Assembly (NCBI RefSeq): GCF_900095215.1
Contig: NZ_LT606949.1
Coordinates: forward strand, 302,284-366,283
Reading direction: 5' to 3'
DNA length: 64,000 nt
Origin: Polynucleobacter necessarius
GTDB lineage: Bacteria; Pseudomonadota; Gammaproteobacteria; Burkholderiales; Burkholderiaceae
The stretch's first letter is position 1. Every line of letters begins with the position of its first letter. Of the stretch, positions 1-64,000 are shown piece after piece. Below the pieces are notes generated by a model, which was not told the origin of the DNA, did not search any database, and was given only the letters and a program-made list of their open reading frames with translations. The translations under genes were made by a program, and so were the position numbers.

Positions 1-1
1 C

Positions 2-1195
<1,194 letters not shown>

Positions 1196-1248
1196 TAGGT
1201 AGGGGCGATAAGTATCTAATCGAGCAGATTAGATTTAACATGAAAAGG

Positions 1249-1270
1249 CAAGCCATCGGGCTTGTTTTTT
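1249..1270 (+). terminator. Rho-independent terminator after icd
   Basis: A perfect 6-bp stem CAAGCC / GGCTTG (1249-1254 with 1259-1264) with loop ATCG is followed directly by a T run (1265-1270). It lies 54 bases after the isocitrate dehydrogenase stop codon. Confidence 0.8.
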
Positions 1271-1424
1271 CCTTCTTGCTTGAGAATTCGACCCTTGCTG
1301 AAATGGTTGGTGGTATCGATAAACATAGCCTTGCTTTAATGAATAAGATGCGCGCGAGTCAAACTTAAGCAAGAAATTATTATCGGTAGCAAAATAGAAG
1401 CATTGAATTCCTAAGGGGTGAGAT

Positions 1425-2294
1425 ATGTACTTTATCGATAAGACTATTCTGCCAAGTGACATTACTCCAAAAACCGTATTTGAAAACCGCAGACATATTA
1501 TTAAGACTGCGGCAGCAGGAGGTTTTGGAATGGCTCTTGCCCCCTGGTTTTATAGGGAGGCGCTTGCTGCTACAGAGGGGTGGGCAGCTACACTGAATCC
1601 CGCATTTGCGGATAAGGTTGGGCTTACCCAACTGAAGTACGTCACGAGCTATAACAACTTTTATGAATGTGGAACGGATAAGAGGGATCCAGCAGCCTAT
1701 GCAGAAACCTTGCAAACTCATCCATGGAGTATTTCGATTGAGGGTTTGGTCAAAAAGCCAATGACTCTTGATATCGATGCGCTTCTTAAGTTAGCTCCAA
1801 TGCAAGAGCGCATATATCGGATGCGCTGCCTTGAGGGTTAGTCTATGGTGATCCCTTGGGATGGCTATTCAGTCTCTAAATGAATTAATAAAGTAGGGCC
1901 GCTTGGATCCGAAAAGTATGTGGAGTTTGTCTCCTTGGCTGATCGTAAGCAAATGTCGGGAGTGAAGAGCAATATTATTGAGTGGCCCTATCGTGAAGGT
2001 TTACGAATGGATGAGGCTATGCATCCATTAACCCTGTTTACCTTTGGCTTATATGGTGAAGTCTTACCCAAGCAAAATGGCGCTCCGGTTCGCATTGTGG
2101 TGCCTTGGAAGTATGGCTTTTATTTCAATGTAAATCCACAGGTAGACCATCCGCGCTGGAGTCAGGCTGCTGAGCGTCGCATCGGCGACTCTAAGGGAGT
2201 GTTCGCTCCAAAGATAAAAACCCAAATATTTAATGGTTATGGCGAGCAGGTGGCCAGCATGTATGCGGGCATGGATTTAAAGAAGTACTATTAA
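1425..2294 (+). pseudogene. msrP: msrP (yedY) molybdopterin-dependent methionine sulfoxide reductase, decayed
   Basis: MsrP is the periplasmic Mo-molybdopterin subunit of the MsrPQ methionine sulfoxide repair system. The N-terminus has a twin-arginine signal (NRRHIIKTAAAGG) followed by family sequence up to RMRCLEG, whose Cys is the molybdenum ligand in the family. The next codon, normally Trp, is TAG (1839-1841), and a second stop TGA follows in the same frame at 1881-1883. Downstream, [19 protein letters not shown] and [15 protein letters not shown] continue the match. About 30 residues normally lying between two Tyr-Gly-Phe motifs are missing: VPWKYGF runs straight into YFNVNP, consistent with deletion between short direct repeats. 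It ends two bases before the lipocalin. Its usual partner msrQ is not next to it but survives as another pseudogene at 15.2-15.8 kb. Confidence 0.92.
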
Positions 2295-2296
2295 TA

Positions 2297-2863
2297 ATGA
2301 ACAAAATGTACCAAGTATTTTTTAGTACCTGCATTTTTATCGTCAGTTATTCAGCTTGCGCCCAGGGAATTGAAAATGCAGTAACGACCATTCCCGCTTT
2401 AGAGGTGCAGCGTTATATGGGTACTTGGTATGAAATTGCTAAATATCCAAATTGGTTTCAGAAGAAATGCGTGAGCAATACCAAGGCGGTCTATTCAGCC
2501 GGGGCCGATGGCACACTAAAGGTTCTCAATAGCTGCAAAACCGCTGATGGCGAAATTTCAGAGGCGGAAGGCACGGCGCGGCAGATCGGCGCCAAAGATT
2601 CCCCCAAATTAGAGGTACGCTTCGCGCCGGCCTGGCTATCATTTATACCCATGGTCTGGGGTGATTACTGGGTAATTGACCTTGACTCTCAATATCAGGT
2701 GGCAGTGGTAAGTGACCCTCACCGTGAATATCTGTGGATTTTGTCCAGAACCCCTCAAGCAGATAAACAAGTCTATGAAGAAGCGCTGCAGCGTATACAG
2801 GTTCAACAATTTGATGTGCGCAAGCTTGAAGTAACTAGTCAAACCGCTTCCTTGAAAAATTAA
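2297..2863 (+). CDS. blc: Lipocalin family protein (Blc-like)
   Basis: A 188-residue bacterial lipocalin, an eight-stranded barrel protein that binds hydrophobic ligands; Blc homologues are envelope proteins thought to handle lysophospholipids. The N-terminus (about residues 1-22, ending near YSACAQG) is a secretion signal with a Cys that could serve as a lipoprotein site. The first lipocalin signature is clear (MGTWYEIAKYPNWFQ, about residues 40-54), as is the later block WGDYWVIDLDSQYQVAVVS. The C-terminal part (ILSRTPQADKQVYEEAL) matches the family end. The ATG starts two bases after the msrP remnant, so the two probably shared a transcript. The frame shows no lesion. Confidence 0.88.
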   Translation: MNKMYQVFFSTCIFIVSYSACAQGIENAVTTIPALEVQRYMGTWYEIAKYPNWFQKKCVSNTKAVYSAGADGTLKVLNSCKTADGEISEAEGTARQIGAKDSPKLEVRFAPAWLSFIPMVWGDYWVIDLDSQYQVAVVSDPHREYLWILSRTPQADKQVYEEALQRIQVQQFDVRKLEVTSQTASLKN

Positions 2864-2893
2864 TACCACTTGCCATTATTGAATAGCTAAAGC

Positions 2894-3817
2894 ATGACTG
2901 CGCATTTGTTACCGCCCGGTATTGAAGTTTTTGAAAGAGGCTGGCTTTCGGCTAATAATATTTTTCACTTTGGCAATGAAGATGTTTCTTTGGTGGACTC
3001 TGGATATTGCCCACACCAAAATCTGACATTGGATTTAGTCCGTAATGCTATGCAAAAGCATGAGCTGCTCAAATTAAATAAACTGGTAAATACCCATCTT
3101 CACTCAGATCACTGCGGCGGTAATGCTGCTTTAGTGGAGGCATTCAATTGCGAGGTGCTGATTCCAGCCGCAGAAGAGTTGGCGGTAAAAAACTGGGATA
3201 ACACTTTATTGAGCTATGACAACTTGGGGCAAGAGTGTCCGCGGTTTAGTCATCATGGCTTGCTGATTCCGGGCGAAGAGATTTTGCTAGGTAGATCTTT
3301 TTGGAAGATACTGGCTGCCCCAGGTCATGATCCTCATTCCCTTATGTTGTATCAGGCGGATCATCGTATTTTGATTTCGACGGACGCATTATGGGAGGAA
3401 GGCTTCGGAGTAATTGTTCCTGAGCTCTGGGGGGAGGCGGGTTTTGAAGAGGTAGCGCAAACCTTGGATTTGCTTGAAGCTCTGCCAGTTGATTTGGTGA
3501 TTCCAGGGCATGGCGCCCCATTTACAGATGTTACAAAGTCGCTTGCTACCGCACACTCAAGATTGGATTACCTAGCATCCGATCCGGATCGAAATGCGCG
3601 TCACGGCGCTAAAGTATCGTTGCAATACCGCTTATTAGAGTGGCGCAGTCGTGACATCCAGCAGGTGAACGAGTGGATTGTCAACACTCCTACGCTCCTC
3701 AATGCAGCTAAATTGCTTAATATGACCATGACAGCATTTGTGCTGTGGTTGCCCAAGGCGTTAGTTAAATCCGGGGCAGCAAAACTAGATGGTGAAGTCT
3801 TAGTTGCTCTTGCTTGA
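2894..3817 (+). CDS. MBL-fold metallo-hydrolase
   Basis: A 307-residue metallo-beta-lactamase-fold hydrolase. The zinc-binding motif is intact: THLHSDHCGG at about residues 66-75 (HxHxDH). Further metal-ligand positions are APGHDPHS (His), STDALWEEG (Asp) and VIPGHGAPF (His). The C-terminal ~80 residues form an extra helical domain, as in glyoxalase II-like and related MBL hydrolases found beside acyl-CoA metabolism genes. The substrate cannot be told from the sequence. It begins 30 bases after the lipocalin on the same strand, and the frame is intact. Confidence 0.85.
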   Translation: MTAHLLPPGIEVFERGWLSANNIFHFGNEDVSLVDSGYCPHQNLTLDLVRNAMQKHELLKLNKLVNTHLHSDHCGGNAALVEAFNCEVLIPAAEELAVKNWDNTLLSYDNLGQECPRFSHHGLLIPGEEILLGRSFWKILAAPGHDPHSLMLYQADHRILISTDALWEEGFGVIVPELWGEAGFEEVAQTLDLLEALPVDLVIPGHGAPFTDVTKSLATAHSRLDYLASDPDRNARHGAKVSLQYRLLEWRSRDIQQVNEWIVNTPTLLNAAKLLNMTMTAFVLWLPKALVKSGAAKLDGEVLVALA

Positions 3818-3836
3818 TTGCTGGTCTTAAAAAGTC

Positions 3837-4626
3837 AGCGCTATTTTTCCGTACATAGACCAGTTATAGAGTTGGTAGGTTTGAGCCACCCGTTTCACTC
3901 CACCAATTGCAATCAAAAGATTTTTTATTCATCCTTTGAGTGACTATAGCATCAATCGGTATACACCAACCTCCACCAGCTGCGTTATAGGCGGCACTGT
4001 TCTAATCCCAAAAAACGAATCTGCGTGCTGGGGCTCAGGTTTAAGCCTATTGTTTGGTAAAGTTCGAGGTGACTTGCTAGAGGCGGGGGGTTTATGCCGG
4101 CAGGCGCTTTTGGGCTAAAGCCGAACATGTATCGTGCCAGCGGGGATATATCGACGAGTAGAGTTTGTTTGTTATCCGCGGGTCTAAAAGAGGTGATGAC
4201 TTGAGGTCCGGCAAGCCATTGGCCTGCATTTCCGAGTGGAGCAGAAACCCTGGCCCCGAGATGGCCAAACCAACTAGATTGACCACCCCAGATTGTCAGC
4301 ATTGCATAACTGGGTGAAAAGGTGCCGGTCGATTGCGCTGCTAGTTGAGGACCATATACAGCGGTATAGGCGGTATCGAGTCTTACGGTGCCGTGCCAAT
4401 CACCAAGATTTAAGGGGTTGTAGTAGCGAAGTTTGAGTGTATCGGCATAACTTCCTGATCCTTGAGAGTCATGATAGCCCCAGAATTCCAGTGTGTGATC
4501 TTGATAGCGCTCTTGAGAAGCATTGATAAGTCCTAGAGTGGGTTCGGTTGAGTGCTGCTCTGCGGCGTTTGCAGAGGCAGTGGCAATGTACAGTAGTAAA
4601 AAGCTTAGCGCGCGCAGAAATATCAT
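3837..4626 (-). pseudogene. Outer-membrane beta-barrel protein, decayed
   Basis: It begins with a typical signal peptide (MIFLRALSFLLLYIATASA). Alternating aromatic/polar strands follow (TLEFWGYHDSQGSGSYADTL, RLDTAYTAVYGPQLAAQ), as expected of a porin-like barrel. The longest frame stops at 3985, but the protein continues in the other frames down to 3839 and ends ...SMYGKIALTF with a C-terminal Phe, the usual barrel-assembly signal. Getting there requires a one-base change in the T6 run after CGT (near 4014), bypass of an in-frame TAG, and a one-base change in the A6 run near 3920. I do not recognise the specific family; a transport or adhesion function would be a guess. Confidence 0.62.
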
Positions 4627-4682
4627 ATAGGCATTAATATTAAATTGGAAACCACCATTTATTACCGGATTGAAGAGGAAGT

Positions 4683-5452
4683 ATGGAACATACTGTATTA
4701 GTTACTGGGGCTACTGTTGGCTTTGGCGAGGCAACTGCTCGTCGTTTTTTGGCTAATGGCCACAAAGTTGTTGCCGTTGGCAGAAGGGCTGAGCGTCTAG
4801 AAGCATTAAAAAATTCTTTGCCAGTGGAGCAGCAAAAAAGTTGCTTACTATGGTGGTGGATGTTTGCGATAGTAATCAGGTCGATGCTCTCGCAAGCGCA
4901 TTGCCATCGGCATTTTCTAAAGTAACGGTATTGGTAAAGAACGCAGGGCTTGCCTTGGGTTTGGAGTCGGCGCATAAAGCGTTTTTAAGTGATTGGGATC
5001 AAATGATTGATACCAATATCAAAGGGCTTGTACACATGAGTCGCGTAATCTTCCCGGAGATGGTCGAGCGCAAATGTGGTCATGTCATTAATTTAGGATC
5101 AGTTGCCTCAAATTATCCCTATCCCGGTGGAAATGTCTGCGGCGGCACCAAAGCATTTGTTAAGCAATTTAGTTTAAATTTGCGCGCTGATCTAATTGGT
5201 ACGCCAGTGCGAGTCACTTGTATTGAGCCTGGTATGTGCGCTGGAACGGAGTTTTCAAATATTCGCTTTAAAGGCGACGATGAAAAGGCAGAAAAAGTGT
5301 ATACCGGTGTGCAAGCATTGAGCGCCGACGATGTGGCTGAAACTATTTATTGGTCAGCCACTTTGCCAAGTCATATGAATATTAATGTCTTGGAGGCGAT
5401 GCCAGTGCAGCAAGCCTTTAACGCATGTAACGTGCACCGCGGCGAATTCTAA
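4683..5452 (+). pseudogene. YdfG-like short-chain dehydrogenase, frameshifted and active-site mutated
   Basis: An SDR resembling YdfG, the NADP-dependent 3-hydroxy acid dehydrogenase. The nucleotide-binding start MEHTVLVTGATVGFGEATAR is present. The frame then shifts by one base in an A6 run (about 4834-4839); with seven A the reading would continue as QQKKLLTMVVDVCD. Two conserved residues are also lost. The NNAG motif reads KNAG (near 4938), and the catalytic Tyr of YxxxK is Cys (NVCGGTKAFVKQF, codon TGC near 5137). The rest matches the family (EPGMCAGTEFSN) to the stop. It converges on the DUF2889 gene with a 4-base overlap. A homopolymer read error could explain the frameshift, but not the two substitutions. 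Confidence 0.88.
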
Positions 5453-5991
5453 GTTTTTGGTTTATTCCAGCGATAAAACTTGGGATAGACACGCATGACT
5501 ACAGGACCATCAAAGTCCCAGGATTTGCAAGTTCCCAAGTAAAGCGGGGGGTTCTCACCGTTGGGGTCAAAGAATGCTCCAGGAATAGATTGGAAGGCGG
5601 CAGTTGCAAGGTTAACCAGAAGTTCACGCAGATGAGTGCAACCTTTAATGCCGCCCAGGTGGGTGTCAATGGTTTTACGCCAGCCTTTGCCAAGACGCGC
5701 GCCAATGAGCGCATCCATCGGCGGTATGGCTGCCGTGCATTCGGCATGGGGCTGACCATCCATGACCGCCTCAATCGCTTGAATCACAAAGTCTTTGTTA
5801 ACCGTAACGCGTACCCACATGTTGTGAAAAGCTTCGCCAGGCTGCCAGACTTTAGCGCTGGTTTGGAATGGATTCGTTTTGAAATCTTTTAAATGGCCCT
5901 CGATATCCCATAAGCCATCTTCTCTCGCATAGCCCTGGAATGTAATTTCTCGAGTATGAAGAAGAGAGCGTGGTTTTGGGGTTGATAGCAT
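5449..5991 (-). CDS. DUF2889 family protein
   Basis: A 180-residue cytoplasmic protein of the DUF2889 family, whose biochemical function is unknown to me. The start is the ATG at 5991 (MLSTPKPRSLLHTREITFQG). The frame is open further upstream but overlaps the rsuA coding region and gives no family-like sequence there. Visible conserved features are WDIEGHLKDFKTNPF near residues 26-40, GKGWRKTIDTHLGG, and GCTHLRELLVNLATAAFQS with its conserved Cys-Thr-His. The frame is intact. Its 3' end overlaps the SDR pseudogene by four bases. Confidence 0.75.
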   Translation of the reverse strand: MLSTPKPRSLLHTREITFQGYAREDGLWDIEGHLKDFKTNPFQTSAKVWQPGEAFHNMWVRVTVNKDFVIQAIEAVMDGQPHAECTAAIPPMDALIGARLGKGWRKTIDTHLGGIKGCTHLRELLVNLATAAFQSIPGAFFDPNGENPPLYLGTCKSWDFDGPVVMRVYPKFYRWNKPKT

Positions 5992-6096
5992 GGCGATCGC
6001 TTTAGGGGATGGCGTGAATATCTCATAATAATGAATTGCAAAGAATGAGTTGGTAACTCGGCCCAAGCCCGCTCTGTAGTATGCTCTGCAGCACAT

Positions 6097-6822
6097 ATGG
6101 CAAAACCAATTTCTCTTGAAAAAATTCTTTTTAGCCAAGGCTTTGGTACGCGTCGCTACTGTAGCGACTTGGTCTACGCCGAGCTAGTAAAGGTAAACGG
6201 CGTTCTGGCTGAGGATCCGGAGGCAAGAATTGCCACTGAGAATCTGATGCTCAATGTGGAAGGTAAATATTGGGAGTATCACGAAAAGGCATATTTGGCG
6301 TTTAATAAACCCGCTAATTACGAGTGCTCGCACAAAACGACGCATCACCCCAGTGTATATAGTTTGTTGCCAAGCCCATGTGTTGAGAGAGGCTTGCAGT
6401 GTGTGGGTCGCCTAGACTTTGACACTACAGGATTGTTGTTGATCTCCGACGATCGACAATTTATTCACAAGATGACGACCCCCAAGAAAAATATTGGGAA
6501 GGTTTATCAAATCACCACGCCAGAGCCAATTACTCAAAAGCAAATTGATCATATGCTCAATGGCGTTGTTTTGGACGATGATCCCAAGCCTTGCTTTGCG
6601 ACTGCTTGTCAGCAACTTTCGAATCATGTGTTGTCAATGACTATCGTTGAGGGTCGCTATCACCAGGTAAAGCGCATGATGGCGGCGGTTGGCAATCATG
6701 TTGCTCAGCTGCATCGCACTCAAATAGGCGCCTATCAAATTTCTGCCGATTTGGCTGAAGGTGAGTGGCGTTGGCTTTATCCGGAAGACTTAAAGCAGTT
6801 GTCCCAAAGCATTGCCTCCTAA
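6097..6822 (+). CDS. rsuA: RsuA-type 16S rRNA pseudouridine synthase
   Basis: A 241-residue RsuA/RluE family enzyme converting uridine to pseudouridine in rRNA, most likely position 516 of 16S rRNA. The N-terminal ~60 residues form an S4-like RNA-binding domain (LEKILFSQGFGTRRYCSDLV). The catalytic motif GRLDFDTTGLLLISDD carries the essential Asp, and EGRYHQVKRMMAAVGNHV is the family C-terminal signature. The frame is intact. The following gene starts within or just after its last codons, so they are probably translationally coupled. Confidence 0.88.
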   Translation: MAKPISLEKILFSQGFGTRRYCSDLVYAELVKVNGVLAEDPEARIATENLMLNVEGKYWEYHEKAYLAFNKPANYECSHKTTHHPSVYSLLPSPCVERGLQCVGRLDFDTTGLLLISDDRQFIHKMTTPKKNIGKVYQITTPEPITQKQIDHMLNGVVLDDDPKPCFATACQQLSNHVLSMTIVEGRYHQVKRMMAAVGNHVAQLHRTQIGAYQISADLAEGEWRWLYPEDLKQLSQSIAS

Positions 6823-6835
6823 AGAGGAATTGACC

Positions 6836-7126
6836 TTGATAGTTGATGGCATTGACTTGAAAAAAGAGATCCCTCTCTGGATTTTGGATGCCGATGGAAA
6901 AGCGATCGGACAAGATTTCGCTTTTACAAATTTCAAGCAGGCTTTTGAATTTATGACGCTATGCGCGGAATATTCTGAAAAGATAGATCATCATCCTGAT
7001 TGGTCGAATTCTTGGAATAAGGTATCAGTTTCACTCACAACTCACTCGGCTGGAGCTTTAACTAAATTAGATATTGAGTTGGCAAAAGCAATGGATGCTT
7101 TTGCCTCCCAGGTGAAGTCCAGCTAA
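6836..7126 (+). CDS. phhB: Pterin-4a-carbinolamine dehydratase
   Basis: A small protein of the PCD/DCoH family, which dehydrates 4a-hydroxytetrahydrobiopterin to recycle the pterin cofactor. The signature is complete: FTNFKQAFEFMTLCAEYSEK, then HHPDWSNSWNKVSVSLTTH with the catalytic His pair, then LTKLDIELAKAMDAFA. No ATG is available in frame. The TTG at 6836 sits seven bases after AGAGGA (6824-6829) and is my preferred start; TTG at 6812, overlapping rsuA, is the alternative. It ends one base before the convergent acidic small ORF. Confidence 0.82.
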   Translation: MIVDGIDLKKEIPLWILDADGKAIGQDFAFTNFKQAFEFMTLCAEYSEKIDHHPDWSNSWNKVSVSLTTHSAGALTKLDIELAKAMDAFASQVKSS

Positions 7127-7342
7127 TTAGTGCTCGTCGCATTCGTGCTCTTCCTCATTCATGCTCATGAGGATGGTGGCCAATAAGCCATAAACAACTT
7201 CGGTTGAGATCATGCCATCTTCATCCAGCTCATCAATTAAGTCATTCAGACGATCCTCTGTAGGTTCGTTGAGCAAGGTCATCGCACACTCGCACCCATA
7301 GTCAAAATCTTCGTCATTCTGGGTTTGGTTTTCTTCGGTCAT
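7127..7342 (-). CDS. Small acidic hypothetical protein
   Basis: A 71-residue, very acidic protein (many Glu/Asp; tail EEEHECDEH) starting MTEENQTQNDEDFDYG. It has four Cys/His-rich positions (YGCECAM near residues 15-21 and HECDEH at the C-terminus) that might bind a metal. A purine-rich stretch lies upstream of its ATG at 7342. It is exactly tail-to-tail with phhB, with no spare bases. I do not recognise the family; the open frame among decayed neighbours suggests it may be a real gene. Confidence 0.5.
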   Translation of the reverse strand: MTEENQTQNDEDFDYGCECAMTLLNEPTEDRLNDLIDELDEDGMISTEVVYGLLATILMSMNEEEHECDEH

Positions 7343-7486
7343 ATTTATCCTTAATTGAGCCTTCAGGATAGCAAATTACAGCCCAATTCGATAGGGTAAG
7401 CGCTTGGTTTGAGGCCGGTTTATGTGCAAGCGCAAAAAGTCTGGAATGATTTATTGTCATTGAAAAAGAAAATCATAGGAGACGGC

Positions 7487-7983
7487 ATGCAATTGGATAT
7501 TATAATGGCTAGGTTCAGAGTATCGATGTGGATCCTAATATGCCCTTGTTATGGGCTATTCGTGAAGTTGTGTGCCTTACCGGCACCAAGTATGGATGTG
7601 GCGTAGCCCAATGTGGCGCTTGTACTGTTTACCTTAATGGCGAGCCAGTTCGCGCATGCTCGATTCCAGTTTCCGCAGTCGGCAAAGCCAAAATCACCAC
7701 TATTGAAGCGCTTTCGAAAAATAATACACATCCGGTTCAGCAGGCTTGGATCGCATTAGATGTTCCGCAGTGTGGATATTGCCAGTCTGGTCAAGTGATG
7801 GCCGCCGCCCTCTTAAAACGAAATCCCAAACCTCCGGATGCTGATATTGATAATGCGATGGGCAATCTTTGTCGTTGTGGAACGTATCAAAAGATTCGCG
7901 ATGGCGTTCATGTTGCCTCTGGCCAAAAGAAATTGGCGGATGTTTTAGCGCAATACGGCGCTACTCCTGCGACTCGCGGTTAA
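7487..7983 (+). pseudogene. iorA: iorA-like [2Fe-2S] subunit of isoquinoline 1-oxidoreductase type hydroxylase, decayed
   Basis: This is the small iron-sulfur subunit of a xanthine-oxidase-family molybdenum hydroxylase. The plant-type cluster motif is intact (KYGCGVAQCGACTVYLNG), as is the second cluster motif (CGYCQSG ... GNLCRCGTYQKIR). The 5' end is broken. After ATG CAA TTG GAT ATT the sequence reads AT AAT GGC TAG GTT CAG, so a two-base AT insertion shifts the frame. In the restored frame (MQLDI-NG-x-VQSIDVDPNMP) a TAG replaces one codon. A good AGGAGA site precedes the ATG. The beta subunit remnant follows ten bases later. Confidence 0.87.
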
Positions 7984-7993
7984 GGAGAAAAAC

Positions 7994-9364
7994 ATGACAA
8001 GCAAAAATTCAATTTCAAATTTAGAAAATACTTCACGTCGTGATTTCATCATTAAGGGAACAGTACTTGGTGGCGGTCTCATGCTGGGCATCGGTGCACT
8101 GCCTGAGTTCGCATTTGCACAAGGAGTTAAGTACGACCCAAATACCCCCAACGCAAGCTGGTGAAGCCGAAGTGAATGCGTTGGGCAGCATTAAACCCGA
8201 TGACACTGTCTATATCAGGATTGCCCGCTCTGAGATGGGGCAAGGTACGCTAACAGGTCTCGCTCAGTTAGTAACAGAAGAGTTGGAGTGCAACTGGAAG
8301 AAAGTGAAAACCCAGTCGGCAACTCCTGAACAAATTGTGAAGTATATAAATTAGATTCTGGTTTCGGCTTGGGTCGTCGTGGATCTACACAGGATTTCAC
8401 GACCTTTGCCGCTAAAGTGGCGCAAAAGTTTCCTGGGGTACCTGTTAAGGCAATTTGGAGTCGTGAAGAAGACATCACTCACGATTAATACCATCCCATC
8501 GCCATGGTAAAAATGACGGCTGGTATAGATGGCTCGGGAAATGTGACGGGTATGCATATTAAGGTTGCCGGCCAATCGATTAACGCCACATTAGCACCGC
8601 AAGCGATTAAAAATGGCAAAGATGAGCGCCACCTCCAGGGCTGTTATGAAAAAGGCCCTGATGCGCAGCTCGGCTACACCTTCCCAACACTCTTAACCGA
8701 GTATGTCATGAAGAATACCCACGTGCCTGTGGGCCCATGGCGGGGGGGGGTGAACACGAACCAGAATGGCATTTTCATGGAGTGCTTTATGGATGAGTGC
8801 GCTAAAGCGGCGGGCAAAGATCCGGTGCCATTTAGACGCGCGCTGATGCAAAGTCATCCAAAGCATCTCGGTGTTTTGGATGCCGCCGATAAAAAAGCGG
8901 AGTGGGATAAACCATTGCCATCGGGAACATTCCGCGGCGTCGCTCAATTTATGGGTTACGCCAGTTACTCTGCCTGTGTGGCTGAGGTAACCGTGAAAAA
9001 TAATGTGGTGAAAGTGACTCGTTTGGTGTTCGCCTTAAATTCTGGGCATGTTGTGAATCCGTACTTAACTCGAGAGCAAATCGAAGGTTCAGTGGCGATG
9101 GCCTTGGGGGCAATTTTCTTACCAGAGATCTCTGTTGAAAATGGCCGCATTAAACAACAAAACCTCGATACCTATCCACTGCTCAAGTTGTCCGCTACCC
9201 CCAGAATCGAAAGAGTATTAGTGCCTAGTTTTGATTTTTGGGGTGGGGTGGGCGAGCCAACCATCTGCGTGGTAGGACCGGCGGTGGCTAATGCGGTTTC
9301 TGCCGCCATTTGAAGATCGGTTCGAAACTTCCCTTTGAGTAAGGAAGGCTTGAGTTTGGCTTAG
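7994..9364 (+). pseudogene. iorB: iorB-like molybdopterin subunit of the same hydroxylase, decayed
   Basis: This is the large molybdenum-binding subunit of the isoquinoline-oxidoreductase type, normally over 700 residues. It starts with a twin-arginine signal (SRRDFIIKGTVLGGG). After ~50 codons the frame breaks (stop near 8161), resuming as EAEVNALGSIKPDDTVYIRI and RSEMGQGTLTGLAQLVTEEL. A large central part is missing: KYIN stop is followed at once by LDSGFGLGRRGSTQDFTTF. An in-frame stop interrupts EEDITHD (8488), and a last frameshift occurs near 9312, with the natural tail NFPLSKEGLSLA ending at 9364. GVGEPTICVVGPAV is well preserved. The gene is clearly dead. Confidence 0.88.
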
Positions 9365-9380
9365 ATGCTTGCAGCACAAT

Positions 9381-9408
9381 AAAAAAGCCGCAATTGAGCG
9401 GCTTTTTT
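9381..9408. terminator. Bidirectional terminator between iorB and the response regulator
   Basis: AAAAAAGCCGC (9381-9391), loop AATTGA, GCGGCTTTTTT (9398-9408). The A run on one side and T run on the other let it act for both converging units. Confidence 0.8.
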
Positions 9409-9432
9409 ATCGGCATGGGGGATTAGTCGTAA

Positions 9433-10515
9433 TTAATTATTTTTAATTTCTTTTAAAAACTTGCTACAGAAGATATATAACTCCAAACGGCTGCGTAAAC
9501 CTAGTTTTTCATAAATGGAGGCCAAGTGATTGCGAAGGGTGTGTTCGCTGATATGTAGCTTATCGGCGATTTCCTTTAAGGTAATTTCGCTATTGCTGGC
9601 AACTGTCTTTACGACGCTAAATTCTTTCTCGGTAAGGGCGTCCAAAGTCGTTTTTTTGATCGCTGATGTCACGTTGCAGACAGAGCCAGTGGGTAATGTC
9701 GCCGCCCCTATCTTTAATTGGGGACATATTGAGATCAACCCAAAACTCGGATTTATCGGCGCTGTAATTCACCATCTCTACGCGCACTGGTTTTTTGTTG
9801 ATTAAGCCTTGATTGACTTTATCGATAGCTGATTCTTGAGTGTTAGGCCCATAGAGAATATCCAGTGTTTTGCCTTCGGCAAATTCTTTTGCATACCCAG
9901 TCTTAGCGGTAAAAATGTCATTCACATAGACTATGCGTTGGCCGCCATCCGCCTTTGATCGGACATCGGTAATCATGACCACATCATCCGCTTGAGATAC
10001 GCAGGCCTCTAAGAGGCGTACTTGCTGTTCAGCTTCTTGACGGTTGACTAGAGTATCCACCATTTGTTGAACTTCAATATTGTCAAAAGGTTTTTTCAAA
10101 ATGAGGAAACGATCGCGTCTTGAAAGTTGCGCGCGAATTTCATCCCAAGAGTAATCAGAGTAAGCTGTGCACAGTACGATTTGAAGTTGAGAATCAGCGA
10201 TCCAGAGATTTTTAATCGTCTCTAAGCCACCCCAACCGTTAGGCATGAGCATATCAACAAAGGTGATGATATGGGGCCATCCCTCTTGAATTGCATCTTT
10301 AACTTTTTGAACGCCGTCCTGTCCTCGAAGGGCAAAACCAATTTGGTAATTGCCATGCTCTGTATGTTTTGCTTCCACAAAATTGAATTGGTGAGCTCCA
10401 AGAGTTTTTGGACCGGCGCGGTTGTGGGGCAAAGTACCTTGCAAAAATCCTCGTAAATCGCAGGATTGTCGTCAATAACCAGAATGCGGGTTTGCTGTTG
10501 ATAAGACTTAGACAT
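9433..10515 (-). pseudogene. Response regulator (REC-PAS-LuxR HTH), frameshifted
   Basis: The original order was receiver domain, PAS domain, LuxR-type helix-turn-helix. The start ATG at 10515 gives MSKSYQQQTRILVIDDNPAI with the receiver acidic pair. After ~30 residues the frame changes (between about 10380 and 10440) and continues TFVDMLMPNGWGGLETI with the phospho-acceptor Asp, then CTAYSDYSWDE and LILKKPFDN with the conserved Lys. The PAS segment includes RIVYVNDIFTAKTGYAKEF. A second frameshift in an A7 run (near 9655) separates CLQRDISDQK from the HTH (TLKEIADKLHISEHTLRNHL). It overlaps the 3' end of the histidine kinase remnant by eight bases, so they formed one operon. Confidence 0.82.
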
Positions 10516-10879
10516 TGACTGGATTGATGCTCGCAGGCTGTTTTGGTAGTGTAAGCATAAAAGTAGCACCCTTATCTTTTCCGGAACTAAATGCCTGGAG
10601 GGTGCCCCCCATCTCATTGGCCGCAATCGCACTCGCGTGCAAGCCTAAACCATGCCCCAAGGGCTTGGTGGTCAAACCATACCTAAAGAGTTTATTCAGG
10701 ACCTCTGGCTCAATACCGGTGCCGTTATCGGCAACCTCGATCTGGATGCCATCATTCTTATTGTTAAAGCTAGTGATCTTTAGAGTTTTCGGTTCATTGG
10801 CGCTGGCAATGAGCGACTCTTCGGAGTTCATGATGAGATTAAGCAGGATTTGGGTAATTTTGCTGCGATCACCATCACT
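10508..10879 (-). pseudogene. Histidine kinase C-terminal remnant (HATPase domain)
   Basis: Only the ATP-binding end of a sensor kinase remains. The N-box region reads SKITQILLNLIMNSEESL, the G1 box VADNGTGIEPEVLNKLF and the G2 box GHGLGLHASAIAANEMGG, ending at the stop 10508. The frame is closed by TAG at 10880-10882 and the sensor and dimerisation parts are gone. The next sequence is the 3' end of the SRAP gene, so a deletion probably joined the two. Its partner response regulator starts inside its last codons. Confidence 0.8.
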
Positions 10880-10901
10880 CTACTCAGCCTGTCATCGCCT
10901 T

Positions 10902-11523
10902 CTAGGCGATAGTCAGATCCGGAATGGAGTTGAGTTGCAGCAATACCTCCGCCTCTTCTGGGGTGGCATTAAGCCATGCCTTAAACAGTTTGGGGCGCAG
11001 TGGTATTACCGTACGTTTTTCATCTGCAGGCTTGTTCATCCGCTTTATTACAGGATGGATGTCAGCATTCATGGTGAGTATGGAAAATGAAACAATCAGT
11101 TTGCCGGTGTCTGGCTCGGTCCAGGTATCCCAAATTGAGGCAATTGCCATTGGATCGTTATTTGCTTGTTTAATAGCGGTGCGCACTGCTTTATCGGATT
11201 CATAGCAGGGCGCATAAAAGGCGTCAGCTAAAGCTAGCGCGTAATGTCGCTTAATCCATGCGTTTTTATAAGAAGGTTTTTCAGCTACCGTCTCTACTCT
11301 GGCGTTATAGGTCTTTCTGCCAAAAGTCTCTTCTTTTGCCCAGGACGGCAATAAGCCGAAGCGCGCCAAGCCAATCGCAGTGCGACCAGTGTGATGGCTT
11401 TTCAGAAAAATAGTACCTGGATAGGTTGGAAATACATCGTGGGTATTGGATGCTGGCAAATCTAGCTCAAAGTGGGGTTTTCACCCAATCTATATTGGCG
11501 GTGGTCAGATATTGAACACACAT
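10902..11523 (-). pseudogene. SRAP/YedK-like abasic-site protein, frameshifted, catalytic Glu changed
   Basis: This is the SOS-response-associated peptidase family (YedK/HMCES), which crosslinks its Cys2 to abasic sites in single-stranded DNA. The ATG at 11523 gives MCVQYLTTANIDWVKT with Cys2 present. A C4 run (G4 at 11474-11477 on the plus strand) then puts the sequence out of frame; with C3 it would read VKTHFELDLPASN and continue through GLARFGLLPSWAKEE and YNARVETVAEKPSYKNAW. The motif usually read by me as FYEPCYES in this subfamily is FYAPCYES, so the conserved Glu is Ala (GCG). The later His region (NADIHPVIKRMNKP) is kept. The indel could be a read error, but the substitution argues for real decay. 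Confidence 0.78.
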
Positions 11524-11607
11524 GGAATGATTTTACTGTGGCTTATTTCGATTTAATCGATAGCGGCTGGTAATATTGAGGTTAAATTTTAGAAAGATAT
11601 CTTCCTG

Positions 11608-12447
11608 ATGAAAAACTTTACTTCCATGTTTAATCCAGTGATGCTACGTTTTATTGCCGCCGGTGTATTTGCTGGCATGTCCGTGGGCGGAGCCTATGCT
11701 CAATAAAGTGGTTGACCTATTAATAATGCTGCGGCATCTGTTAACGGAACCATCGTTACTAATGACATGGTCGAGCAAGGAATAAAAGCCGTCGTTTCTC
11801 AGGGGCAAAAAGATTCACCAGAATTGCGTAAAGTAGTCATCGAAAAGTACATCGAAGTATTGTTGCTTTCACAGCAAGCTGAAAAAGATGGTTTGGCTAA
11901 TTCTGAAAGAGCGAATACACAGTTAGCGATGATTCGCCAAAATTATTTAGCGGATCCAGAATTATCGACTTATATGTCGAAGAACCCAATTACCGATGCG
12001 GATGTTCAGGCTGAATACAACAAAGAGATCGCCTCTTTGGGTCCTCAAGGCATGATTGTGGAATATAAGGTGAGTGATATTGCTGTAGCTACTGAAGCAG
12101 ATGCTCAAGCAGCATTGGCCCGTATTAAAAAAGGTGAGTCATTTGATAAGGTTGCCAAGAGTGTTTTATTGGCTCCAAATAAAGTACAGGGCGATGCCGT
12201 GGGATGGGTTCAGGCTGGGCAGGTAGGTCTGCAAATAGCTCCCGTACTGACTACGCTTGCGAAGAGGCAAGTATCGCCAGCACCCATTCAGATGCAACAA
12301 GGCTGATCTGATTAAGAAGATAAAAGATCAAGCAAGCCGCCATCATTTGAACAAGCAAAGCAGGCTATTCGCGCTGGTTTGACGCAAAGAAAGCAGTTTG
12401 AGTTTTTAGGGCAAATCGCAAAAGATGCGAAGATTGTTGTTCAGTAA
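11608..12447 (+). pseudogene. Parvulin-type (SurA/PpiC-like) peptidyl-prolyl isomerase, decayed
   Basis: A periplasmic folding chaperone of the parvulin family. A signal peptide runs from ATG 11608 to about AGMSVGGAYAQ, and the next codon is TAA, with a TGA three codons later. The body resumes in the same frame (NNAAASVNGTIVTNDMVEQG, then ELRKVVIEKYIEVLLLSQQA) into the PpiC domain (IVEYKVSDIAVATEADAQAA, ARIKKGESFDKVAKS, GDAVGWVQAGQV). After QQG stop (12303-12305) frame disruptions follow, and the natural end QFEFLGQIAKDAKIVVQ finishes at 12447. At least three lesions are visible. Confidence 0.83.
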
Positions 12448-12470
12448 GCTTCAGCAAGCCTAAAGAGACA

Positions 12471-12493
12471 AGGACCCTACTGGGCCCTTTTTA
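12471..12493 (+). terminator. Terminator after the parvulin remnant
   Basis: AGGACCC (12471-12477), loop TACT, GGGCCCT, with one A-C mismatch, followed by T5. It overlaps the last codon of the convergent folA gene. Confidence 0.6.
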
Positions 12494-12985
12494 TTTGCGA
12501 TCTAGGGTAACAAAGCTAAAATTAATGTCGCCTTCGGAACCTGGGGTTCGCCCTACTTCTTTCCAGGCAAATTCATTGGGTACTTCGAAGAAGGTATCGC
12601 CACCTTCAATATCTAAATCAATTTCAGTGATGTAAAGACGGCCTGCTTTATCAAAGGCTTGTTTAAAGAGTTGCTCGCCGCCAATCACAAAGGCGCGTTC
12701 AAATTCATTCAAACTCCTTAGGGCTTCATCAAGAGATCCCACTAATTCAGCGCCCGTTAATAGGTAGCTCGCGTTACGGCTGACAACAATATTACGGCGT
12801 CCGGGAAGCGGGCGTCCAATGGATTCCCAAGTCTTTCTTCCCATGATCACGGGGTGACCCATGGTGACGCGCTTAAAAAACTGTAAGTCAGCCGATATTT
12901 TCCAGGGAATTTGATTGTCGCGGCCGATGACGTGATTACGAGAACGCGCAACAATCATGGAGATAGCGGGATAGGTTATAATCAC
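12491..12985 (-). CDS. folA: Dihydrofolate reductase
   Basis: A 164-residue NADPH-dependent DHFR producing tetrahydrofolate. Motifs are intact: NHVIGRDNQIPWKISADLQF with the catalytic acidic residue after Ser-Ala, HPVIMGRKTWESIGRPLPGR for NADPH binding, and AFVIGGEQLFKQAF. The ATG at 12985 lies five bases after the thyA stop, so thyA-folA form an operon in the order common in Proteobacteria. The two genes are also functionally linked, because ThyA oxidises the folate that FolA re-reduces. Confidence 0.93.
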   Translation of the reverse strand: MIITYPAISMIVARSRNHVIGRDNQIPWKISADLQFFKRVTMGHPVIMGRKTWESIGRPLPGRRNIVVSRNASYLLTGAELVGSLDEALRSLNEFERAFVIGGEQLFKQAFDKAGRLYITEIDLDIEGGDTFFEVPNEFAWKEVGRTPGSEGDINFSFVTLDRK

Positions 12986-12990
12986 AATTC

Positions 12991-13785
12991 TTAGATAGCT
13001 ACTGGAGCTTTAATGTGGGGATGGGATTCATATCCCACGATTGCGAAATCTTCAAACTCGTAATCAAAAATGGAGTCAGGCTTACGCAAAATATTGAGCT
13101 TCGGTAGTGGGAAGAAATCGCGAGATAGCTGTAGCTCAACTTGCTCCAAATGATTGCTATAAAGATGGCAATCACCGCCGGTCCAAATAAAGTCTCCGAC
13201 TTCTAGATTGCATTGTTGCGCCATCATGTGTGTGAGCAAGGCATAGCTAGCAATATTAAATGGAACGCCTAAGAAGATATCGGCGCTACGTTGATAAAGC
13301 TGGCATGACAACTTGCCATCAGCCACATAAAACTGAAAGAAAGCGTGACATGGCGCTAAAGCCATCCGAGGAATGTCGGCTACGTTCCAGGCAGAAACAA
13401 TAATGCGTCGTGAGTCTGGATTCTTTTTGATGGTCTCAACGACTTCGGAGATTTGATCGATATGCTGACCGTTGGGCGCAGGCCATGATCGCCACTGATA
13501 ACCATAGATCGGTCCCAAATCACCATCTGGTGCCGCCCACTCATTCCAAATAGAAACACCCCGTTCTTTAAGCCAATGATTGTTTGTGCTGCCTTTGAGA
13601 AGCCAGAGCAATTCATAAATAATCGACTTGAGGTGCAATTTTTTAGTAGTCACCATCGGAAAGCCATCGGCCAAATTAAAGCGCATCTGATATCCAAATA
13701 CGGATACTGTGCCAGTTCCAGTTCTGTCGGATTTTTGAACCCCCTTGGCGAGGACTTCCTTCATGAGATCGTGATATTGACGCAT
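12991..13785 (-). CDS. thyA: Thymidylate synthase
   Basis: A 264-residue ThyA, the family's usual length. It methylates dUMP with methylenetetrahydrofolate. The active-site block is intact ([14 protein letters not shown] with the nucleophilic Cys), as are [31 protein letters not shown] and the N-terminal [18 protein letters not shown]. Upstream at 13822 begins the permuted 12.4 kb segment. Removing that segment would place thyA 45 bases after the ferredoxin reductase stop codon on the same strand. Confidence 0.95.
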
Positions 13786-13821
13786 ATGTATTGGCTAAAA
13801 GTGGTTATGTATTAACGAATT

Positions 13822-14365
13822 ATCGTGTTTGCGGATTAGGACGTAAAGCTTGTTGATTGACCACGGCAGGAGATAACCAAGCACAGCGCCCAAAACGGCA
13901 TCTCCGGGAGTTACAGGTAAATAGCCAATAGCCGAACCAAATAATCCCAGCCATAACATCGAAAAAGTTAAATGATCTGGCAGTAAAAATGTTTCCAAAT
14001 CAATGAAAAAGAGGCTAATAGCAAGCGTGAAGAACAGCGCGTACAACAAGGCAATCAATGTCAAATCAAATTGCCAAGCGCTCCATGCAAAAGCTGCTCC
14101 CGTTAGAAGCTCTACCAAAATATAGCGGGGTGATATGCCATGCCCACAATGAGCGCACTTGCCACGCAAAAAAAGCCATGAGAGAACTGGAATGTTTTCT
14201 TTCCAGCTTAATCTTGACCCACAGCATGGCGCTGTTGAAGCTGGCCACAACAAGCAGTTAAGCGACGCATGGATCTTTCATCACCGCTTTTGGCAGACGA
14301 TGAATCACCACATTCAGCAAACTGCCGATGATGAGACCCCAGATAGTTGCGACAAATATTTCCAT
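13822..14365 (-). pseudogene. pilD: pilD prepilin peptidase, N-terminal two thirds
   Basis: PilD cleaves and N-methylates type IV prepilins in the inner membrane. The ATG at 14365 gives MEIFVATIWGLIIGSLLNVV and HRLPKAVMKDP. A stop and frameshift follow near 14252, and the frame then runs WKENIPVLSWLFLRGKCAHC to ISPRYILVELLTGAAFAWSA. The first catalytic Asp motif FFIDLETFLLPDHLT is intact. The match ends abruptly at LIRKHD (13825-13822), after which unrelated codons reach a stop at 13795. The second Asp motif GGGD is found 12.4 kb away at 26.2 kb. The gene is therefore broken twice. Confidence 0.88.
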
Positions 14366-14573
14366 ATCGCCCCCCTAAAATCTGCTTGTGACGTTGTTTG
14401 GATTAATGAAAAACTTTGCAGTTCCTGACTCTGCAAAACGTTCAATTTAAAATTGCTGCACCACTTCCCTTGCTACATGGAGATAGTGTTGAACGCTGGA
14501 GGTTTTTAAAGAATGGTACTTATTTTGTTGTAAAGAAACCATATCCTTTACTTGGTCAGGAGTCTTATTCGGG

Positions 14574-15155
14574 ATGACAGTCATATCCTCAAATACTGGA
14601 ATTGGTGACCTCACTTTTGCAACCGCCATTTGGCCGTATGCCGATAGAGAGCAAAAGAAATATTTTGGTGTAGCTGCGTATCTGGCAGTCCCCACTGGAA
14701 GCTACAACAGCCAACAAGCTTTTAATACGGGAGAGAGCCGATATCGATCCGACAGTCAAATGGGTTACCAACAACCCATTATTGAAAATTTAAATAGAAT
14801 GATTGCTGTTGATACTATGTGGTTTGGAGGTAATAGCCAATGTGCCGCAGCATGTTTTTCCGCAAACAATACCTCCTTAAATAAAAAACCACTCACAACC
14901 ACGCAACTTGGCCCCCTCTATAAGCTCAATGAAAACTACACTTTTGGTGCCTCTTACTTTTATGTGGCTGGTGGCGCCACTACGATTGGCAACACGTATC
15001 AAAACAATGTCGTGAACACTCAGCGTTTTCTATTGAGTGCATTAGCCTATTACCATGTTGGCAGAATTAGCCTGCAGTACGGGCGCGATATGGAAATCAA
15101 GAATAGCTTGATAGAAACACGACGCCTTGCTGTTCGCTTCACCACTGAGTTTTAA
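14574..15155 (+). pseudogene. Outer-membrane transporter-like protein (phenol MetA-degradation family), N-terminus lost
   Basis: This is the C-terminal ~190 residues of a beta-barrel protein resembling the MetA-pathway phenol degradation/transporter family (DUF-type, PF13557-like). Typical blocks are SNTGIGDLTFATAIWPYADR, KKYFGVAAYLAVPTGSY and LNENYTFGASYFYVAGGA, and it ends with Phe (RRLAVRFTTEF). No signal peptide or N-terminal strands precede it. The 208 bases back to pilD hold only a short unrecognised open stretch from about 14410 (reading KIAAPLPLLHGDSVERWRF, stop at 14577) that I could not assign. It lies opposite in strand to the pilus genes. Confidence 0.65.
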
Positions 15156-15170
15156 AGCCTCTCAGCCTCT

Positions 15171-15759
15171 CTACCGCTGAAGCAATCTCTTTATCGGAGG
15201 CAGTCGGTACATCAGCAATAGAAAAAGCACTGCGCCATAGATTGCGACCGTCCCGTCCCTAAGTCGTTTTTCCCCGCTTTATGCCACCAGTAGTGCAGTA
15301 TCGCCGTGCAAGCAATTAAATAGACAAGCTGATGCAATAAGGTCCAACGCCTTCCCAGCTTTCGTATGGCCCATTGGTTTGATGTCACTGCCAAGGGTAT
15401 CAGTAGCACTAAAGTCAGAAAGCCCATGATTATGAAGGGGCGCTTAATCACATCACCCCACATCAAGTAGACATCTAAATTTTGGTCCAACCAGAACCAA
15501 ACCGAAAAATGAATGCAGGCATAGAAGAAGCAAAGTAGACCTAACATGCGACGCAACTTAATCCAGACACTCATACCTGTTATTAGGCGCAAGGGTGTCA
15601 TAGCAAGCATAAGACATAAAAAGACGAGTGCCTAAGTACCAGTTAACGAGTAATAAACTCAATTGGATTTGCGCCTAACCAATCATCCATACCGAGCCAA
15701 ACCAGGCTGGCCAGAGGTAATAGAGAAAGGGAAAAGATAGATGCCTTCAGAAAAGTCAT
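15171..15759 (-). pseudogene. msrQ: msrQ (yedZ) haem-binding membrane subunit of MsrPQ, decayed
   Basis: MsrQ is the b-type haem inner-membrane protein that delivers electrons to MsrP. The start near 15759 gives MTFLKASIFSLSLLPLASL, then LGANPIEFITR, the family hallmark, followed by TAA. The frame then shifts and continues LAMTPLRLITGMSVWIKLR, RRMLGLLCFFYACIHFSVW with haem-ligand His candidates, and GRRWTLLHQLVYLIACTAIL-HYWW. Another frameshift near 15260 precedes the natural end VAIYGAVLFLLLMYRLPPIK (stop 15171). Its partner msrP is 13 kb away and also dead. In most genomes the two are adjacent. Confidence 0.88.
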
Positions 15760-15829
15760 AAGACATCTTAGAGGATTTTTCCAAGCTGATCCATGCTTCA
15801 GTAAGTTGGCGACAAACAGCTTTTAATAA

Positions 15830-16420
15830 TTACTGATTACTGGCAAATCGATACTTAGCTTGCCAAACATTGAGCACTAGCGATGAATATGTATCCGTTC
15901 CCAGGCTACCATTATACCTAACAAGACCTCTTCCGACATCATTTTTCTCTACATCAAGATAGTGGCGCAAAATAATGCACCCATATCTTAGGTTGGTTTG
16001 CACATCAAATAGAGAGTCTTTCTCAGAGCCAATCAAATCCTTCCAAAATGGCATTACCTGCATTAAGCCTGATGCCACACAGCAATACCAGGATATCTCT
16101 TTGACTAATCGCCAAGAGTTGCGTCAAAAATTTAACGGCGGCACATCGATCAATTCGTTTAAAGATGTTACTCATGCCATTGGTTGGATTAGCCAGCCAT
16201 CTTATTTGCTACGCAACAAAATTCCAGATGATCGTAAGCGTCGAGAGTTGTTAAGAATGATTCATTATGAGGCGACGCGATATCAGTTAGACCCAGATTG
16301 AGTATTGGCGTTAATTGAGGTGGAGAGCGGTTTTAATCGTTTTGCGCTATCGCACGTGGGGGCAGCCAACCCCAGTCAAGGGAATAGCCATACAGGGATG
16401 ATTAAAGTAAAGGCTTTCAT
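15830..16420 (-). pseudogene. Lytic transglycosylase (SLT) with inverted internal segment
   Basis: The minus strand begins at ATG 16420, overlapping the pilC stop by four bases, with a signal peptide MKAFTLIIPVWLFP-stop-LGLA. It ends with the SLT domain C-terminal half (SGLMQVMPFWKDLIGSEKDS, NLRYGCIILRHYLDVEKN, RYNGSLGTDTYSS). The middle (16077-16360) is on the plus strand. There it encodes the preceding part, TQQYQDISLTNRQELRQKF through LALIEVESGFNRFALSHVGA with the catalytic Glu. Flipping it restores LGLA-ATQQYQD and HVGA-SGLMQV exactly. Two further in-frame TGA codons (in the signal peptide and before VLALIEVES) confirm decay. Function: peptidoglycan cleavage in the periplasm. Confidence 0.87.
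16077..16360 (+). other. In-place inversion inside the lytic transglycosylase gene
   Basis: The segment is flanked by TGCC (16073-16076) and GGCA (16361-16364), a perfect 4-base inverted repeat at the two junctions. It reads as the middle of the transglycosylase on the opposite strand to the gene's ends, and re-inversion rebuilds both coding junctions. Confidence 0.85.
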
Positions 16421-17664
16421 GATCCGTATGTGCCGGTAACAACCTGCCCCATCTTAAAGATAGGTAAATACATAGCGACCAAGATAAAATCAATGACGCC
16501 GCCCAAAAAGCAAATCATGAGGGGCTCCATCATTTGTGAAAGCTTTTCAACTGTGGAATCAAATTCTTCTTCAAAGTAGCTGCTAATCGTTTCCAGCATC
16601 TTAGTCATGTTACCGGTTTGCTCCCCTACGGAAATGAGTTGCGAAAATGTTGGTGGAAAGATAGCAATCTCACTTAATAGCTTAGAGAGGGGTTCGCCAG
16701 AAAAAAACACCTCTCTTAGCGGACTGAATTGCATCTTTAATCACTTCATTCTTGGAAGATTCAGCCGTAATGTCTAACGCTTCGATTACTGGCACACCGG
16801 CTCCAGAGAGGTTTCCATACACCATGGCTATTTGAGCGAGAGTGGAATTGAGAATCATCTCTCCAATCAAAGGCAGCTTTAACAGATAAGCATGCCACTT
16901 GTGTCGAAAGGCTAAATTCTTTTGCACAGCCTGCCGCAATAGGTAGACCGCCAGAATAATGAGTACTAGCCATCATAGGGGTCGCGCAAGAAATTACTAA
17001 TACTCATAATAAAGAGTGCATGTGCAGGCAGCTCAGAACCAACGCTGCCAAACATTTCCGCAAAGACAGGCACCACAAATATCATCATGATGCCAACCAC
17101 TACCGTAGCAACCATCAACAAGATTGCCGGATATAACATCGCGGATTGAATGCTTTTGCGAATCTTAATCGTCTTCCGACTACTGAGAACTAGCTTATCC
17201 AGAAAAATATCCAAGAGGCCACTAGACTCGCCAGCCTTCACCATATTGACATAGATAGCATTAAAAATATCTGGATGCTTTACGAAGGATTGGGACAGGC
17301 TTGATCCCGACTCCACATCAACATAGATCTGATTCACAGTCTCTTGAAGCGCGGAATTTTCGACTTGATCTATCACCATGGCTAGAGAAGGCAAGATGGA
17401 AAGTCCCGAACGGAGCATAGTCGCCATCTTTTTGGTCGAGATCATGATTTGGATCAGCTTGACCTTCTTCTTTAACTTGAAAAGCTCTTTCCAATTTCTG
17501 CGCTCTTTGACTTCTTTTTCAGCCTCGCGCAACTTTTTAATCAGTTGCGTAATGATGATGCCGTCAATCTTTAATTTATGAGCAGCTTCATCTCGAGTCA
17601 GCGCATTGACTGTGCCAGAGACATACTGCGTATTGCGCATACCCTTCCAATCAAAATCAGGCAT
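16417..17664 (-). pseudogene. pilC: pilC type IV pilus inner-membrane platform protein, frameshifted
   Basis: PilC is the polytopic platform protein on which the PilB motor acts. The start at 17664 (MPDFDWKGMRNTQYVSG) and the first GSPII_F domain (TKKMATMLRSGLSILPSLAM, VNMVKAGESSGLLDIFLDKL) are intact to about 16980. The reading then passes to other frames: TLAQIAMVYGNLSGAGVPVI with EALDITAESSKNEVIKDAI, then FSQLISVGEQTGNMTKMLET and MMEPLMICFLGGVIDFILV to the stop 16417. At least two frameshifts (near 16960 and 16700) separate three readable blocks. Its end overlaps the transglycosylase start by ATGA. Confidence 0.88.
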
Positions 17665-17693
17665 AGCTATCCTCAGTTAAATACCAGATTGTT

Positions 17694-18876
17694 CTAGTAC
17701 TCCTCTATAGTCAAAATACCGTCGAGCACCATTTGCCTGCCGATTGACTGCATCGGACGAAATTCATCTTCTTCCGCGATCTTCTTGAGACTTCTTCTAT
17801 CCTCAGAAACAATCGCTGCACGCATTGCTTCTGAAATTTTCAGTACTTCATAGATGTCTTGTCGACCTTTGTATCCCGTGTGATTGCATTTTTCACAACC
17901 AGCACCGTGATAAGGCTTGGCTGATTTAGCGTCTTCAGCACTAAAGCCCAAGTGCAGCAAAATGGCTTCGTGATTGCCCGCATGCTCCTGCTTACAAGCC
18001 GGACAAATGCGCCTTGCCAACCTCTGTGCAATCACCAATGTCAAAGCTGCGCCAATTAAGTAGCCTGGAATGCCCATATTGATTAAGCGTACTACCGTAC
18101 TCACAGAATCATGCGCATGGAGTGTAGACAGCACAAGGTGGCCCGTTAGCGCGGCTTTAATGGAAATATCCGCCGTCTCTTTATCGCGAATCTCACCAAC
18201 CAAAATAATTTCTGGATCTTGGCGCAAGAATGAACGTAATGCCGAAGCAAAAGTGAGGCCAATGTCATCCCGAATCTGAACCTGCCATACTCCATCAATC
18301 GTACATTCCACCGGGTCTTCCGCAGTCAAAATATTGACGCCCGGCTTATTTAGGCGCTTTAATGCGCCGTATAAGGTGATCGATTTACCAGATCCAGTAG
18401 GGCCGGTAACCAACACCATGATCGGCACTTTTTGTAAACGCTCAATAAAACTGCCGATAACTTGATCGTTAGAAGCATCACCTTTGATCATCAAACTATT
18501 TGGGCTACTAAATTCAATATTAGTAAACCAAACGCCACCAGGAACTACCTGATTTACAGCGCTGAGCAGTTGATAGTTTGATGCCTGATTTGATTTAAAT
18601 TTTTTGCTGGCATCTAGCATTTGCGAATATTTAGACTTTTGTGCCTTTAGTGCGGCCAATGAAGCTTCTTTCAGCTGCACTTGCTTTTCAATTTGTACGG
18701 CTTTTTGGTATTGATTGGATAAAGTATTGTTAAAGAAATGCTGATATAAAAAAGTGCCGACGATAAAGACGGCCACAACCAATGCGCTGGCAATCATGCC
18801 GACTTTGGATAAGATTTTTTTTACGCTCAATCTGCTTGACTACATCACGATTAGGTAACAAGTTGACGTTATTGAC
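17694..18876 (-). pseudogene. pilN-pilB in-frame chimera
   Basis: The upstream part is PilN, the inner-membrane alignment-complex protein. It has [18 protein letters not shown], a one-base excess in an A8 run near 18823, a membrane segment [20 protein letters not shown], a coiled coil, and [19 protein letters not shown]. At about 18420 the frame passes without a stop from RLQKVPI into [19 protein letters not shown], the Walker A of the PilB extension ATPase. PilB then continues through [43 protein letters not shown], the zinc Cys pairs ([15 protein letters not shown]) and the end. From 18830 down, 378 codons are open. A deletion has removed the PilN end, the PilB N-terminus and whatever lay between (pilO, pilP and pilQ in many genomes). 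It is unlikely to be functional. Confidence 0.85.
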
Positions 18877-19944
18877 GCCAGTAACGTACTTGTAATATCC
18901 AAAAATATCAACCTTACGTACCGCCAGGCCCACTGCCGAGGTAAAGCAGAGACATTTGGCTCCGAGTCAATCACCTCATTGAGGTTGCTTGGAATCTGGA
19001 GATCTGCCAGTGGATAAAAGAGATCGATGTGGTAGCCATCAAGCACTTTACGCATTTGTTGAAGCAGCTCTGATTTATCCCGAATAGGCGAAACCAATAA
19101 AACTTGATCGATCAGTTTTGTTACCCAGTTTGATTTCATATGCTCTGAAGGCCTGCAAAACTTGACCGGCAAAACGATCATACAAACGATCACCCTGCGC
19201 GCCCTCTAATTCACCAGACTCAATTAATAGCCTGTCAGCCTCAGAGATATAGATGTCATAGATAAAGGGGGTGTCATCCGCAACGATCAACACATAGTTT
19301 TCATTTGGGCCAAACTCAATTAAGGCTGTCGTGCTCTGGTTTTTATCTTTTTGAGCCTTTAACGCATTGCGGATTGCAAAGCAACGCACGTCTACTACTA
19401 CTGGATTTAAGCCAGCTCTTGTGGCAATTTGGACGTATTGATTGATTTCTGAAAGCTTGGAAGCCACAAAAAGCAGCTCCATCGTATTTTCAGCAGTATT
19501 GCGACGAATTACCTGCCAGAATATAGAGTACTCTTCGAGCTTTTCCTCTCACTGAAGAATATTGTTCCAAAGTGAATCATATTGAATCGCGCTTTCAATT
19601 TCCTCATCACTCATGAGCGCTCCTAAAAGCATTTATTGATGCCTTAAGCAAATACTACATCAAGCAAGAGGATGTGGTGTGGGTAGACATTAATCCCAAT
19701 TTCATCCGAGTTGCGCAATTGAGCGAGAACTCGGATGGTTGGTTATTGGAGAAGATGGGTTATCAGCAGGTATCTGATAACGCATCATTTGATGACATTC
19801 GCGACTCTCAAGATGACTATGTTCAGAAACTTAGAGGGTTAATTCTGAGTGCGAATTTGGAAACTGCAAACGCCGCTATTTCTATTCCGATTACCAGCGC
19901 CATTGTTCGTACGGTCACGATGCCGCTTGAAATGAATTTTTCAT
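18877..19944 (-). pseudogene. pilM: pilM actin-like pilus protein with inverted N-terminal segment
   Basis: PilM is the cytoplasmic actin-like member of PilMNOP. The minus strand carries the C-terminal two thirds: SDEEIESAIQYDSLWNNILQ-stop-EEKLEEYSIFWQVIRR, LNPVVVDVRCFAIRNALKAQ, DRFAGQVLQAFRAYEIKLG, then KLIDQVLLVSPIRDKSELLQ in a shifted frame, ending about GLAVRKVDIFGYYKY. The N-terminal third (19617-19941) is on the plus strand: VVWVDINPNFIRVAQLSE to AISIPITSAIVRTVTMPLE. An ATG at 19944 on the minus strand, just after pilY1, is probably the old start. The inversion, a TGA and at least two frameshifts are present. Confidence 0.87.
19617..19941 (+). other. In-place inversion of the pilM N-terminal segment
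   Basis: The ~325-base segment encodes PilM residues from about LLKAFIDALSKYYIKQED to TVTMPLEMNF on the strand opposite to the rest of pilM. The left junction is the palindrome TCATGA (19611-19616) and the right one TCATAA (19941-19946). A few bases at the junction do not rejoin in frame, so the breakpoints are known only to within ~6 bases. Confidence 0.78.
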
Positions 19945-19960
19945 AATCTAATTGGCGCGT

Positions 19961-22732
19961 TTAATAAACCCGCTTCTCTCTCCAAGATTTGTACTGCACT
20001 TTGCCAGCTGGAGTCGCCTTACTGGAGGTCAGCTTGATAATGCTCTCGCGTCCACTAGGCGCCCCTGTTATGTTGGGGACGTTTCTCAGCCCAACATAAA
20101 TATTGCCCTTGCCATCAACCACAGGAGTTGTAGCTAAGCCTGGTCCGATAGCACCGCCAGCGCCACCACTCTCACAGATATCGGTAACTTCAATTAATTG
20201 GCTGGATCCATATATATAGGGCAATCCTTTGCTTCTGGCTGATAGGCCGAGAAATAGACATACTTGCTATAGACAGTAGCTCTGCCAACAATTTTTTGAT
20301 AATCCGCGCCAACAATATTGGTTCTATCAAAGACGTTGGCATACCACGATGTGTTCGCCGGGCACTTTAAGTGTTTACCAATATTGGTAAACATGACAGG
20401 GCTTGAGACCGTCTGATTGGAGATACTCAAATTCGCACCTGGAAATGCAGTGTCAGATACTCCATAAATTCGATTGTTGATTGTGTGGGATCGACGTTGA
20501 ATTCGAATTAAATCCCCAGTACCAAAATAATTGAATAGTGGATATTTTTTATTTGTGCTATCGGTAGCATCCTCAACAATAGTCGTGCCCAACTGATTGA
20601 ATCCCATACGATCATTGGCTAGTGTGGCCTCACTACGGAATGATTGATAGAGTGTAAATAAATTAGGCTTTCTGGAAGACAATAGATCAGGTTGACTCAA
20701 ATTAAACTTCCACAACTTGTCTTGCAAGTCAGTGAAATAAGCTAAACCTCCGTAATAATTCGCAAATGAAGTTCCATCCCCATTGACTACAGTTAAATGC
20801 GCTGTTACTCCGTTGGGAATATTGGAGTTTGGATCGTCTGTTAATGGAGCCTTAACAATGACATGACCGCCAGTAGAACCAATAACTCCATTACCAGTAG
20901 CGCCGCAATTAGCGGTTGTTATTGCTAAATTCGCCTCTAAGTCAATGACATAAACATAGCCGCCAAATGAACTGCTAGAGCCAGTGCCGGTAACTGATGC
21001 CCCACCAGAATAGCCACCACAAAAGCAGCCACCCAACGCTGCTCAGTTCCATATGGCATCAACATAATTACCGGCCTAGACCAAGCACCACCTAATTTAG
21101 AGCAATCAAAATCATTGCAAGAAGCAATATAAGTAAAAGTAGACTTTTCACCTGCCGCATTCCAGTAGTTAATCACTTTATTGGCCACATCATTGTTTAC
21201 AGTAAACAAATGTGTCGGCGTATCGGGATTGGTGACATCAAGTGCGTAGTAGCTGTTACCACCCCATACAAGACCGCCCATCAAAACCGTTTTCCAGATG
21301 CCTCCTGTAAATATGTCTTTCACAGTAATAGGGCCATCAACAGAAAAGATGCTGTTACTTGTGCCACCGCCAGGACCAACCCCATTTGTGCCAATCATAT
21401 TTCTCAGGATTGGCATTACAGACGGAGGAATAAAAGCCCATCGTTCATTTAAATCAGTATCGAATGCACGTAACATGCCATCATTTGCGCCTACATAAAT
21501 TTGAGATCTGCGATCTTTGTTTTCGGTAATAAACGCGTCGTAACTGTTATTAAAACGATAGTAAGCCTCAGATTTGGAAAAATGATCTTTATCGTTGATA
21601 GATAAGGCATTTGGAGCACCAACCATCACCATCTCAGAATGGTAGGTAGGCCGGGTCATAACCCATTGAATAGGTTGTGGCACCGACACTGGCCATATCT
21701 TTAGCCAGCTTTGTCTGGGCATTAGCCTCACCCATCGGACCGCTTGCGCCATAGTAAATGTAAAACGTTGCGGATTCATTACAAGCAAGATCGCCAAATT
21801 GGAAGTCAAAAGATGAGCCTGTTTGTCCATGCAATCCGGTGTAGTCAGTATTTAAAGATGCTGAATCATGAGGGACGCAAGCAAGAAATGGATTGGCGTG
21901 TTTATTATCTTCGCCGCCATTATCACAATAGCTCCAAATCTTTGGATAGTAACTACAGAGATAGGAAGACTGAACACCAACGGAATTAACATAGGCATCC
22001 GTCATATTCTCAATGACATCCCAATCCATAGTCCGACAATAGCGAACTCTCAATGACATCCCAATCCATAGTCCGACAATAGCGAACATCCCTGAGAGTT
22101 CCAACGGAAATATTCGTCATTGTCACCAAGACCTGAAATAAAGTTTTGTTGGTTGCCCCCGTGGTGGGTCCGTATATATGACTCACCTGTAGCATGGGAA
22201 TACCAGAGCGGTCATTAATAGTAGCAACAGACTGAACACTCGTGGTGTCAACGGTGAAACTTTTTACCGTCATAGTTGTTTTAGATGTAGCGGTGCCGCT
22301 ACCTATTTGTTGACTGACCGATGCCAAGGCTTCAAGGCCGGTGTTATCTAGTGCGCCGGCCGACCAAGACTCCCATTGACCACCCTGGCTAGTTGAGTCA
22401 TACCATCCCTGAGGGTAGATTCCAATAACTACACCCTTAGAATCTTTTTTAGGGGCACCCTCCAAGTCATAGGAAATACCAACAGAACCAGCATTCACGC
22501 CACTAATTTTTGTGCGCTTATCTGCCATGAGCGTCTGATTCTGGGAATTGGTTGCAGCAGTACCGCAGCCATCACCAGTATTGAGATTGCCCGCACGATT
22601 GATACCCAGCATAATGGTCTGCTCGGACTGAACGAGGGAATTGTGAATAATTCCGAAGCTGCCCGGAGCGCATTGAGCGTTTGCAATGGATGGCAAGGCC
22701 AGCAGCAATATGAGATAAGCCAAGATTCTCAT
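19961..22732 (-). pseudogene. pilY1: pilY1-like pilus tip protein, heavily decayed
   Basis: It has a signal peptide (MRILAYLILLLALPSIANAQ) and an N-terminal region to about 22047, where a 40-base tandem duplication shifts the frame. The frame resumes RTMDWDVIENMTDAYVNSVG, shifts again near 21700, then enters the PilY1 C-terminal propeller: SQIYVGANDGMLRAFDTDLN, WAFIPPSVMPILRNMIG, MGGLVWGGNSYYALDVTNPD. Another shift near 21000 leads to LEANLAITTANCGATGNGVI and YFTDLQDKLWKFNLSQPDLL, and a last one near 20215 to the end. Total coding length is ~920 codons, somewhat shorter than typical. At least four frame breaks occur. PilY1 is a secreted or cell-surface pilus-associated protein. Confidence 0.87.
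22008..22087. repeat. Perfect 40-bp tandem duplication in pilY1
   Basis: The unit starting TCTCAATGACATCCCAATCC occurs at 22008-22047 and identically at 22048-22087. Because 40 is not a multiple of three, it shifts the pilY1 frame and duplicates the coding motif VRYCRTMDWDVIE in two frames. Confidence 0.95.
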
Positions 22733-22741
22733 AAGATGTGC

Positions 22742-23290
22742 CTACGGAGTGAACCGCAAGACCACCTCCAAAGCTGATTTGCTTGATGCCGCAACACCAT
22801 TGGCAACACTACCTGTGGTTGAAATCAAAACATCGTAGGTAAATGTTCTTGTGCTGTATCCATTCACGGTACCGATTTCGCCACCAATATTGTCTATTGG
22901 TCGCGCATTCACAAGACTCACCGCGCAATCTAAATAGGATGCGCGCTTGACCCATTAAACTGTTTTGCCTAATAGAGCACCTCCTGGTAACTTCAATAGG
23001 TTTTCTGGTTTATTTAATATGGCAATATTCAGCCAGCTACGCCCTTCGGATGAGGAACGCCAATCAATCGCATCATCAACACAAGCCTCACCCGCCTCAA
23101 TGGACAAAGATTTATCAGATACCGCCGAAACCAAATCGCTTTGAACCGACGCAATGTATGCAATCAATCCCATTGCAGTAATCACCAGCAAGAGAATGAG
23201 TGTAGTTACCATCGCAATGCCCGATTGCGCGGGAAAGTGAACGATTGGCTGATTGCAGACGAGAGATGAGTTAGGGTGCCAAGGAGACAT
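22742..23290 (-). pseudogene. pilX: pilX-like minor pilin protein, frameshifted
   Basis: A PilX N-terminal signature follows the start at 23290: QSGIAMVTTLILLLVITAMG and LIAYIASVQSDLVSAVSDKS, then ACVDDAIDWRSSSEGRSWL. The frame ends at 22955 (LGKTV stop). In another frame the protein continues SYLDCAVSLVNARPIDNIGG and VLISTTGSVANGVAASSKSA to its natural stop (22742-22744). One frame break, near 22940-22960, separates them. Its start overlaps the end of pilW, as in intact minor-pilin operons. Confidence 0.78.
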
Positions 23291-23928
23291 TTCTGGCCCT
23301 CTCTAAAAACGTCAACGACTTCTTAACCTGATAATTTGATCCTTCAATTTTTTTAGTAGAAATCAGAGACAGTTTCACCTGAATCGCCTGAGGTTGATCT
23401 TTAAAGATTCCTGCAGTTTTCAGGCTTTTTTCTCTACCAAAAAAGCATCCACACCGCCCAGCAATGGCTCACCAGTATCGACACAAGTCTGAGTTTGTAC
23501 ACAATTTAGTAGGTCAGAACCGCAACTCTGCTTTGCTCTCAACAAACGATTGCTAACACCGTATGCCTTAAGGCAATAACGCACAGACTGCCTATCCCAA
23601 TTTCTAGCCGTATCCAGTTCGTCATAAATCAAAGTTACTTGATCCGCATTGCTACCGGTTATTTGAATTGGAGAATTTGGATGGATTCTGTCGACCACGA
23701 TTTTTTTGACGGGATCCCAATAAGCGGTAAATCCAGCCATGCGCATATCAGATCGCATTAAATCAATTGCTCTTAAGGCATTACGATCAAGATTCGTCTT
23801 GGATAAAAGGGCTTGCTGTTGAGCGGAAAAAATGTGTAGGCGGCATAGGTGCCGTTCAATACGATTGAAGTAACTGCAATAGCCACTAGCATCTCAACTA
23901 AGATGTATCCCTGAGAGTTGAGGCTCAT
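23271..23928 (-). pseudogene. pilW: pilW-like minor pilin protein, frameshifted
   Basis: The ATG at 23928 gives MSLNSQGYILVEMLVAIAVT, a prepilin-type N-terminus (normally GFTLVE, here GYILVE). A one-base change in a T6 run near 23828 shifts the frame; the correct reading is YFSAQQQALLSKTNLDRNAL followed by AIDLMRSDMRMAGFTAYWDP. Another shift near 23420 leads to LKTAGIFKDQPQAIQVKLSL and the natural end ERARNVSLAP (stop 23271). Its start overlaps the pilV stop in ATGA style. Confidence 0.8.
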
Positions 23929-24432
23929 ATCGCCCTCATCTTTCTACTACAGAAGGTGTTTACCGACCCATTCCCAGTATTTAAGGTGACTTCAATGGTG
24001 AGATTTCCAAGAACATCCTTACGTACATCGACTTGACATTTATCCAGCGTACTTTTTAAATCAAATGGCCCAATATTTTGGACAAGGTCATTGCACCAGT
24101 CATATCGGAAATCAACGTATGGAGGTGTATTAGAAAATTGACTGCAAGTAATCAAACTACCGCTATATTTATCGGAAGAGGTAAAATGGATTTAAGTGAT
24201 CAGATAGAGCTCGCTGTGATTCCGAGGCAATTGTCTGCAGAATGCGATCCCCCATCAGGTTGAGATACATTCTCTGCTCAGTGCGCGAAATGGCAATCTG
24301 AGCATAGTTGTATAAAAAATATAGGCTGCTAAAGCCAATCGAAAAGATCGCCATAGCAACAAGGGACTCCACCAAAGTAAAGCCAGCCGTAGAATTCAAA
24401 CCCTGATTTGGAGAAACAGTGATCGGTAGCAT
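23925..24432 (-). pseudogene. pilV: pilV-like minor pilin protein, frameshifted
   Basis: The prepilin peptidase site and hydrophobic helix are clear: TAGFTLVESLVAMAIFSIGF after the start at 24432. The frame stops at 24169 (NPFYLFR) and continues in another frame with ITCSQFSNTPPYVDFRYDW and LGNLTIEVTLNTGNGSVNTF to the stop at 23925. One frame break near 24160-24175 is enough to explain this. The start codon shares one base with the fimT stop (TAATG). Confidence 0.8.
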
Positions 24433-25001
24433 TAATCCAGCTCCTTGCACTGACTACGATCGCCGCCAATACACTTATATTTCTCTATAAATCCCGTAGT
24501 GGGATTGACCAAGATTTGATAAGAGCCTAATTTTTGTTTGTTACTAATAGGCTCAATGAGTAGCTCTATCCGACCTGCGACACCTTTAAGGGAAGATTGT
24601 CCAGATGATAGGAATACCCCCTCATTACCAGTACACAGAGGGGAGTTAATCTTTGTGCGTCCCGATCAAATATTAAAAGCCGGGTCTGCTTGCTTTGGAT
24701 CTTCAACAACCGCTGCACTTGGGGTGGATGGAAGGCTGAAGTCGCTCTGAGATTTATTAAATATCTGATAAGACAACGCATTTCCATTGCCAATGGTTTG
24801 GCAACTTAAAACTGCGGTGCCATTTAAGACTCGTGCCCGAATCTTTAAATATTCAACCTTAGATAAGGCAGCATAAAAATCAGCCTCAAGAGCCTGGCGT
24901 TGACGCCAATCGCCAAGGCTAGGCGACACCAAGGAAGTCACAATCATCAAAATTTCTATGACTACGATGACTTCGAGAAAGGTTACGCCGTGTTGATTCA
25001 T
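24432..25001 (-). pseudogene. fimT: fimT/GspH-like pseudopilin, frameshifted
   Basis: The prepilin N-terminus reads MNQHGVTFLEVIVVIEILMI, with Phe and Leu inverted relative to the usual GFTLxE motif. The GspH/FimT domain follows (ALSKVEYLKIRARVLNGTAV). After DPKQADPAFNI stop (24666) the coding continues in another frame: INSPLCTGNEGVFLSSGQSS, GRIELLIEPISNKQKLGSYQ, then YKCIGGDRSQCKELD and stop 24432. At least one frame break is needed. It overlaps the pilT stop and the pilV start by a few bases. Confidence 0.78.
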
Positions 25002-25999
25002 AATGGGTCAATCTGCCCCGCTTGCTCTAATTGCTGCAGTGACGCTTCCATGGTGATCCTTCCCTCGCCGCGAGCCATTTGCATCACGCTTGGTATTTGA
25101 AATACTTTGTTCTCACGTATCAGATTGCGCACCGCTGGATTGCAGGTCATCACTTCGAATGCGCCGATACGACCTACCCCACCTTTTTTGCTAAGCAAGC
25201 GCTGGGTCATCACCAGACGAAGTGATTGTGATAACTGCGCCCTCACCTGGTCTTGTTGTTGAAATGGAAAAACGTCGATGATTCGGTTAATCGTGTTTGG
25301 ATCGCCACCGGTATTCAGGGTTTCGAATACTAAGTGTCCAGTTTCAGCAGCGGTTAGGGCAAGCCGAATAGTTTCTAGATCGCGTAACTCACCCACCAGA
25401 ATGACATCGGGATCTTCCCGTAAGGAAGCTCTTAGCGCAGATGAAAAAGAGAGGGTATCGCGTGCAACCTCTCTTTGTGAAATTACACTCTTTTGACTGC
25501 GATGTACGAACTCAATTGGGTCCTCGATCGTCATAATGTGACCAGGACGCTGCCGATTAATACGATCAATCATTGCCGCCAGCGTCGTTGACTTGCCTGA
25601 ACCTGTCGGGCATGTAACTAATATCAAACCATTTTCAAGCTCAATCACATCGCGAGCAACAGCCGGTAATCCCAAAGAATCAAAGCTCGGAATTTGCGTT
25701 TCAATCTTTCGCATCACCGCCGCCAAACCGCGGGCCGTTTTAAATAAGTTCACACGGAAGCGATACTCACCCGACTCCACCGCCAAGTCAGCATCAAAGC
25801 ATTCCATAAACTTCAGACGCTGCTCTTGTGTCAGCCAATTCTTAATGAATGAATCAAAATCGACTTGGGTAACGATGTCAGCCGCGAACGTATGAATATC
25901 ACCATCAACCCGTATCGCCACAGGCTCATTGACGTGCAAATGCAGGTCCGAAATCTTGTAATCTGTAACGTAGTGCAGGGCTTTATCGATGATTTCCAT
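24998..25999 (-). CDS. pilT: PilT-type retraction ATPase, full length but motif-altered
   Basis: This 333-residue frame is the only pilus gene in the block without a frame break. PilT hexamers power pilus retraction. The Walker A region reads VTCPTGSGKSTTLAAMID (usual GPTGSGKST, so the leading Gly is Cys). The Asp box (TIEDPIEFVH) and Walker B (DPDVILVGELRDLETIRLAL) are kept. The His box normally TLHT is FETLNTGGDPNTINRIID, with the His replaced by Asn. These changes suggest loss of activity before loss of the reading frame. It sits between the pilD C-terminal fragment and fimT with short overlaps. Confidence 0.8.
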   Translation of the reverse strand: MEIIDKALHYVTDYKISDLHLHVNEPVAIRVDGDIHTFAADIVTQVDFDSFIKNWLTQEQRLKFMECFDADLAVESGEYRFRVNLFKTARGLAAVMRKIETQIPSFDSLGLPAVARDVIELENGLILVTCPTGSGKSTTLAAMIDRINRQRPGHIMTIEDPIEFVHRSQKSVISQREVARDTLSFSSALRASLREDPDVILVGELRDLETIRLALTAAETGHLVFETLNTGGDPNTINRIIDVFPFQQQDQVRAQLSQSLRLVMTQRLLSKKGGVGRIGAFEVMTCNPAVRNLIRENKVFQIPSVMQMARGEGRITMEASLQQLEQAGQIDPL

Positions 26000-26020
26000 A
26001 GCAGTATCTGGAGTAAATGG

Positions 26021-26243
26021 TTATAAGTGGCTGACAACAAAGCCGAGCCCTGATAAAAGCAAGAATGGTCCAAACGGAAATGCTTGATTGAGAGTGAGAC
26101 CTTCGCGTTTCACAATTGATGCCAGACCAATCACCAACGAGCCGATAATGCTGGCATCACATAGGATAGGCACAATATTGATCCACTCAGTCCATACGCC
26201 CAATGCAGCCAATAACTTGAAATCTCCCCCGCCAAATCCATCG
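26021..26243 (-). pseudogene. pilD: pilD prepilin peptidase, C-terminal third
   Basis: From 26243 the minus strand reads GFGGGDFKLLAALGVWTEW, containing the second catalytic Asp motif GGGD. It continues ILCDASIIGSLVIGLASIVK and FPFGPFLLLSGLGFVVSHL to the stop at 26021. It has no start of its own; upstream is the ferredoxin reductase stop. It fits exactly after the N-terminal fragment at 13.8 kb, whose last matching residues are RKHD. Confidence 0.88.
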
Positions 26244-26248
26244 ATAGC

Positions 26249-27295
26249 TTACTCGAATGTGGGGGATTGCACCCCCAGGGCTTTGTGGAGTTTGGTTGAG
26301 GTGGTGGTGTATTGGAGTGGAATTTGCTTTTCTGGGTTCAGGTATTCGGCTGCGGCAAAGGCGGCTAGGGCTGCCTCATGAAAGCCAGACAGAATCAATT
26401 TTTTCTTGCCTGGATAGACAGTGATATCGCCAACCGCATAAATTCCAGGGGTGCTGGTTTGGAATTTTTCGGTATCCACGCAAATTTGTTTGCGATCGAT
26501 ATCTAGACCCCATGCAGCAATGGGGCTCAATTTAGGTGAAAGTCCAAAAAAGACTAAAAGATCATCCAACGCAATCTTTTTGGTGTCGCCATCAATATTG
26601 GTCAAAGCGACTTCCGCAAGTCGGCCTTCATGTTCTTCATATCCAGTCAATTGACCAATCAGTAGCTCCATTTTTTGATTGGTGCAAAGTTCGCGCATCC
26701 GTACAATGGATTTTGGTGCTGCCTTGAAATCATCGCGACGATGAATCAAGGTAACGCTAGCAGCGATTTCAGATAAATGGATTGCCCAATCTAGGGCGGC
26801 ATCACCACCTCCACAAATCACAATTTTTTTACCTGCAAATTGCTCAGGATATTTAACGTGATAGAAAAGCTGTTTGCCAATGAAGCGATCAATGCCCTCA
26901 AGATTCAGAGTGCGCGGTTGAAAGGCGCCAACGCCTGCGGCAATAAAGACGGTCTTACTGAGGAAGTGTTTGTCTTGCGAGGTGCTCATTAGAAAGAGGC
27001 CATCTGCTTGACGTTCTAGCTTGGTGACCTCTTGGCCAAGATGAAATTGCGGGGCGAAGGGCTCAATTTGCTTGAGTAAATTATTGGTCAGTTCGCGGCC
27101 AGTGCAAACAGGAATAGCGGGGATATCGTAAATCGGTTTGTCTGGATAAAGCTCAATACATTGACCACCCACCTCTGGCAGAGAGTCAATGACATGAGCT
27201 TTAATTTCTAGAAGGCCTAATTCAAAGACCTGAAATAGCCCAACAGGACCGGCGCCAATGATGATCGCATCGGTTTGTGTGGGTAAGTGCGACAC
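26249..27295 (-). CDS. Ferredoxin--NADP reductase, thioredoxin-reductase-like type
   Basis: A 348-residue FAD/NADPH flavoprotein of the TrxR-like FNR family, which lacks the CxxC pair. The FAD-binding motif is [18 protein letters not shown] and the NADPH motif [16 protein letters not shown]. The C-terminal FAD motif is [19 protein letters not shown]. It transfers electrons between NADPH and ferredoxin. The ferredoxin gene lies 19 bases upstream on the same strand, so the pair is probably co-transcribed. The stop is only six bases from the pilD fragment. The frame is intact. Confidence 0.88.
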
Positions 27296-27314
27296 GAATT
27301 CTTTGGCTAGAAAA

Positions 27315-27638
27315 TTACTTTACTAGCTGATCAAGTTTGTTTTTAACGTCTTTCCATTCTTCCGCATCTGGAAGAGCTACCTTAGACTTGGTAATAGATG
27401 TCCAAGCAGGGGAGAGGTCGGCATTGAGCTTGATGAACGCCTGTTGATCAGCGGGAACATCATCCTCGGCGTAAATGGCATTTACTGGGCACTCCGGAAC
27501 GCAAACCGCACAGTCAATGCATTCATCCGGATCGATCACTAAGAAGTTAGGACCTTCGCGAAAGCAATCAACTGGGCAAACATCAACGCAGTCAGTGTAT
27601 TTGCAGCGGATACAGGCTTCGGTAACAACGTAAGTCAT
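27315..27638 (-). CDS. fdxA: Ferredoxin FdxA (7Fe type)
   Basis: A 107-residue ferredoxin with a [3Fe-4S]/[4Fe-4S] arrangement. The N-terminal ligands are [17 protein letters not shown], and the second cluster motif is [19 protein letters not shown]. The C-terminal extension (~45 residues ending KNKLDQLVK) is typical of FdxA. It is the likely partner of the reductase immediately downstream. The 118-base gap to the divergent dehydrogenase gene must hold both promoters; I could not pick convincing boxes. Confidence 0.92.
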
Positions 27639-27756
27639 GGTGATTGTGTTTCAAGAGCCCCAAAAGCTGGGTGCTAAGTTATAAAAGCTCAATTTTAGCC
27701 GAAATAGCCTATTTTTCAGGCAAAAGTAGCAATTTACTTGTTGTAAAGTTCCCCTT

Positions 27757-28770
27757 ATGAATACATCGCCCAATACTTCAGCAAATCAGCAAAAACCCAA
27801 AATTTTGGTGGCAAGAGCCATTTTCCCGGAGGCTTTAGCCAAGTTGGAAGAGTCTTTTGAAGTCCGATCAAACCAAGAAGACCGCATTTTTAGTTCTGAC
27901 GAGTTGCAAAAAGAACTCTCAGAAGTTGTGGGGGCATTAGTTGCTGGCAGCGAAAGAATTGATGCCAACGCATTGGCTAAAGCGAAAGATTTGAAAATCG
28001 TTGCCAATATTTCTGTCGGTTATAACAATTTTGATGTTCCAGCAATTACCGCCGCTGGAGTGATGGCGACCAATACGCCAGATGTACTTACAGACACGAC
28101 TACAGACTTTGGTTTTGCGTTGCTCATGGCAACCGCTAGACGTATTACAGAATCAGAGCATTGGGTACGTCCGGGTCATTGGGATAAATGGTCGATTGTG
28201 AATACTCCCCTAGGCCTGGATTGGCATCACAGTACCGTAGGCATTATTGGTATGGGTCGAATTGGTCAAGGTATTGCTAAACGCGCTTTGGGTTTTGGAA
28301 TGAATGTGATTTATCACAATCGCAGTCATCTATCTGATGCTGATGAAAAAGCCTGCGGTGCCAAGTATGTTTCTAAAGAAGAATTACTACGCACTGCCGA
28401 CCATGTGGTCCTGGTATTGCCCTATAGCGCCGAGAGCCATCATACGATTGGTGCTAAAGAAATCGCGCTCATGAAACCGACGGCAACCCTGATCAATATT
28501 GCCCGTGGCGGTATTATTGATGATGCAGCCCTGGCCCAAGCTCTTAAGGAGAAGAAGATCTTTGCTGCTGGCTTGGATGTATTTGAGGGTGAGCCAAAAG
28601 TGCATCCCGACTTATTAAAGTTGAGCAATGTTGTGCTGGCTCCTCACATTGCTAGTGCCACAGAAAAAACACGTAGGGCGATGGTAGATCTCGCCATTGA
28701 AAACTTACGCGCAGCTTTAGATAATAAAAAGCCACGTAGCCTCATTAAGGCAGAAGTCTATAAAGCTTAG
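27757..28770 (+). CDS. D-2-hydroxyacid dehydrogenase (glyoxylate/hydroxypyruvate reductase-like)
   Basis: A 337-residue NAD(P)-dependent D-isomer 2-hydroxyacid dehydrogenase. The Rossmann motif is VGIIGMGRIGQGIAKRAL. The catalytic residues are in NIARGGIIDDAALAQAL (Arg), AAGLDVFEGEP (Glu) and VLAPHIASAT (His). The substrate-binding part NISVGYNNFDVPAITAAGV resembles GhrB-type enzymes that reduce glyoxylate or 2-ketogluconate, but substrate choice cannot be fixed. The frame is intact. Confidence 0.85.
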   Translation: MNTSPNTSANQQKPKILVARAIFPEALAKLEESFEVRSNQEDRIFSSDELQKELSEVVGALVAGSERIDANALAKAKDLKIVANISVGYNNFDVPAITAAGVMATNTPDVLTDTTTDFGFALLMATARRITESEHWVRPGHWDKWSIVNTPLGLDWHHSTVGIIGMGRIGQGIAKRALGFGMNVIYHNRSHLSDADEKACGAKYVSKEELLRTADHVVLVLPYSAESHHTIGAKEIALMKPTATLINIARGGIIDDAALAQALKEKKIFAAGLDVFEGEPKVHPDLLKLSNVVLAPHIASATEKTRRAMVDLAIENLRAALDNKKPRSLIKAEVYKA

Positions 28771-28787
28771 TAAAGTGGTTAAAAATA

Positions 28788-28809
28788 AAGCCGAGTAATG
28801 ACTCGGCTT
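28788..28809 (-). terminator. Hairpin terminator between convergent genes
   Basis: AAGCCGAG (28788-28795), loop TAATGA, CTCGGCTT (28802-28809). On the minus strand it is followed by TTATTTTT, so it fits best as terminator of the minus-strand membrane protein and moeA side. It may also serve the dehydrogenase. Confidence 0.7.
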
Positions 28810-28843
28810 GATTGATTGAAGTGAATCTTCGAAGATTTACTTT

Positions 28844-29137
28844 TTATTCGGCGTCAATTTCTTCTGGAAGTTCGCGCAACGCTAATTCAATCCCGCCGAA
28901 CTTGCCTGCAACCCAGTTATAAACTTTGCACGCAATCCACAATAAACCAAAGCCTAATAAAGCATTGAGAATGAGTGCGGACAGCACGGTAAATCCGGGG
29001 ATGGCGCCGTCACGAATGAACGCTACAAATAAGGCCAACAAGACAATCGGCACTGAGAAGCAGAGGTAAACCAAAACCAAGGTTTTGGCGGTATGCATTG
29101 GGTCGAGAAAGACGAGTTCTTTTTTGCTAAGTTTCAT
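28844..29137 (-). CDS. Small two-helix membrane protein, unknown function
   Basis: A 97-residue protein with two hydrophobic spans (about residues 19-42, VLVYLCFSVPIVLLALFV, and 52-72, LSALILNALLGFGLLWIACK) and an acidic tail ending PEEIDAE. It is probably an inner-membrane protein with both ends cytoplasmic. I do not recognise a family. It starts 13 bases downstream of the moeA stop and may have been part of that transcript. Confidence 0.6.
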   Translation of the reverse strand: MKLSKKELVFLDPMHTAKTLVLVYLCFSVPIVLLALFVAFIRDGAIPGFTVLSALILNALLGFGLLWIACKVYNWVAGKFGGIELALRELPEEIDAE

Positions 29138-29149
29138 AATGACGCAATC

Positions 29150-30470
29150 TTAAAGCAGTCCATCAAAAAGCGCTATATCTACCCAGTCTCCGGCGGCAAT
29201 ATTTCCTTGTTCGCGACCTAGGATGACAAAGCAATTTGCCTCGCTCATAGAGCGCAAAATTCCAGTACCTTGACTGCCAGTGAGCTTGACTGTGGGCTTG
29301 CCGTCGGCGTCTCGCCCCAAGATGACCCGCTGAACCTCGGTGCGACCTGGTTTTTTCTGAATGGGTGCCTCAGCAATGGCTTGAGTTAGTCGCGGCTCAG
29401 TTTGATTGGCGCCGTTGAGCTGGAAAATGGCGGGGCGGACGAATTGATAGAAAGTCACCATAACCGCGACAGGATTTCCTGGTAGACCAAAGAAAAGTGT
29501 TGTGCGAGCGGGGGATTTTCCAGATACAGGCTTGAGGACGCCAAAGGCCATGGGGCGCCCGGAACGCATGGCGATTTTCCAGAAGCCCATGTCGCCCAGC
29601 TCTTGCATGATCTGTTTGGTGAAATCAGTCTCACCAACAGAAACTCCTCCAGAGGAGATCAAGACATCCGCTTTACTCGCTGCTTCAATAAATGCGTTCT
29701 TTAAGGAGGCGGGATCATCGCGCACAATGCCGCAATCCAAAACTTCTAGGTTAATTCGATTGAGTAATCCTGTGAGGCTATAGCGATTGCTATCGTAAAT
29801 GCTGCCAGCGTCTAAAGATTGGTCTAGTGAACGTAATTCATCACCAGAAGAAAAAATGGCCACCTTGAGCTTTCTTTTTTTACCTGAACTGATGCGATGC
29901 CAAGAGATGCTGCTAGACCTAAGTCAGAGGGGCGAAGTAGTCGTCCAGCAGCGATGGCGGGTTTGTCTTGTTGAAGATCTTCACCGCGCAACCGCCTGTT
30001 CTCGCCAGGCTTTACTTGATCCCGATTAAATTCAATGGTGAGCTCATCTTTTGCGCTCGTGAACTCCTGTGGAATGACAGTATCTCAACCTGCTGGCATC
30101 ACTGCGCCCGTCATAAGCTTGAGGCATTCGCCAGAGCCAACTCTACACCTTCATAAGGTTTGCCAGCACAAGCTGTACCAATAATGCTTAGTGAAATGCT
30201 CGCGTTATTGGTGTTGAGGTATTTGCCATCAAAGGCAAAACTATCCATGGCTGAGTTATCGGCTGCCTGGACATTAATTGGTGCAAGCAGGTCTACGGCT
30301 AAGATTCGATTAATTGCTTGATCCAGAGAAATCGTTTCGATATCAGCGGGGTCATTAATTTCTCTAGATTCTTGAATCAGATCTTTTACCAAAGCTGCTA
30401 TTGCTTTGCGTGCGTCATCCACGTGCAGTGAAGAAGTGAGCAGAATAGGTTGATTTGGCGAGTGACTCAT
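29150..30470 (-). pseudogene. moeA: moeA molybdopterin molybdenumtransferase, decayed
   Basis: MoeA inserts molybdate into molybdopterin. The N-terminal part from 30470 is well preserved (VQAADNSAMDSFAFDG, the substrate-binding loop). A frame break near 30130 (ELALANASSL stop) separates it from GECLKLMTGAVMPAG, where the next codon, normally Cys, is TGA. EFTSAKDELTIEF, VKPGENRRLRGEDLQQDKPA and PSDLGLAASLGIASVQV follow. A third lesion in the A6 run near 29880 shifts into KVAIFSSGDELRSL and the C-terminal half (SSGGVSVGETDF, FFGLPGNPVAVMVTF), which is open to the stop. Three independent lesions make loss of function certain. Confidence 0.92.
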
Positions 30471-31072
30471 ACAGATTCTGCTTCTAGTGTTTTGAGTTCT
30501 TCAGGAGTATTTACATTGGCAAATGCTTGGTGATCGTCAAAAACCACTGTACTGCTTCGCAATTCTTTAAACCAGCGATCAATTTTGAGATCTCCTTTTT
30601 GGAGAAATTGATTTAACGAGTTCTGCAGATTACTGCGCATCAAGCGGAAAACAGGTTGTGCCCAGACTTTGCCATCCGCCTCTTTGCTGTAGGCGTAAAT
30701 CAATTCAAAGTCATCGCGCTCCATTTCAGCAAGTAAATCATCTGCCAGGGCATTGGGAAGCAAGGGCGAGTCGCAAGGTGTGGTGAGTAGGTAAGGAGTC
30801 TTGCAAGCCTTTAAGCCAACCGAAAATCCCGCCAACGGCCCAGAAAAGTCGGGCGTCTCATCCATGACGACAGGGTAACCGTAGCCCGCATACTTTGTAA
30901 TATTGCGATTGGCATTAATCACGATGGTTTGCACTTGTGGTTTCAGTTTTGCAATAGCCGACTCGATTAGCGGTTTGCCATGCAAAGAAATTAATCCTTT
31001 ATCAATCCCACTCATGCGTTGCGCGCGTCCGCCAGCCAGTATCAGTCCGGTAATATCTTTGTTAGAAATCAT
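30467..31072 (-). CDS. mobA: Molybdenum cofactor guanylyltransferase
   Basis: A 201-residue MobA that attaches GMP to Mo-molybdopterin to make the bis-MGD form. The nucleotidyltransferase signature LILAGGRAQRMSGIDKGL is intact, as are LLTTPCDSPLLPNALAD (metal-binding Asp) and ANVNTPEEL near the C-terminus. Its ends overlap moaA (31072) and moeA (30467-30470), so the three formed an operon. It is the only undamaged cofactor gene here, although both neighbours in the pathway are dead. Confidence 0.9.
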   Translation of the reverse strand: MISNKDITGLILAGGRAQRMSGIDKGLISLHGKPLIESAIAKLKPQVQTIVINANRNITKYAGYGYPVVMDETPDFSGPLAGFSVGLKACKTPYLLTTPCDSPLLPNALADDLLAEMERDDFELIYAYSKEADGKVWAQPVFRLMRSNLQNSLNQFLQKGDLKIDRWFKELRSSTVVFDDHQAFANVNTPEELKTLEAESV

Positions 31073-32141
31073 TAGCCACCAATATAGGACATTTCAACCT
31101 TGCGGTTGGCAGATGATGTGTGCGCAGTATTAGAGTCTCTAATTTCAGAGTAGTGATCTTCACGGGTTGTCCAAGTATTCATCACGGCGTTAGCGATTTC
31201 TAAATCTGTTTTATCAGAGCGCAAGAGTGTTTTGAACTCAAAACCCTTGTTAGCAAAGAGGCCGAGATACATTTGGCCATCAGTGGAGATGCGGGCCCTA
31301 GTGCATTCGTGACAGAAGGTTTGGGTAACGCTGGAGATGACGCCAATTTCACCGGACCCATCTACGTAACACCAACGCTGCGCGACTTCACCGGCGTAGT
31401 TTGCTTCAATGGGCTCCAGGGGGAATTCTTTGTTAATTCTGGCAATCACTTCTTTTGATGGAAGAACTTGTTCCATATTCCAGCCATTAGAACTGCCAAC
31501 ATCCATGAATTCGATAAAGCGCAGAATGATGCCGCTGCCCTTAAAGTGTTTTGCCATCGCAACGATATCATGATCATTGGTGTCTTTTTTAACAACCATA
31601 TTTACTTTGATATTTTCAAAGCCAACTTCTTGAGCTGCTTTGATTCCGTCCAGAACATCACTTACCGGAAAATCGACATCATTCATTTTCTTGAAGATGG
31701 CGTCATCCAAGCCATCAAGACTGACAGTCAATCTTTGTAAGCCAGCTGCTTTTAGTGCGGCTGCTTTCTTGCGCAAAATGCTGCCATTGGTAGTGAGAGT
31801 GAGGTCTAGCGGCTTGCTATTGGATGTCTGAATCTTTGCCAGCATCTCTATGAGCACCTCTAAATGCTTACGCAATAAAGGTTCGCCACCGGTGAGTCTA
31901 ACTTTTTCGACGCCTAAGGTAGCGAAGATCGTAGTAAGTCGAGTGATTTCTTCAACACTCAGTGTAATTCGTTATGTGCAAGATACGGATAGTTTTGGTC
32001 GCAAACTTCTTTTGGCATGCAATACGTGCAGCGGAAGTTGCAGCGGTCTGTTACGGAGATGCGTAAGTCGCGCAGGGTTCTGCCGAGAGTATCTTTGGTG
32101 TGGCCATGAGGTGTGACTATCTGCGTGCCAATAGTTGGCAT
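31072..32141 (-). pseudogene. moaA: moaA GTP 3',8-cyclase, frameshifted, cluster Cys lost
   Basis: MoaA is the radical-SAM enzyme starting molybdopterin synthesis. The ATG at 32141 gives [13 protein letters not shown] and the radical-SAM triad CNFRCTYC. After AHNEL a two-base insertion (TTACACTGAG where TTACTGAG would read ELLSVEE) causes a stop near 31961. The correct frame continues [32 protein letters not shown] and on to the end. In the C-terminal cluster motif the first two Cys are present ([11 protein letters not shown]) but the third, usually in YLCLFA, is Gly (YLGLFANKG). Both lesions inactivate it. The Gly-Gly tail is kept. Confidence 0.92.
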
Positions 32142-32282
32142 CAGGCCTCTGCCTTCATCGATTCAGATGGGGATTACTTTTTCAATCATGTTCTCAATTA
32201 TGGCTGTGACACGGGGTTTCTGCTAAACCGCCAAATATCCTTGTGGGATAAATGGCAGTCTGGAGAAAAAGCTTTAGATGGC

Positions 32283-34925
32283 TTAAACCGTTTTTTCTTG
32301 GCCGCCGGTTTCAATTAAAACCATTGGGCCTTCAGGAAGACTGGCTGCAGGCTTAGGCGCTCCGCCTAAGTTATGTGCAACAGGCTCAGCCTGAATTTGG
32401 CTTTGCGCTTCCGCATGTTTAGAGGAGTCAGTTGCAACCCAGATCATGCCTGCTGATTGCAAAACGCTGTGCAACGGAGTTTCTTCAAGCGCTTGGAAAG
32501 CTACTGTAGGAAGTTCTGGTGCCGGCTTGCTAATCACTTCAACGGTTGCAGCTACCACTGCAGATACAGGTTCTGAAGTTTGATTGGCTGGTGCTGATGC
32601 GGGAGCAGTGTTTTGCGCAGGGCGATTGGATTGACGTGGAGCACGTGGTGCGCGTTCTTGTCTTTCTTGGTTTTCAGTCACAGGCTTAGCATTTCCAAAG
32701 CTATTTACAATGTTCTGAATTGGCATGCTTTCAGATGCGCCACCCATTCCTACAGGAGGGCCTGCAAAAGGACTTGCCGAGGGAGTCGCTACAACAGTTG
32801 CATTACTGGTTTCACCATTGTTTTCAGTACGCTCACCACGTTGACCACGACCACGACCACGACGCTCTTCGCCATCTGCGCCACTAGTAGTTGCTTCGTT
32901 GCCAGGGGCCGCTTCAGTAGCTGGAGTTACAGCTGCTGCGTTAGCTTGGTTGCGATTGCCTTCTTGACGCTCAGGTTTAGGACCGTTCTGATTGCGATTG
33001 CCGTTGCGGTTATTGCGATTGCCGTTGCGATTGTTATTGCCACCTTCTGTAGCTATGCCTTCCGCTGTATTTGCTGCTGGACGCTCGGCACGATCTCCGT
33101 TGCGTTCACCGCGACGATTACGACCGCGATTGCGATCGCCACCCTTGCCGTTACGACCTTGGTTGCGACCACGGTTATTGCTTGGCGCTGGCTTCTCTTC
33201 GACCGCTGGAGATGAGGAGAAGAGTTTTTTGATAAATCCGAAAAAGCCGCCTGAGGTTTCTGCTTTCACTTTATCTGTGCGAGCAGGACGTGGTTGGCTA
33301 ATAGGCGCAGGTTGTGTTGGGGTGATCCCCTTCACGGCAGCTTCAGGGCGCACGTTAACTTCAGCATCCTTTTTGCTTACTGTGGTGTCTGTCTCGAGTT
33401 CACGTGCAGCTTCTTCTGCCATCACGTAGCTAGCTTTTTGGTCGTCAAGACGGGGATCGTCATGACGCAAACGCTCTAATTTGTAATGTGGAGTTTCTAG
33501 ATGCTTGTTTGGAACCATCAAGACGTTGACTTTGAAGCGCGTCTCAATTTTGATTACTTCAGCGCGTTTTTCATTCAGGAGGAACGCAGCGACTTCAACT
33601 GGTACCTGAGTATGAATCGCAGCTGTATTTTCCTTCATTGCCTCTTCTTGGATGATGCGTAGAACTTGCAATGCGGAAGATTCAGTATCGCGAATATGGC
33701 CAGTACCATTACAGCGTGGGCAGGTTACATGGCTGCCTTCAGATAGCGCGGGACGCAAGCGTTGGCGTGACATTTCCATCAAACCAAACTTGGAAATCTT
33801 GCCCATTTGTACGCGCGCACGGTCGTGACGCAGAGCATCGCGTAAGCGATTCTCAACATCCTTCTGTGCCTTACTGGACTCCATATCAATGAAGTCAATC
33901 ACAATCAAACCACCTAAGTCACGTAAACGTGCTTGACGGGCGATTTCATCGGCAGCTTCTAAGTTGGTGCGAGTAGCAGTTTCTTCAATATCAGAGCCAC
34001 GGGTTGCGCGTGCGGAGTTCACGTCCACAGAAACCAAAGCTTCGGTGTGATCGATCACGATAGCGCCACCAGATGGCAGTGGCACGGTACGTGAGTACGC
34101 AGTTTCAATTTGATGCTCAATCTGAAAGCGTGAGAACAAGGGTACGTCATCCTGGTAGCGCTTCACGCGTGGCAAGTTGTCTGGCATAACGACAGACATA
34201 AATGCGGCAGCTTGTTCGTAGATGTCATCGGTATCGATGAGGATCTCACCAATATCCGGCTGGAAGTAATCACGAATCGCGCGAATGACCAAGCTAGATT
34301 CAAGGTAAATCAATAGTGGTGCAGAGTTTCCTTTTGCGGCTTCATCAATTGCTTTCCACAATTGCATCAGGTAGCTTAAGTCCCATTGCAACTCAGTGGC
34401 ATCGCGACCAATACCAGCAGTGCGAGCAATGATGCTCATACCATCAGGCACTTCTAACTGAGACATCGCTTCACGGAGTTCTTGACGGTCTTCGCCATCA
34501 ATGCGACGAGAAACGCCGCCTCCACGTGGGTTATTTGGCATTAATACCAAATAACGACCTGCCAAGGAGACAAAGGAGGTAAGGGCGGCGCCTTTTTGGC
34601 CGCGCTCTTCCTTTTCTACTTGAACAATGATTTCTTGACCTTCGCGCAGAACATCTTTAATGGAGGCATTGCGGACGTCGATACCCTCTTTAAAGTAACT
34701 GCGGGCAACTTCCTTGCATGGCAAGAAGCCATGACGCTCTTCGCCGTAATTGACAAAGCAGGCCTCAAGGGAAGGTTCAATGCGTGTAATGACACCTTTG
34801 TAAATGTTGCCTTTGCGTTGTTCACGGCCGGCAGCTTCGATATCGATATCTATGAGTTTTTGACCATCAACGATGGCAACTCGCAACTCTTCTTGTTGGG
34901 TTGCATTAAACAACATGCGTTTCAT
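32283..34925 (-). CDS. rne: Ribonuclease E
   Basis: An 880-residue RNase E, the main endoribonuclease and degradosome scaffold. The order is S1 RNA-binding domain (GNIYKGVITRIEPSLEACFV), RNase H-like and 5'-sensor parts, DNase I-like catalytic part (VDVNSARATRGSDIEETATR, LRDLGGLIVIDFIDME), and Zn-link CPRCNGTGH. A long Arg/Asn/Gly/Gln-rich disordered tail follows (residues ~550-800, RNRGRNRRGERNGDR and repeats), then a hydrophobic end. The frame is intact. It is divergent from rluC with a 468-base spacer containing a long leader, as in many Proteobacteria. Confidence 0.95.
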   Translation of the reverse strand: MKRMLFNATQQEELRVAIVDGQKLIDIDIEAAGREQRKGNIYKGVITRIEPSLEACFVNYGEERHGFLPCKEVARSYFKEGIDVRNASIKDVLREGQEIIVQVEKEERGQKGAALTSFVSLAGRYLVLMPNNPRGGGVSRRIDGEDRQELREAMSQLEVPDGMSIIARTAGIGRDATELQWDLSYLMQLWKAIDEAAKGNSAPLLIYLESSLVIRAIRDYFQPDIGEILIDTDDIYEQAAAFMSVVMPDNLPRVKRYQDDVPLFSRFQIEHQIETAYSRTVPLPSGGAIVIDHTEALVSVDVNSARATRGSDIEETATRTNLEAADEIARQARLRDLGGLIVIDFIDMESSKAQKDVENRLRDALRHDRARVQMGKISKFGLMEMSRQRLRPALSEGSHVTCPRCNGTGHIRDTESSALQVLRIIQEEAMKENTAAIHTQVPVEVAAFLLNEKRAEVIKIETRFKVNVLMVPNKHLETPHYKLERLRHDDPRLDDQKASYVMAEEAARELETDTTVSKKDAEVNVRPEAAVKGITPTQPAPISQPRPARTDKVKAETSGGFFGFIKKLFSSSPAVEEKPAPSNNRGRNQGRNGKGGDRNRGRNRRGERNGDRAERPAANTAEGIATEGGNNNRNGNRNNRNGNRNQNGPKPERQEGNRNQANAAAVTPATEAAPGNEATTSGADGEERRGRGRGQRGERTENNGETSNATVVATPSASPFAGPPVGMGGASESMPIQNIVNSFGNAKPVTENQERQERAPRAPRQSNRPAQNTAPASAPANQTSEPVSAVVAATVEVISKPAPELPTVAFQALEETPLHSVLQSAGMIWVATDSSKHAEAQSQIQAEPVAHNLGGAPKPAASLPEGPMVLIETGGQEKTV

Positions 34926-35311
34926 AACACTCTCCTATGGGGGAGGGCGGAGTAAGCGCGCTGCGTTAGGGGACAAGTTCAATACCGCTTAGGACGAGTC
35001 CTAAGGTGGTTTGTGAGTGTGGATCATGCAAGTCTAAGCACTTTTTGCTTAGTTCACCCAGTTAACGTGTGGTTAAATCGGTGACACACTTGACGATCGC
35101 CGCAGAGATCTCCTTTAGGTCATCAATGCAGGCGCGCGCCTGAAAACTGTCTTCTAATCGCGGGTATCGGCATACGGCACACCAACCCTGCGCCTCATTA
35201 CAACGGGGGAGGGGCAACCCCGGGAGTCTATTCAAAAAGGGCGACTCCAAGCTCCACGATTCAAACCTGACTTCAGGTTGGGATCTAGCCAATAAATTGG
35301 CTAGAGCGTTG
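34926..35311 (-). promoter_or_regulatory. Long 5' leader of rne
   Basis: About 386 bases separate the rne start from a TATAAT box, so the transcript would carry a long leader. In E. coli the rne leader (~360 nt) binds RNase E and drives autoregulation. Here the leader shows a perfect 8-bp stem with four-base loop near its 5' end (CTAGCCAATAAATTGGCTAG, 35285-35304) and a GC-rich GGGG-CAA-CCCC hairpin near 35212-35222. An open frame (35062-35337, minus) lies in the leader but shows no recognisable protein. Confidence 0.5.
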
Positions 35312-35317
35312 ATTATA
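35312..35317 (-). promoter_or_regulatory. Probable rne promoter -10 box
   Basis: A perfect TATAAT on the minus strand lies about 390 bases upstream of the rne start. A TTGTCA element lies 14 bases further upstream, shorter than the usual 16-18 base spacing, so the -35 assignment is weak. Confidence 0.45.
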
Positions 35318-35393
35318 CGGCACAAGTTGCGTGACAATGGGGTATTGTTGAGCCCCTTGTCATCCCCTATCGGGGTCGCAAGTGAGATAAAGC

Positions 35394-36401
35394 ATGAAAG
35401 CCGAACCCATTTCTAAGCCTTCCAAGGTCAAAACTTCCGCCCCTGCTGCTGTTCATCTTCAGACCATTGGTTCAGAAGAAGCTGGCCAACGCCTGGATAA
35501 CTATCTACTGCGCTGGGCTAAAGGAGTGCCTAAAAGCCATGTTTACCGAATTATTCGGTCTGGAGAAGTGCGGGTGAATAAAAAGCGAGTTGAACCAACG
35601 ACCCGCTTGGTCGCAGGGGATGTGGTTCGCGTTCCTCCGGTTCGGATTGCCGAACCCGCTCAAATGGCAGCAGTCAACACCGCCCAAACTAAATCCCGGG
35701 CGCATGGCTACTCGGACAAAATGCCCATTCTTTTTGAAGATGAGGCACTTTTAATAGTGAATAAGCCTGCTGGTTTGGCTGTCCATGGTGGCTCCGGTAT
35801 CGCCCTTGGGGTAATTGAAACACTACGAATTACTCGCCCTGAACTCAAGTTTTTGGAATTGGTGCATCGCTTAGACCGCGATACCTCGGGAGTTTTGTTA
35901 TTGGCGAAAAAGCGTAGCGCATTGGTGGGGCTTCATCGTCAAATCCGTGAAGGTCAAACCGACAAGCGTTACTACTTGCTTGCGCATGGTGAAATCGTGC
36001 AGGGCGCTCAAACCATGCAGCTCAAATACCCGTTGCAAAAATACCTTCTGCTCAATGGCGAGCGTCGCGTTCGGGTAGACCCAGATGGTTTGCCGAGTCA
36101 TACCGCATTAAGAGTGACCCAAACATTTAAGCGTGAGAACGCCACCATTACCCTCGCTGAAGCTCAGCTAAAAACGGGGCGTACCCATCAAATTCGAGTG
36201 CACTTGCAAAAATTGGGGCATGCGATTTTGGGTGATGATAAGTATGGCTTTGAAGATTTAGACAAGTTGACTAAATCCAAGCGCTTATACCTACACGCTC
36301 ATCTGGCTGGCTTTACCAATCCGCGTACCGGTGAAAAGATGCGCATTGAATCACCATTGCCTCTGGAATTTACCGCCCTAATAAAAACTTTTGAGCAGTA
36401 A
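35394..36401 (+). CDS. rluC: 23S rRNA pseudouridine synthase RluC
   Basis: A 335-residue RluA-family enzyme modifying 23S rRNA (E. coli RluC positions 955, 2504 and 2580). It has an S4 domain at about residues 30-80 (RLDNYLLRWAKGVPKSHVYR). The catalytic motif is ELVHRLDRDTSGVLLLAKKR, and KTGRTHQIRVHLQKLGHAIL is the second family signature. Divergent pairing with rne is the standard neighbourhood. The frame is intact, with a GATAAAGC region before the ATG. Confidence 0.93.
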   Translation: MKAEPISKPSKVKTSAPAAVHLQTIGSEEAGQRLDNYLLRWAKGVPKSHVYRIIRSGEVRVNKKRVEPTTRLVAGDVVRVPPVRIAEPAQMAAVNTAQTKSRAHGYSDKMPILFEDEALLIVNKPAGLAVHGGSGIALGVIETLRITRPELKFLELVHRLDRDTSGVLLLAKKRSALVGLHRQIREGQTDKRYYLLAHGEIVQGAQTMQLKYPLQKYLLLNGERRVRVDPDGLPSHTALRVTQTFKRENATITLAEAQLKTGRTHQIRVHLQKLGHAILGDDKYGFEDLDKLTKSKRLYLHAHLAGFTNPRTGEKMRIESPLPLEFTALIKTFEQ

Positions 36402-36418
36402 CAATCAGGGCGAGCAGA

Positions 36419-37093
36419 ATGTCGCAAATCCATAAATCAAATCGACTATATGACCTGATTGTTTGGGATTGGGATGGCACCATCATGGATTCCACGCCAA
36501 CCATTGTTCATTGCATTCAGCAGGCTTGTCGCGACTTGGGTTTTAAGGCGCCAGATGACGCCCTAGCAAGTTCAGTGATTGGCTTAGGTATTCAGGATTC
36601 ATTAAGAAGAGCGGTTCCTTGGATTGAGCCGCAGCATTTTCAAAAGCTGACAGAACGTTTTCGTTATCACTATTTAGCGAAAGACCATGAGCTCGATTTG
36701 TTTGTCGGCATTCGCGAGCTTCTAGAGGAGTTGCATGCCCAGCAGTATTTATTGGGTGTTGCGACCGGTAAATCTCGCGTAGGTTTAGATCGTTCGCTAC
36801 AGCATCATCAGATTGGCCATCTCTTTCATGAGACGCGTACAGCTGACGAATCATTTTCTAAGCCCCATCCTGGGATGTTGCTAGAGTTATCGGATGTCAC
36901 TCAAGTGCCAACACGCTGTATGCTCATGATTGGCGATACCACCCATGACTTAGATATGGCGGCGAATGCCGGTGTAGATGCGGTGGCAGTCACTTATGGC
37001 GCTCACCCACCTGACACCTTGAAAGCTTCGCCATCATTGATCCATGTCGATAATGTTGCGCAACTTTCGCAATGGCTTAAACAAAACTTGTAA
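36419..37093 (+). CDS. HAD-superfamily hydrolase (phosphoglycolate phosphatase-like)
   Basis: A 224-residue HAD-IA phosphatase. Motif I is VWDWDGTIMDST, with nucleophile and acid Asp. The Thr/Ser and Lys motifs are GVATGKSRVGLD and SKPHPGML, and motif IV is MIGDTTHDLDMAANAGVDA. It follows rluC by 17 bases and is probably co-transcribed. In related genomes such genes sit between rluC and sppA. The substrate is uncertain; phosphoglycolate or a nucleotide are possible. Confidence 0.85.
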   Translation: MSQIHKSNRLYDLIVWDWDGTIMDSTPTIVHCIQQACRDLGFKAPDDALASSVIGLGIQDSLRRAVPWIEPQHFQKLTERFRYHYLAKDHELDLFVGIRELLEELHAQQYLLGVATGKSRVGLDRSLQHHQIGHLFHETRTADESFSKPHPGMLLELSDVTQVPTRCMLMIGDTTHDLDMAANAGVDAVAVTYGAHPPDTLKASPSLIHVDNVAQLSQWLKQNL

Positions 37094-37132
37094 TGTAGTA
37101 ATTGAATTGGCAAGACTAAGGAATTTATAGCA

Positions 37133-38079
37133 ATGGCAAACAATCCAAACCCGAATTGGGAGCGTCAAGCCCTTGAGCACCTCTTGCTGGAGAACTTGAA
37201 AGAAACCCGTAAGGCGCGTCGCTGGAAGGCGGTCCTGCGAGTTCTCACTCTCCTGGTAATCGTAGGCATCTTGCTAGCGATATTTGATTTTCATCTTCCC
37301 GGCAAAGGTATGTGCGTCGAAAAACATACTGCGTTAGTAACGCTTGAGGGGGAGCTTTCTTCTAGCTGTATGGCTAATGCAATGGATACCAATTCCTCAT
37401 TGTTGTCCACATTTGAGAATGAGCACAGCGCCGGCGTTGTATTGCGCATTAATAGCCCTGGCGGTTCCCCAGTGCAGGCGGGAATGATCAATGATGAAAT
37501 CATCGTCTACGCAAGTTGTATCCTCAAACTCCATTCTATGTAGTGGTTGAGGATATTGGCGCATCGGGCGGCTATTACCTAGCAGTGGCTGCAGATCAAA
37601 TCCTGGTGGATAAGGCTAGCTTGGTGGGCTCTATTGGGATGATCATGGAAGGTTTTGGCTTTACAGGCCTGATGGATAAGCTGGGCGTAACCCGACGCAT
37701 GATTGCATCCGGCTCCAACAAAGGCATGCTGGATCCTTTTAGCAAAGAGAATCCAAAACAAGTCGAAATGGTGAAGACCATGATTGATGAAATTCATCAA
37801 CAATTTATCGCGGTGGTGAAAGAGGGTCGTGGCGATCGCTTGAAAGATGCGCCGGATTTATTTTCTGGGCGCATTTGGAATGGCGAGCAAGCTGTCAAGA
37901 TTGGTTTGGCTGACGGATATGACACTGTTGATACCGTTGCGCGCGACATCTTGAAGGCATCGGATGTCCTGGACTACACCATGAAAGAGAATTTCGCTGA
38001 GCGTGTTGCTAAACGCTTTGGCGCTGAAGCTGGCGCGGCTGCTGGTAAGGCTTTAGTGAAGACGCCTGATTTAAAGTAA
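37133..38079 (+). pseudogene. sppA: S49 signal peptide peptidase (SppA-like), frameshifted
   Basis: SppA degrades leftover signal peptides at the inner membrane. The N-terminus has a membrane anchor (VLRVLTLLVIVGILLAIFDF) and VVLRINSPGGSPVQAGMIND. After GAAATCATC one C appears to be missing (ATCATCGT where ATCATCCGT would read IIRLRKLYPQTP), and the frame runs to a stop at 37543. In the other frame the protease continues with EDIGASGGYYLAVAADQI, bearing the catalytic Ser, through SGRIWNGEQAVKIGLADGYD to 38079. It is the only lesion seen, so a sequencing error is possible. No Rieske-protein gene lies between it and the HAD gene, unlike in relatives. Confidence 0.75.
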
Positions 38080-38126
38080 AAAAGAAGACGCTTTTAAAGA
38101 AGTGAAAAGATAATGGGAGTGCAAAC

Positions 38127-38897
38127 TTAGGCCAATAGTAGAAATACGGTTGGCCTGTTTTGTAATGAAGCGCAGGCGGCTTCATTGGGGTAGCGTTTAC
38201 GCCAGCCTGCAATGGAGAGGGTCGTAATCATTTCCGATGGAAGGCTGAGATCCACGCCAAGACATAGCAAGCTTTGTGGTGCCAAAGAATGGATGCAAGC
38301 CATCAACATCGCAGTGTTGCGATATGGTGTCTCAATCCAAATTTGGGTTTGTTGTAATTTACGAGATTCAATTTCTAGCTGCTTGAGCTTGGCAGTGCGT
38401 TCATGAGTGTCGTGTGGCAAATACCCCTGAAATGCAAAGCGTTGCCCGTTGAGTCCGCTCGCCATTAAGCCCAACAAAATAGAGCTGGGGCCAACAAGTG
38501 GTTTTACTTGAGCGCCAAGCTTATGCGCCGCCAAGACCAGTTCTGCGCCAGGGTCCGCAACGCCCGGTACACCGGCTTCTGACATCAAGCCCATGCCATT
38601 GCCAGCAAGCAAAGGCTTGAGTAAATCAGCAGGTTTTACTGAGTCGCCATATTTTGCATTGCGTGCTGCGCCACGCCATTCGCTCATCTGCATTTCTTGA
38701 ATCGTGCATGCTAATGGTGAAATGGAATCGATTGCTTTCAACAAAGCGCGCGCTGTTTTGGCGTCTTCCACAATCCAGTGTTTAAGTGTGGCTGACTGGG
38801 TAATGGTTTCCGCAGGCAGAACCCATGGCAACTGCTCTATACGACCGTCATCACCCAATGTGTTGGGAACTAAATAGAGTGTGCCTAGTTTTGCCAT
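38127..38897 (-). CDS. SAM-dependent methyltransferase, tetrapyrrole methylase/RsmI-like
   Basis: A 256-residue protein of the tetrapyrrole methylase superfamily, related to RsmI, the 16S rRNA ribose methyltransferase. Motifs: GTLYLVPNTLGDDGRIEQLP at the N-terminus, GLMSEAGVPGVADPGAELVL, and VKPLVGPSSILLGLMASGLN for SAM binding, then FAFQGYLPHD. Because a true RsmI is usually longer (~280 residues) and this subgroup diverges, the exact methylation target is uncertain. The neighbours maf, yceD and rpmF are the standard context. The frame is intact. Confidence 0.82.
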   Translation of the reverse strand: MAKLGTLYLVPNTLGDDGRIEQLPWVLPAETITQSATLKHWIVEDAKTARALLKAIDSISPLACTIQEMQMSEWRGAARNAKYGDSVKPADLLKPLLAGNGMGLMSEAGVPGVADPGAELVLAAHKLGAQVKPLVGPSSILLGLMASGLNGQRFAFQGYLPHDTHERTAKLKQLEIESRKLQQTQIWIETPYRNTAMLMACIHSLAPQSLLCLGVDLSLPSEMITTLSIAGWRKRYPNEAACASLQNRPTVFLLLA

Positions 38898-38934
38898 GAA
38901 CGATTTGCTCTTGATTTTTCTTTTTTTTTAGTTT

Positions 38935-39552
38935 TTATTGCTGAATATTGTTTACTGGAATGAAAAAACCAGCATCGCGTAACAAGCCTGTCAACGCAAT
39001 GAGTGGCAAGCCTATAAGTGCTGTTGGGTCATCACTCTTAATTGATTCCAGTAGGCTGATGCCTAGGCCTTCAGATTTGGCGCTGCCTGCACAGTCATAA
39101 GACTCTTCTGCTAATAAGTAATTTTCTAAAACATCATCCGAGAGTTTGCGAAAAGTCACTTCGGTCGGAACGCACAGAGTTGTTTGGATCTCACATTTCA
39201 TCAAACACAAGGCAGTTTGGAAGGTGACTGTTTGGCCACGCATGAGTTGCAATTGCGCTAAGGCGCTTTCAAAGTTGCCGGGTTTACCAATCGCTGCGCC
39301 ACAAAGATCGGCGACCTGATCGGAGCCAATTACCCAAGCATCCGGATGTTCTTTAGCAACCGCAGCTGCTTTTGCATGGGCAAGGCGTAATGCTAAGTCC
39401 AATGTGCTTTCTCCGGTGAGCGGGGTCTCAGCCACCTTTGGGGAGATGACCTCGAATGGAATGCGCAGCCTTTCCAAAAGTTCGCGTCGATATTTCGATG
39501 TAGATGCCAGAATTAACTGTGGGATGGAGGAGTTATTTTTAGAAATACTCAT
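38935..39552 (-). CDS. Maf-family nucleotide pyrophosphatase (YceF type)
   Basis: Maf proteins hydrolyse non-canonical nucleoside triphosphates; the YceF subgroup prefers m7GTP. The start at 39552 (MSISKNNSSIPQLILAS) fits better than the upstream ATG at 39570. Signatures: LASTSKYRRELLERL, VIGSDQVADLCGAAIGKPG with the catalytic Asp, and SYDCAGSAKSEGLGISLLES. It lies divergent from yceD, a usual arrangement. The frame is intact. Confidence 0.85.
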   Translation of the reverse strand: MSISKNNSSIPQLILASTSKYRRELLERLRIPFEVISPKVAETPLTGESTLDLALRLAHAKAAAVAKEHPDAWVIGSDQVADLCGAAIGKPGNFESALAQLQLMRGQTVTFQTALCLMKCEIQTTLCVPTEVTFRKLSDDVLENYLLAEESYDCAGSAKSEGLGISLLESIKSDDPTALIGLPLIALTGLLRDAGFFIPVNNIQQ

Positions 39553-39595
39553 TGCTGCATATGCTTTCAAAGTGGCCTTGATTTAGACTGATGCC

Positions 39596-40171
39596 ATGAA
39601 TCGTAATCAAGTTTTACCTCAAGTCCAGTTATCGTCCAAGCCAAGCGCTTTGAAGCGGGTCGACTTTTGCGTCCCTCAATCCTACAAAGGCTCTGGTTTT
39701 TGGGGTATTTCAGAGCTTCCCAGGCTAGCTAAAGAGGCGTCCACTGTTGTAGCTGGGGATGGTTTTAACTGGGCATTAGAGACCCATTTTGAGGATTCTC
39801 CTGGTAGCGAGCCCCATCAGGCGATGGATTGGGGTTTTCAGGGATGGCTTCATCTGATTTGTCAGCGCTGTTTGCAAGATTGCGCTGTTGATTTGACTGA
39901 AAAACGCCGGTTTATTCTGGTGGCCACCGAGGAGGAGGCTGACGCCTATCCGCCAGAGGATGAGGAGCAAGAGCCTTTAGTGGTTAGTCAGCATTTCAAC
40001 CTCCTGGAAACCATTGAGGATGAGGTTTTGCTGTCCTTACCTCTCATTCCAAAACATCCAGAAGGGTTTTGCGAGTCTTATGCCTCTGTTTTTGGGGAGG
40101 GGGCTGATGAAGGGGGCTCAGATGAGCGAGAAAATCCCTTTAACGTATTGAAAAATATGAAGAAAAACTGA
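39596..40171 (+). CDS. yceD: YceD (DUF177), large-subunit rRNA accumulation protein
   Basis: A 191-residue DUF177 protein, a family genetically tied to 23S rRNA accumulation and almost always next to rpmF. The conserved Cys cluster is LICQRCLQDCAVDLTEKRRF, and ETIEDEVLLSLPLIPKH is the acidic C-terminal motif. rpmF starts 105 bases downstream. The frame is intact. Confidence 0.85.
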   Translation: MNRNQVLPQVQLSSKPSALKRVDFCVPQSYKGSGFWGISELPRLAKEASTVVAGDGFNWALETHFEDSPGSEPHQAMDWGFQGWLHLICQRCLQDCAVDLTEKRRFILVATEEEADAYPPEDEEQEPLVVSQHFNLLETIEDEVLLSLPLIPKHPEGFCESYASVFGEGADEGGSDERENPFNVLKNMKKN

Positions 40172-40276
40172 AATCATGGGTTTTGATATAGCTGTTGTTT
40201 TGCGTGAGCTTTGTCGATACATCAAGCATTTAGACGCTTTTCCATGCTAGAATGTCGCCTTGCTTAGGAGTTCAAT

Positions 40277-40456
40277 ATGGCCGTTCAACAAAACAAAAAA
40301 TCACCTTCCAAACGTGGTATGCATCGTGCGCACGAATTTTTGACAGCACCTGCTACGGCTGTTGAAGCCACAACTGGTGAGGCTCATTTGCGCCATCACA
40401 TTTCACCTAACGGCTACTATCGTGGTCGTAAAGTTGTTAAAACTAAAAACGACTAA
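40277..40456 (+). CDS. rpmF: 50S ribosomal protein L32
   Basis: A 59-residue L32: [20 protein letters not shown], then a [20 protein letters not shown] block and a basic end. Length and sequence are typical. A TAGGAG site lies ten bases upstream of the ATG, and a TAGAAT box near 40249 could be its -10 element. A strong terminator follows at 40479, although yceD-rpmF-plsX are often one operon. Confidence 0.95.
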
Positions 40457-40478
40457 TTTTTTAGTCTAAACAGATAGA

Positions 40479-40504
40479 AGCGGCTCAGTTAAAGCCGCTT
40501 TTTT
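40479..40504 (+). terminator. Terminator between rpmF and plsX
   Basis: AGCGGCT (40479-40485), seven-base loop, AGCCGCT (40493-40499), then T5. It separates L32 from the lipid-synthesis operon. Confidence 0.8.
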
Positions 40505-40538
40505 CTTAGATAAATCACTTGCAGCAATCAATGAGTTT

Positions 40539-41552
40539 ATGAGCGTTACTCTTGCTATTGATGCCATGGGCGGAGATCATGGGGTCGTCGTGACGGTTCC
40601 TGCTGCCTGCGATTTTCTGGAGAAGCATTCTGATGTGAATATCATCCTGGTTGGTGATCCTGATTTAATCAAGCAAGTCTTGAGTAAATCTCCCAAAGCT
40701 CCCATGGAGCGCATTCAAATTATTTCCGCTAGTGAAGTTGTCTTGATGGATGATCCGATTGAGATTGCTTTGCGTCGCAAAAAAGATTCATCTATGCGTG
40801 TTGCCATCATGCAAGTGAAAGAAGGTGTCGCCGATGCGGTGATCTCTTCTGGCAATACCGGCGCGCTCATGGCGATCTCCCGTTACATCCTGAAAACGCT
40901 TGAAGGCATTGACCGTCCTGCCATTGCTACCGCCATCCCTAATGAATTAGGGCTTGGTACAACCATGTTGGATCTGGGTGCTAATGCGGATTGTGAGCCA
41001 ATGCACTTAGTTCAGTTTGCGCAAATGGCGAACGTGATGGTGCAGGTGGTTGATGGCAAACAGAATCCTTCGATTGGTCTTCTCAATATTGGCGAAGAAG
41101 TGATTAAGGGTAATGAAGTGGTTAAACAAACCAGCGAGTTACTACGTCAAACCTCTTTAAATTTTTACGGCAACGTAGAAGGTAATGACATCTTCAAGGG
41201 CACTACTGATGTTGTGGTGTGCGATGGCTTTGTTGGTAATGTGGTCTTAAAGGCCAGTGAAGGCTTGGCGAAGATGATGAGTGGGCTCATTCGCGAAGAA
41301 TTTAATCGCTCATGGCTAACTAAATTGATGGCGATGTGCGCTATGGTGTCCTTATTAACGGTGAAAAAACGTGTTGATCATCGCCGTTATAACGGTGCGG
41401 TATTGTTAGGGTTGCGCGGCTGCGTCATTAAGAGCCATGGTTCGGCAGACAGTTATGCCTTTGGCTTTGCATTGGATCGCGCTTATGAAGCGGCTAAAAA
41501 TCGCATGGTAGAGCGTATTGCCGCAGCCTTTGTGGTGGAGACAAAAGTATGA
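40539..41552 (+). CDS. plsX: Phosphate acyltransferase PlsX
   Basis: A 337-residue PlsX that makes acyl-phosphate from acyl-ACP for phosphatidic acid synthesis. It starts [20 protein letters not shown]. Further family blocks are [34 protein letters not shown] and [19 protein letters not shown]. It overlaps fabH by four bases (ATGA), beginning the plsX-fabH-fabD-fabG-acpP-fabF cluster. The frame is intact. Confidence 0.95.
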
Positions 41553-42535
41553 GTATCTTTGCAAAAGTAGCTGGTACAGGAAGTTATCTGCCTGAACTGC
41601 GATTAACAAATCAGGATTTAGTGGGGCGCCTCGCTAAAACTGGCTTAGAAACAAGTGATGAATGGATTAAAACGCGTAGTGGCATTTCCGCACGTCACTT
41701 TGCGGCTGAGAATGAGTTAACTAGCGATTTGGCGGTAAAGGCTGCGCAAGCCGCTCTAGCTAGTGCTGGCATGACCTCCGAAGATCTAGATCTGATTATT
41801 TTGGCGACTTCTACGCCAGATCATTTGGGTGGTTTTCCGAGTACCGCTTGCGTGGTGGAAGATAAATTGGGTGCGCATACTTCTTGCGCTGCATTTGATG
41901 TGCAAGCGGTTTGTGCTGGCTTCACTTACGCACTTGCTATTGCGGACGCTTTTATTCGTTCCGCAACATACAAAAAAGTACTGGTGATTGGCGCTGAAAC
42001 ATTCTCACGCATTTTGAATTTTCAAGATCGTGGCACTTGTGTTTTATTTGGTGATGGCGCAGGAGCGGTCGTACTTGAGGCTTCAACAGAGGCGGGCATT
42101 CTGTCTACCGCTTTGCATGCCGATGGTAGTCAACGCGATATTTTGTGTGTTCCTGGGCGCGCTGGCAATGGCGCAGTACACGGTTCACCATTTATGACAA
42201 TGGATGGGCAAGCGGTATTCAAATTGGCTGTGAAGGTCTTAGAACAAGTCGCCCATGAGGCGCTTGAAAAGGCCAATCTCAAGCCTGAACAAATTGACTG
42301 GTTAGTACCTCATCAAGCGAATATTCGCATCATGGAGGGCACTGCCAAGAAGATGGGCATGTCGATGGACAAGGTGATTGTTACCGTGCATGAGCATGGC
42401 AATACTTCAGCCGCATCGATTCCGCTGGCATTAGATTCTGGTGTGCGCGCTGGACAGATCCAGCGCGGTCAACATCTTTTATTAGAAGGTGTTGGGGGTG
42501 GCTTTGCTTGGGGTGCGGTTGCCATTAAATATTAA
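41549..42535 (+). CDS. fabH: 3-oxoacyl-ACP synthase III
   Basis: A 328-residue KASIII that starts fatty-acid chains from acetyl-CoA and malonyl-ACP. The catalytic residues are present: Cys in [20 protein letters not shown], His in [15 protein letters not shown] and Asn in [14 protein letters not shown]. The N-terminal [16 protein letters not shown] is typical. The frame is intact. Confidence 0.95.
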
Positions 42536-42593
42536 GAACAGTTCATTTTTATTTATCTTCCTCTTTAATTTCTTTCGTTAGCGAACTCATCAC

Positions 42594-43529
42594 ATGACAT
42601 TTGCATTCGTATTCCCAGGTCAAGGTTCTCAATCCGTTGGTATGCTCAATTCGATTGCTGAGCGCCCAGAAGTACGTGCAACATTACAAGAGGCTTCAGA
42701 GGCTTTAGGCGAGGATGTTGCAAAGCTGATCGCCGAAGGTCCTGCTGAAGCATTGTCTTTAACAACCAACACGCAGCCAGTGATGTTGACTGCTGGCGTG
42801 GCTTTCTATCGAGCCTGGTTGGCTGCTGGCGGTCCTGCGCCTAAAGTTATGGCTGGACATAGCCTGGGCGAATACTCTGCCTTAGTTGCTGCTGGTGTCA
42901 TTTCTTTTAAAGATGCTGTGTCTTTAGTGCGTTTTCGTGCAGAAGCGATGCAAAGCGCCGTGCCAGTTGGTACGGGCGGTATGGCTGTTATTTTGGGTTT
43001 GGGTGACGAAACTGTTATTCAAGTATGCGCAGAAGCAAGTGCTGCTTCTGGTGGTGTAGTGGAGGCGGTCAATTTCAATGCGCCTGGACAAGTGGTGATT
43101 GCGGGTGCGAGTGATGCTGTAACTAAAGCTTGTGAATTATTAAAAGCGGCCGGTGCAAAACGCGCCTTGCCATTGCCAGTATCTGCCCCATTCCATTCTT
43201 CTTTATTGCAGCCTGCATCTGAAAAGCTTCAAGGCTATTTGGCGAATATCGAATTTAAAGCCCCAACTATTCCCGTGATCAATAACGTAGATGTAGCTAT
43301 CTTGCATGATCCGATTGCCATCAAAGATGCTTTGGTGCGTCAAGCTGCTAAGTCTGTACGTTGGCAAGAAACGATTCAAGCGATGGCGGGACAAGGTATC
43401 ACTCAAGTCGTCGAGTGTGGTCCTGGCAAGGTATTGGCAGGTCTGACTAAACGCATTAATGATCAAGTGACTGGTGTGCCAGTCTTTGATGAGGCTAGCC
43501 TGAATGAAGTGTGGGCAAGTTTGAAATAA
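42594..43529 (+). CDS. fabD: Malonyl-CoA-ACP transacylase
   Basis: A 311-residue FabD loading malonyl onto ACP. The N-terminal motif is FVFPGQGSQSVGML and the nucleophile motif VMAGHSLGEYSALVAAGV. The Arg-binding block is VRFRAEAMQSAVPVGTGGM and the His motif LPVSAPFHSSLLQPA. It sits in the standard fab order. The frame is intact. Confidence 0.95.
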   Translation: MTFAFVFPGQGSQSVGMLNSIAERPEVRATLQEASEALGEDVAKLIAEGPAEALSLTTNTQPVMLTAGVAFYRAWLAAGGPAPKVMAGHSLGEYSALVAAGVISFKDAVSLVRFRAEAMQSAVPVGTGGMAVILGLGDETVIQVCAEASAASGGVVEAVNFNAPGQVVIAGASDAVTKACELLKAAGAKRALPLPVSAPFHSSLLQPASEKLQGYLANIEFKAPTIPVINNVDVAILHDPIAIKDALVRQAAKSVRWQETIQAMAGQGITQVVECGPGKVLAGLTKRINDQVTGVPVFDEASLNEVWASLK

Positions 43530-43555
43530 AACAACTGATATAGCGGAAGACAAAT

Positions 43556-44299
43556 ATGAATCTCGACTTAAGCGGACAAATTGCCTTAGTAACCGGCGCC
43601 TCACGCGGCATTGGCCAGGCAATTGCGGATGAGTTAGTAAAGTGTGGCGCCAAGGTGATTGGCACTGCTACTTCAGAGAGTGGAGCCCAGGCCATTGACG
43701 AGCGTTTAAAAGCTTCGGGTGGTGTCGGCAAGGTCCTGAATGTTACCGCGCCAAATGCTTGTGAAGAAATCATTGATTTGATCTTCAAAGAATATGGCGG
43801 CATCAACATATTGGTAAATAACGCAGGCATCACTCGTGATAACTTGGCGATGCGCATGAAGTCAGATGAGTGGACTGATGTGATCGACACCAATCTCAGC
43901 TCAGTTTTCCGCCTTTCTCAAGCGGTGATGCGCCCGATGATGAAGGCTCGTGGCGGTCGCATTATCAATATCACCTCTATTGTTGGTCACATGGGTAATC
44001 CCGGTCAGGCAAACTACGCTGCCGCAAAAGCGGGTGTTTCTGGGATGACTCGTGCGTTGGCCCGTGAAATTGGCAGTCGCAATATCACCGTGAATTGCGT
44101 AGCCCCTGGATTTATTGATACCGATATGACCCGCGCTTTGAGCGAAGAGCAGCAAAATGCCCTAAAAGTGAACATTCCTTTGGCTCGATTGGGTAGCCCC
44201 GAGGATGTGGCTCAGGCAGTAGCATTTTTGGCCTCTCCGGCGGCTGGCTATATTACGGGTAATACCCTACATATCAATGGCGGACTCTATTTAGCATAA
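43556..44299 (+). CDS. fabG: 3-oxoacyl-ACP reductase
   Basis: A 247-residue SDR reducing 3-ketoacyl-ACP with NADPH. The glycine motif is VTGASRGIGQAIADELV and the NNAG motif ILVNNAGITRDNLAMRM. The catalytic Ser is in NITSIVGHMGNPG and the Tyr/Lys in NYAAAKAGVSGMTRAL. The C-terminal ITGNTLHINGGLYLA is typical. The intact YxxxK contrasts with the mutated SDR at 4.7-5.4 kb. Confidence 0.95.
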   Translation: MNLDLSGQIALVTGASRGIGQAIADELVKCGAKVIGTATSESGAQAIDERLKASGGVGKVLNVTAPNACEEIIDLIFKEYGGINILVNNAGITRDNLAMRMKSDEWTDVIDTNLSSVFRLSQAVMRPMMKARGGRIINITSIVGHMGNPGQANYAAAKAGVSGMTRALAREIGSRNITVNCVAPGFIDTDMTRALSEEQQNALKVNIPLARLGSPEDVAQAVAFLASPAAGYITGNTLHINGGLYLA

Positions 44300-44400
44300 C
44301 GGCAAAGCAAGGATTTGGTCATTTTTAGGCGAATTTGCTAATTCGGTCCGCCAAGCTGATAAAATTCTTTGCATCGTTTTTACAACCCGTGGGGAAATTA

Positions 44401-44640
44401 ATGGACAACATCGAACAACGCGTTAAGAAAATCGTCGCTGAGCAATTGGGCGTCGCAGAAGGAGATATCAAGAATGAATCTTCTTTCGTGAACGACCTGG
44501 GCGCTGACTCTCTTGACACTGTTGAGCTGGTTATGGCTTTGGAAGATGAATTCGGCATTGAAATTCCTGATGAGGAAGCTGAAAAGATCACCACAGTTCA
44601 GCTCGCGATCGACTTCGCTAAATCAAAAGCTCAGGGTTAA
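44401..44640 (+). CDS. acpP: Acyl carrier protein
   Basis: A 79-residue acidic ACP. The phosphopantetheine attachment Ser is in [19 protein letters not shown], with helix [20 protein letters not shown]. The carrier protein synthase that activates it (acpS) is at 53.4 kb in this window. A GGGGAAATTA stretch precedes the ATG. Confidence 0.96.
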
Positions 44641-44661
44641 TTCCCTAGCCTAGGTATTACT

Positions 44662-45909
44662 GTGTCAGCATCAAACGGCCGACGCCGGGTAGTGGTCACC
44701 GGCCTTGGCCTCATCTCACCTGTTGGTAATTCAGTTGACGTAGCTTGGTCTAATTTGCTTGCGGGCAAATCAGGCATTGCTACGATCACAAAGTTTGACC
44801 ACACTCCGCTTAGCGTTCATTTCGCTGGAGAGGTGAAAGATTTCAATGTCGAAGAATATGTTTCCGCTAAAGAAGCGCGCCATATGGATACCTTTATCCA
44901 TTACGGTATCGCTGCTGGCACGCAAGCGATTCGCGACAGCGGTTTAGAAATTACCGAACAAAACGCAGAACGCATTGGCGTGATGGTTGGCTGCGGCATT
45001 GGCGGCCTGCCAATGATTGAGGAAACAGGCGCTGAGCTATTGGCTCGCGGCCCTCGTCGCATCTCACCATTCTTCGTTCCTGGTTCCATCATCAACATGA
45101 TCTCTGGTCACCTCAGTATTTTGTTTGGTCTTAAGGGCCCAAACGTGGCTGCGGTGACTGCATGTACTACTGGTTTGCACAGCATTGGTTTAGCAGCGCG
45201 TTTAATTCAGTACGGTGATGCGGATGTGATGGTTGCCGGCGGTGCTGAGTCCACAATTTCTGCATTAGGTGTTGGCGGCTTTGCTTCTGCAAGAGCGCTT
45301 TCTACTCGCAATGATGATCCTGCAACTGCTTCACGCCCTTGGGATAAAGACCGTGATGGTTTTGTGCTGGGCGAAGGTGCTGGTGTTGTAGTGCTTGAAG
45401 AATACGAGTATGCTAAAGCGCGTGGCGCAAAAATTCATTGTGAGTTGCTAGGCTTTGGTATGAGTGGTGATGCGTATCACATGACCGCTCCCAATATGGA
45501 TGGCCCACGTCGTTGCATGGTGAATGCGATGCGCGATGCCAAGCTCAACCCAGATCAAATCCAGTATTTGAATGCTCACGGTACGTCTACGCCGCTAGGC
45601 GATAAGAATGAAACCGAAGCTATTAAAGCTGCTTTGGGCGATCATGCTAAGAAAGCTTTAATTAACTCCACCAAGTCGATGACTGGCCACCTTTTGGGTG
45701 GTGCTGGCGGCTTGGAGTCTGTATTTACTATTCTGGCTTTACACAACCAGAAATCGCCACCTACTATCAACATCTTCAATCAAGACCCTGAGTGTGATTT
45801 GGACTACTGTGCCAATACCGCTAGGGATGTGAAGATTGATCATGCAGTCAAAAACAATTTTGGCTTTGGGGGTACTAACGGTACCTTGATTTTTGGCAAA
45901 CTGACCTAA
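44662..45909 (+). CDS. fabF: 3-oxoacyl-ACP synthase II
   Basis: A 415-residue KASII elongating acyl chains. The start is GTG 44662 ([20 protein letters not shown]). The catalytic triad is Cys in [19 protein letters not shown], His in [19 protein letters not shown] and His in [18 protein letters not shown]. The frame is intact. It ends the fab cluster. Only 50 bases separate it from mucD, where relatives carry rpoE, rseA and mucB. Confidence 0.95.
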
Positions 45910-45959
45910 TATTCTTCATATCTTCATCGTTGGTTTTCACCAAGTAGGTCTATAGCATT

Positions 45960-47408
45960 ATGAAAAAGTACTTAATTGCGCTCTTGGCCATTTTTAGTCT
46001 TGGGCAAGTTGCGTTTATTCCATCACCCCTTGCGCAAAATCCGGGAGTCACGATTCCAGACTTTGCCGATTTGGTTGAGCGCTCTAGTCCTGCTGTTGTC
46101 AATATTTGTACTACTGAAAAAGTTGTAGTGCAGCAGGCTCAAGGTGGCATTCCCGGTATGCCTGAGGATCAAGCTGAATTTTTCCGTCGTTTCTTCGGTG
46201 TACCTATTCCTGGGATTCCGAATGCTCCTAAGCAAGCGCAACCCAATCCAGGTAAGCCACAAGAAGCGGATCGCGGTGTTGGCTCCGGTTTCATTATTGA
46301 TTCCAATGGATTGATTTTGACCAACGCACACGTAGTTGAAGGCGCCACTACCATCTATGTCACCTTAACGGATAAACGTGAGTTCAAGGCAAAGTTGCTC
46401 GGCATGGATAAGCGCACCGATGTCGCAGTGGTGAAAATTGAGGCGCGTGATTTGCCAAAACTACCTTTGGGTGATTCTTCTAAAGTGCGCGTAGGCGAAT
46501 GGGTTCTGGCAATTGGCTCCCCGTTTGGTCTTGAAAATACGGTCACTGCCGGCATTGTCTCTGCCAAGAGTCGTGACACTGGCGACTATTTGCCTTTTAT
46601 TCAAACTGACGTTGCAGTCAATCCAGGCAATTCTGGTGGCCCACTCTTAAATACTGCGGGCCAGGTGATTGGCATGAATTCGCAAATCTTTAGTCGCTCC
46701 GGCGGCTACATGGGTATTTCATTTGCCATTCCGATTGATGAGGCGATGCGTGTTGCGGATCAATTGCGTACTAATGGCAAGATGACTCGGGGTCGTATTG
46801 GTGTTACCTTGGGTGAGATGACCAAAGAAGTGGCTGAGAGTTTGGGTTTGGGTAAACCTCGTGGCGCTTATGTTCGCAATGTAGAGCCAGGTGGTCCAGC
46901 GGCTGCTGGCGGCATTGCGGCGGGCGATGTGATTCTCAGTTTTAATGGACGCGACATTGCCAAATTAACCGATTTACCTCGAGTGGTTGGCGAAACCAAG
47001 CCGGGCACTTCGGTGTCGATGCAAGTTTGGCGCAAGGGTGGAACTCGCGAGTTGACCGTCACCGTCACAGATACCGATTCTGCTCAAGCAGCCAATAAGA
47101 AGCCTGAGACGCCCGCCACAAATGGCAATAGTGCCAATACGCTCGGGGTGATTGTCGGTGAGCTCTCGGATGCTAAAAAGAAGGCTCTGAATATCAAGGG
47201 CGGGTTAGAGGTCACCGGTCTGGGGGATGGTCCCTTGGCTAGAGCCGGAATCCGGCCTGGAGACGTCATTATTCGGGTAGCGGATGCGGATATTACGGGC
47301 GTTAAGCAGTTTGAGTCCTTGGTGAAGGGGTTGGACGCCAGCAAGGCAGTGCCAGTCTTTATTCGCCGAACTGACAGCACTTTAGTGGTCCCCGTAAGAC
47401 CTAAATAA
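45960..47408 (+). CDS. mucD: Periplasmic serine protease MucD/DegQ
   Basis: A 482-residue HtrA-family protease for envelope quality control. It has a signal peptide (YLIALLAIFSLGQVAFIPSP). The triad is His in LILTNAHVVEGAT, Asp in MDKRTDVAVVKIEA and Ser in AVNPGNSGGPLLNTAG. Two PDZ domains follow (residues ~285-370, GRIGVTLGEM, and ~390-480, GPLARAGIRPGDVIIRV). In beta-proteobacteria it normally closes the rpoE operon. Here the sigma factor and its regulators are absent upstream. The frame is intact. Confidence 0.92.
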   Translation: MKKYLIALLAIFSLGQVAFIPSPLAQNPGVTIPDFADLVERSSPAVVNICTTEKVVVQQAQGGIPGMPEDQAEFFRRFFGVPIPGIPNAPKQAQPNPGKPQEADRGVGSGFIIDSNGLILTNAHVVEGATTIYVTLTDKREFKAKLLGMDKRTDVAVVKIEARDLPKLPLGDSSKVRVGEWVLAIGSPFGLENTVTAGIVSAKSRDTGDYLPFIQTDVAVNPGNSGGPLLNTAGQVIGMNSQIFSRSGGYMGISFAIPIDEAMRVADQLRTNGKMTRGRIGVTLGEMTKEVAESLGLGKPRGAYVRNVEPGGPAAAGGIAAGDVILSFNGRDIAKLTDLPRVVGETKPGTSVSMQVWRKGGTRELTVTVTDTDSAQAANKKPETPATNGNSANTLGVIVGELSDAKKKALNIKGGLEVTGLGDGPLARAGIRPGDVIIRVADADITGVKQFESLVKGLDASKAVPVFIRRTDSTLVVPVRPK

Positions 47409-47544
47409 CCCTATTTTGGGCTGAAAAATGAGGTTGGACGCTTTTTGGGCGCCACCCATTACAATCCCTTTAAGACGACTTTTTGCAGCGCATCATTGTG
47501 GTGCGTTCTGAAAAGGCGTTTTTTGAATGACCTATTAAGGCGCT

Positions 47545-49350
47545 ATGGATTTAATCCGCAATTTTTCTATCATCGCCCATATCGATCACGGCAAATCAAC
47601 GCTTGCTGATCGCATTATTCAACTCTGTGGCGGTCTTTCTGATCGCGAAATGGAAGCCCAAGTTCTTGACTCAATGGATATTGAGCGCGAGCGTGGCATC
47701 ACCATCAAGGCCCAAATAGCAGCTTTAAATTACAAAGCTAAAGATGGCAAGATTTACAACATCAATTTAATTGATACCCCAGGGCACGTTGACTTCTCTT
47801 ATGAGGTCAGCCGTTCTTTGTCTGCTTGTGAAGGCGCCTTGTTAGTAGTGGATACCAGTCAGGGTGTCGAGGCGCAAACGGTTGCTAACTGCTACATGGC
47901 TCTTGAGTTGGGTGTTGAGGTTGTGCCCGTGCTCAATAAAATTGATTTGCCCAAAGCAGATCCTGAGCGCGCTAAAAAAGAAATGGAAGATGTCATTGGT
48001 ATTGATGCATCTGAAGCGGTAACTTGCTCTGCGAAAACAGGCATGGGTGTTGCGGATGTGATTGAAGAAATGATTGCCAAAGTTCCGCCGCCAACAGGTA
48101 ATGCCGCTGATCCACTGCAAGCATTGATTATTGACTCTTGGTTTGACAACTATGTCGGTGTTGTCATGTTGATACGTGTTGTCAATGGCACCTTAAAGCC
48201 AAAAGAAAAAATCACTTTGATGGCCAATGGTTCAAGCCATTTAGTTGACCACGTTGGTGTGTTCAGTCCGAAGTCAGTGGATCGCCCAGAGTTATCCGCT
48301 GGTCAGGTGGGTTTTGTGATTGCGGGCATTAAAGAACTTAAGGCGGCCAAGGTAGGTGACACTGTCACGCATTCACCAGGTCAGCAGGGTCGCGTTCCTG
48401 CAGCTGAACCTTTGCCTGGATTTAAAGAAGTGAATCCACAAGTCTTTGCTGGTTTGTATCCTGTGGAGTCTAGTGAATACGATCAGCTGTGTGAATCTTT
48501 GGAGAAGCTGCAATTGAACGATGCTTCGCTCTTATATGAGCCAGAAGTTTCTCAAGCTTTAGGTTTTGGATTCCGTTGCGGTTTCTTGGGCTTATTGCAT
48601 ATGGAGATTGTGCAAGAGCGTTTAGAGCGTCAATATGGCATGAATCTCATCACTACTGCTCCAACGGTGGTGTATCGGGTTGAGCAATCCGATGGCACGA
48701 TTGTGTTGGTGGACAACCCTTCAAAGATGCCCGAGGCTAGCAAGATCAATACCATTCTTGAGCCTATTGTGACGGTGAATTTGTATATGCCTCAAGAGTA
48801 TGTCGGCGCAATCATTACCCTGTGCGTTGGTAAGCGCGGCATTCAGATGGATATGAATTACCTAGGTCGCCAAGTCAAGCTTACTTATGAGTTGCCGATG
48901 GCGGAGATTGTTTTGGACTTCTTTGACAAAATGAAGTCCATCTCACGCGGGTATGCCTCGATGGATTACGAGTTCAAGGAATATCGTCCTGCGGATGTGG
49001 TAACAGTCGACATTCTCATTAATAGCGAGCGGGTTGATGCGCTCTCTGTGATTGTTCATCGTAGTAATAGTCAGCATCGTGGGCGCGAAATGGTTGCCAA
49101 GATGCGCGGCATCATTCCTCGTCAAATGTTTGATGTGGCGATTCAGGCGGCGATTGGTAGAAATATTGTCGCTCGTGAAAACGTTAAAGCTTTGCGTAAG
49201 AATGTTTTGGCCAAGTGCTATGGTGGCGACATCTCCCGTAAGCGTAAATTATTAGAGAAGCAAAAAGAAGGTAAGAAGCGTATGAAACAAGTGGGTAACG
49301 TAGAGATTCCACAAGAAGCCTTCTTGGCTATTTTGCAGGTGGAAGATTGA
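47545..49350 (+). CDS. lepA: Elongation factor 4 (LepA)
   Basis: A 601-residue translational GTPase. G1 is [18 protein letters not shown]. The G2/G3 region is [15 protein letters not shown] with [20 protein letters not shown], and G4 is [18 protein letters not shown]. The C-terminal domain carries [20 protein letters not shown], typical of LepA. Its stop TGA shares one base with the lepB ATG. The frame is intact. Confidence 0.96.
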
Positions 49351-50156
49351 TGAACTTTGCCCTCGTTCTTTTCATCTTGGTGATTGTTTCTGGAATCGCC
49401 TGGGTTGCTGATAAGCTGCACTTTGCGCCACAAAGACGTTTAGCTGGCAACGATCGCATGCCTTTGTGGCTTGAGTACACGGCTGGTTTTTTTCCGGTGA
49501 TTTGCGCTGTTTTTGTATTGCGTTCTTTTATTGCCGAGCCTTTTAAGATTCCCTCTGGCTCAATGATTCCGACATTGCAAATTGGCGATTTCATTTCGGT
49601 AAATAAATTTACTTATGGAATTCGTTTGCCGGTAATCAATCAAAAAGTGGTGGATTGGGGTTCGCCTAAGCGTGGTGATGTTGTGGTGTTCCGTTATCCG
49701 CGCGATGAGTCGGTCGATTACATCAAGCGCGTAGTAGCACTTCCAGGTGATGAGATCACGTACGAAAATAAACGTTTGACGATTAATGGTCAGCCATTGC
49801 ATTACAGTGGCGGCGAATTTTATCTCGATCCCGAGAATATGCGTTACGCCAAGCGTTTCACGGAAACCTTTCCTGCGGATTTAGGTGGTAATCGCCATGA
49901 CATCTTGAATGACCCGGATCGTCCGGCTACGGTATTTCCGACTGACCGTTTTCCTGGCTCTGAATTCTGCCAGTACCAACAGTCTGGTGTGACTTGCAAA
50001 GTGCCGCCTGGGCATTATTTCGCCATGGGTGATAACCGCGATAACAGTGCAGATTCTCGTTATTGGGGCTTTGTGCCGGATAAAAATATTGTCGGTAAGG
50101 CCTTCTTTGTTTGGCTGAATCTGGGTAATCTCGGCCGTATAGGCGGATTCGAGTAA
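49350..50156 (+). CDS. lepB: Signal peptidase I
   Basis: A 268-residue inner-membrane leader peptidase. Its N-terminal membrane spans are [20 protein letters not shown] and [20 protein letters not shown]. The catalytic Ser is in [19 protein letters not shown] and the Lys in [18 protein letters not shown]. The Box E motif is [21 protein letters not shown] chose the ATG at 49350, coupled to the lepA stop (TGATG), over the TTG three bases before it. The frame is intact. Confidence 0.94.
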
Positions 50157-50161
50157 ATATC

Positions 50162-50953
50162 ATGAATGCGCGCGCCGTTATCGAAACCGGGCTGTTGCAA
50201 GAGCGCCTCGGCTATACCTTCAAAAAGCCGGAGCTATTGAATCAGGCGTTGACTCATCGCAGTCATAGCAAAAAGAATAACGAGCGCCTTGAGTTTCTGG
50301 GAGACTCTATTCTCAATTGTGTTGTGGCGGAGATGCTCTACGAACGTTATTCGGATTTAGATGAGGGCGACCTCTCAAGAGTTCGCGCGAACCTCGTAAA
50401 GCAGCAGGCTTTATATGAAATTGCCAAAACGCTTTCTTTGTCGGATTACTTGCGTCTAGGTGAGGGTGAGCTTAAGAGTGGCGGCTTTCGTCGCCCTTCA
50501 ATTCTGGCTGATACTTTAGAAGCCGTTACTGGTGCCATCTTTATGGATGGTGGTTTTGAGGCGGCAAAGATTTGTTTGCGAAAACTGTACTCCATTATTT
50601 TGGAGCATATCGATCCCAAAACTTTGGGGAAAGACGATAAAACGCTTTTGCAAGAGTGTTTACAAAGTTATCAATTGCCTTTGCCGGCCTATAACGTAAC
50701 TGGTACAACTGGGGCTGCGCATAACCAGCAATTTGAGGTGGAGTGTTTCATTTCTAGTCATAAAGTAGCTGTAAAGGGAGAGGGCGCATCTCGGCGTGCC
50801 GCTGAACAAGCCGCTGCAAAGCTGGCTTTAATCGCTATGCTCAAAGCATTGCCGCAAGAATCTCGCAAACCCAAGAAAACTCGGTCGGCGAAAAAGAAGG
50901 CGGCAAAAAAAGAAGCAACCGAAGAGCAGTTCAATCTTAAGCTGAAGGGCTAA
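50162..50953 (+). CDS. rnc: Ribonuclease III
   Basis: A 263-residue dsRNA-specific endonuclease. The signature is [20 protein letters not shown] and the second acidic motif is [20 protein letters not shown]. The dsRNA-binding domain covers residues ~155-225, including [19 protein letters not shown]. The C-terminal extension is Lys-rich ([17 protein letters not shown]). The lepB-rnc-era-recO order is conserved in Proteobacteria. The frame is intact. Confidence 0.95.
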
Positions 50954-50955
50954 TC

Positions 50956-51891
50956 GTGTTTAGATGCGGCACTATCGCCATTGTTGGGCGTCCCAATATG
51001 GGTAAATCAACTCTCTTGAATGCTTTGGTTGGTCAAAAGATCAGTATTACCTCCCGTAAGGCGCAAACGACGCGTCATCGTATCTTGGGCATTCAGACTC
51101 GCGAAGAGGCCCAGTTCATTTTTATCGATACGCCCGGTTTCCAGACGCGTTTAATGAATACCCTCAACAAAGCGCTCAATCGTACAGTGACTACCGCATT
51201 GCAGGATGTCAATGTGGCCTGCTTTGTGGTTGAGGCTGGCTATTTTGGTGAAGAGGATAAAAAAGTATTGAAGTTGTTGCAGGATGATGTGCCCGTTGTG
51301 TTGGTGCTCAATAAGCTTGACTTATTTAACACTCGCTTTCAGACGCCATCAGAGCGTGACCAAGCTTTGCTCAATTTCATTAAAGAGATGGCTCGTCCTT
51401 GGTGTGAATTGGGTGGCCACGAAGATCAGAAATGTGAGTTTGCTGAGATCATGCCGATGAGCGCCAAGAGTCCTGGCGATCTTGAAAGATTGCTCGACGT
51501 ACTTGAAGGCTATTTACCTGAGGCGCCAGCAGTCTACGATGGCGATACGATCACCGATCGAAGCGAACGATTCTTGGCTGCGGAGATTTTGCGTGAAAAG
51601 GTTTTCCGTTTCACTGGAGAAGAGTTGCCTTACACCAGCACAGTTGTGATTGATCAATTTAAGATGGATGGCAAGATGCGTCGTATTGCGGCAACCATTT
51701 TGGTGGATCGCGATAGTCATAAAGCAATGATCATTGGTCAAAAAGGCGAACGTCTGAAGAAGATTTCAACCGATGCTCGAATTGATATGGAAAAGCTCTT
51801 TGATGGTAAAGTCTTTTTGGAGACTTGGGTGAAGGTCAAGCGTGGCTGGGCCGATGATCGTGCCGAACTGCGGGCTCAGGGTCTGGAATAA
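50956..51891 (+). CDS. era: GTPase Era
   Basis: A 311-residue GTPase that assists 16S rRNA and 30S maturation. The GTP motifs are [20 protein letters not shown] (Met where Val is usual), [20 protein letters not shown] and [10 protein letters not shown]. The KH domain at the C-terminus contains [20 protein letters not shown]. The start is GTG 50956, two bases after the rnc stop. The frame is intact. Confidence 0.95.
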
Positions 51892-51896
51892 ATTCG

Positions 51897-52631
51897 ATGG
51901 CCTCGATTCGTGTTGCTGACGAACCTGCTTTTGTATTGCATAGCATTCCTTATAAAGAGACTAGCTTAATCCTGGATGTATTTACACGGCAACATGGCCG
52001 CATGGCTTTAATTGCGAAGGGCGCGAAACGCCCACACTCCACTTTGCGACCTGTATTGCAACGCTTTCAGCCGCTATTGGTTTCGTGGAGCGGTAAATCT
52101 GAGCTGCGCACCTTAACCAAGTCGGAGTGGGTCGGTGGCATGCCTTCATTGGTGGGTGATGCTTTGCTTTGCGGTTTCTATCTCAATGAATTGCTCGTAA
52201 AGTTTTTGGCGCGTGAGGACGATTATGAAAAACTCTATGATCGCTATTCAGAAACTATCAATGCTTTATCGAACTTAGAGTTTGAGTCTAAGGGGTTGGA
52301 AGAAATTTTGCGCCCTTTTGAATTGTCTTTATTGCAATGGACAGGCTATGCGGCCGCATTAGATCGTTGTGTTGAAACCAATGAAGCCCCGATAGCGCAG
52401 CATCAGTACGTTTATCAGCCAGAGCGTGGTGTACGCCCTGTTCAGGTGGATGACCCTGGGCATTGGCCTGTGTTGACTGGTAAATCGCTATTGGCAATCG
52501 CAGTTGGGGATTTTTCTGATCCAGAGACGCTTTCTGAGAGCAAGCAATTAATGCGTTTTCTCCTGGGATTGCATTTGCAGGATCAGGTGTTGACCACCCG
52601 TCAAATTTTGATTGATCTCAAGAAAATCTAG
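51897..52631 (+). CDS. recO: DNA repair protein RecO
   Basis: A 244-residue RecO that loads RecA on gapped DNA with RecR. It has an N-terminal OB fold (PAFVLHSIPYKETSLILDVF, GRMALIAKGAKRPHSTLRPV) and a helical C-terminal domain (GFYLNELLVKFLAREDDYEK). Spacing of five bases from era supports one operon. The frame is intact. Confidence 0.92.
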   Translation: MASIRVADEPAFVLHSIPYKETSLILDVFTRQHGRMALIAKGAKRPHSTLRPVLQRFQPLLVSWSGKSELRTLTKSEWVGGMPSLVGDALLCGFYLNELLVKFLAREDDYEKLYDRYSETINALSNLEFESKGLEEILRPFELSLLQWTGYAAALDRCVETNEAPIAQHQYVYQPERGVRPVQVDDPGHWPVLTGKSLLAIAVGDFSDPETLSESKQLMRFLLGLHLQDQVLTTRQILIDLKKI

Positions 52632-52643
52632 TAATCTACACAG

Positions 52644-53405
52644 ATGACATCCTCACATGTTTTAGAGCTTGGCATCAATATTGCTCACGTCGCTACCTTA
52701 CGTAATGCGCGGGGCACGGTCTATCCCGATCCATTGAGAGCGGTCGCCTTGGCTGAGCAAGCCGGCGCGGATCTCATCACCTTACATTTGCGTGAAGATC
52801 GTCGTCATATTAAAGATGCTGATTTATTGGCCTTACGCCCCTTGATTAAGACCCGTATGAATCTTGAGTGCGCAGTGACACCGGAAATGCTTGAGATTGC
52901 GTGCAAGGTAAAGCCGCATGATGTATGTCTTGTTCCAGAAAAGCGCGAAGAAGTGACGACGGCAGTTGGCTTTGATGTGCTGGGTCACTATGAGGCGGTA
53001 AAAGTTGCCACGAAAAAATTAATCGACGCCGGTATCCGTGTATCACTTTTTATTGATCCTGAAGAAAAACAAATTCAGGCGGCAAAAGAAGTGGGCGCAA
53101 CCGTAGTGGAGTTGCATACTGGTCGTTACGCAGATTTATCTGGGGTTGAGCAGGCTACAGAATTGGAGCGTATTCGTCAGGCTGAAGTATTTGGAAAAAG
53201 TATTGGCCTTAGGGTGAGTGCCGGCAATGGCTTGCATGAGGGTAATGTCAAGCCGATTGCAGCTATTGCCGAACTATCTGAGCTGAATATTGGCCACGCT
53301 ATTGTTGCCGAAGCCTTATTTAAAGGTTGGCAAAAAGCGATTGTCGATATGAAGGCTTTAATGGCGCAAGGCAGATCAAACTCACCAGAAGCGGCGACAT
53401 CATAA
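52644..53405 (+). CDS. pdxJ: Pyridoxine 5'-phosphate synthase
   Basis: A 253-residue PdxJ condensing deoxyxylulose phosphate with aminoacetone phosphate in vitamin B6 synthesis. Motifs: [60 protein letters not shown] and [20 protein letters not shown]. It is followed two bases later by acpS, a frequent pairing. The frame is intact. Confidence 0.95.
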
Positions 53406-53407
53406 AA

Positions 53408-53800
53408 ATGATCATCGGCATTGGCACGGATATTCTGCAGATCGAGCGTTTACAAGCAGCTTACGATCGCACCAATGGACGCTTGGCTGAAAAGGTTCTG
53501 GGTCCTGATGAGATGCTGGTTTTCAAGCATCGTCTTGCCAGAAACCACAAGCGCGGGATTGCATTCTTGGCCACGCGTTTTGCTGCAAAGGAAGCGTTCT
53601 CGAAAGCAATCGGGCTTGGGATGAGGATGCCAATGACTTGGCGTTCATTGCAAACCTTGAATGAGCCCAGCGGCAAACCGGTGACTAGTTATTTAGGTGC
53701 CCTGGCGCAATTTATGCAAGAAAAAAATTGGGAAGCTCACGTGACAGTGAGCGATGAACAGGATATGACGATTGCACATGTCATTGTTACTCAGAAATAA
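53408..53800 (+). CDS. acpS: Holo-ACP synthase
   Basis: A 130-residue enzyme attaching phosphopantetheine to ACP. The start ATG 53408 gives [20 protein letters not shown] with the Mg-binding Asp. The second motif is [20 protein letters not shown] with Glu and Lys, and [20 protein letters not shown] ends the protein. The frame is intact. Confidence 0.93.
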
Positions 53801-53820
53801 AAATAGATCAAGAGGAAGAG

Positions 53821-54910
53821 GTGACTAAATCCACCATGAGTCCTGGCCCGGTTACGCTTGATGTCGTTGGTCTTGAATTAGACGCGGAAGATCGTCGACG
53901 CATTTTGCATCCACTCACTGGTGGCGTCATTTTGTTTGGTCGAAATTTCGCAAGTCGTCAGCAACTCACTAAGTTAACGGCTGCTATTAAGAAGCTGCGC
54001 CCAGATGTTCTCATTTCTATTGATCATGAGGGTGGTCGCGTACAGCGCGCTAAGACTGATGGTTTTACTCATTTGCCGGCAATGCGAAAGCTTGGTGAGC
54101 TATGGGGTGCAAAAAATAAATCTAAGCATCCTGCCGAATCTGCCGCCATTGCCATGGCTGCCGCAACAGCCTGTGGGTAGGTGTTAGCTGCTGAGTTACG
54201 TGCTTGTGGAGTTGATTTTAGTTTTACGCCAGTGCTAGATTTGGATTTTGGTCGTAACGGTGTGATTGGAGACGGATCGTTTGGTCGTGACCCTCAAATT
54301 GTTTTTGCTTTAGCTAAAAGTTTGAATGAAGGCTTGCGTCTTGCTGATATGGCCAACTGTGGCAAACACTTTCTTGGGCATGGTTGGGCTGAGGCGGATT
54401 CCCATGTGGCGATTCCAGTGGATGAACGCAGTCTCAAAGAAATTCTGAATGACGACGCCAAGCTTTATGAATGGCTCGATTTGAGTTTGGCCTTGGTAAT
54501 GCCGGCGCATGTGATTGAATGTGATTTATCCAAAAGTTGACAAGAACCCTGCTGGCTTTTCTAAGGTTTGGTTGCATTCCATCCTGCGTCAGGAGCTTGG
54601 TTTTGAAGACGTGATCTTCAGTGACGACTTATCAATGGAAGGCGCTAGCGTAGCGGGGTCGGTGGTAAAGGGTGCTGAAATGGCCATAGAGGCTGGTTGC
54701 GACGCGGTACTGATTTGTAATCGCCCAGATCTTGCTGATCAGTTGCTTGCAAAGCTCAAGGTTTCAAAAGCAAAACAAGCTGAATCCGAAATCCGCGTAA
54801 ATCGTCTCATGCCGACAACTCCAGCGTCGACCTGGAGTGAATTACAGGACGAGGCGGAGTATCAGCATGCCAAAGGCTTGCTGGGTCAGTTGGGGTTGAT
54901 TGCTGACTAA
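53821..54910 (+). pseudogene. nagZ: nagZ beta-N-acetylhexosaminidase, decayed
   Basis: NagZ removes GlcNAc from peptidoglycan fragments during cell-wall recycling. The GTG start at 53821 is followed by PVTLDVVGLELDAEDRRRIL and LISIDHEGGRVQRAKTDGFT. TAG at 54178-54180 stops the frame in TACG-x-VLAAELRACG. The catalytic loop normally KHFPGHG reads KHFLGHGWAEADSHVA. At 54511-54526 a ten-base insertion flanked by GTGATT repeats shifts [16 protein letters not shown]. The remainder ([16 protein letters not shown] with the nucleophile Asp) is open to 54910. Three lesions show decay. Confidence 0.92.
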
Positions 54911-54942
54911 GTCAGCGTTGTGAATCTTTATTGCGGCAATAA

Positions 54943-54966
54943 AAAAGCCCGGTATGCCGGGCTTTT
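54943..54966. terminator. Bidirectional terminator between nagZ and efp
   Basis: AAAAGCCCGG (54943-54952), loop TATG, CCGGGCTTTT (54957-54966), a perfect 10-bp stem with A and T tails. It serves both converging genes. Confidence 0.85.
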
Positions 54967-54985
54967 GAACATCTGAGCTGGCTAA

Positions 54986-55546
54986 TTAGTTGGCGCGGCT
55001 ACGGTATTCGCCAGTGCGAGTATCAATCTCAATCTTGTCACCAGTATTGCAGAACAAAGGAACTTGCAATTCATAGCCAGTTGCCAATTTCGCGTTCTTC
55101 AATACTTTGCCTGAGCTGGTATCGCCTTTCACTGCGGGTTCTGTGTAAATGATTTGACGAATCAATGAGTTAGGCATTGCAACTGAAAGCGCCTTACCTT
55201 CGTAGAACACGACTTCACATGGCATGCTTTCTTCGAGGTAGTTCAATGCATCACCCATGCACTCAGCTTCAACTTCATATTGGTTGTAGTCGCCATCCAT
55301 AAATACATACATTGGATCTGCAAAATAAGAGTATGTGCATTCTTTTTTGTCGAGAATCACAACGTCAAACTTGTCATCCGCTTTGTAAACGCCTTCGTTT
55401 GGCGCGCCAGTTAACAGGTTCTTAAATTTCATCTTCACAACCGAGGAGTTGCGGCCGGAGCGGCTGTATTCGGCTTTTAAAACGACCTGGGCATCAGTGC
55501 CGATCATGACTACGTTACCAACGCGGAGTTCTTGTGCTGTTTTCAT
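54986..55546 (-). CDS. efp: Elongation factor P
   Basis: A 186-residue EF-P that rescues ribosomes stalled at polyproline. The tip loop reads [20 protein letters not shown]. The residue that is Lys in EpmA-type EF-Ps is Arg here (GRN), as in EF-Ps rhamnosylated by EarP. OB-fold parts are [20 protein letters not shown] and [19 protein letters not shown]. EarP is the next gene upstream. The frame is intact. Confidence 0.95.
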
Positions 55547-55633
55547 CTTGCTATTCCTGGGGGCAGAGCTATTTTTCTGCGGTTTTTATCAAAAACAAGA
55601 TTCTAACCGCCCGCAGGCCTTTATGGCTTGGGA

Positions 55634-56704
55634 TTAGGCAACAAAGCAGATTAAACGCGCTGGCAAGCCACCATCACCTTGTTTTTCGAGTAAATGAGTA
55701 CGCCAGTGCTCGGCATGTGCATTCCAAGCCTCTAGGCGATCAAACCATTGGCTAGGCATTGCCCAAGTCATTGCGGCGATTGTGGTGAGTCGCAATTCTT
55801 GGCTAGCCTCTTCAAGATAGAGATCAAGAAAGGCTGCCAATTTCACTTCATGAGCGCGATCTTCTTGTGGGTAAAGGTGCCAAATAAATGGCTTACCTGC
55901 TAACTGGGCGCGAACAGAAGAATCCTCTCCGCGCACAATATTGACATCACACTGCGATAGCACCCAGTCGTATTCATCCTGAGAAACAAATGGTATGGAA
56001 AGCAATTGCAGACTTTCTGGCAATGAGATGGGTTGCTCGCCATAAAGATTGAGTTGATCAGCATGCCCATGAGCAAGCAAAACATCGATATCTTCACCAA
56101 GATGACCCAAGTCCTCCAGCCATTTTTTGAGCGGTGCGCCAGGGTAGCAAAAAACACTAATTCGTTTGGCGCTACGTCGTAACTGTGACCAGATTGCTTT
56201 TAAAGCATCGGGGATATGTTCATTAGCGAGATGGCCTTCTGCTGGAATGGGGTCTAGCAATAGTCCACCAACCTCATCCTGAAATCCAGGGAAGAAAAAG
56301 TATTTAGGAATGCCATGCGATTGGGGTGATGCCTTGCCATGAAATTCGGTTACCCAGGGCTCTGCGCTGAGATATTCCAAATTAATGATGATGGGCTTGA
56401 TGGAGGCTATAAATAGGCCTGCGAGATAGCGCTCAGGTAGTTCGCAGCCAAATGCCTCAATTGCTACATCGGGCGTTTGAACTGGATGTCGGGTATTGAT
56501 ATGACTTGCATCCCATGGCTGCATATCAATTTTTTGCTTTACTGCAGGATCTACGCCGGATGCGAGTAAATTAAGGGTTGGCAGGTCATCGCAGAAAATA
56601 CGCACCTCTTGCCCATGAATGCTTGATAAGCTTCGGGCTAGACGCCAGCAAACACCAGCATCACCATAGTTATCTACGATTTGACAGAAAATATCCCAAC
56701 GCAT
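55634..56704 (-). CDS. earP: EF-P arginine rhamnosyltransferase EarP
   Basis: A GT-B glycosyltransferase moving rhamnose from dTDP-rhamnose to the EF-P Arg. Its N-terminal motif is [20 protein letters not shown] (start chosen at 56704, Met 3 of the longer frame). The C-terminal sugar-nucleotide site is [20 protein letters not shown] followed by [20 protein letters not shown], with the conserved Asp/Glu pair. It is adjacent to its substrate gene efp. Its start codon shares three bases with the divergent uvrC start. The frame is intact. Confidence 0.93.
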
Positions 56705-58613
56705 GAGCAATTCGCTTTTTGAAACCCTTCAGCAGGATGTTAAACGGCTACCCGGATTGCCGGGGGTATATCGCTTTTTTGATGAAGCGGGACATATTTT
56801 GTATGTAGGCAAAGCTCGCAACCTTAAAAAACGTGTTTCTAGTTACTTTCAGCGTACTCAGTTATCACCGCGTATTGAGCTGATGGTGGGCAAAATTGCC
56901 CGCTATGAGACTACGGTAACACGGACCGAAACGGAAGCGCTTATTCTAGAGAACAATCTCATTAAAGAGTTGGCGCCGCCGTTCAATATTCTCTTCCGTG
57001 ATGACAAGTCCTACCCCTATGTCGTGTTAACGGGGCATCAGTTTCCAAGGCTGGCTTCTTACCGTGGAAAAGTGAATAAACGTAATCATTATTTTGGACC
57101 GTTTCCGAATAGCTTGGCAGTCCGCAATAGCGTGCAGATTCTGCAGAAAGTATTCCGCTTAAGGACTTGTGAGGACTCTGTTTTCAAGAATCGCAGTCGC
57201 CCTTGTCTATTGCATCAAATCCATCGCTGCAGCGCCCCTTGCGTTGGTCGCCTCAGTGTTGAGCAATATGGTCAGGATGTTGCGCAGGCTACCCGTTTTT
57301 TAGAAGGCGATCATAGCCAGGTGTTATCTGAGCTTGAAAAGGAAATGCACAAGCACAGTGAGGCTATGGAATTTGAAATGGCGGCAGTATTGCGCGATCG
57401 TATCGCAGATCTATCCAGTGTGTTGCAGCAGCAAGCAATGGATGCGGTGGCAGAAGGTGAAGGCGATGTAGATATCATCGCTGTCGCGCAAATGGAGGGA
57501 ATGATTTGTGTGAATTTAGCGATGGTGCGTGGCGGCCGTCATTTGGGTGACAGAGCTTGCTTTCCTAAGGGTTTGCGCACGAGCTCCGGTGAACTACCGG
57601 CACCTACCGAGATATTGGAAGCATTCATTATGCAGCATTATTTGGAGGAGAGTGCGCGCGAGGCAACAACGAATTTAATTCCGCCGGTATTGGTTTTAAA
57701 TCATGCTCTGCAATCTGCCGGCGACGATCTCACCCAATTAAATGAGACTCCGCCTGAAGATTTGCATGAGTTACTCAATGCGCAAGCAGGTAGAAAAATT
57801 ACGTTCTTGCATCAGCCTCAGGGCCAAAGGCGCCACTGGCTGGCGATGGCTGAAGGTAATGCCAAGATTGCTTTAACGAAACGTTTAGTGGAGACGGGCG
57901 GACAGTTGGCGAGAGCGTGTGCTTTGGCTGACATTCTGAGTCTTGAGTTGGAAAGTCTTGAACAGTTGCGTATTGAATGTTTTGACATTAGCCATACTTC
58001 TGGCGAAGCAACGCAAGCCTCTTGCGTGGTGTATGCCAAGAACGCAATGCAGTCGAGCGAATATCGTCGCTTCAATATCAATGACGTCACCCCAGGAGAT
58101 GACTACGCGGCAATGCGTCAGGCATTGCAAAGACGCTATGCGAATTTTCAAGAATTGCCGGTAGAAAAGATTCCTCAAGTCATTTTGATTGATGGCGGTA
58201 AAGGTCACGTGGAAATGGCTCGTCAGGTTCTGTCTGAGTTTGGAATGGATGTGGGTTTGATTGTGGGGGTTGCCAAGGGAGAAGGGCGCAAGGTTGGCTT
58301 AGAGACGCTGATTTTTGCGGATGGCCGCGAACCTTTGGAGTTGGGTATTGATAGCGCGGCACTTTTATTGGTTGCGCAGATACGTGATGAGGCTCACCGC
58401 TTCGCCATTACTGGCATGCGCGCCAAACGCGCAAAGGCAAGAACGATTTCTCGATTAGAGGAAATTGAAGGCATAGGTGCCAAGCGTCGTCAAAAGTTGC
58501 TAGCTCGTTTTGGGGGGTTAAAAGGAGTTGCCAATGCCAGCATTGAGGAAATTGCCGGTGTGGAGGGGGTCTCTTTAACTCTTGCCGAGCAGATATATCG
58601 GCAGCTTCACTAG
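56703..58613 (+). CDS. uvrC: UvrABC system protein C
   Basis: A 636-residue nucleotide excision repair nuclease. The GIY-YIG domain at the N-terminus is [20 protein letters not shown], and the Cys-rich region is [20 protein letters not shown]. The UVR motif is [20 protein letters not shown]. The RNase H-like domain has [19 protein letters not shown] and [14 protein letters not shown]. Tandem HhH motifs end the protein ([20 protein letters not shown]). The frame is intact. Confidence 0.96.
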
Positions 58614-58646
58614 GAGCATTGACCGTTCTTGGTTTATGCTTATCGT

Positions 58647-59222
58647 ATGCACTTTAATTTACCAATTGCCCTAACCTGGTTGCGTGTTGCAGCTATTCCA
58701 CTGTTGGTGGCAGTTTTCTATCTCCCTAATTCTTGGCTTACCCCATTTGAGAAGAATTTAATCGCGGCAATCATTTTTATTTCCGCTGCTATTACGGATT
58801 GGTTGGATGGTTTCTTGGCTCGCCGTTTAAAACAAGAATCGGCATTCGGGCAGTTTTTAGATCCTGTTGCCGATAAGCTCATTGTTGCTGCGGCATTGTT
58901 GGTTCTTCTCAATATGGATCGCGTGCAAGTATGGGTTGCGCTCATCATTATTGGGCGAGAAATTACGATCTCCGCTCTTCGTGAGTGGATGGCCTTATTG
59001 GGGGCTGGAAAAAGCGTGGCCGTCCATATGGTTGGTAAGTTAAAAACGACCGCTCAATTGGTTGCCATTCCATTTTTATTGCTCAATGACACCTTATTTG
59101 GCTGGTTGAATTGCGCGCAACTAGGTACTTGGTTAATTTGGATCGCCTCATTTTTAACCCTTTGGTCCATGTTCTATTACCTGAAAAAGGCCCTGCCACA
59201 GCTGGCCGGAAAAATCGACTAG
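58647..59222 (+). CDS. pgsA: CDP-diacylglycerol-glycerol-3-phosphate phosphatidyltransferase
   Basis: A 191-residue membrane enzyme making phosphatidylglycerol phosphate. The CDP-alcohol phosphotransferase motif is complete: DWLDGFLARRLKQESAFGQF followed by LDPVADK. Several membrane spans are visible (LTWLRVAAIPLLVAVFYL, LIIIGREITISAL, AIPFLLLNDTLFGWL). The start ATG 58647 (MHFNLPIALTWLRV) fits the family better than the upstream GTG. The frame is intact. Confidence 0.93.
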   Translation: MHFNLPIALTWLRVAAIPLLVAVFYLPNSWLTPFEKNLIAAIIFISAAITDWLDGFLARRLKQESAFGQFLDPVADKLIVAAALLVLLNMDRVQVWVALIIIGREITISALREWMALLGAGKSVAVHMVGKLKTTAQLVAIPFLLLNDTLFGWLNCAQLGTWLIWIASFLTLWSMFYYLKKALPQLAGKID

Positions 59223-59338
59223 CCATTCAAAAGCCCAGACAGTTCAGCTTTTGCAGGTAGTTCCATTTCCTTAGTTTTTCGGTCTTACAAGGAATAATGC
59301 TTTCTTCGCGATTGTTTGTTAAACTATCCCCCTCTTAT

Positions 59339-59414
59339 GCGGGAATAGCTCAGCTGGTAGAGCGATACCTTGCCAAGGTATAGGTCGGGAGTTCGAGCCT
59401 CCTTTCCCGCTCCA
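59339..59414 (+). tRNA. tRNA-Gly (GCC)
   Basis: A full cloverleaf: acceptor GCGGGAA paired with TTCCCGC, and an anticodon stem ATACC/GGTAT around loop TTGCCAA (anticodon GCC at 59372-59374). The T arm is GGGAG-TTCGAGC-CTCCT. The CCA end is encoded (59412-59414). Confidence 0.96.
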
Positions 59415-59463
59415 AGTTCGATGGGAAGCCCTAAAAAGCTTCCCATTTTTGATTCAAGTGTTT

Positions 59464-59537
59464 GGCGCGTTGGCCGAGTGGTTAGGCAGGAGCCTGCAAA
59501 GCTTCGTACGGGGGTTCGATTCCCTCACGCGCCTCCA
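59464..59537 (+). tRNA. tRNA-Cys (GCA)
   Basis: The acceptor GGCGCGT pairs with ACGCGCC and the discriminator is T, as in tRNA-Cys. The anticodon loop CTGCAAA gives GCA (59496-59498), and the T arm is GGGGG-TTCGATT-CCCTC. CCA is encoded at 59535-59537. It lies 49 bases after tRNA-Gly, probably in the same transcript. Confidence 0.95.
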
Positions 59538-59633
59538 GTAATTAGTCTTGACGAATTAGGTGCATCACCTAAAATGCTTTTAACCACTGGAAGTAAAAAG
59601 CGTCATTCCCCTCAATCAAATACAACACACATA

Positions 59634-60092
59634 ATGACAATTCAAATTCTTAAAGTCAGCGCTCTTGCATTATTTTTAGCGGCGTTCATGAGTGGATGCG
59701 CTAGCTCGGGTGATTCGCCAACTGGTACGCCACAGGAAGTGCAAGAAGTGCAGGCTCAGCTTTTAGGCGACATGCCTTTGCCTGCGGCTTCAAAAATTAT
59801 TGGTACAGAATCATTAATTATTGGACGTGGTGATAATTGGGTAGGACGTGTTGTTTTGTCTGGCGTACAAACCCCAACAGATATTTATGCATTCTTCCAA
59901 TCGGAGTACCCACGCGCAGGATGGACAACTGTTAGCGCTGTTAAGTCTAAAACCAGTATTTTGGTATTCACCAAAGGTGATCGTACTGCTACTGTGGAAT
60001 TAAATGAAGGTTCGTTAACTGGACCAAAAACATTGATTACGATTACTTCGTCACCCAAGAATGCTAACGTTGTTGCACCAAGCAAGAAGTAA
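59634..60092 (+). CDS. Putative lipoprotein, unknown function
   Basis: A 152-residue protein with a lipoprotein signal (VSALALFLAAFMSGCASSG; lipobox Cys at about residue 22). A soluble domain of ~110 residues follows: LPAASKIIGTESLIIGRGDN, PTDIYAFFQSEYPRAGWTTV. It could be anchored at the outer or inner membrane. I chose ATG 59634 because the frame upstream runs through both tRNA genes. I do not recognise the family, but the domain looks structured and the frame is intact. Confidence 0.7.
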   Translation: MTIQILKVSALALFLAAFMSGCASSGDSPTGTPQEVQEVQAQLLGDMPLPAASKIIGTESLIIGRGDNWVGRVVLSGVQTPTDIYAFFQSEYPRAGWTTVSAVKSKTSILVFTKGDRTATVELNEGSLTGPKTLITITSSPKNANVVAPSKK

Positions 60093-60124
60093 GCAAAGTA
60101 TTTAGCTCTAGTAGAGAGCAAATA

Positions 60125-60150
60125 AAAAGGCCTCCAACAGGAGGCCTTTT
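60125..60150. terminator. Bidirectional terminator between lipoprotein gene and lexA
   Basis: A perfect 11-bp stem AAAAGGCCTCC / GGAGGCCTTTT (60125-60135 with 60140-60150), loop AACA. Confidence 0.9.
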
Positions 60151-60167
60151 GCTTTAAAGGCTCTAGC

Positions 60168-60887
60168 TCACAGCCCTTCAGCCCTGATTAAGCCAACAGC
60201 CTGGCCCTCAACTGCAAAGTTGGGTTGACGATAATCTACAAATAGATTTTTGAAATCTGGGTTCTCTGCTTGTAGCTCGATCACCATGCCGTTAGCGGTT
60301 TTCTTGTGTTGCCAACGTTTTACCGTGACTTCATCATCAAGACGGGCAACAACGATATCGCCGTTGCGAACTTCTGTCGTTTTTCTGACGGCGAGATAAT
60401 CACCATCCAAAATGCCGGCATCTCGCATGCTCATACCTTTTACTTTTAACAAGTAATCAGCACCTTTGCTAAATAAGCTTGTATCAATCGGAACATGTTT
60501 CTCGATATGTTCAACCGCCATGATTGGTGACCCAGCAGCAACTCTTCCGATTAATGGGAGCGTGAGTTGTTTTAGAGCGCCCGATGGCAAAGATAGTTGG
60601 CGATATTTATTGCTGTTATGTGTTTGATTAAATAGTTGCGGAATACGAATGCCGCGTGAAGTGCCTGGCGTTAATTCGATATATCCTTTTTTTGCTAGCG
60701 CGCGTAGATGTTCTTCAGCCGCGTTGGCAGAAGCAAAACCTAATTGCGTAGCAATCTCTGCACGAGTGGGCGGCAAACCACTTTCACCGATGGCTTTAGT
60801 AATGAGCTCCAAAATCTCATTCTGGCGTGGAGTGAGCTTGGGGAGGGCTGTCAGCTCCTCTGGAAAATTGACTGTGTTTATGTCCAT
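60168..60887 (-). CDS. lexA: SOS repressor LexA
   Basis: A 239-residue repressor-autoprotease. The winged helix at the N-terminus contains [20 protein letters not shown] and [20 protein letters not shown]. The cleavage site is RVAAGSP (Ala-Gly). The catalytic Ser is in [20 protein letters not shown] and the Lys in DDEVTVKRW. The start is ATG 60887 ([12 protein letters not shown]); the frame is open further upstream but crosses the operator. A LexA box lies immediately upstream, implying autoregulation. The frame is intact. Confidence 0.95.
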
Positions 60888-60888
60888 A

Positions 60889-60904
60889 CTGGGATTGTAT
60901 ACAG
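60889..60904 (-). promoter_or_regulatory. LexA operator
   Basis: On the minus strand CTGTATACAATCCCAG fits CTG-N10-CAG, with a perfect left half of the Proteobacterial SOS box. It ends one base from the lexA start codon and lies 36 bases before the divergent ansA start, so it could affect both. Confidence 0.7.
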
Positions 60905-60939
60905 CAGTATTTGATATATCAAGCCATTTAGAGGGGATA

Positions 60940-61987
60940 ATGGGGTATGAGCTCAAAGAAAATCCTCCAGAACATTCACCCCATATCCTTGTTTTAGGCG
61001 TGGGCGGCACAATCGCTGGTTTGACATCCAATCCAAGTGATAAGCCGATGGAGTGCGAGGCGGGGCAAGTAGAGGTAACCTCTGTATTGGCCCATATTCA
61101 GTCCGCTGTGCCGGAAGGGGTTGAGCTGGTTGCGCGGCAGGTGGCCAATACAATAGCCGCAATCTGACTGAGCCCTTAATGACGCTTTTGGGGGAAACCA
61201 TCAAAGAGGCTCTAGCTAATTCCTTGATCAAAGGCATAGTGGTCACTCACGGAATAGAAGAGACGGGTGTCTTTTTGCAATTGACTTGCGGGAAGTATGC
61301 TCAAAATTTAGGTAAAATAGTGATCTTGACCGGCGCTATGTTGCCGGCAAACGCATCTAAGGCTGATGGCCCATCTAATCTCCTGGATGCCATTCGCTGG
61401 GCCTCGACTCCAATTGATAACTGCCCTGGTGGAATCTTTGCTGTGATGGATGGTAGGGGTTGTTTGGCGATGGATTTGGCAAAACGCCACGGCAGCGCCC
61501 TTAATGCGACTATTCAAGCCTCTCCTAGTAGTTCGGTCGGCCTGATTCATCCTTCTTGGTTATCAGGAGTAAAAGCTGTTCAGACTCTTTGGCTGGAGGA
61601 TTTGCCCATTTCAAAAGAGAATGAATGGCCTTGGGTCGAGATCTCGACCAGCCATGCGGGGGCTCGCTCGGAAACCATTGCCCATTGGTTGAACTCCAAA
61701 GTAAAGGGCTTTGTCCTTGCTGGTAGCGGCATGGAGGCTTTCATGATGCCTGGAAAGATTCTTTGGTGGCAGTAGTAAAACATGGGATTGCTCTAGTGAG
61801 AACCACCAGGACTGGAGCAGGGGAAACCTCGCCTGATTTGCCTGACAAGGACATTAGCGGATGCCTAGCTTCAGGACGCCTTTCCGCCCCTCGGGCAAGC
61901 ATTGCCCTGCAGCTAGCCCTGAATGCAGAAAAACAAGCCCAGATTGTAGGTAAATCCCTGACTTGGCAGGATTTTTTGCTAGAATAG
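60940..61987 (+). pseudogene. ansA: Type II-like L-asparaginase, decayed
   Basis: The ATG at 60940 after GAGGGG starts [20 protein letters not shown] and the first catalytic Thr motif [10 protein letters not shown]. Near 61152 one base is missing (AATACAAT where AATATCAAT would read NINSRNLTEPL). The second active-site motif, usually HGTDTxEET, is HGIEET: nine bases encoding the catalytic Thr-Asp-Thr are absent. Near 61731 another base is missing (GGCATGG for GGCAATGG), after which DSLVAVVKHGIALVRTTRTG continues in a new frame to 61987. These lesions abolish activity. It would have hydrolysed asparagine to aspartate and ammonia. Confidence 0.92.
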
Positions 61988-62074
61988 CGGTCTTGCCTGT
62001 AATTCGGTAAGCGCTGAAAAGCGGCTGTAAAAGTGTTTTAAGTATTACCTACAATTTGTTACTACCTTGTCACA

Positions 62075-62118
62075 CTGGCGCTGAGTTCGCAACCATCAGA
62101 ACTTAGCAAGACGCCCAG
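62075..62118 (+). promoter_or_regulatory. Structured leader upstream of rpsF
   Basis: CTGGCG (62075-62080) can pair with CGCCCAG (62112-62118, one bulged C). Inside it AGTTC (62084-62088) pairs with GAACT (62099-62103) around a ten-base loop. It lies 27 bases before the rpsF start. S6:S18 operon leaders often carry a protein-binding hairpin; I could not verify the consensus. Confidence 0.35.
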
Positions 62119-62144
62119 GTGACTTTATCCTTAAGGAGTGTTTG

Positions 62145-62519
62145 ATGCGTCATTATGAAATCGTCTTTATCGTCCATCTGGACCAAAGCGAGCAAGTGCC
62201 AGCGATGATCGATCGCTACAAAGCTACATTAGCAGCTGCGGGCGGCAAAATGCATCGTATTGAAGATTGGGGTCGTCGTCAGATGGCTTACATGATCGAC
62301 AAGCTTGCAAAAGCCCATTACGTTTGCATGAACATTGAGTGCGACCAGAAAACTCTGGAAGAGCTCGAGTATGCGTTTAAATTTAACGATGCTGTTTTGC
62401 GTCACCTCATTATCAAGACTAAGAAAGCTGAAACAGAGTCTTCCATCATGATGAAAGAAGTGCAACGTGAAGAAGCGCGCAAATCAGCTCAAGCCGACGC
62501 TCCTGTAGTGGCAGTCTAA
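62145..62519 (+). CDS. rpsF: 30S ribosomal protein S6
   Basis: A 124-residue S6: [20 protein letters not shown], then [20 protein letters not shown] and a variable acidic/alanine tail. The ATG at 62145 after AAGGAG is preferred over the TTG three bases upstream. It is the first gene of the rpsF-priB-rpsR-rplI operon. S6 binds S18 in the 30S subunit. Confidence 0.95.
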
Positions 62520-62578
62520 GTTAGAAATTTGAAGAGGAATACACAGATTAGAAAACGTATCAGAGAAGCGGAGCGGCG

Positions 62579-62872
62579 TTGAATCATTTCACCCTCACTG
62601 CGATCTTGGTATCTAAAGACGCGATTCGATTTACACCTGCAGGAATACCGGTAATGCATTGTCAGCTAGAACATAGCGGTCACGCAAACGAGGTAGGAGT
62701 GGCAAGGAAAATTCAGATGAACGTTGAAGCTATCACAATCGGTCCGATACAAAAGGATTTAGAGCGCATGGATTTAGGAGCTGAGGCGGTGTTCGAAGGA
62801 TTCTTGGCATCCAAGACTCTACGTAATCAAAGCCTTGTTTTCCACATTACCCATATTCAATTGAAAAATTAA
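62579..62872 (+). CDS. priB: Primosomal replication protein N
   Basis: A 97-residue single-strand-binding OB-fold protein of the replication restart primosome. It reads [40 protein letters not shown] and [20 protein letters not shown]. The start codon is TTG at 62579, because no in-frame ATG precedes the conserved N-terminus. The position between rpsF and rpsR is diagnostic. Confidence 0.88.
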
Positions 62873-62885
62873 AAAGGAAATCATC

Positions 62886-63158
62886 ATGGCGTTTGGAAAG
62901 AAACCAGATTTCAAAAAGAAACCAGCTCAGAACCCATTGTTCAAGCGTAAGCGTTATTGCCGTTTCACTGTTGCTGGCGTAGAACAGATTGACTACAAAG
63001 ATGTAGACACATTGAAGGACTTTATTAGCGAAAACGCCAAGATCACTCCTGCACGTTTGATGGGCACAAAAGCTAAATATCAGCGTCAGTTGGATACTGC
63101 TATTAAGCGTGCTCGTTACTTGGCTTTGTTGCCATTCTCCGATCAACACAAGAAATAA
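62886..63158 (+). CDS. rpsR: 30S ribosomal protein S18
   Basis: A 90-residue basic S18: [40 protein letters not shown] and [20 protein letters not shown]. An AAGGAAATC site precedes the ATG. Length and sequence are typical. Confidence 0.96.
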
Positions 63159-63171
63159 TTAGGAGCCCTCA

Positions 63172-63624
63172 ATGCAAATCATTCTTTTAGAAAAAGTAAT
63201 TAACCTGGGCAACCTCGGCGACATCATTCGCGTTAAAGACGGTTATGCTCGCAATTTCTTAATCCCACAACGCAAGGCGCGTCGTGCAACTGAAACGGCG
63301 ATTGCTGATTTTGCAGTTCGCCATGCTGAGTTGGAAAAATTAGCTGCTGAGAAATTGGCTGCCGCTGAAGCAGTTGGCGTAAAGCTCAAAGACTTGGTTC
63401 TTGAAATCGGTCAAAAAGCAGGCGTTGACGGTCGTTTGTTTGGTTCTGTAACCAATCATGACATCGCTGATGCGTTGAAAGCTAAAGGCTTCGCAATTGA
63501 GAAGTCTTCTGTTCGTTTGCCTACTGGCCCATTAAAAATGGTTGGTGATCACCCTGTAGCGGTTGCTGTACATACCGATGTAGTTGCAGAAATCACCATT
63601 CGTGTAGTTGGCGAGCAAGCTTAA
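63172..63624 (+). CDS. rplI: 50S ribosomal protein L9
   Basis: A 150-residue L9: [40 protein letters not shown], a central helix rich in Ala/Glu/Lys, and the C-terminal domain ([20 protein letters not shown]). TAGGAG precedes the ATG. The frame is intact. Confidence 0.96.
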
Positions 63625-63648
63625 GTTTTAAGTCTATAAATAAGCCTC

Positions 63649-64000
63649 ATGGCTGAATCCCGTTCACGTTCCGTTACGCTGAATCCCGGCATGATGGGTT
63701 CTGGGGATGCAGTCGTGCAGGCTCTAAAAGTACCTCCGCATTCTGTAGAAGCCGAGCAATCATTGCTCGGCGGTCTGCTGATCGATAACTCCGCTTGGGA
63801 TACCCTGGGTGGCGTATTAAACGACAAGGATTTCTACCGCCCTGAACATACCTTAATTTACCAGGTCATCGCTCGTTTGATTGGCGACAATCATCCAGCT
63901 GACGTGATTACTGTTCACGATGCCATTAAGTCTGAACAAGGTGGCGATTTAGTTGGGATTGATTATCTCAACTCATTAGCGCACAGCACGCCAAGCGCAG
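63649..64000 (+). CDS. dnaB: Replicative DNA helicase DnaB (5' part)
   Basis: The first 117 codons of DnaB, running off the right edge. The N-terminal domain is clear: VPPHSVEAEQSLLGGLLIDN, FYRPEHTLIYQVIARLIGDN, VDYLNSLA-like block (GIDYLNSLAHSTPSA). The start ATG 63649 gives MAESRSRSVTLNPGMMG. Its place after rplI is conserved in many Proteobacteria. Confidence 0.92.
   Translation, partial: MAESRSRSVTLNPGMMGSGDAVVQALKVPPHSVEAEQSLLGGLLIDNSAWDTLGGVLNDKDFYRPEHTLIYQVIARLIGDNHPADVITVHDAIKSEQGGDLVGIDYLNSLAHSTPSA

Follow-up and report, generated by a model that had tools for sequence, protein, structure and literature searches.

Two overlapping inversions in a decaying pilus island probably gave rise to a circularly permuted pilD block in Polynucleobacter necessarius

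Introduction

In a stretch of the Polynucleobacter necessarius chromosome (64,000 nucleotides, herein referred to as the window), the prepilin peptidase gene pilD is split: its N-terminal part ends at 13822, its C-terminal part begins at 26243, and the two lie on the minus strand in reversed order at the ends of a 12.4 kb block of pilus genes. What rearrangement permutes a gene in this way? The first-pass annotation of this DNA proposed that a self-contained circle carrying pilus genes had integrated between the ferredoxin reductase gene (fpr) and thyA by a crossover at a four-base match inside pilD, and listed two nested rearrangements or a misassembly as alternatives. Here, we compare the locus with its counterparts in related genomes and ask which history best accounts for the order, orientation and junctions of its pieces.

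Results

pilD Was Split and Joined to the fpr-thyA Site

Mapping to the uninterrupted pilD of the relative G110 assigns residues 1–182 (G110 numbering) to window positions 14365–13822, the reading frame shifting near residue 32, and residues 182–251 to 26242–26033 on the same strand. The tetranucleotide ATCG is found both at 13822–13825 (thyA/pilD-N junction) and at 26240–26243 (pilD-C/fpr junction), confirming the split, the wrong order and the shared bases described in the first-pass annotation. When the block from 13822 to 26239 (12,418 bp) is removed and one ATCG retained, fpr and thyA are left on one strand with a spacer of 45 nt; this spacing is indeed ordinary, as had been supposed, and the spacer is likewise 45 nt in the best-matching named relative, Polynucleobacter sp. 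MWH-Jannik1A5 (L094). Matches to thyA and fpr occur on one strand, at most 105 nt apart, in 20 of 24 congeners (a count that includes G002 and G017, whose fpr is a fragment or broken), whereas about 800 nt separate them in G015 and no close fpr was found in the remaining three (G005, G006 and G009). Among 80 fetched fpr loci, 68 contain no thyA within the fetched DNA, and in all 12 that do, thyA starts less than 150 nt from the end of fpr. The fpr-thyA spacer is the empty site.

The gene was once whole: pilD and pilT are contiguous in G110, G002 and G023. Four Peptidase_A24 matches were detected in the P. necessarius genome, two of which are the halves of the split pilD; the remaining pair come from a single gene at 127865–128190 that is broken too, and an intact pilD was not found elsewhere. 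As the N-terminal part has a single location in the genome and no other prepilin peptidase gene was found besides this broken one, the fragments are not partial duplicates of a second copy. An assembly error is highly improbable: the genome is assembled into a single contig of 1,703,354 bp, gene decay runs on through the pieces, and no repeat at the junctions is long enough to mislead an assembler (repeats within 9000–27500 are at most 29 nt and imperfect, or very short, except for a tandem repeat of 40 bp in what remains of pilY1).

The Block Holds Native DNA and Lacks One End of the Island

The pieces of the locus are listed in table 1. The kinase identity of the left island piece (which has a PAS match, with Response_reg below the cut-off) is our assumption, as are the names folA-like (gene between the PPIase-domain gene and thyA), DUF4124-type (gene preceding the pilins), msrQ (Ferric_reduct-domain gene), pilY1-like and minor-pilin-like.

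Table 1. Pieces of the pilus island and its native flanks in the window.
Feature	Coordinates	Strand	Basis
L: molybdopterin-binding oxidoreductase 3' part and terminator, native left flank	8333–9417	+	Collinear with G110 365044–366145, msrQ adjacent there; Pfam MoCoBD
K: response regulator and presumed histidine kinase 3' end, left end of pilus island	9432–10882	-	G110 855903–857735, upstream of pilD; G132
A and T: native SRAP, PPIase-domain gene, folA-like, thyA	10898–13785		Collinear with G024 and G118; Pfam SRAP, Rotamase
pilD residues 1–182, internal frame change	13822–14365	-	G110 alignment
DUF4124-type gene tail, precedes pilins in G110	14523–14573	-	G110 859819–859869
M: native Phenol_MetA_deg 3' part (+) and broken msrQ (-; Ferric_reduct domain)	14590–15776		Inverted relative to relatives
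slt (lytic transglycosylase), right end of pilus island	15836–16379	-	Pfam SLT; broken by ~284 bp inversion, 16080–16363
pilC, three pieces in different frames	16429–17664	-	Alignment
378-aa ORF, pilM/N-like part fused to pilB 3' part	17694–18830	-	Across 4.1-kb deletion relative to G110
pilM/N-like remnant	18417–19928		~301 bp inversion at 19624–19924
pilY1-like and minor-pilin-like genes, broken	19964–25001	-	Alignments
pilT, full length, 333/333 residues, 89% to G110	24998–25999	-	Alignment
pilD C-terminal part	26024–26242	-	Alignment
fpr (ferredoxin/flavodoxin NADP reductase), native right flank	26249–27295	-	Collinear in relatives; name from first-pass annotation

From its sequence, pilT looks like the only intact island gene within the window. 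The other island genes compared are broken (the minor-pilin-like gene at 24459–25001, for example, aligns over 183 of 189 residues and carries an in-frame stop) or are unmatched in the window, as is the case for both pilin genes that lie between the DUF4124-type gene and pilD in G110.

Two features of table 1 determine whether the block is a unit. Within the block, Phenol_MetA_deg and msrQ make up a native segment of 1.2 kb, which lies on the opposite side of thyA and in the opposite orientation in 9 of the 9 relatives' loci compared; conversely, the response regulator and kinase remnant, which form the island's left end, are outside the block, at the former place of this native piece. Writing L for the oxidoreductase, K for regulator/kinase, E for DUF4124, D1 for pilD-N, D2 for pilD-C through slt, M for msrQ-phenol, A for SRAP and following genes, T for thyA and F for fpr, all nine loci read L M A T F with M oppositely oriented to the window (G110 without fpr at that place, G013 compared as two pieces). 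Clear similarity to L stops at 9417 (G110 366145) and that to M at 15776 (G110 366159), and the pieces therefore tile the empty L/M site almost without loss. A self-contained circle or mobile element imported from elsewhere in a single insertion into the fpr-thyA spacer might be suggested by the different chromosomal sites that the island occupies in different species, but the inverted native piece within the block and the island piece left outside at 9432–10882 reduce its probability to almost nil. As the first-pass annotation had noted, there is no visible integrase or insertion sequence: matches to island genes or msrQ-phenol account for 11995 of 12421 block positions, and the block has neither a recombinase, transposase, integrase or IS nor room for one in its uncovered stretches, the longest of which is 140 bp. 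No tRNA gene is found at the block ends, the tRNAs of the window being confined to 59339–59537.

The Island in Related Genomes

In gene content and piece order the remnant resembles the type IV pilus island of other Polynucleobacter, which is unbroken from K to slt in G110 (~21 kb) and G132 and from pilD to slt also in G002 and G023 (K has no match in the searched stretches of these two); in the window, by contrast, all compared genes but pilT are broken or unmatched and the pieces are shuffled. G110, G132 and the window have the same outer island genes, the response regulator and slt. The island neighbours thiD in G110 and pgm in G002, G023 and G118 (with nadA on the other side in G023), and both sites are closed in P. 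necessarius, with 102 bases between two matches at the thiD-type site and 104 bases between ORFs at the pgm-nadA site. Since G092, in which pilT was not found, has 94 bases at the thiD-type site, the 102-base gap is no clear scar. We set aside a distant origin of the block; a direct move from a distant site would take four inversions rather than two. G002 DNA from pilD outward gave no match in the P. necessarius genome, in a search so insensitive that it missed this genome's own pilD halves. Among 186 genomes examined, 12 of the 13 others that bear pilT have it far from msrQ or thyA or on another contig (G083 is unplaced for msrQ). Neither a rearrangement intermediate nor an unbroken island at L/M occurs in the genomes compared, G083 being unplaced and the sample comprising species other than P. 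necessarius.

Short Matches at the Junctions

The four-base match at the pilD junctions is not significant by itself, because a match of at least four bases turned up in 18261 of 20000 pairs of randomly drawn 30-base windows. Furthermore, none of 13 relatives' loci has CGAT (the shared bases on the minus strand) at this position, where CCTT (8), CCCT (2), CTCT (2) and CCAT (1) are read instead (L005 and L096 among these loci are the same genome by coordinates); the match may therefore postdate the exchange between pilD and the fpr-thyA spacer and have been absent before it. At the second pair of junctions, CTGTCATC is present at 10889–10896 on the plus strand (kinase/SRAP) and at 14573–14580 on the minus strand (DUF4124/phenol), in the orientation predicted for a second exchange, and 166 of 20000 random window pairs match equally well. 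The L/K and slt/M junctions have GCATGG in common, which we do not count as evidence, given that 5031 of 20000 random 40-base window pairs equal it. No long inverted repeats were found at the rearrangement ends, which share only these 4 and 8 bases.

Discussion

Two Overlapping Inversions as the Probable History

We hypothesize that the block arose, with good probability, by two overlapping inversions of an unbroken local island in the course of routine genome decay. From the present order and that of relatives we infer, as the simplest ancestor, one in which the island (response regulator, kinase, pilins, pilD, pilT through pilC, slt) lay between the L gene, which ends near 9313, and msrQ, in the order L (K E D1 D2) M A T F, and subsequently decayed. 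A first inversion with ends in pilD and in the thyA-fpr spacer would flip the segment from pilD-C through slt, msrQ-phenol and SRAP to thyA, creating both pilD junctions at once and giving the intermediate L K E D1 -T -A -M -D2 F. A second, overlapping inversion with ends in the kinase-DUF4124 stretch and the phenol-SRAP spacer would then flip DUF4124, pilD-N and thyA through SRAP back, with L K A T -D1 -E -M -D2 F, the order of the window, as its outcome. The breaks may have been closed by end joining, either at short matches or where the cuts were staggered.

Relative to this ancestor, the window differs by exactly two exchanges (pilD with the fpr-thyA spacer, and kinase/DUF4124 with phenol/SRAP). 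A reversal search requires two inversions with the island at L/M, three or four for five other local placements and four from a distant site. The junction pairs are reciprocal, the first exactly and the second with flanking losses: the second exchange is untidy and, judged against G110 and G024, has lost ~2.1 kb from the kinase/DUF4124 stretch and 0.7 kb from the 5' part of phenol. All four new junctions, which fall inside 16 kb and have short shared sequences at both pairs, could also have arisen in a single episode of complex repair, by template switching or by the joint mending of several breaks; such an episode is improbable, as both pairs are reciprocal, no copying is required and nothing demands one event.

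Just two two-step paths lead from the inferred ancestor to the window, and the final order alone does not separate them. Besides two overlapping inversions, DUF4124 through pilD, slt and msrQ-phenol could have been excised between the kinase remnant and SRAP, closed into a circle at the eight-base match, opened in pilD and reinserted inverted, with no recombinase, in the thyA-fpr spacer ~3 kb away. The circle of the first-pass annotation thus survives only as a local one, and its alternative of two nested rearrangements is judged the likelier. For such a circle, CTGTCATC would be an ancestral direct repeat, as excision requires, pilD and the fpr-thyA spacer rejoin exactly, and a block interchange by double cut and join has the same four junctions, the circle being cut elsewhere than at its closure point (as outlined in PMC2614205); these junctions fit here but are common to the nested-inversion path. 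In one survey, translocations are not rare, being roughly as frequent as inversions (four to three on average), and mobile elements are named as the main drivers of both (PMC12863080); there are none in the block. Against the circle, two rare joinings would be needed while a non-replicating molecule persists, an integrase does not fit in the block, no selection would act to put dead genes back, reinsertion could take either orientation whereas two inversions always yield the inverted one observed, and the process is described as open in the same account (PMC2614205). We consider local excision and reinsertion unlikely.

We favor the two inversions because they require no short-lived intermediate, because the inverted outcome is obligatory, and because two more small inversions (~284 and ~301 bp) in the remnant indicate that inversion recurs there. 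Overlapping (nested) inversions of bacterial chromosomes likewise produce the order, the orientation and all four new junctions by two reversals. Oppositely oriented repeats are said to be typical at their ends (PMC2483231), whereas the ends here lie at 4–8 bp matches or none; long inverted repeats are typical of repeat-driven inversions, and not every inversion requires them.

The arrangement itself is probably without function, reflecting pseudogene decay with no selection on gene order. The locus provides a worked case in which a circularly permuted gene split suggests a circle and two overlapping inversions explain it equally well, and in which an island piece left outside and a native piece inside decide whether the block is a unit. 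In addition, the remnant records how a pilus island is lost step by step from a Polynucleobacter genome, one that most of its relatives exceed in size.

Gene Order and the Split of pilD

The first-pass annotation described pilD as split, and alignment to proteins of the Polynucleobacter genome G110 bears this out: residues 1-182 map to 14365-13822 and residues 182-251 to 26242-26033, the minus strand in each case, with ATCG present twice (13822-13825 and 26240-26243). Deletion of 13822-26239 does leave a 45-nt fpr-thyA spacer, equal in length to that of L094 (Polynucleobacter sp. MWH-Jannik1A5), the best-matching named relative. The two genes are direct same-strand neighbors in 20 of 24 congeners (two of these 20 have a fragmentary or broken fpr); ~800 nt separate them in G015, and three further congeners have no close fpr. 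Likewise, thyA was found in 12 of 80 fpr loci, always neighboring fpr, the DNA fetched for the other 68 containing no thyA. An intact pilD elsewhere, for which the annotation had allowed, was not found in the genome (a single contig of 1,703,354 bp): pilD-N occurs at one place, and the sole other prepilin peptidase gene found (G000:C1:127865-128190) is likewise broken.

Segments of the window and locations of the pilus island in relatives
Feature	Position	Basis
L, molybdopterin-enzyme gene	up to 9417	alignment to relatives
K, response regulator and kinase 3' end	9432-10882	alignment to relatives
A and T, SRAP through thyA and thyA leader	10898-13821	alignment to relatives
-D1, pilD-N, and -E, DUF4124 tail (minus)	between thyA leader and -M	alignment to relatives
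-M, Phenol_MetA_deg and msrQ	14590-15776	alignment to relatives
-D2, slt...pilT, pilD-C	15836-26242	alignment to relatives
F, fpr and beyond		alignment to relatives
Pilus island pieces, window	9432-26242	
Pilus island, G110	G110:C1:855904-876921	
Pilus island, G132	G132:C1:836096-856958	
Pilus island, G002, G023, G118	beside pgm	

All nine relatives' loci compared (G024, G013 as two pieces, G110, L094, L096, L097, L098, L099 and L083, which is G118) have the order L M A T F, with M oriented opposite to the window's; the last L gene is absent at this locus in G013, G024 and L094, and G110 has no fpr there. The six loci retaining that gene (G110, L096, L097, L098, L099, L083) have L and M matches 62 to 151 bp apart, and clear similarity in the window extends for L as far as the counterpart of G110 366145 and starts for M at that of 366159, although the first aligner run went on weakly past that point. 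Because L borders on the response regulator and M on slt in the window, and L and M are neighbors in relatives, we infer from sequence comparison that the island once lay between them, as L K E D1 D2 M A T F. A reversal search reached the window from this ancestor in two inversions, from the other five local placements in three or four, and from a distant start in four.

Inversions or a Circle

The block 13822-26239, previously taken for an integrated circle of pilus genes, contains native DNA and lacks one island piece, which lies outside it, and is therefore not a unit; an imported, self-contained block is thus not upheld, whereas the annotation's alternative of nested rearrangements is favored, two inversions being sufficient. 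Enumeration of every double-cut-and-join step from the ancestor showed that a single step never leads to the window and that two steps do so by either of two paths. In one, an exchange between pilD and the thyA/fpr boundary would be followed by another between kinase/DUF4124 and phenol/SRAP, two inversions in total. The other makes the same exchanges in reverse order, excising a local circle and reinserting it inverted. PMC12863080 finds translocations to be roughly as frequent as inversions, which lends this path some credit, and names mobile elements as main drivers; none lies within the block. A circle is nevertheless unlikely, as it would have to survive unreplicated and be reinserted inverted by chance. 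We favor two inversions because both intermediates are stable, the inverted outcome is obligatory, and two further inversions (~284 and ~301 bp) happened in the same remnant. According to PMC2614205, nested inversions can also yield block interchange results, and whether block interchange exists or matters is still open.

The pilD and fpr-thyA junctions share CGAT (minus strand), a match not significant by itself (reached by 18261 of 20000 random pairs). It occurs in none of the 13 relatives' loci read at the equivalent site, which have CCTT (8), CCCT (2), CTCT (2) or CCAT (1), and may be a duplication created at the break instead of a pre-existing match. The kinase/SRAP and DUF4124/phenol junctions share CTGTCATC in the predicted orientation, an 8-base match reached by 166 of 20000 random pairs. 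A repeat search found no repeats at the junctions long enough to cause misassembly.

Distribution and Decay of the Island

A pilT of this kind (E <= 1e-60) occurs in 14 of 186 genus genomes, this one included, those of G009 (41%) and G083 (58%) being distant and that of G067 partial, with stops. It lies >200 kb from msrQ or thyA in seven (G002, G023, G067, G093, G110, G118, G132) and on a different contig in five (G009, G056, G089, G160, G176), where separate draft contigs are no proof of distance; the window's arrangement is therefore seen in none of these 12 of the 13 others (all but G083). In G110 and G132, K, E, pilD and the remaining genes lie together as a single uninterrupted island, with the response regulator outermost at one end and slt at the other; the window has these outer genes in common with both. 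G002 and G023 are contiguous from pilD to slt, with no match to K in the stretches searched. The genomes looked at hold the island at four different chromosomal sites.

When compared with the G110 proteins, pilT has kept its full length. The broken genes are pilD, pilC, pilB, pilM/N, pilY1, slt, those for the kinase and the regulator, and the minor-pilin-like ones, the least damaged being a minor-pilin-like gene with an in-frame stop (24459-25001); pil names other than pilD, pilT, pilB and pilC are those we presume. The window contains no match to either pilin or to the two ORFs regarded as pilO/P and pilQ. A 4.1-kb deletion relative to G110 leaves a single open frame of 378 aa (17694-18830) in which a pilM/N-like part is fused to a 3' part of pilB, and the pilY1 remnant carries a perfect 40-bp tandem duplication (22008-22087). 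Inversions of ~284 bp in slt (16080-16363) and ~301 bp in the pilM region (19624-19924) are absent from relatives aligned there, and suggest that short inversions are frequent in the decaying island. Judged from its genes, a functional pilus of this kind would not be expected. The gene order of the window is real and unusual-looking, and most likely has an ordinary explanation, a local circle being less probable.
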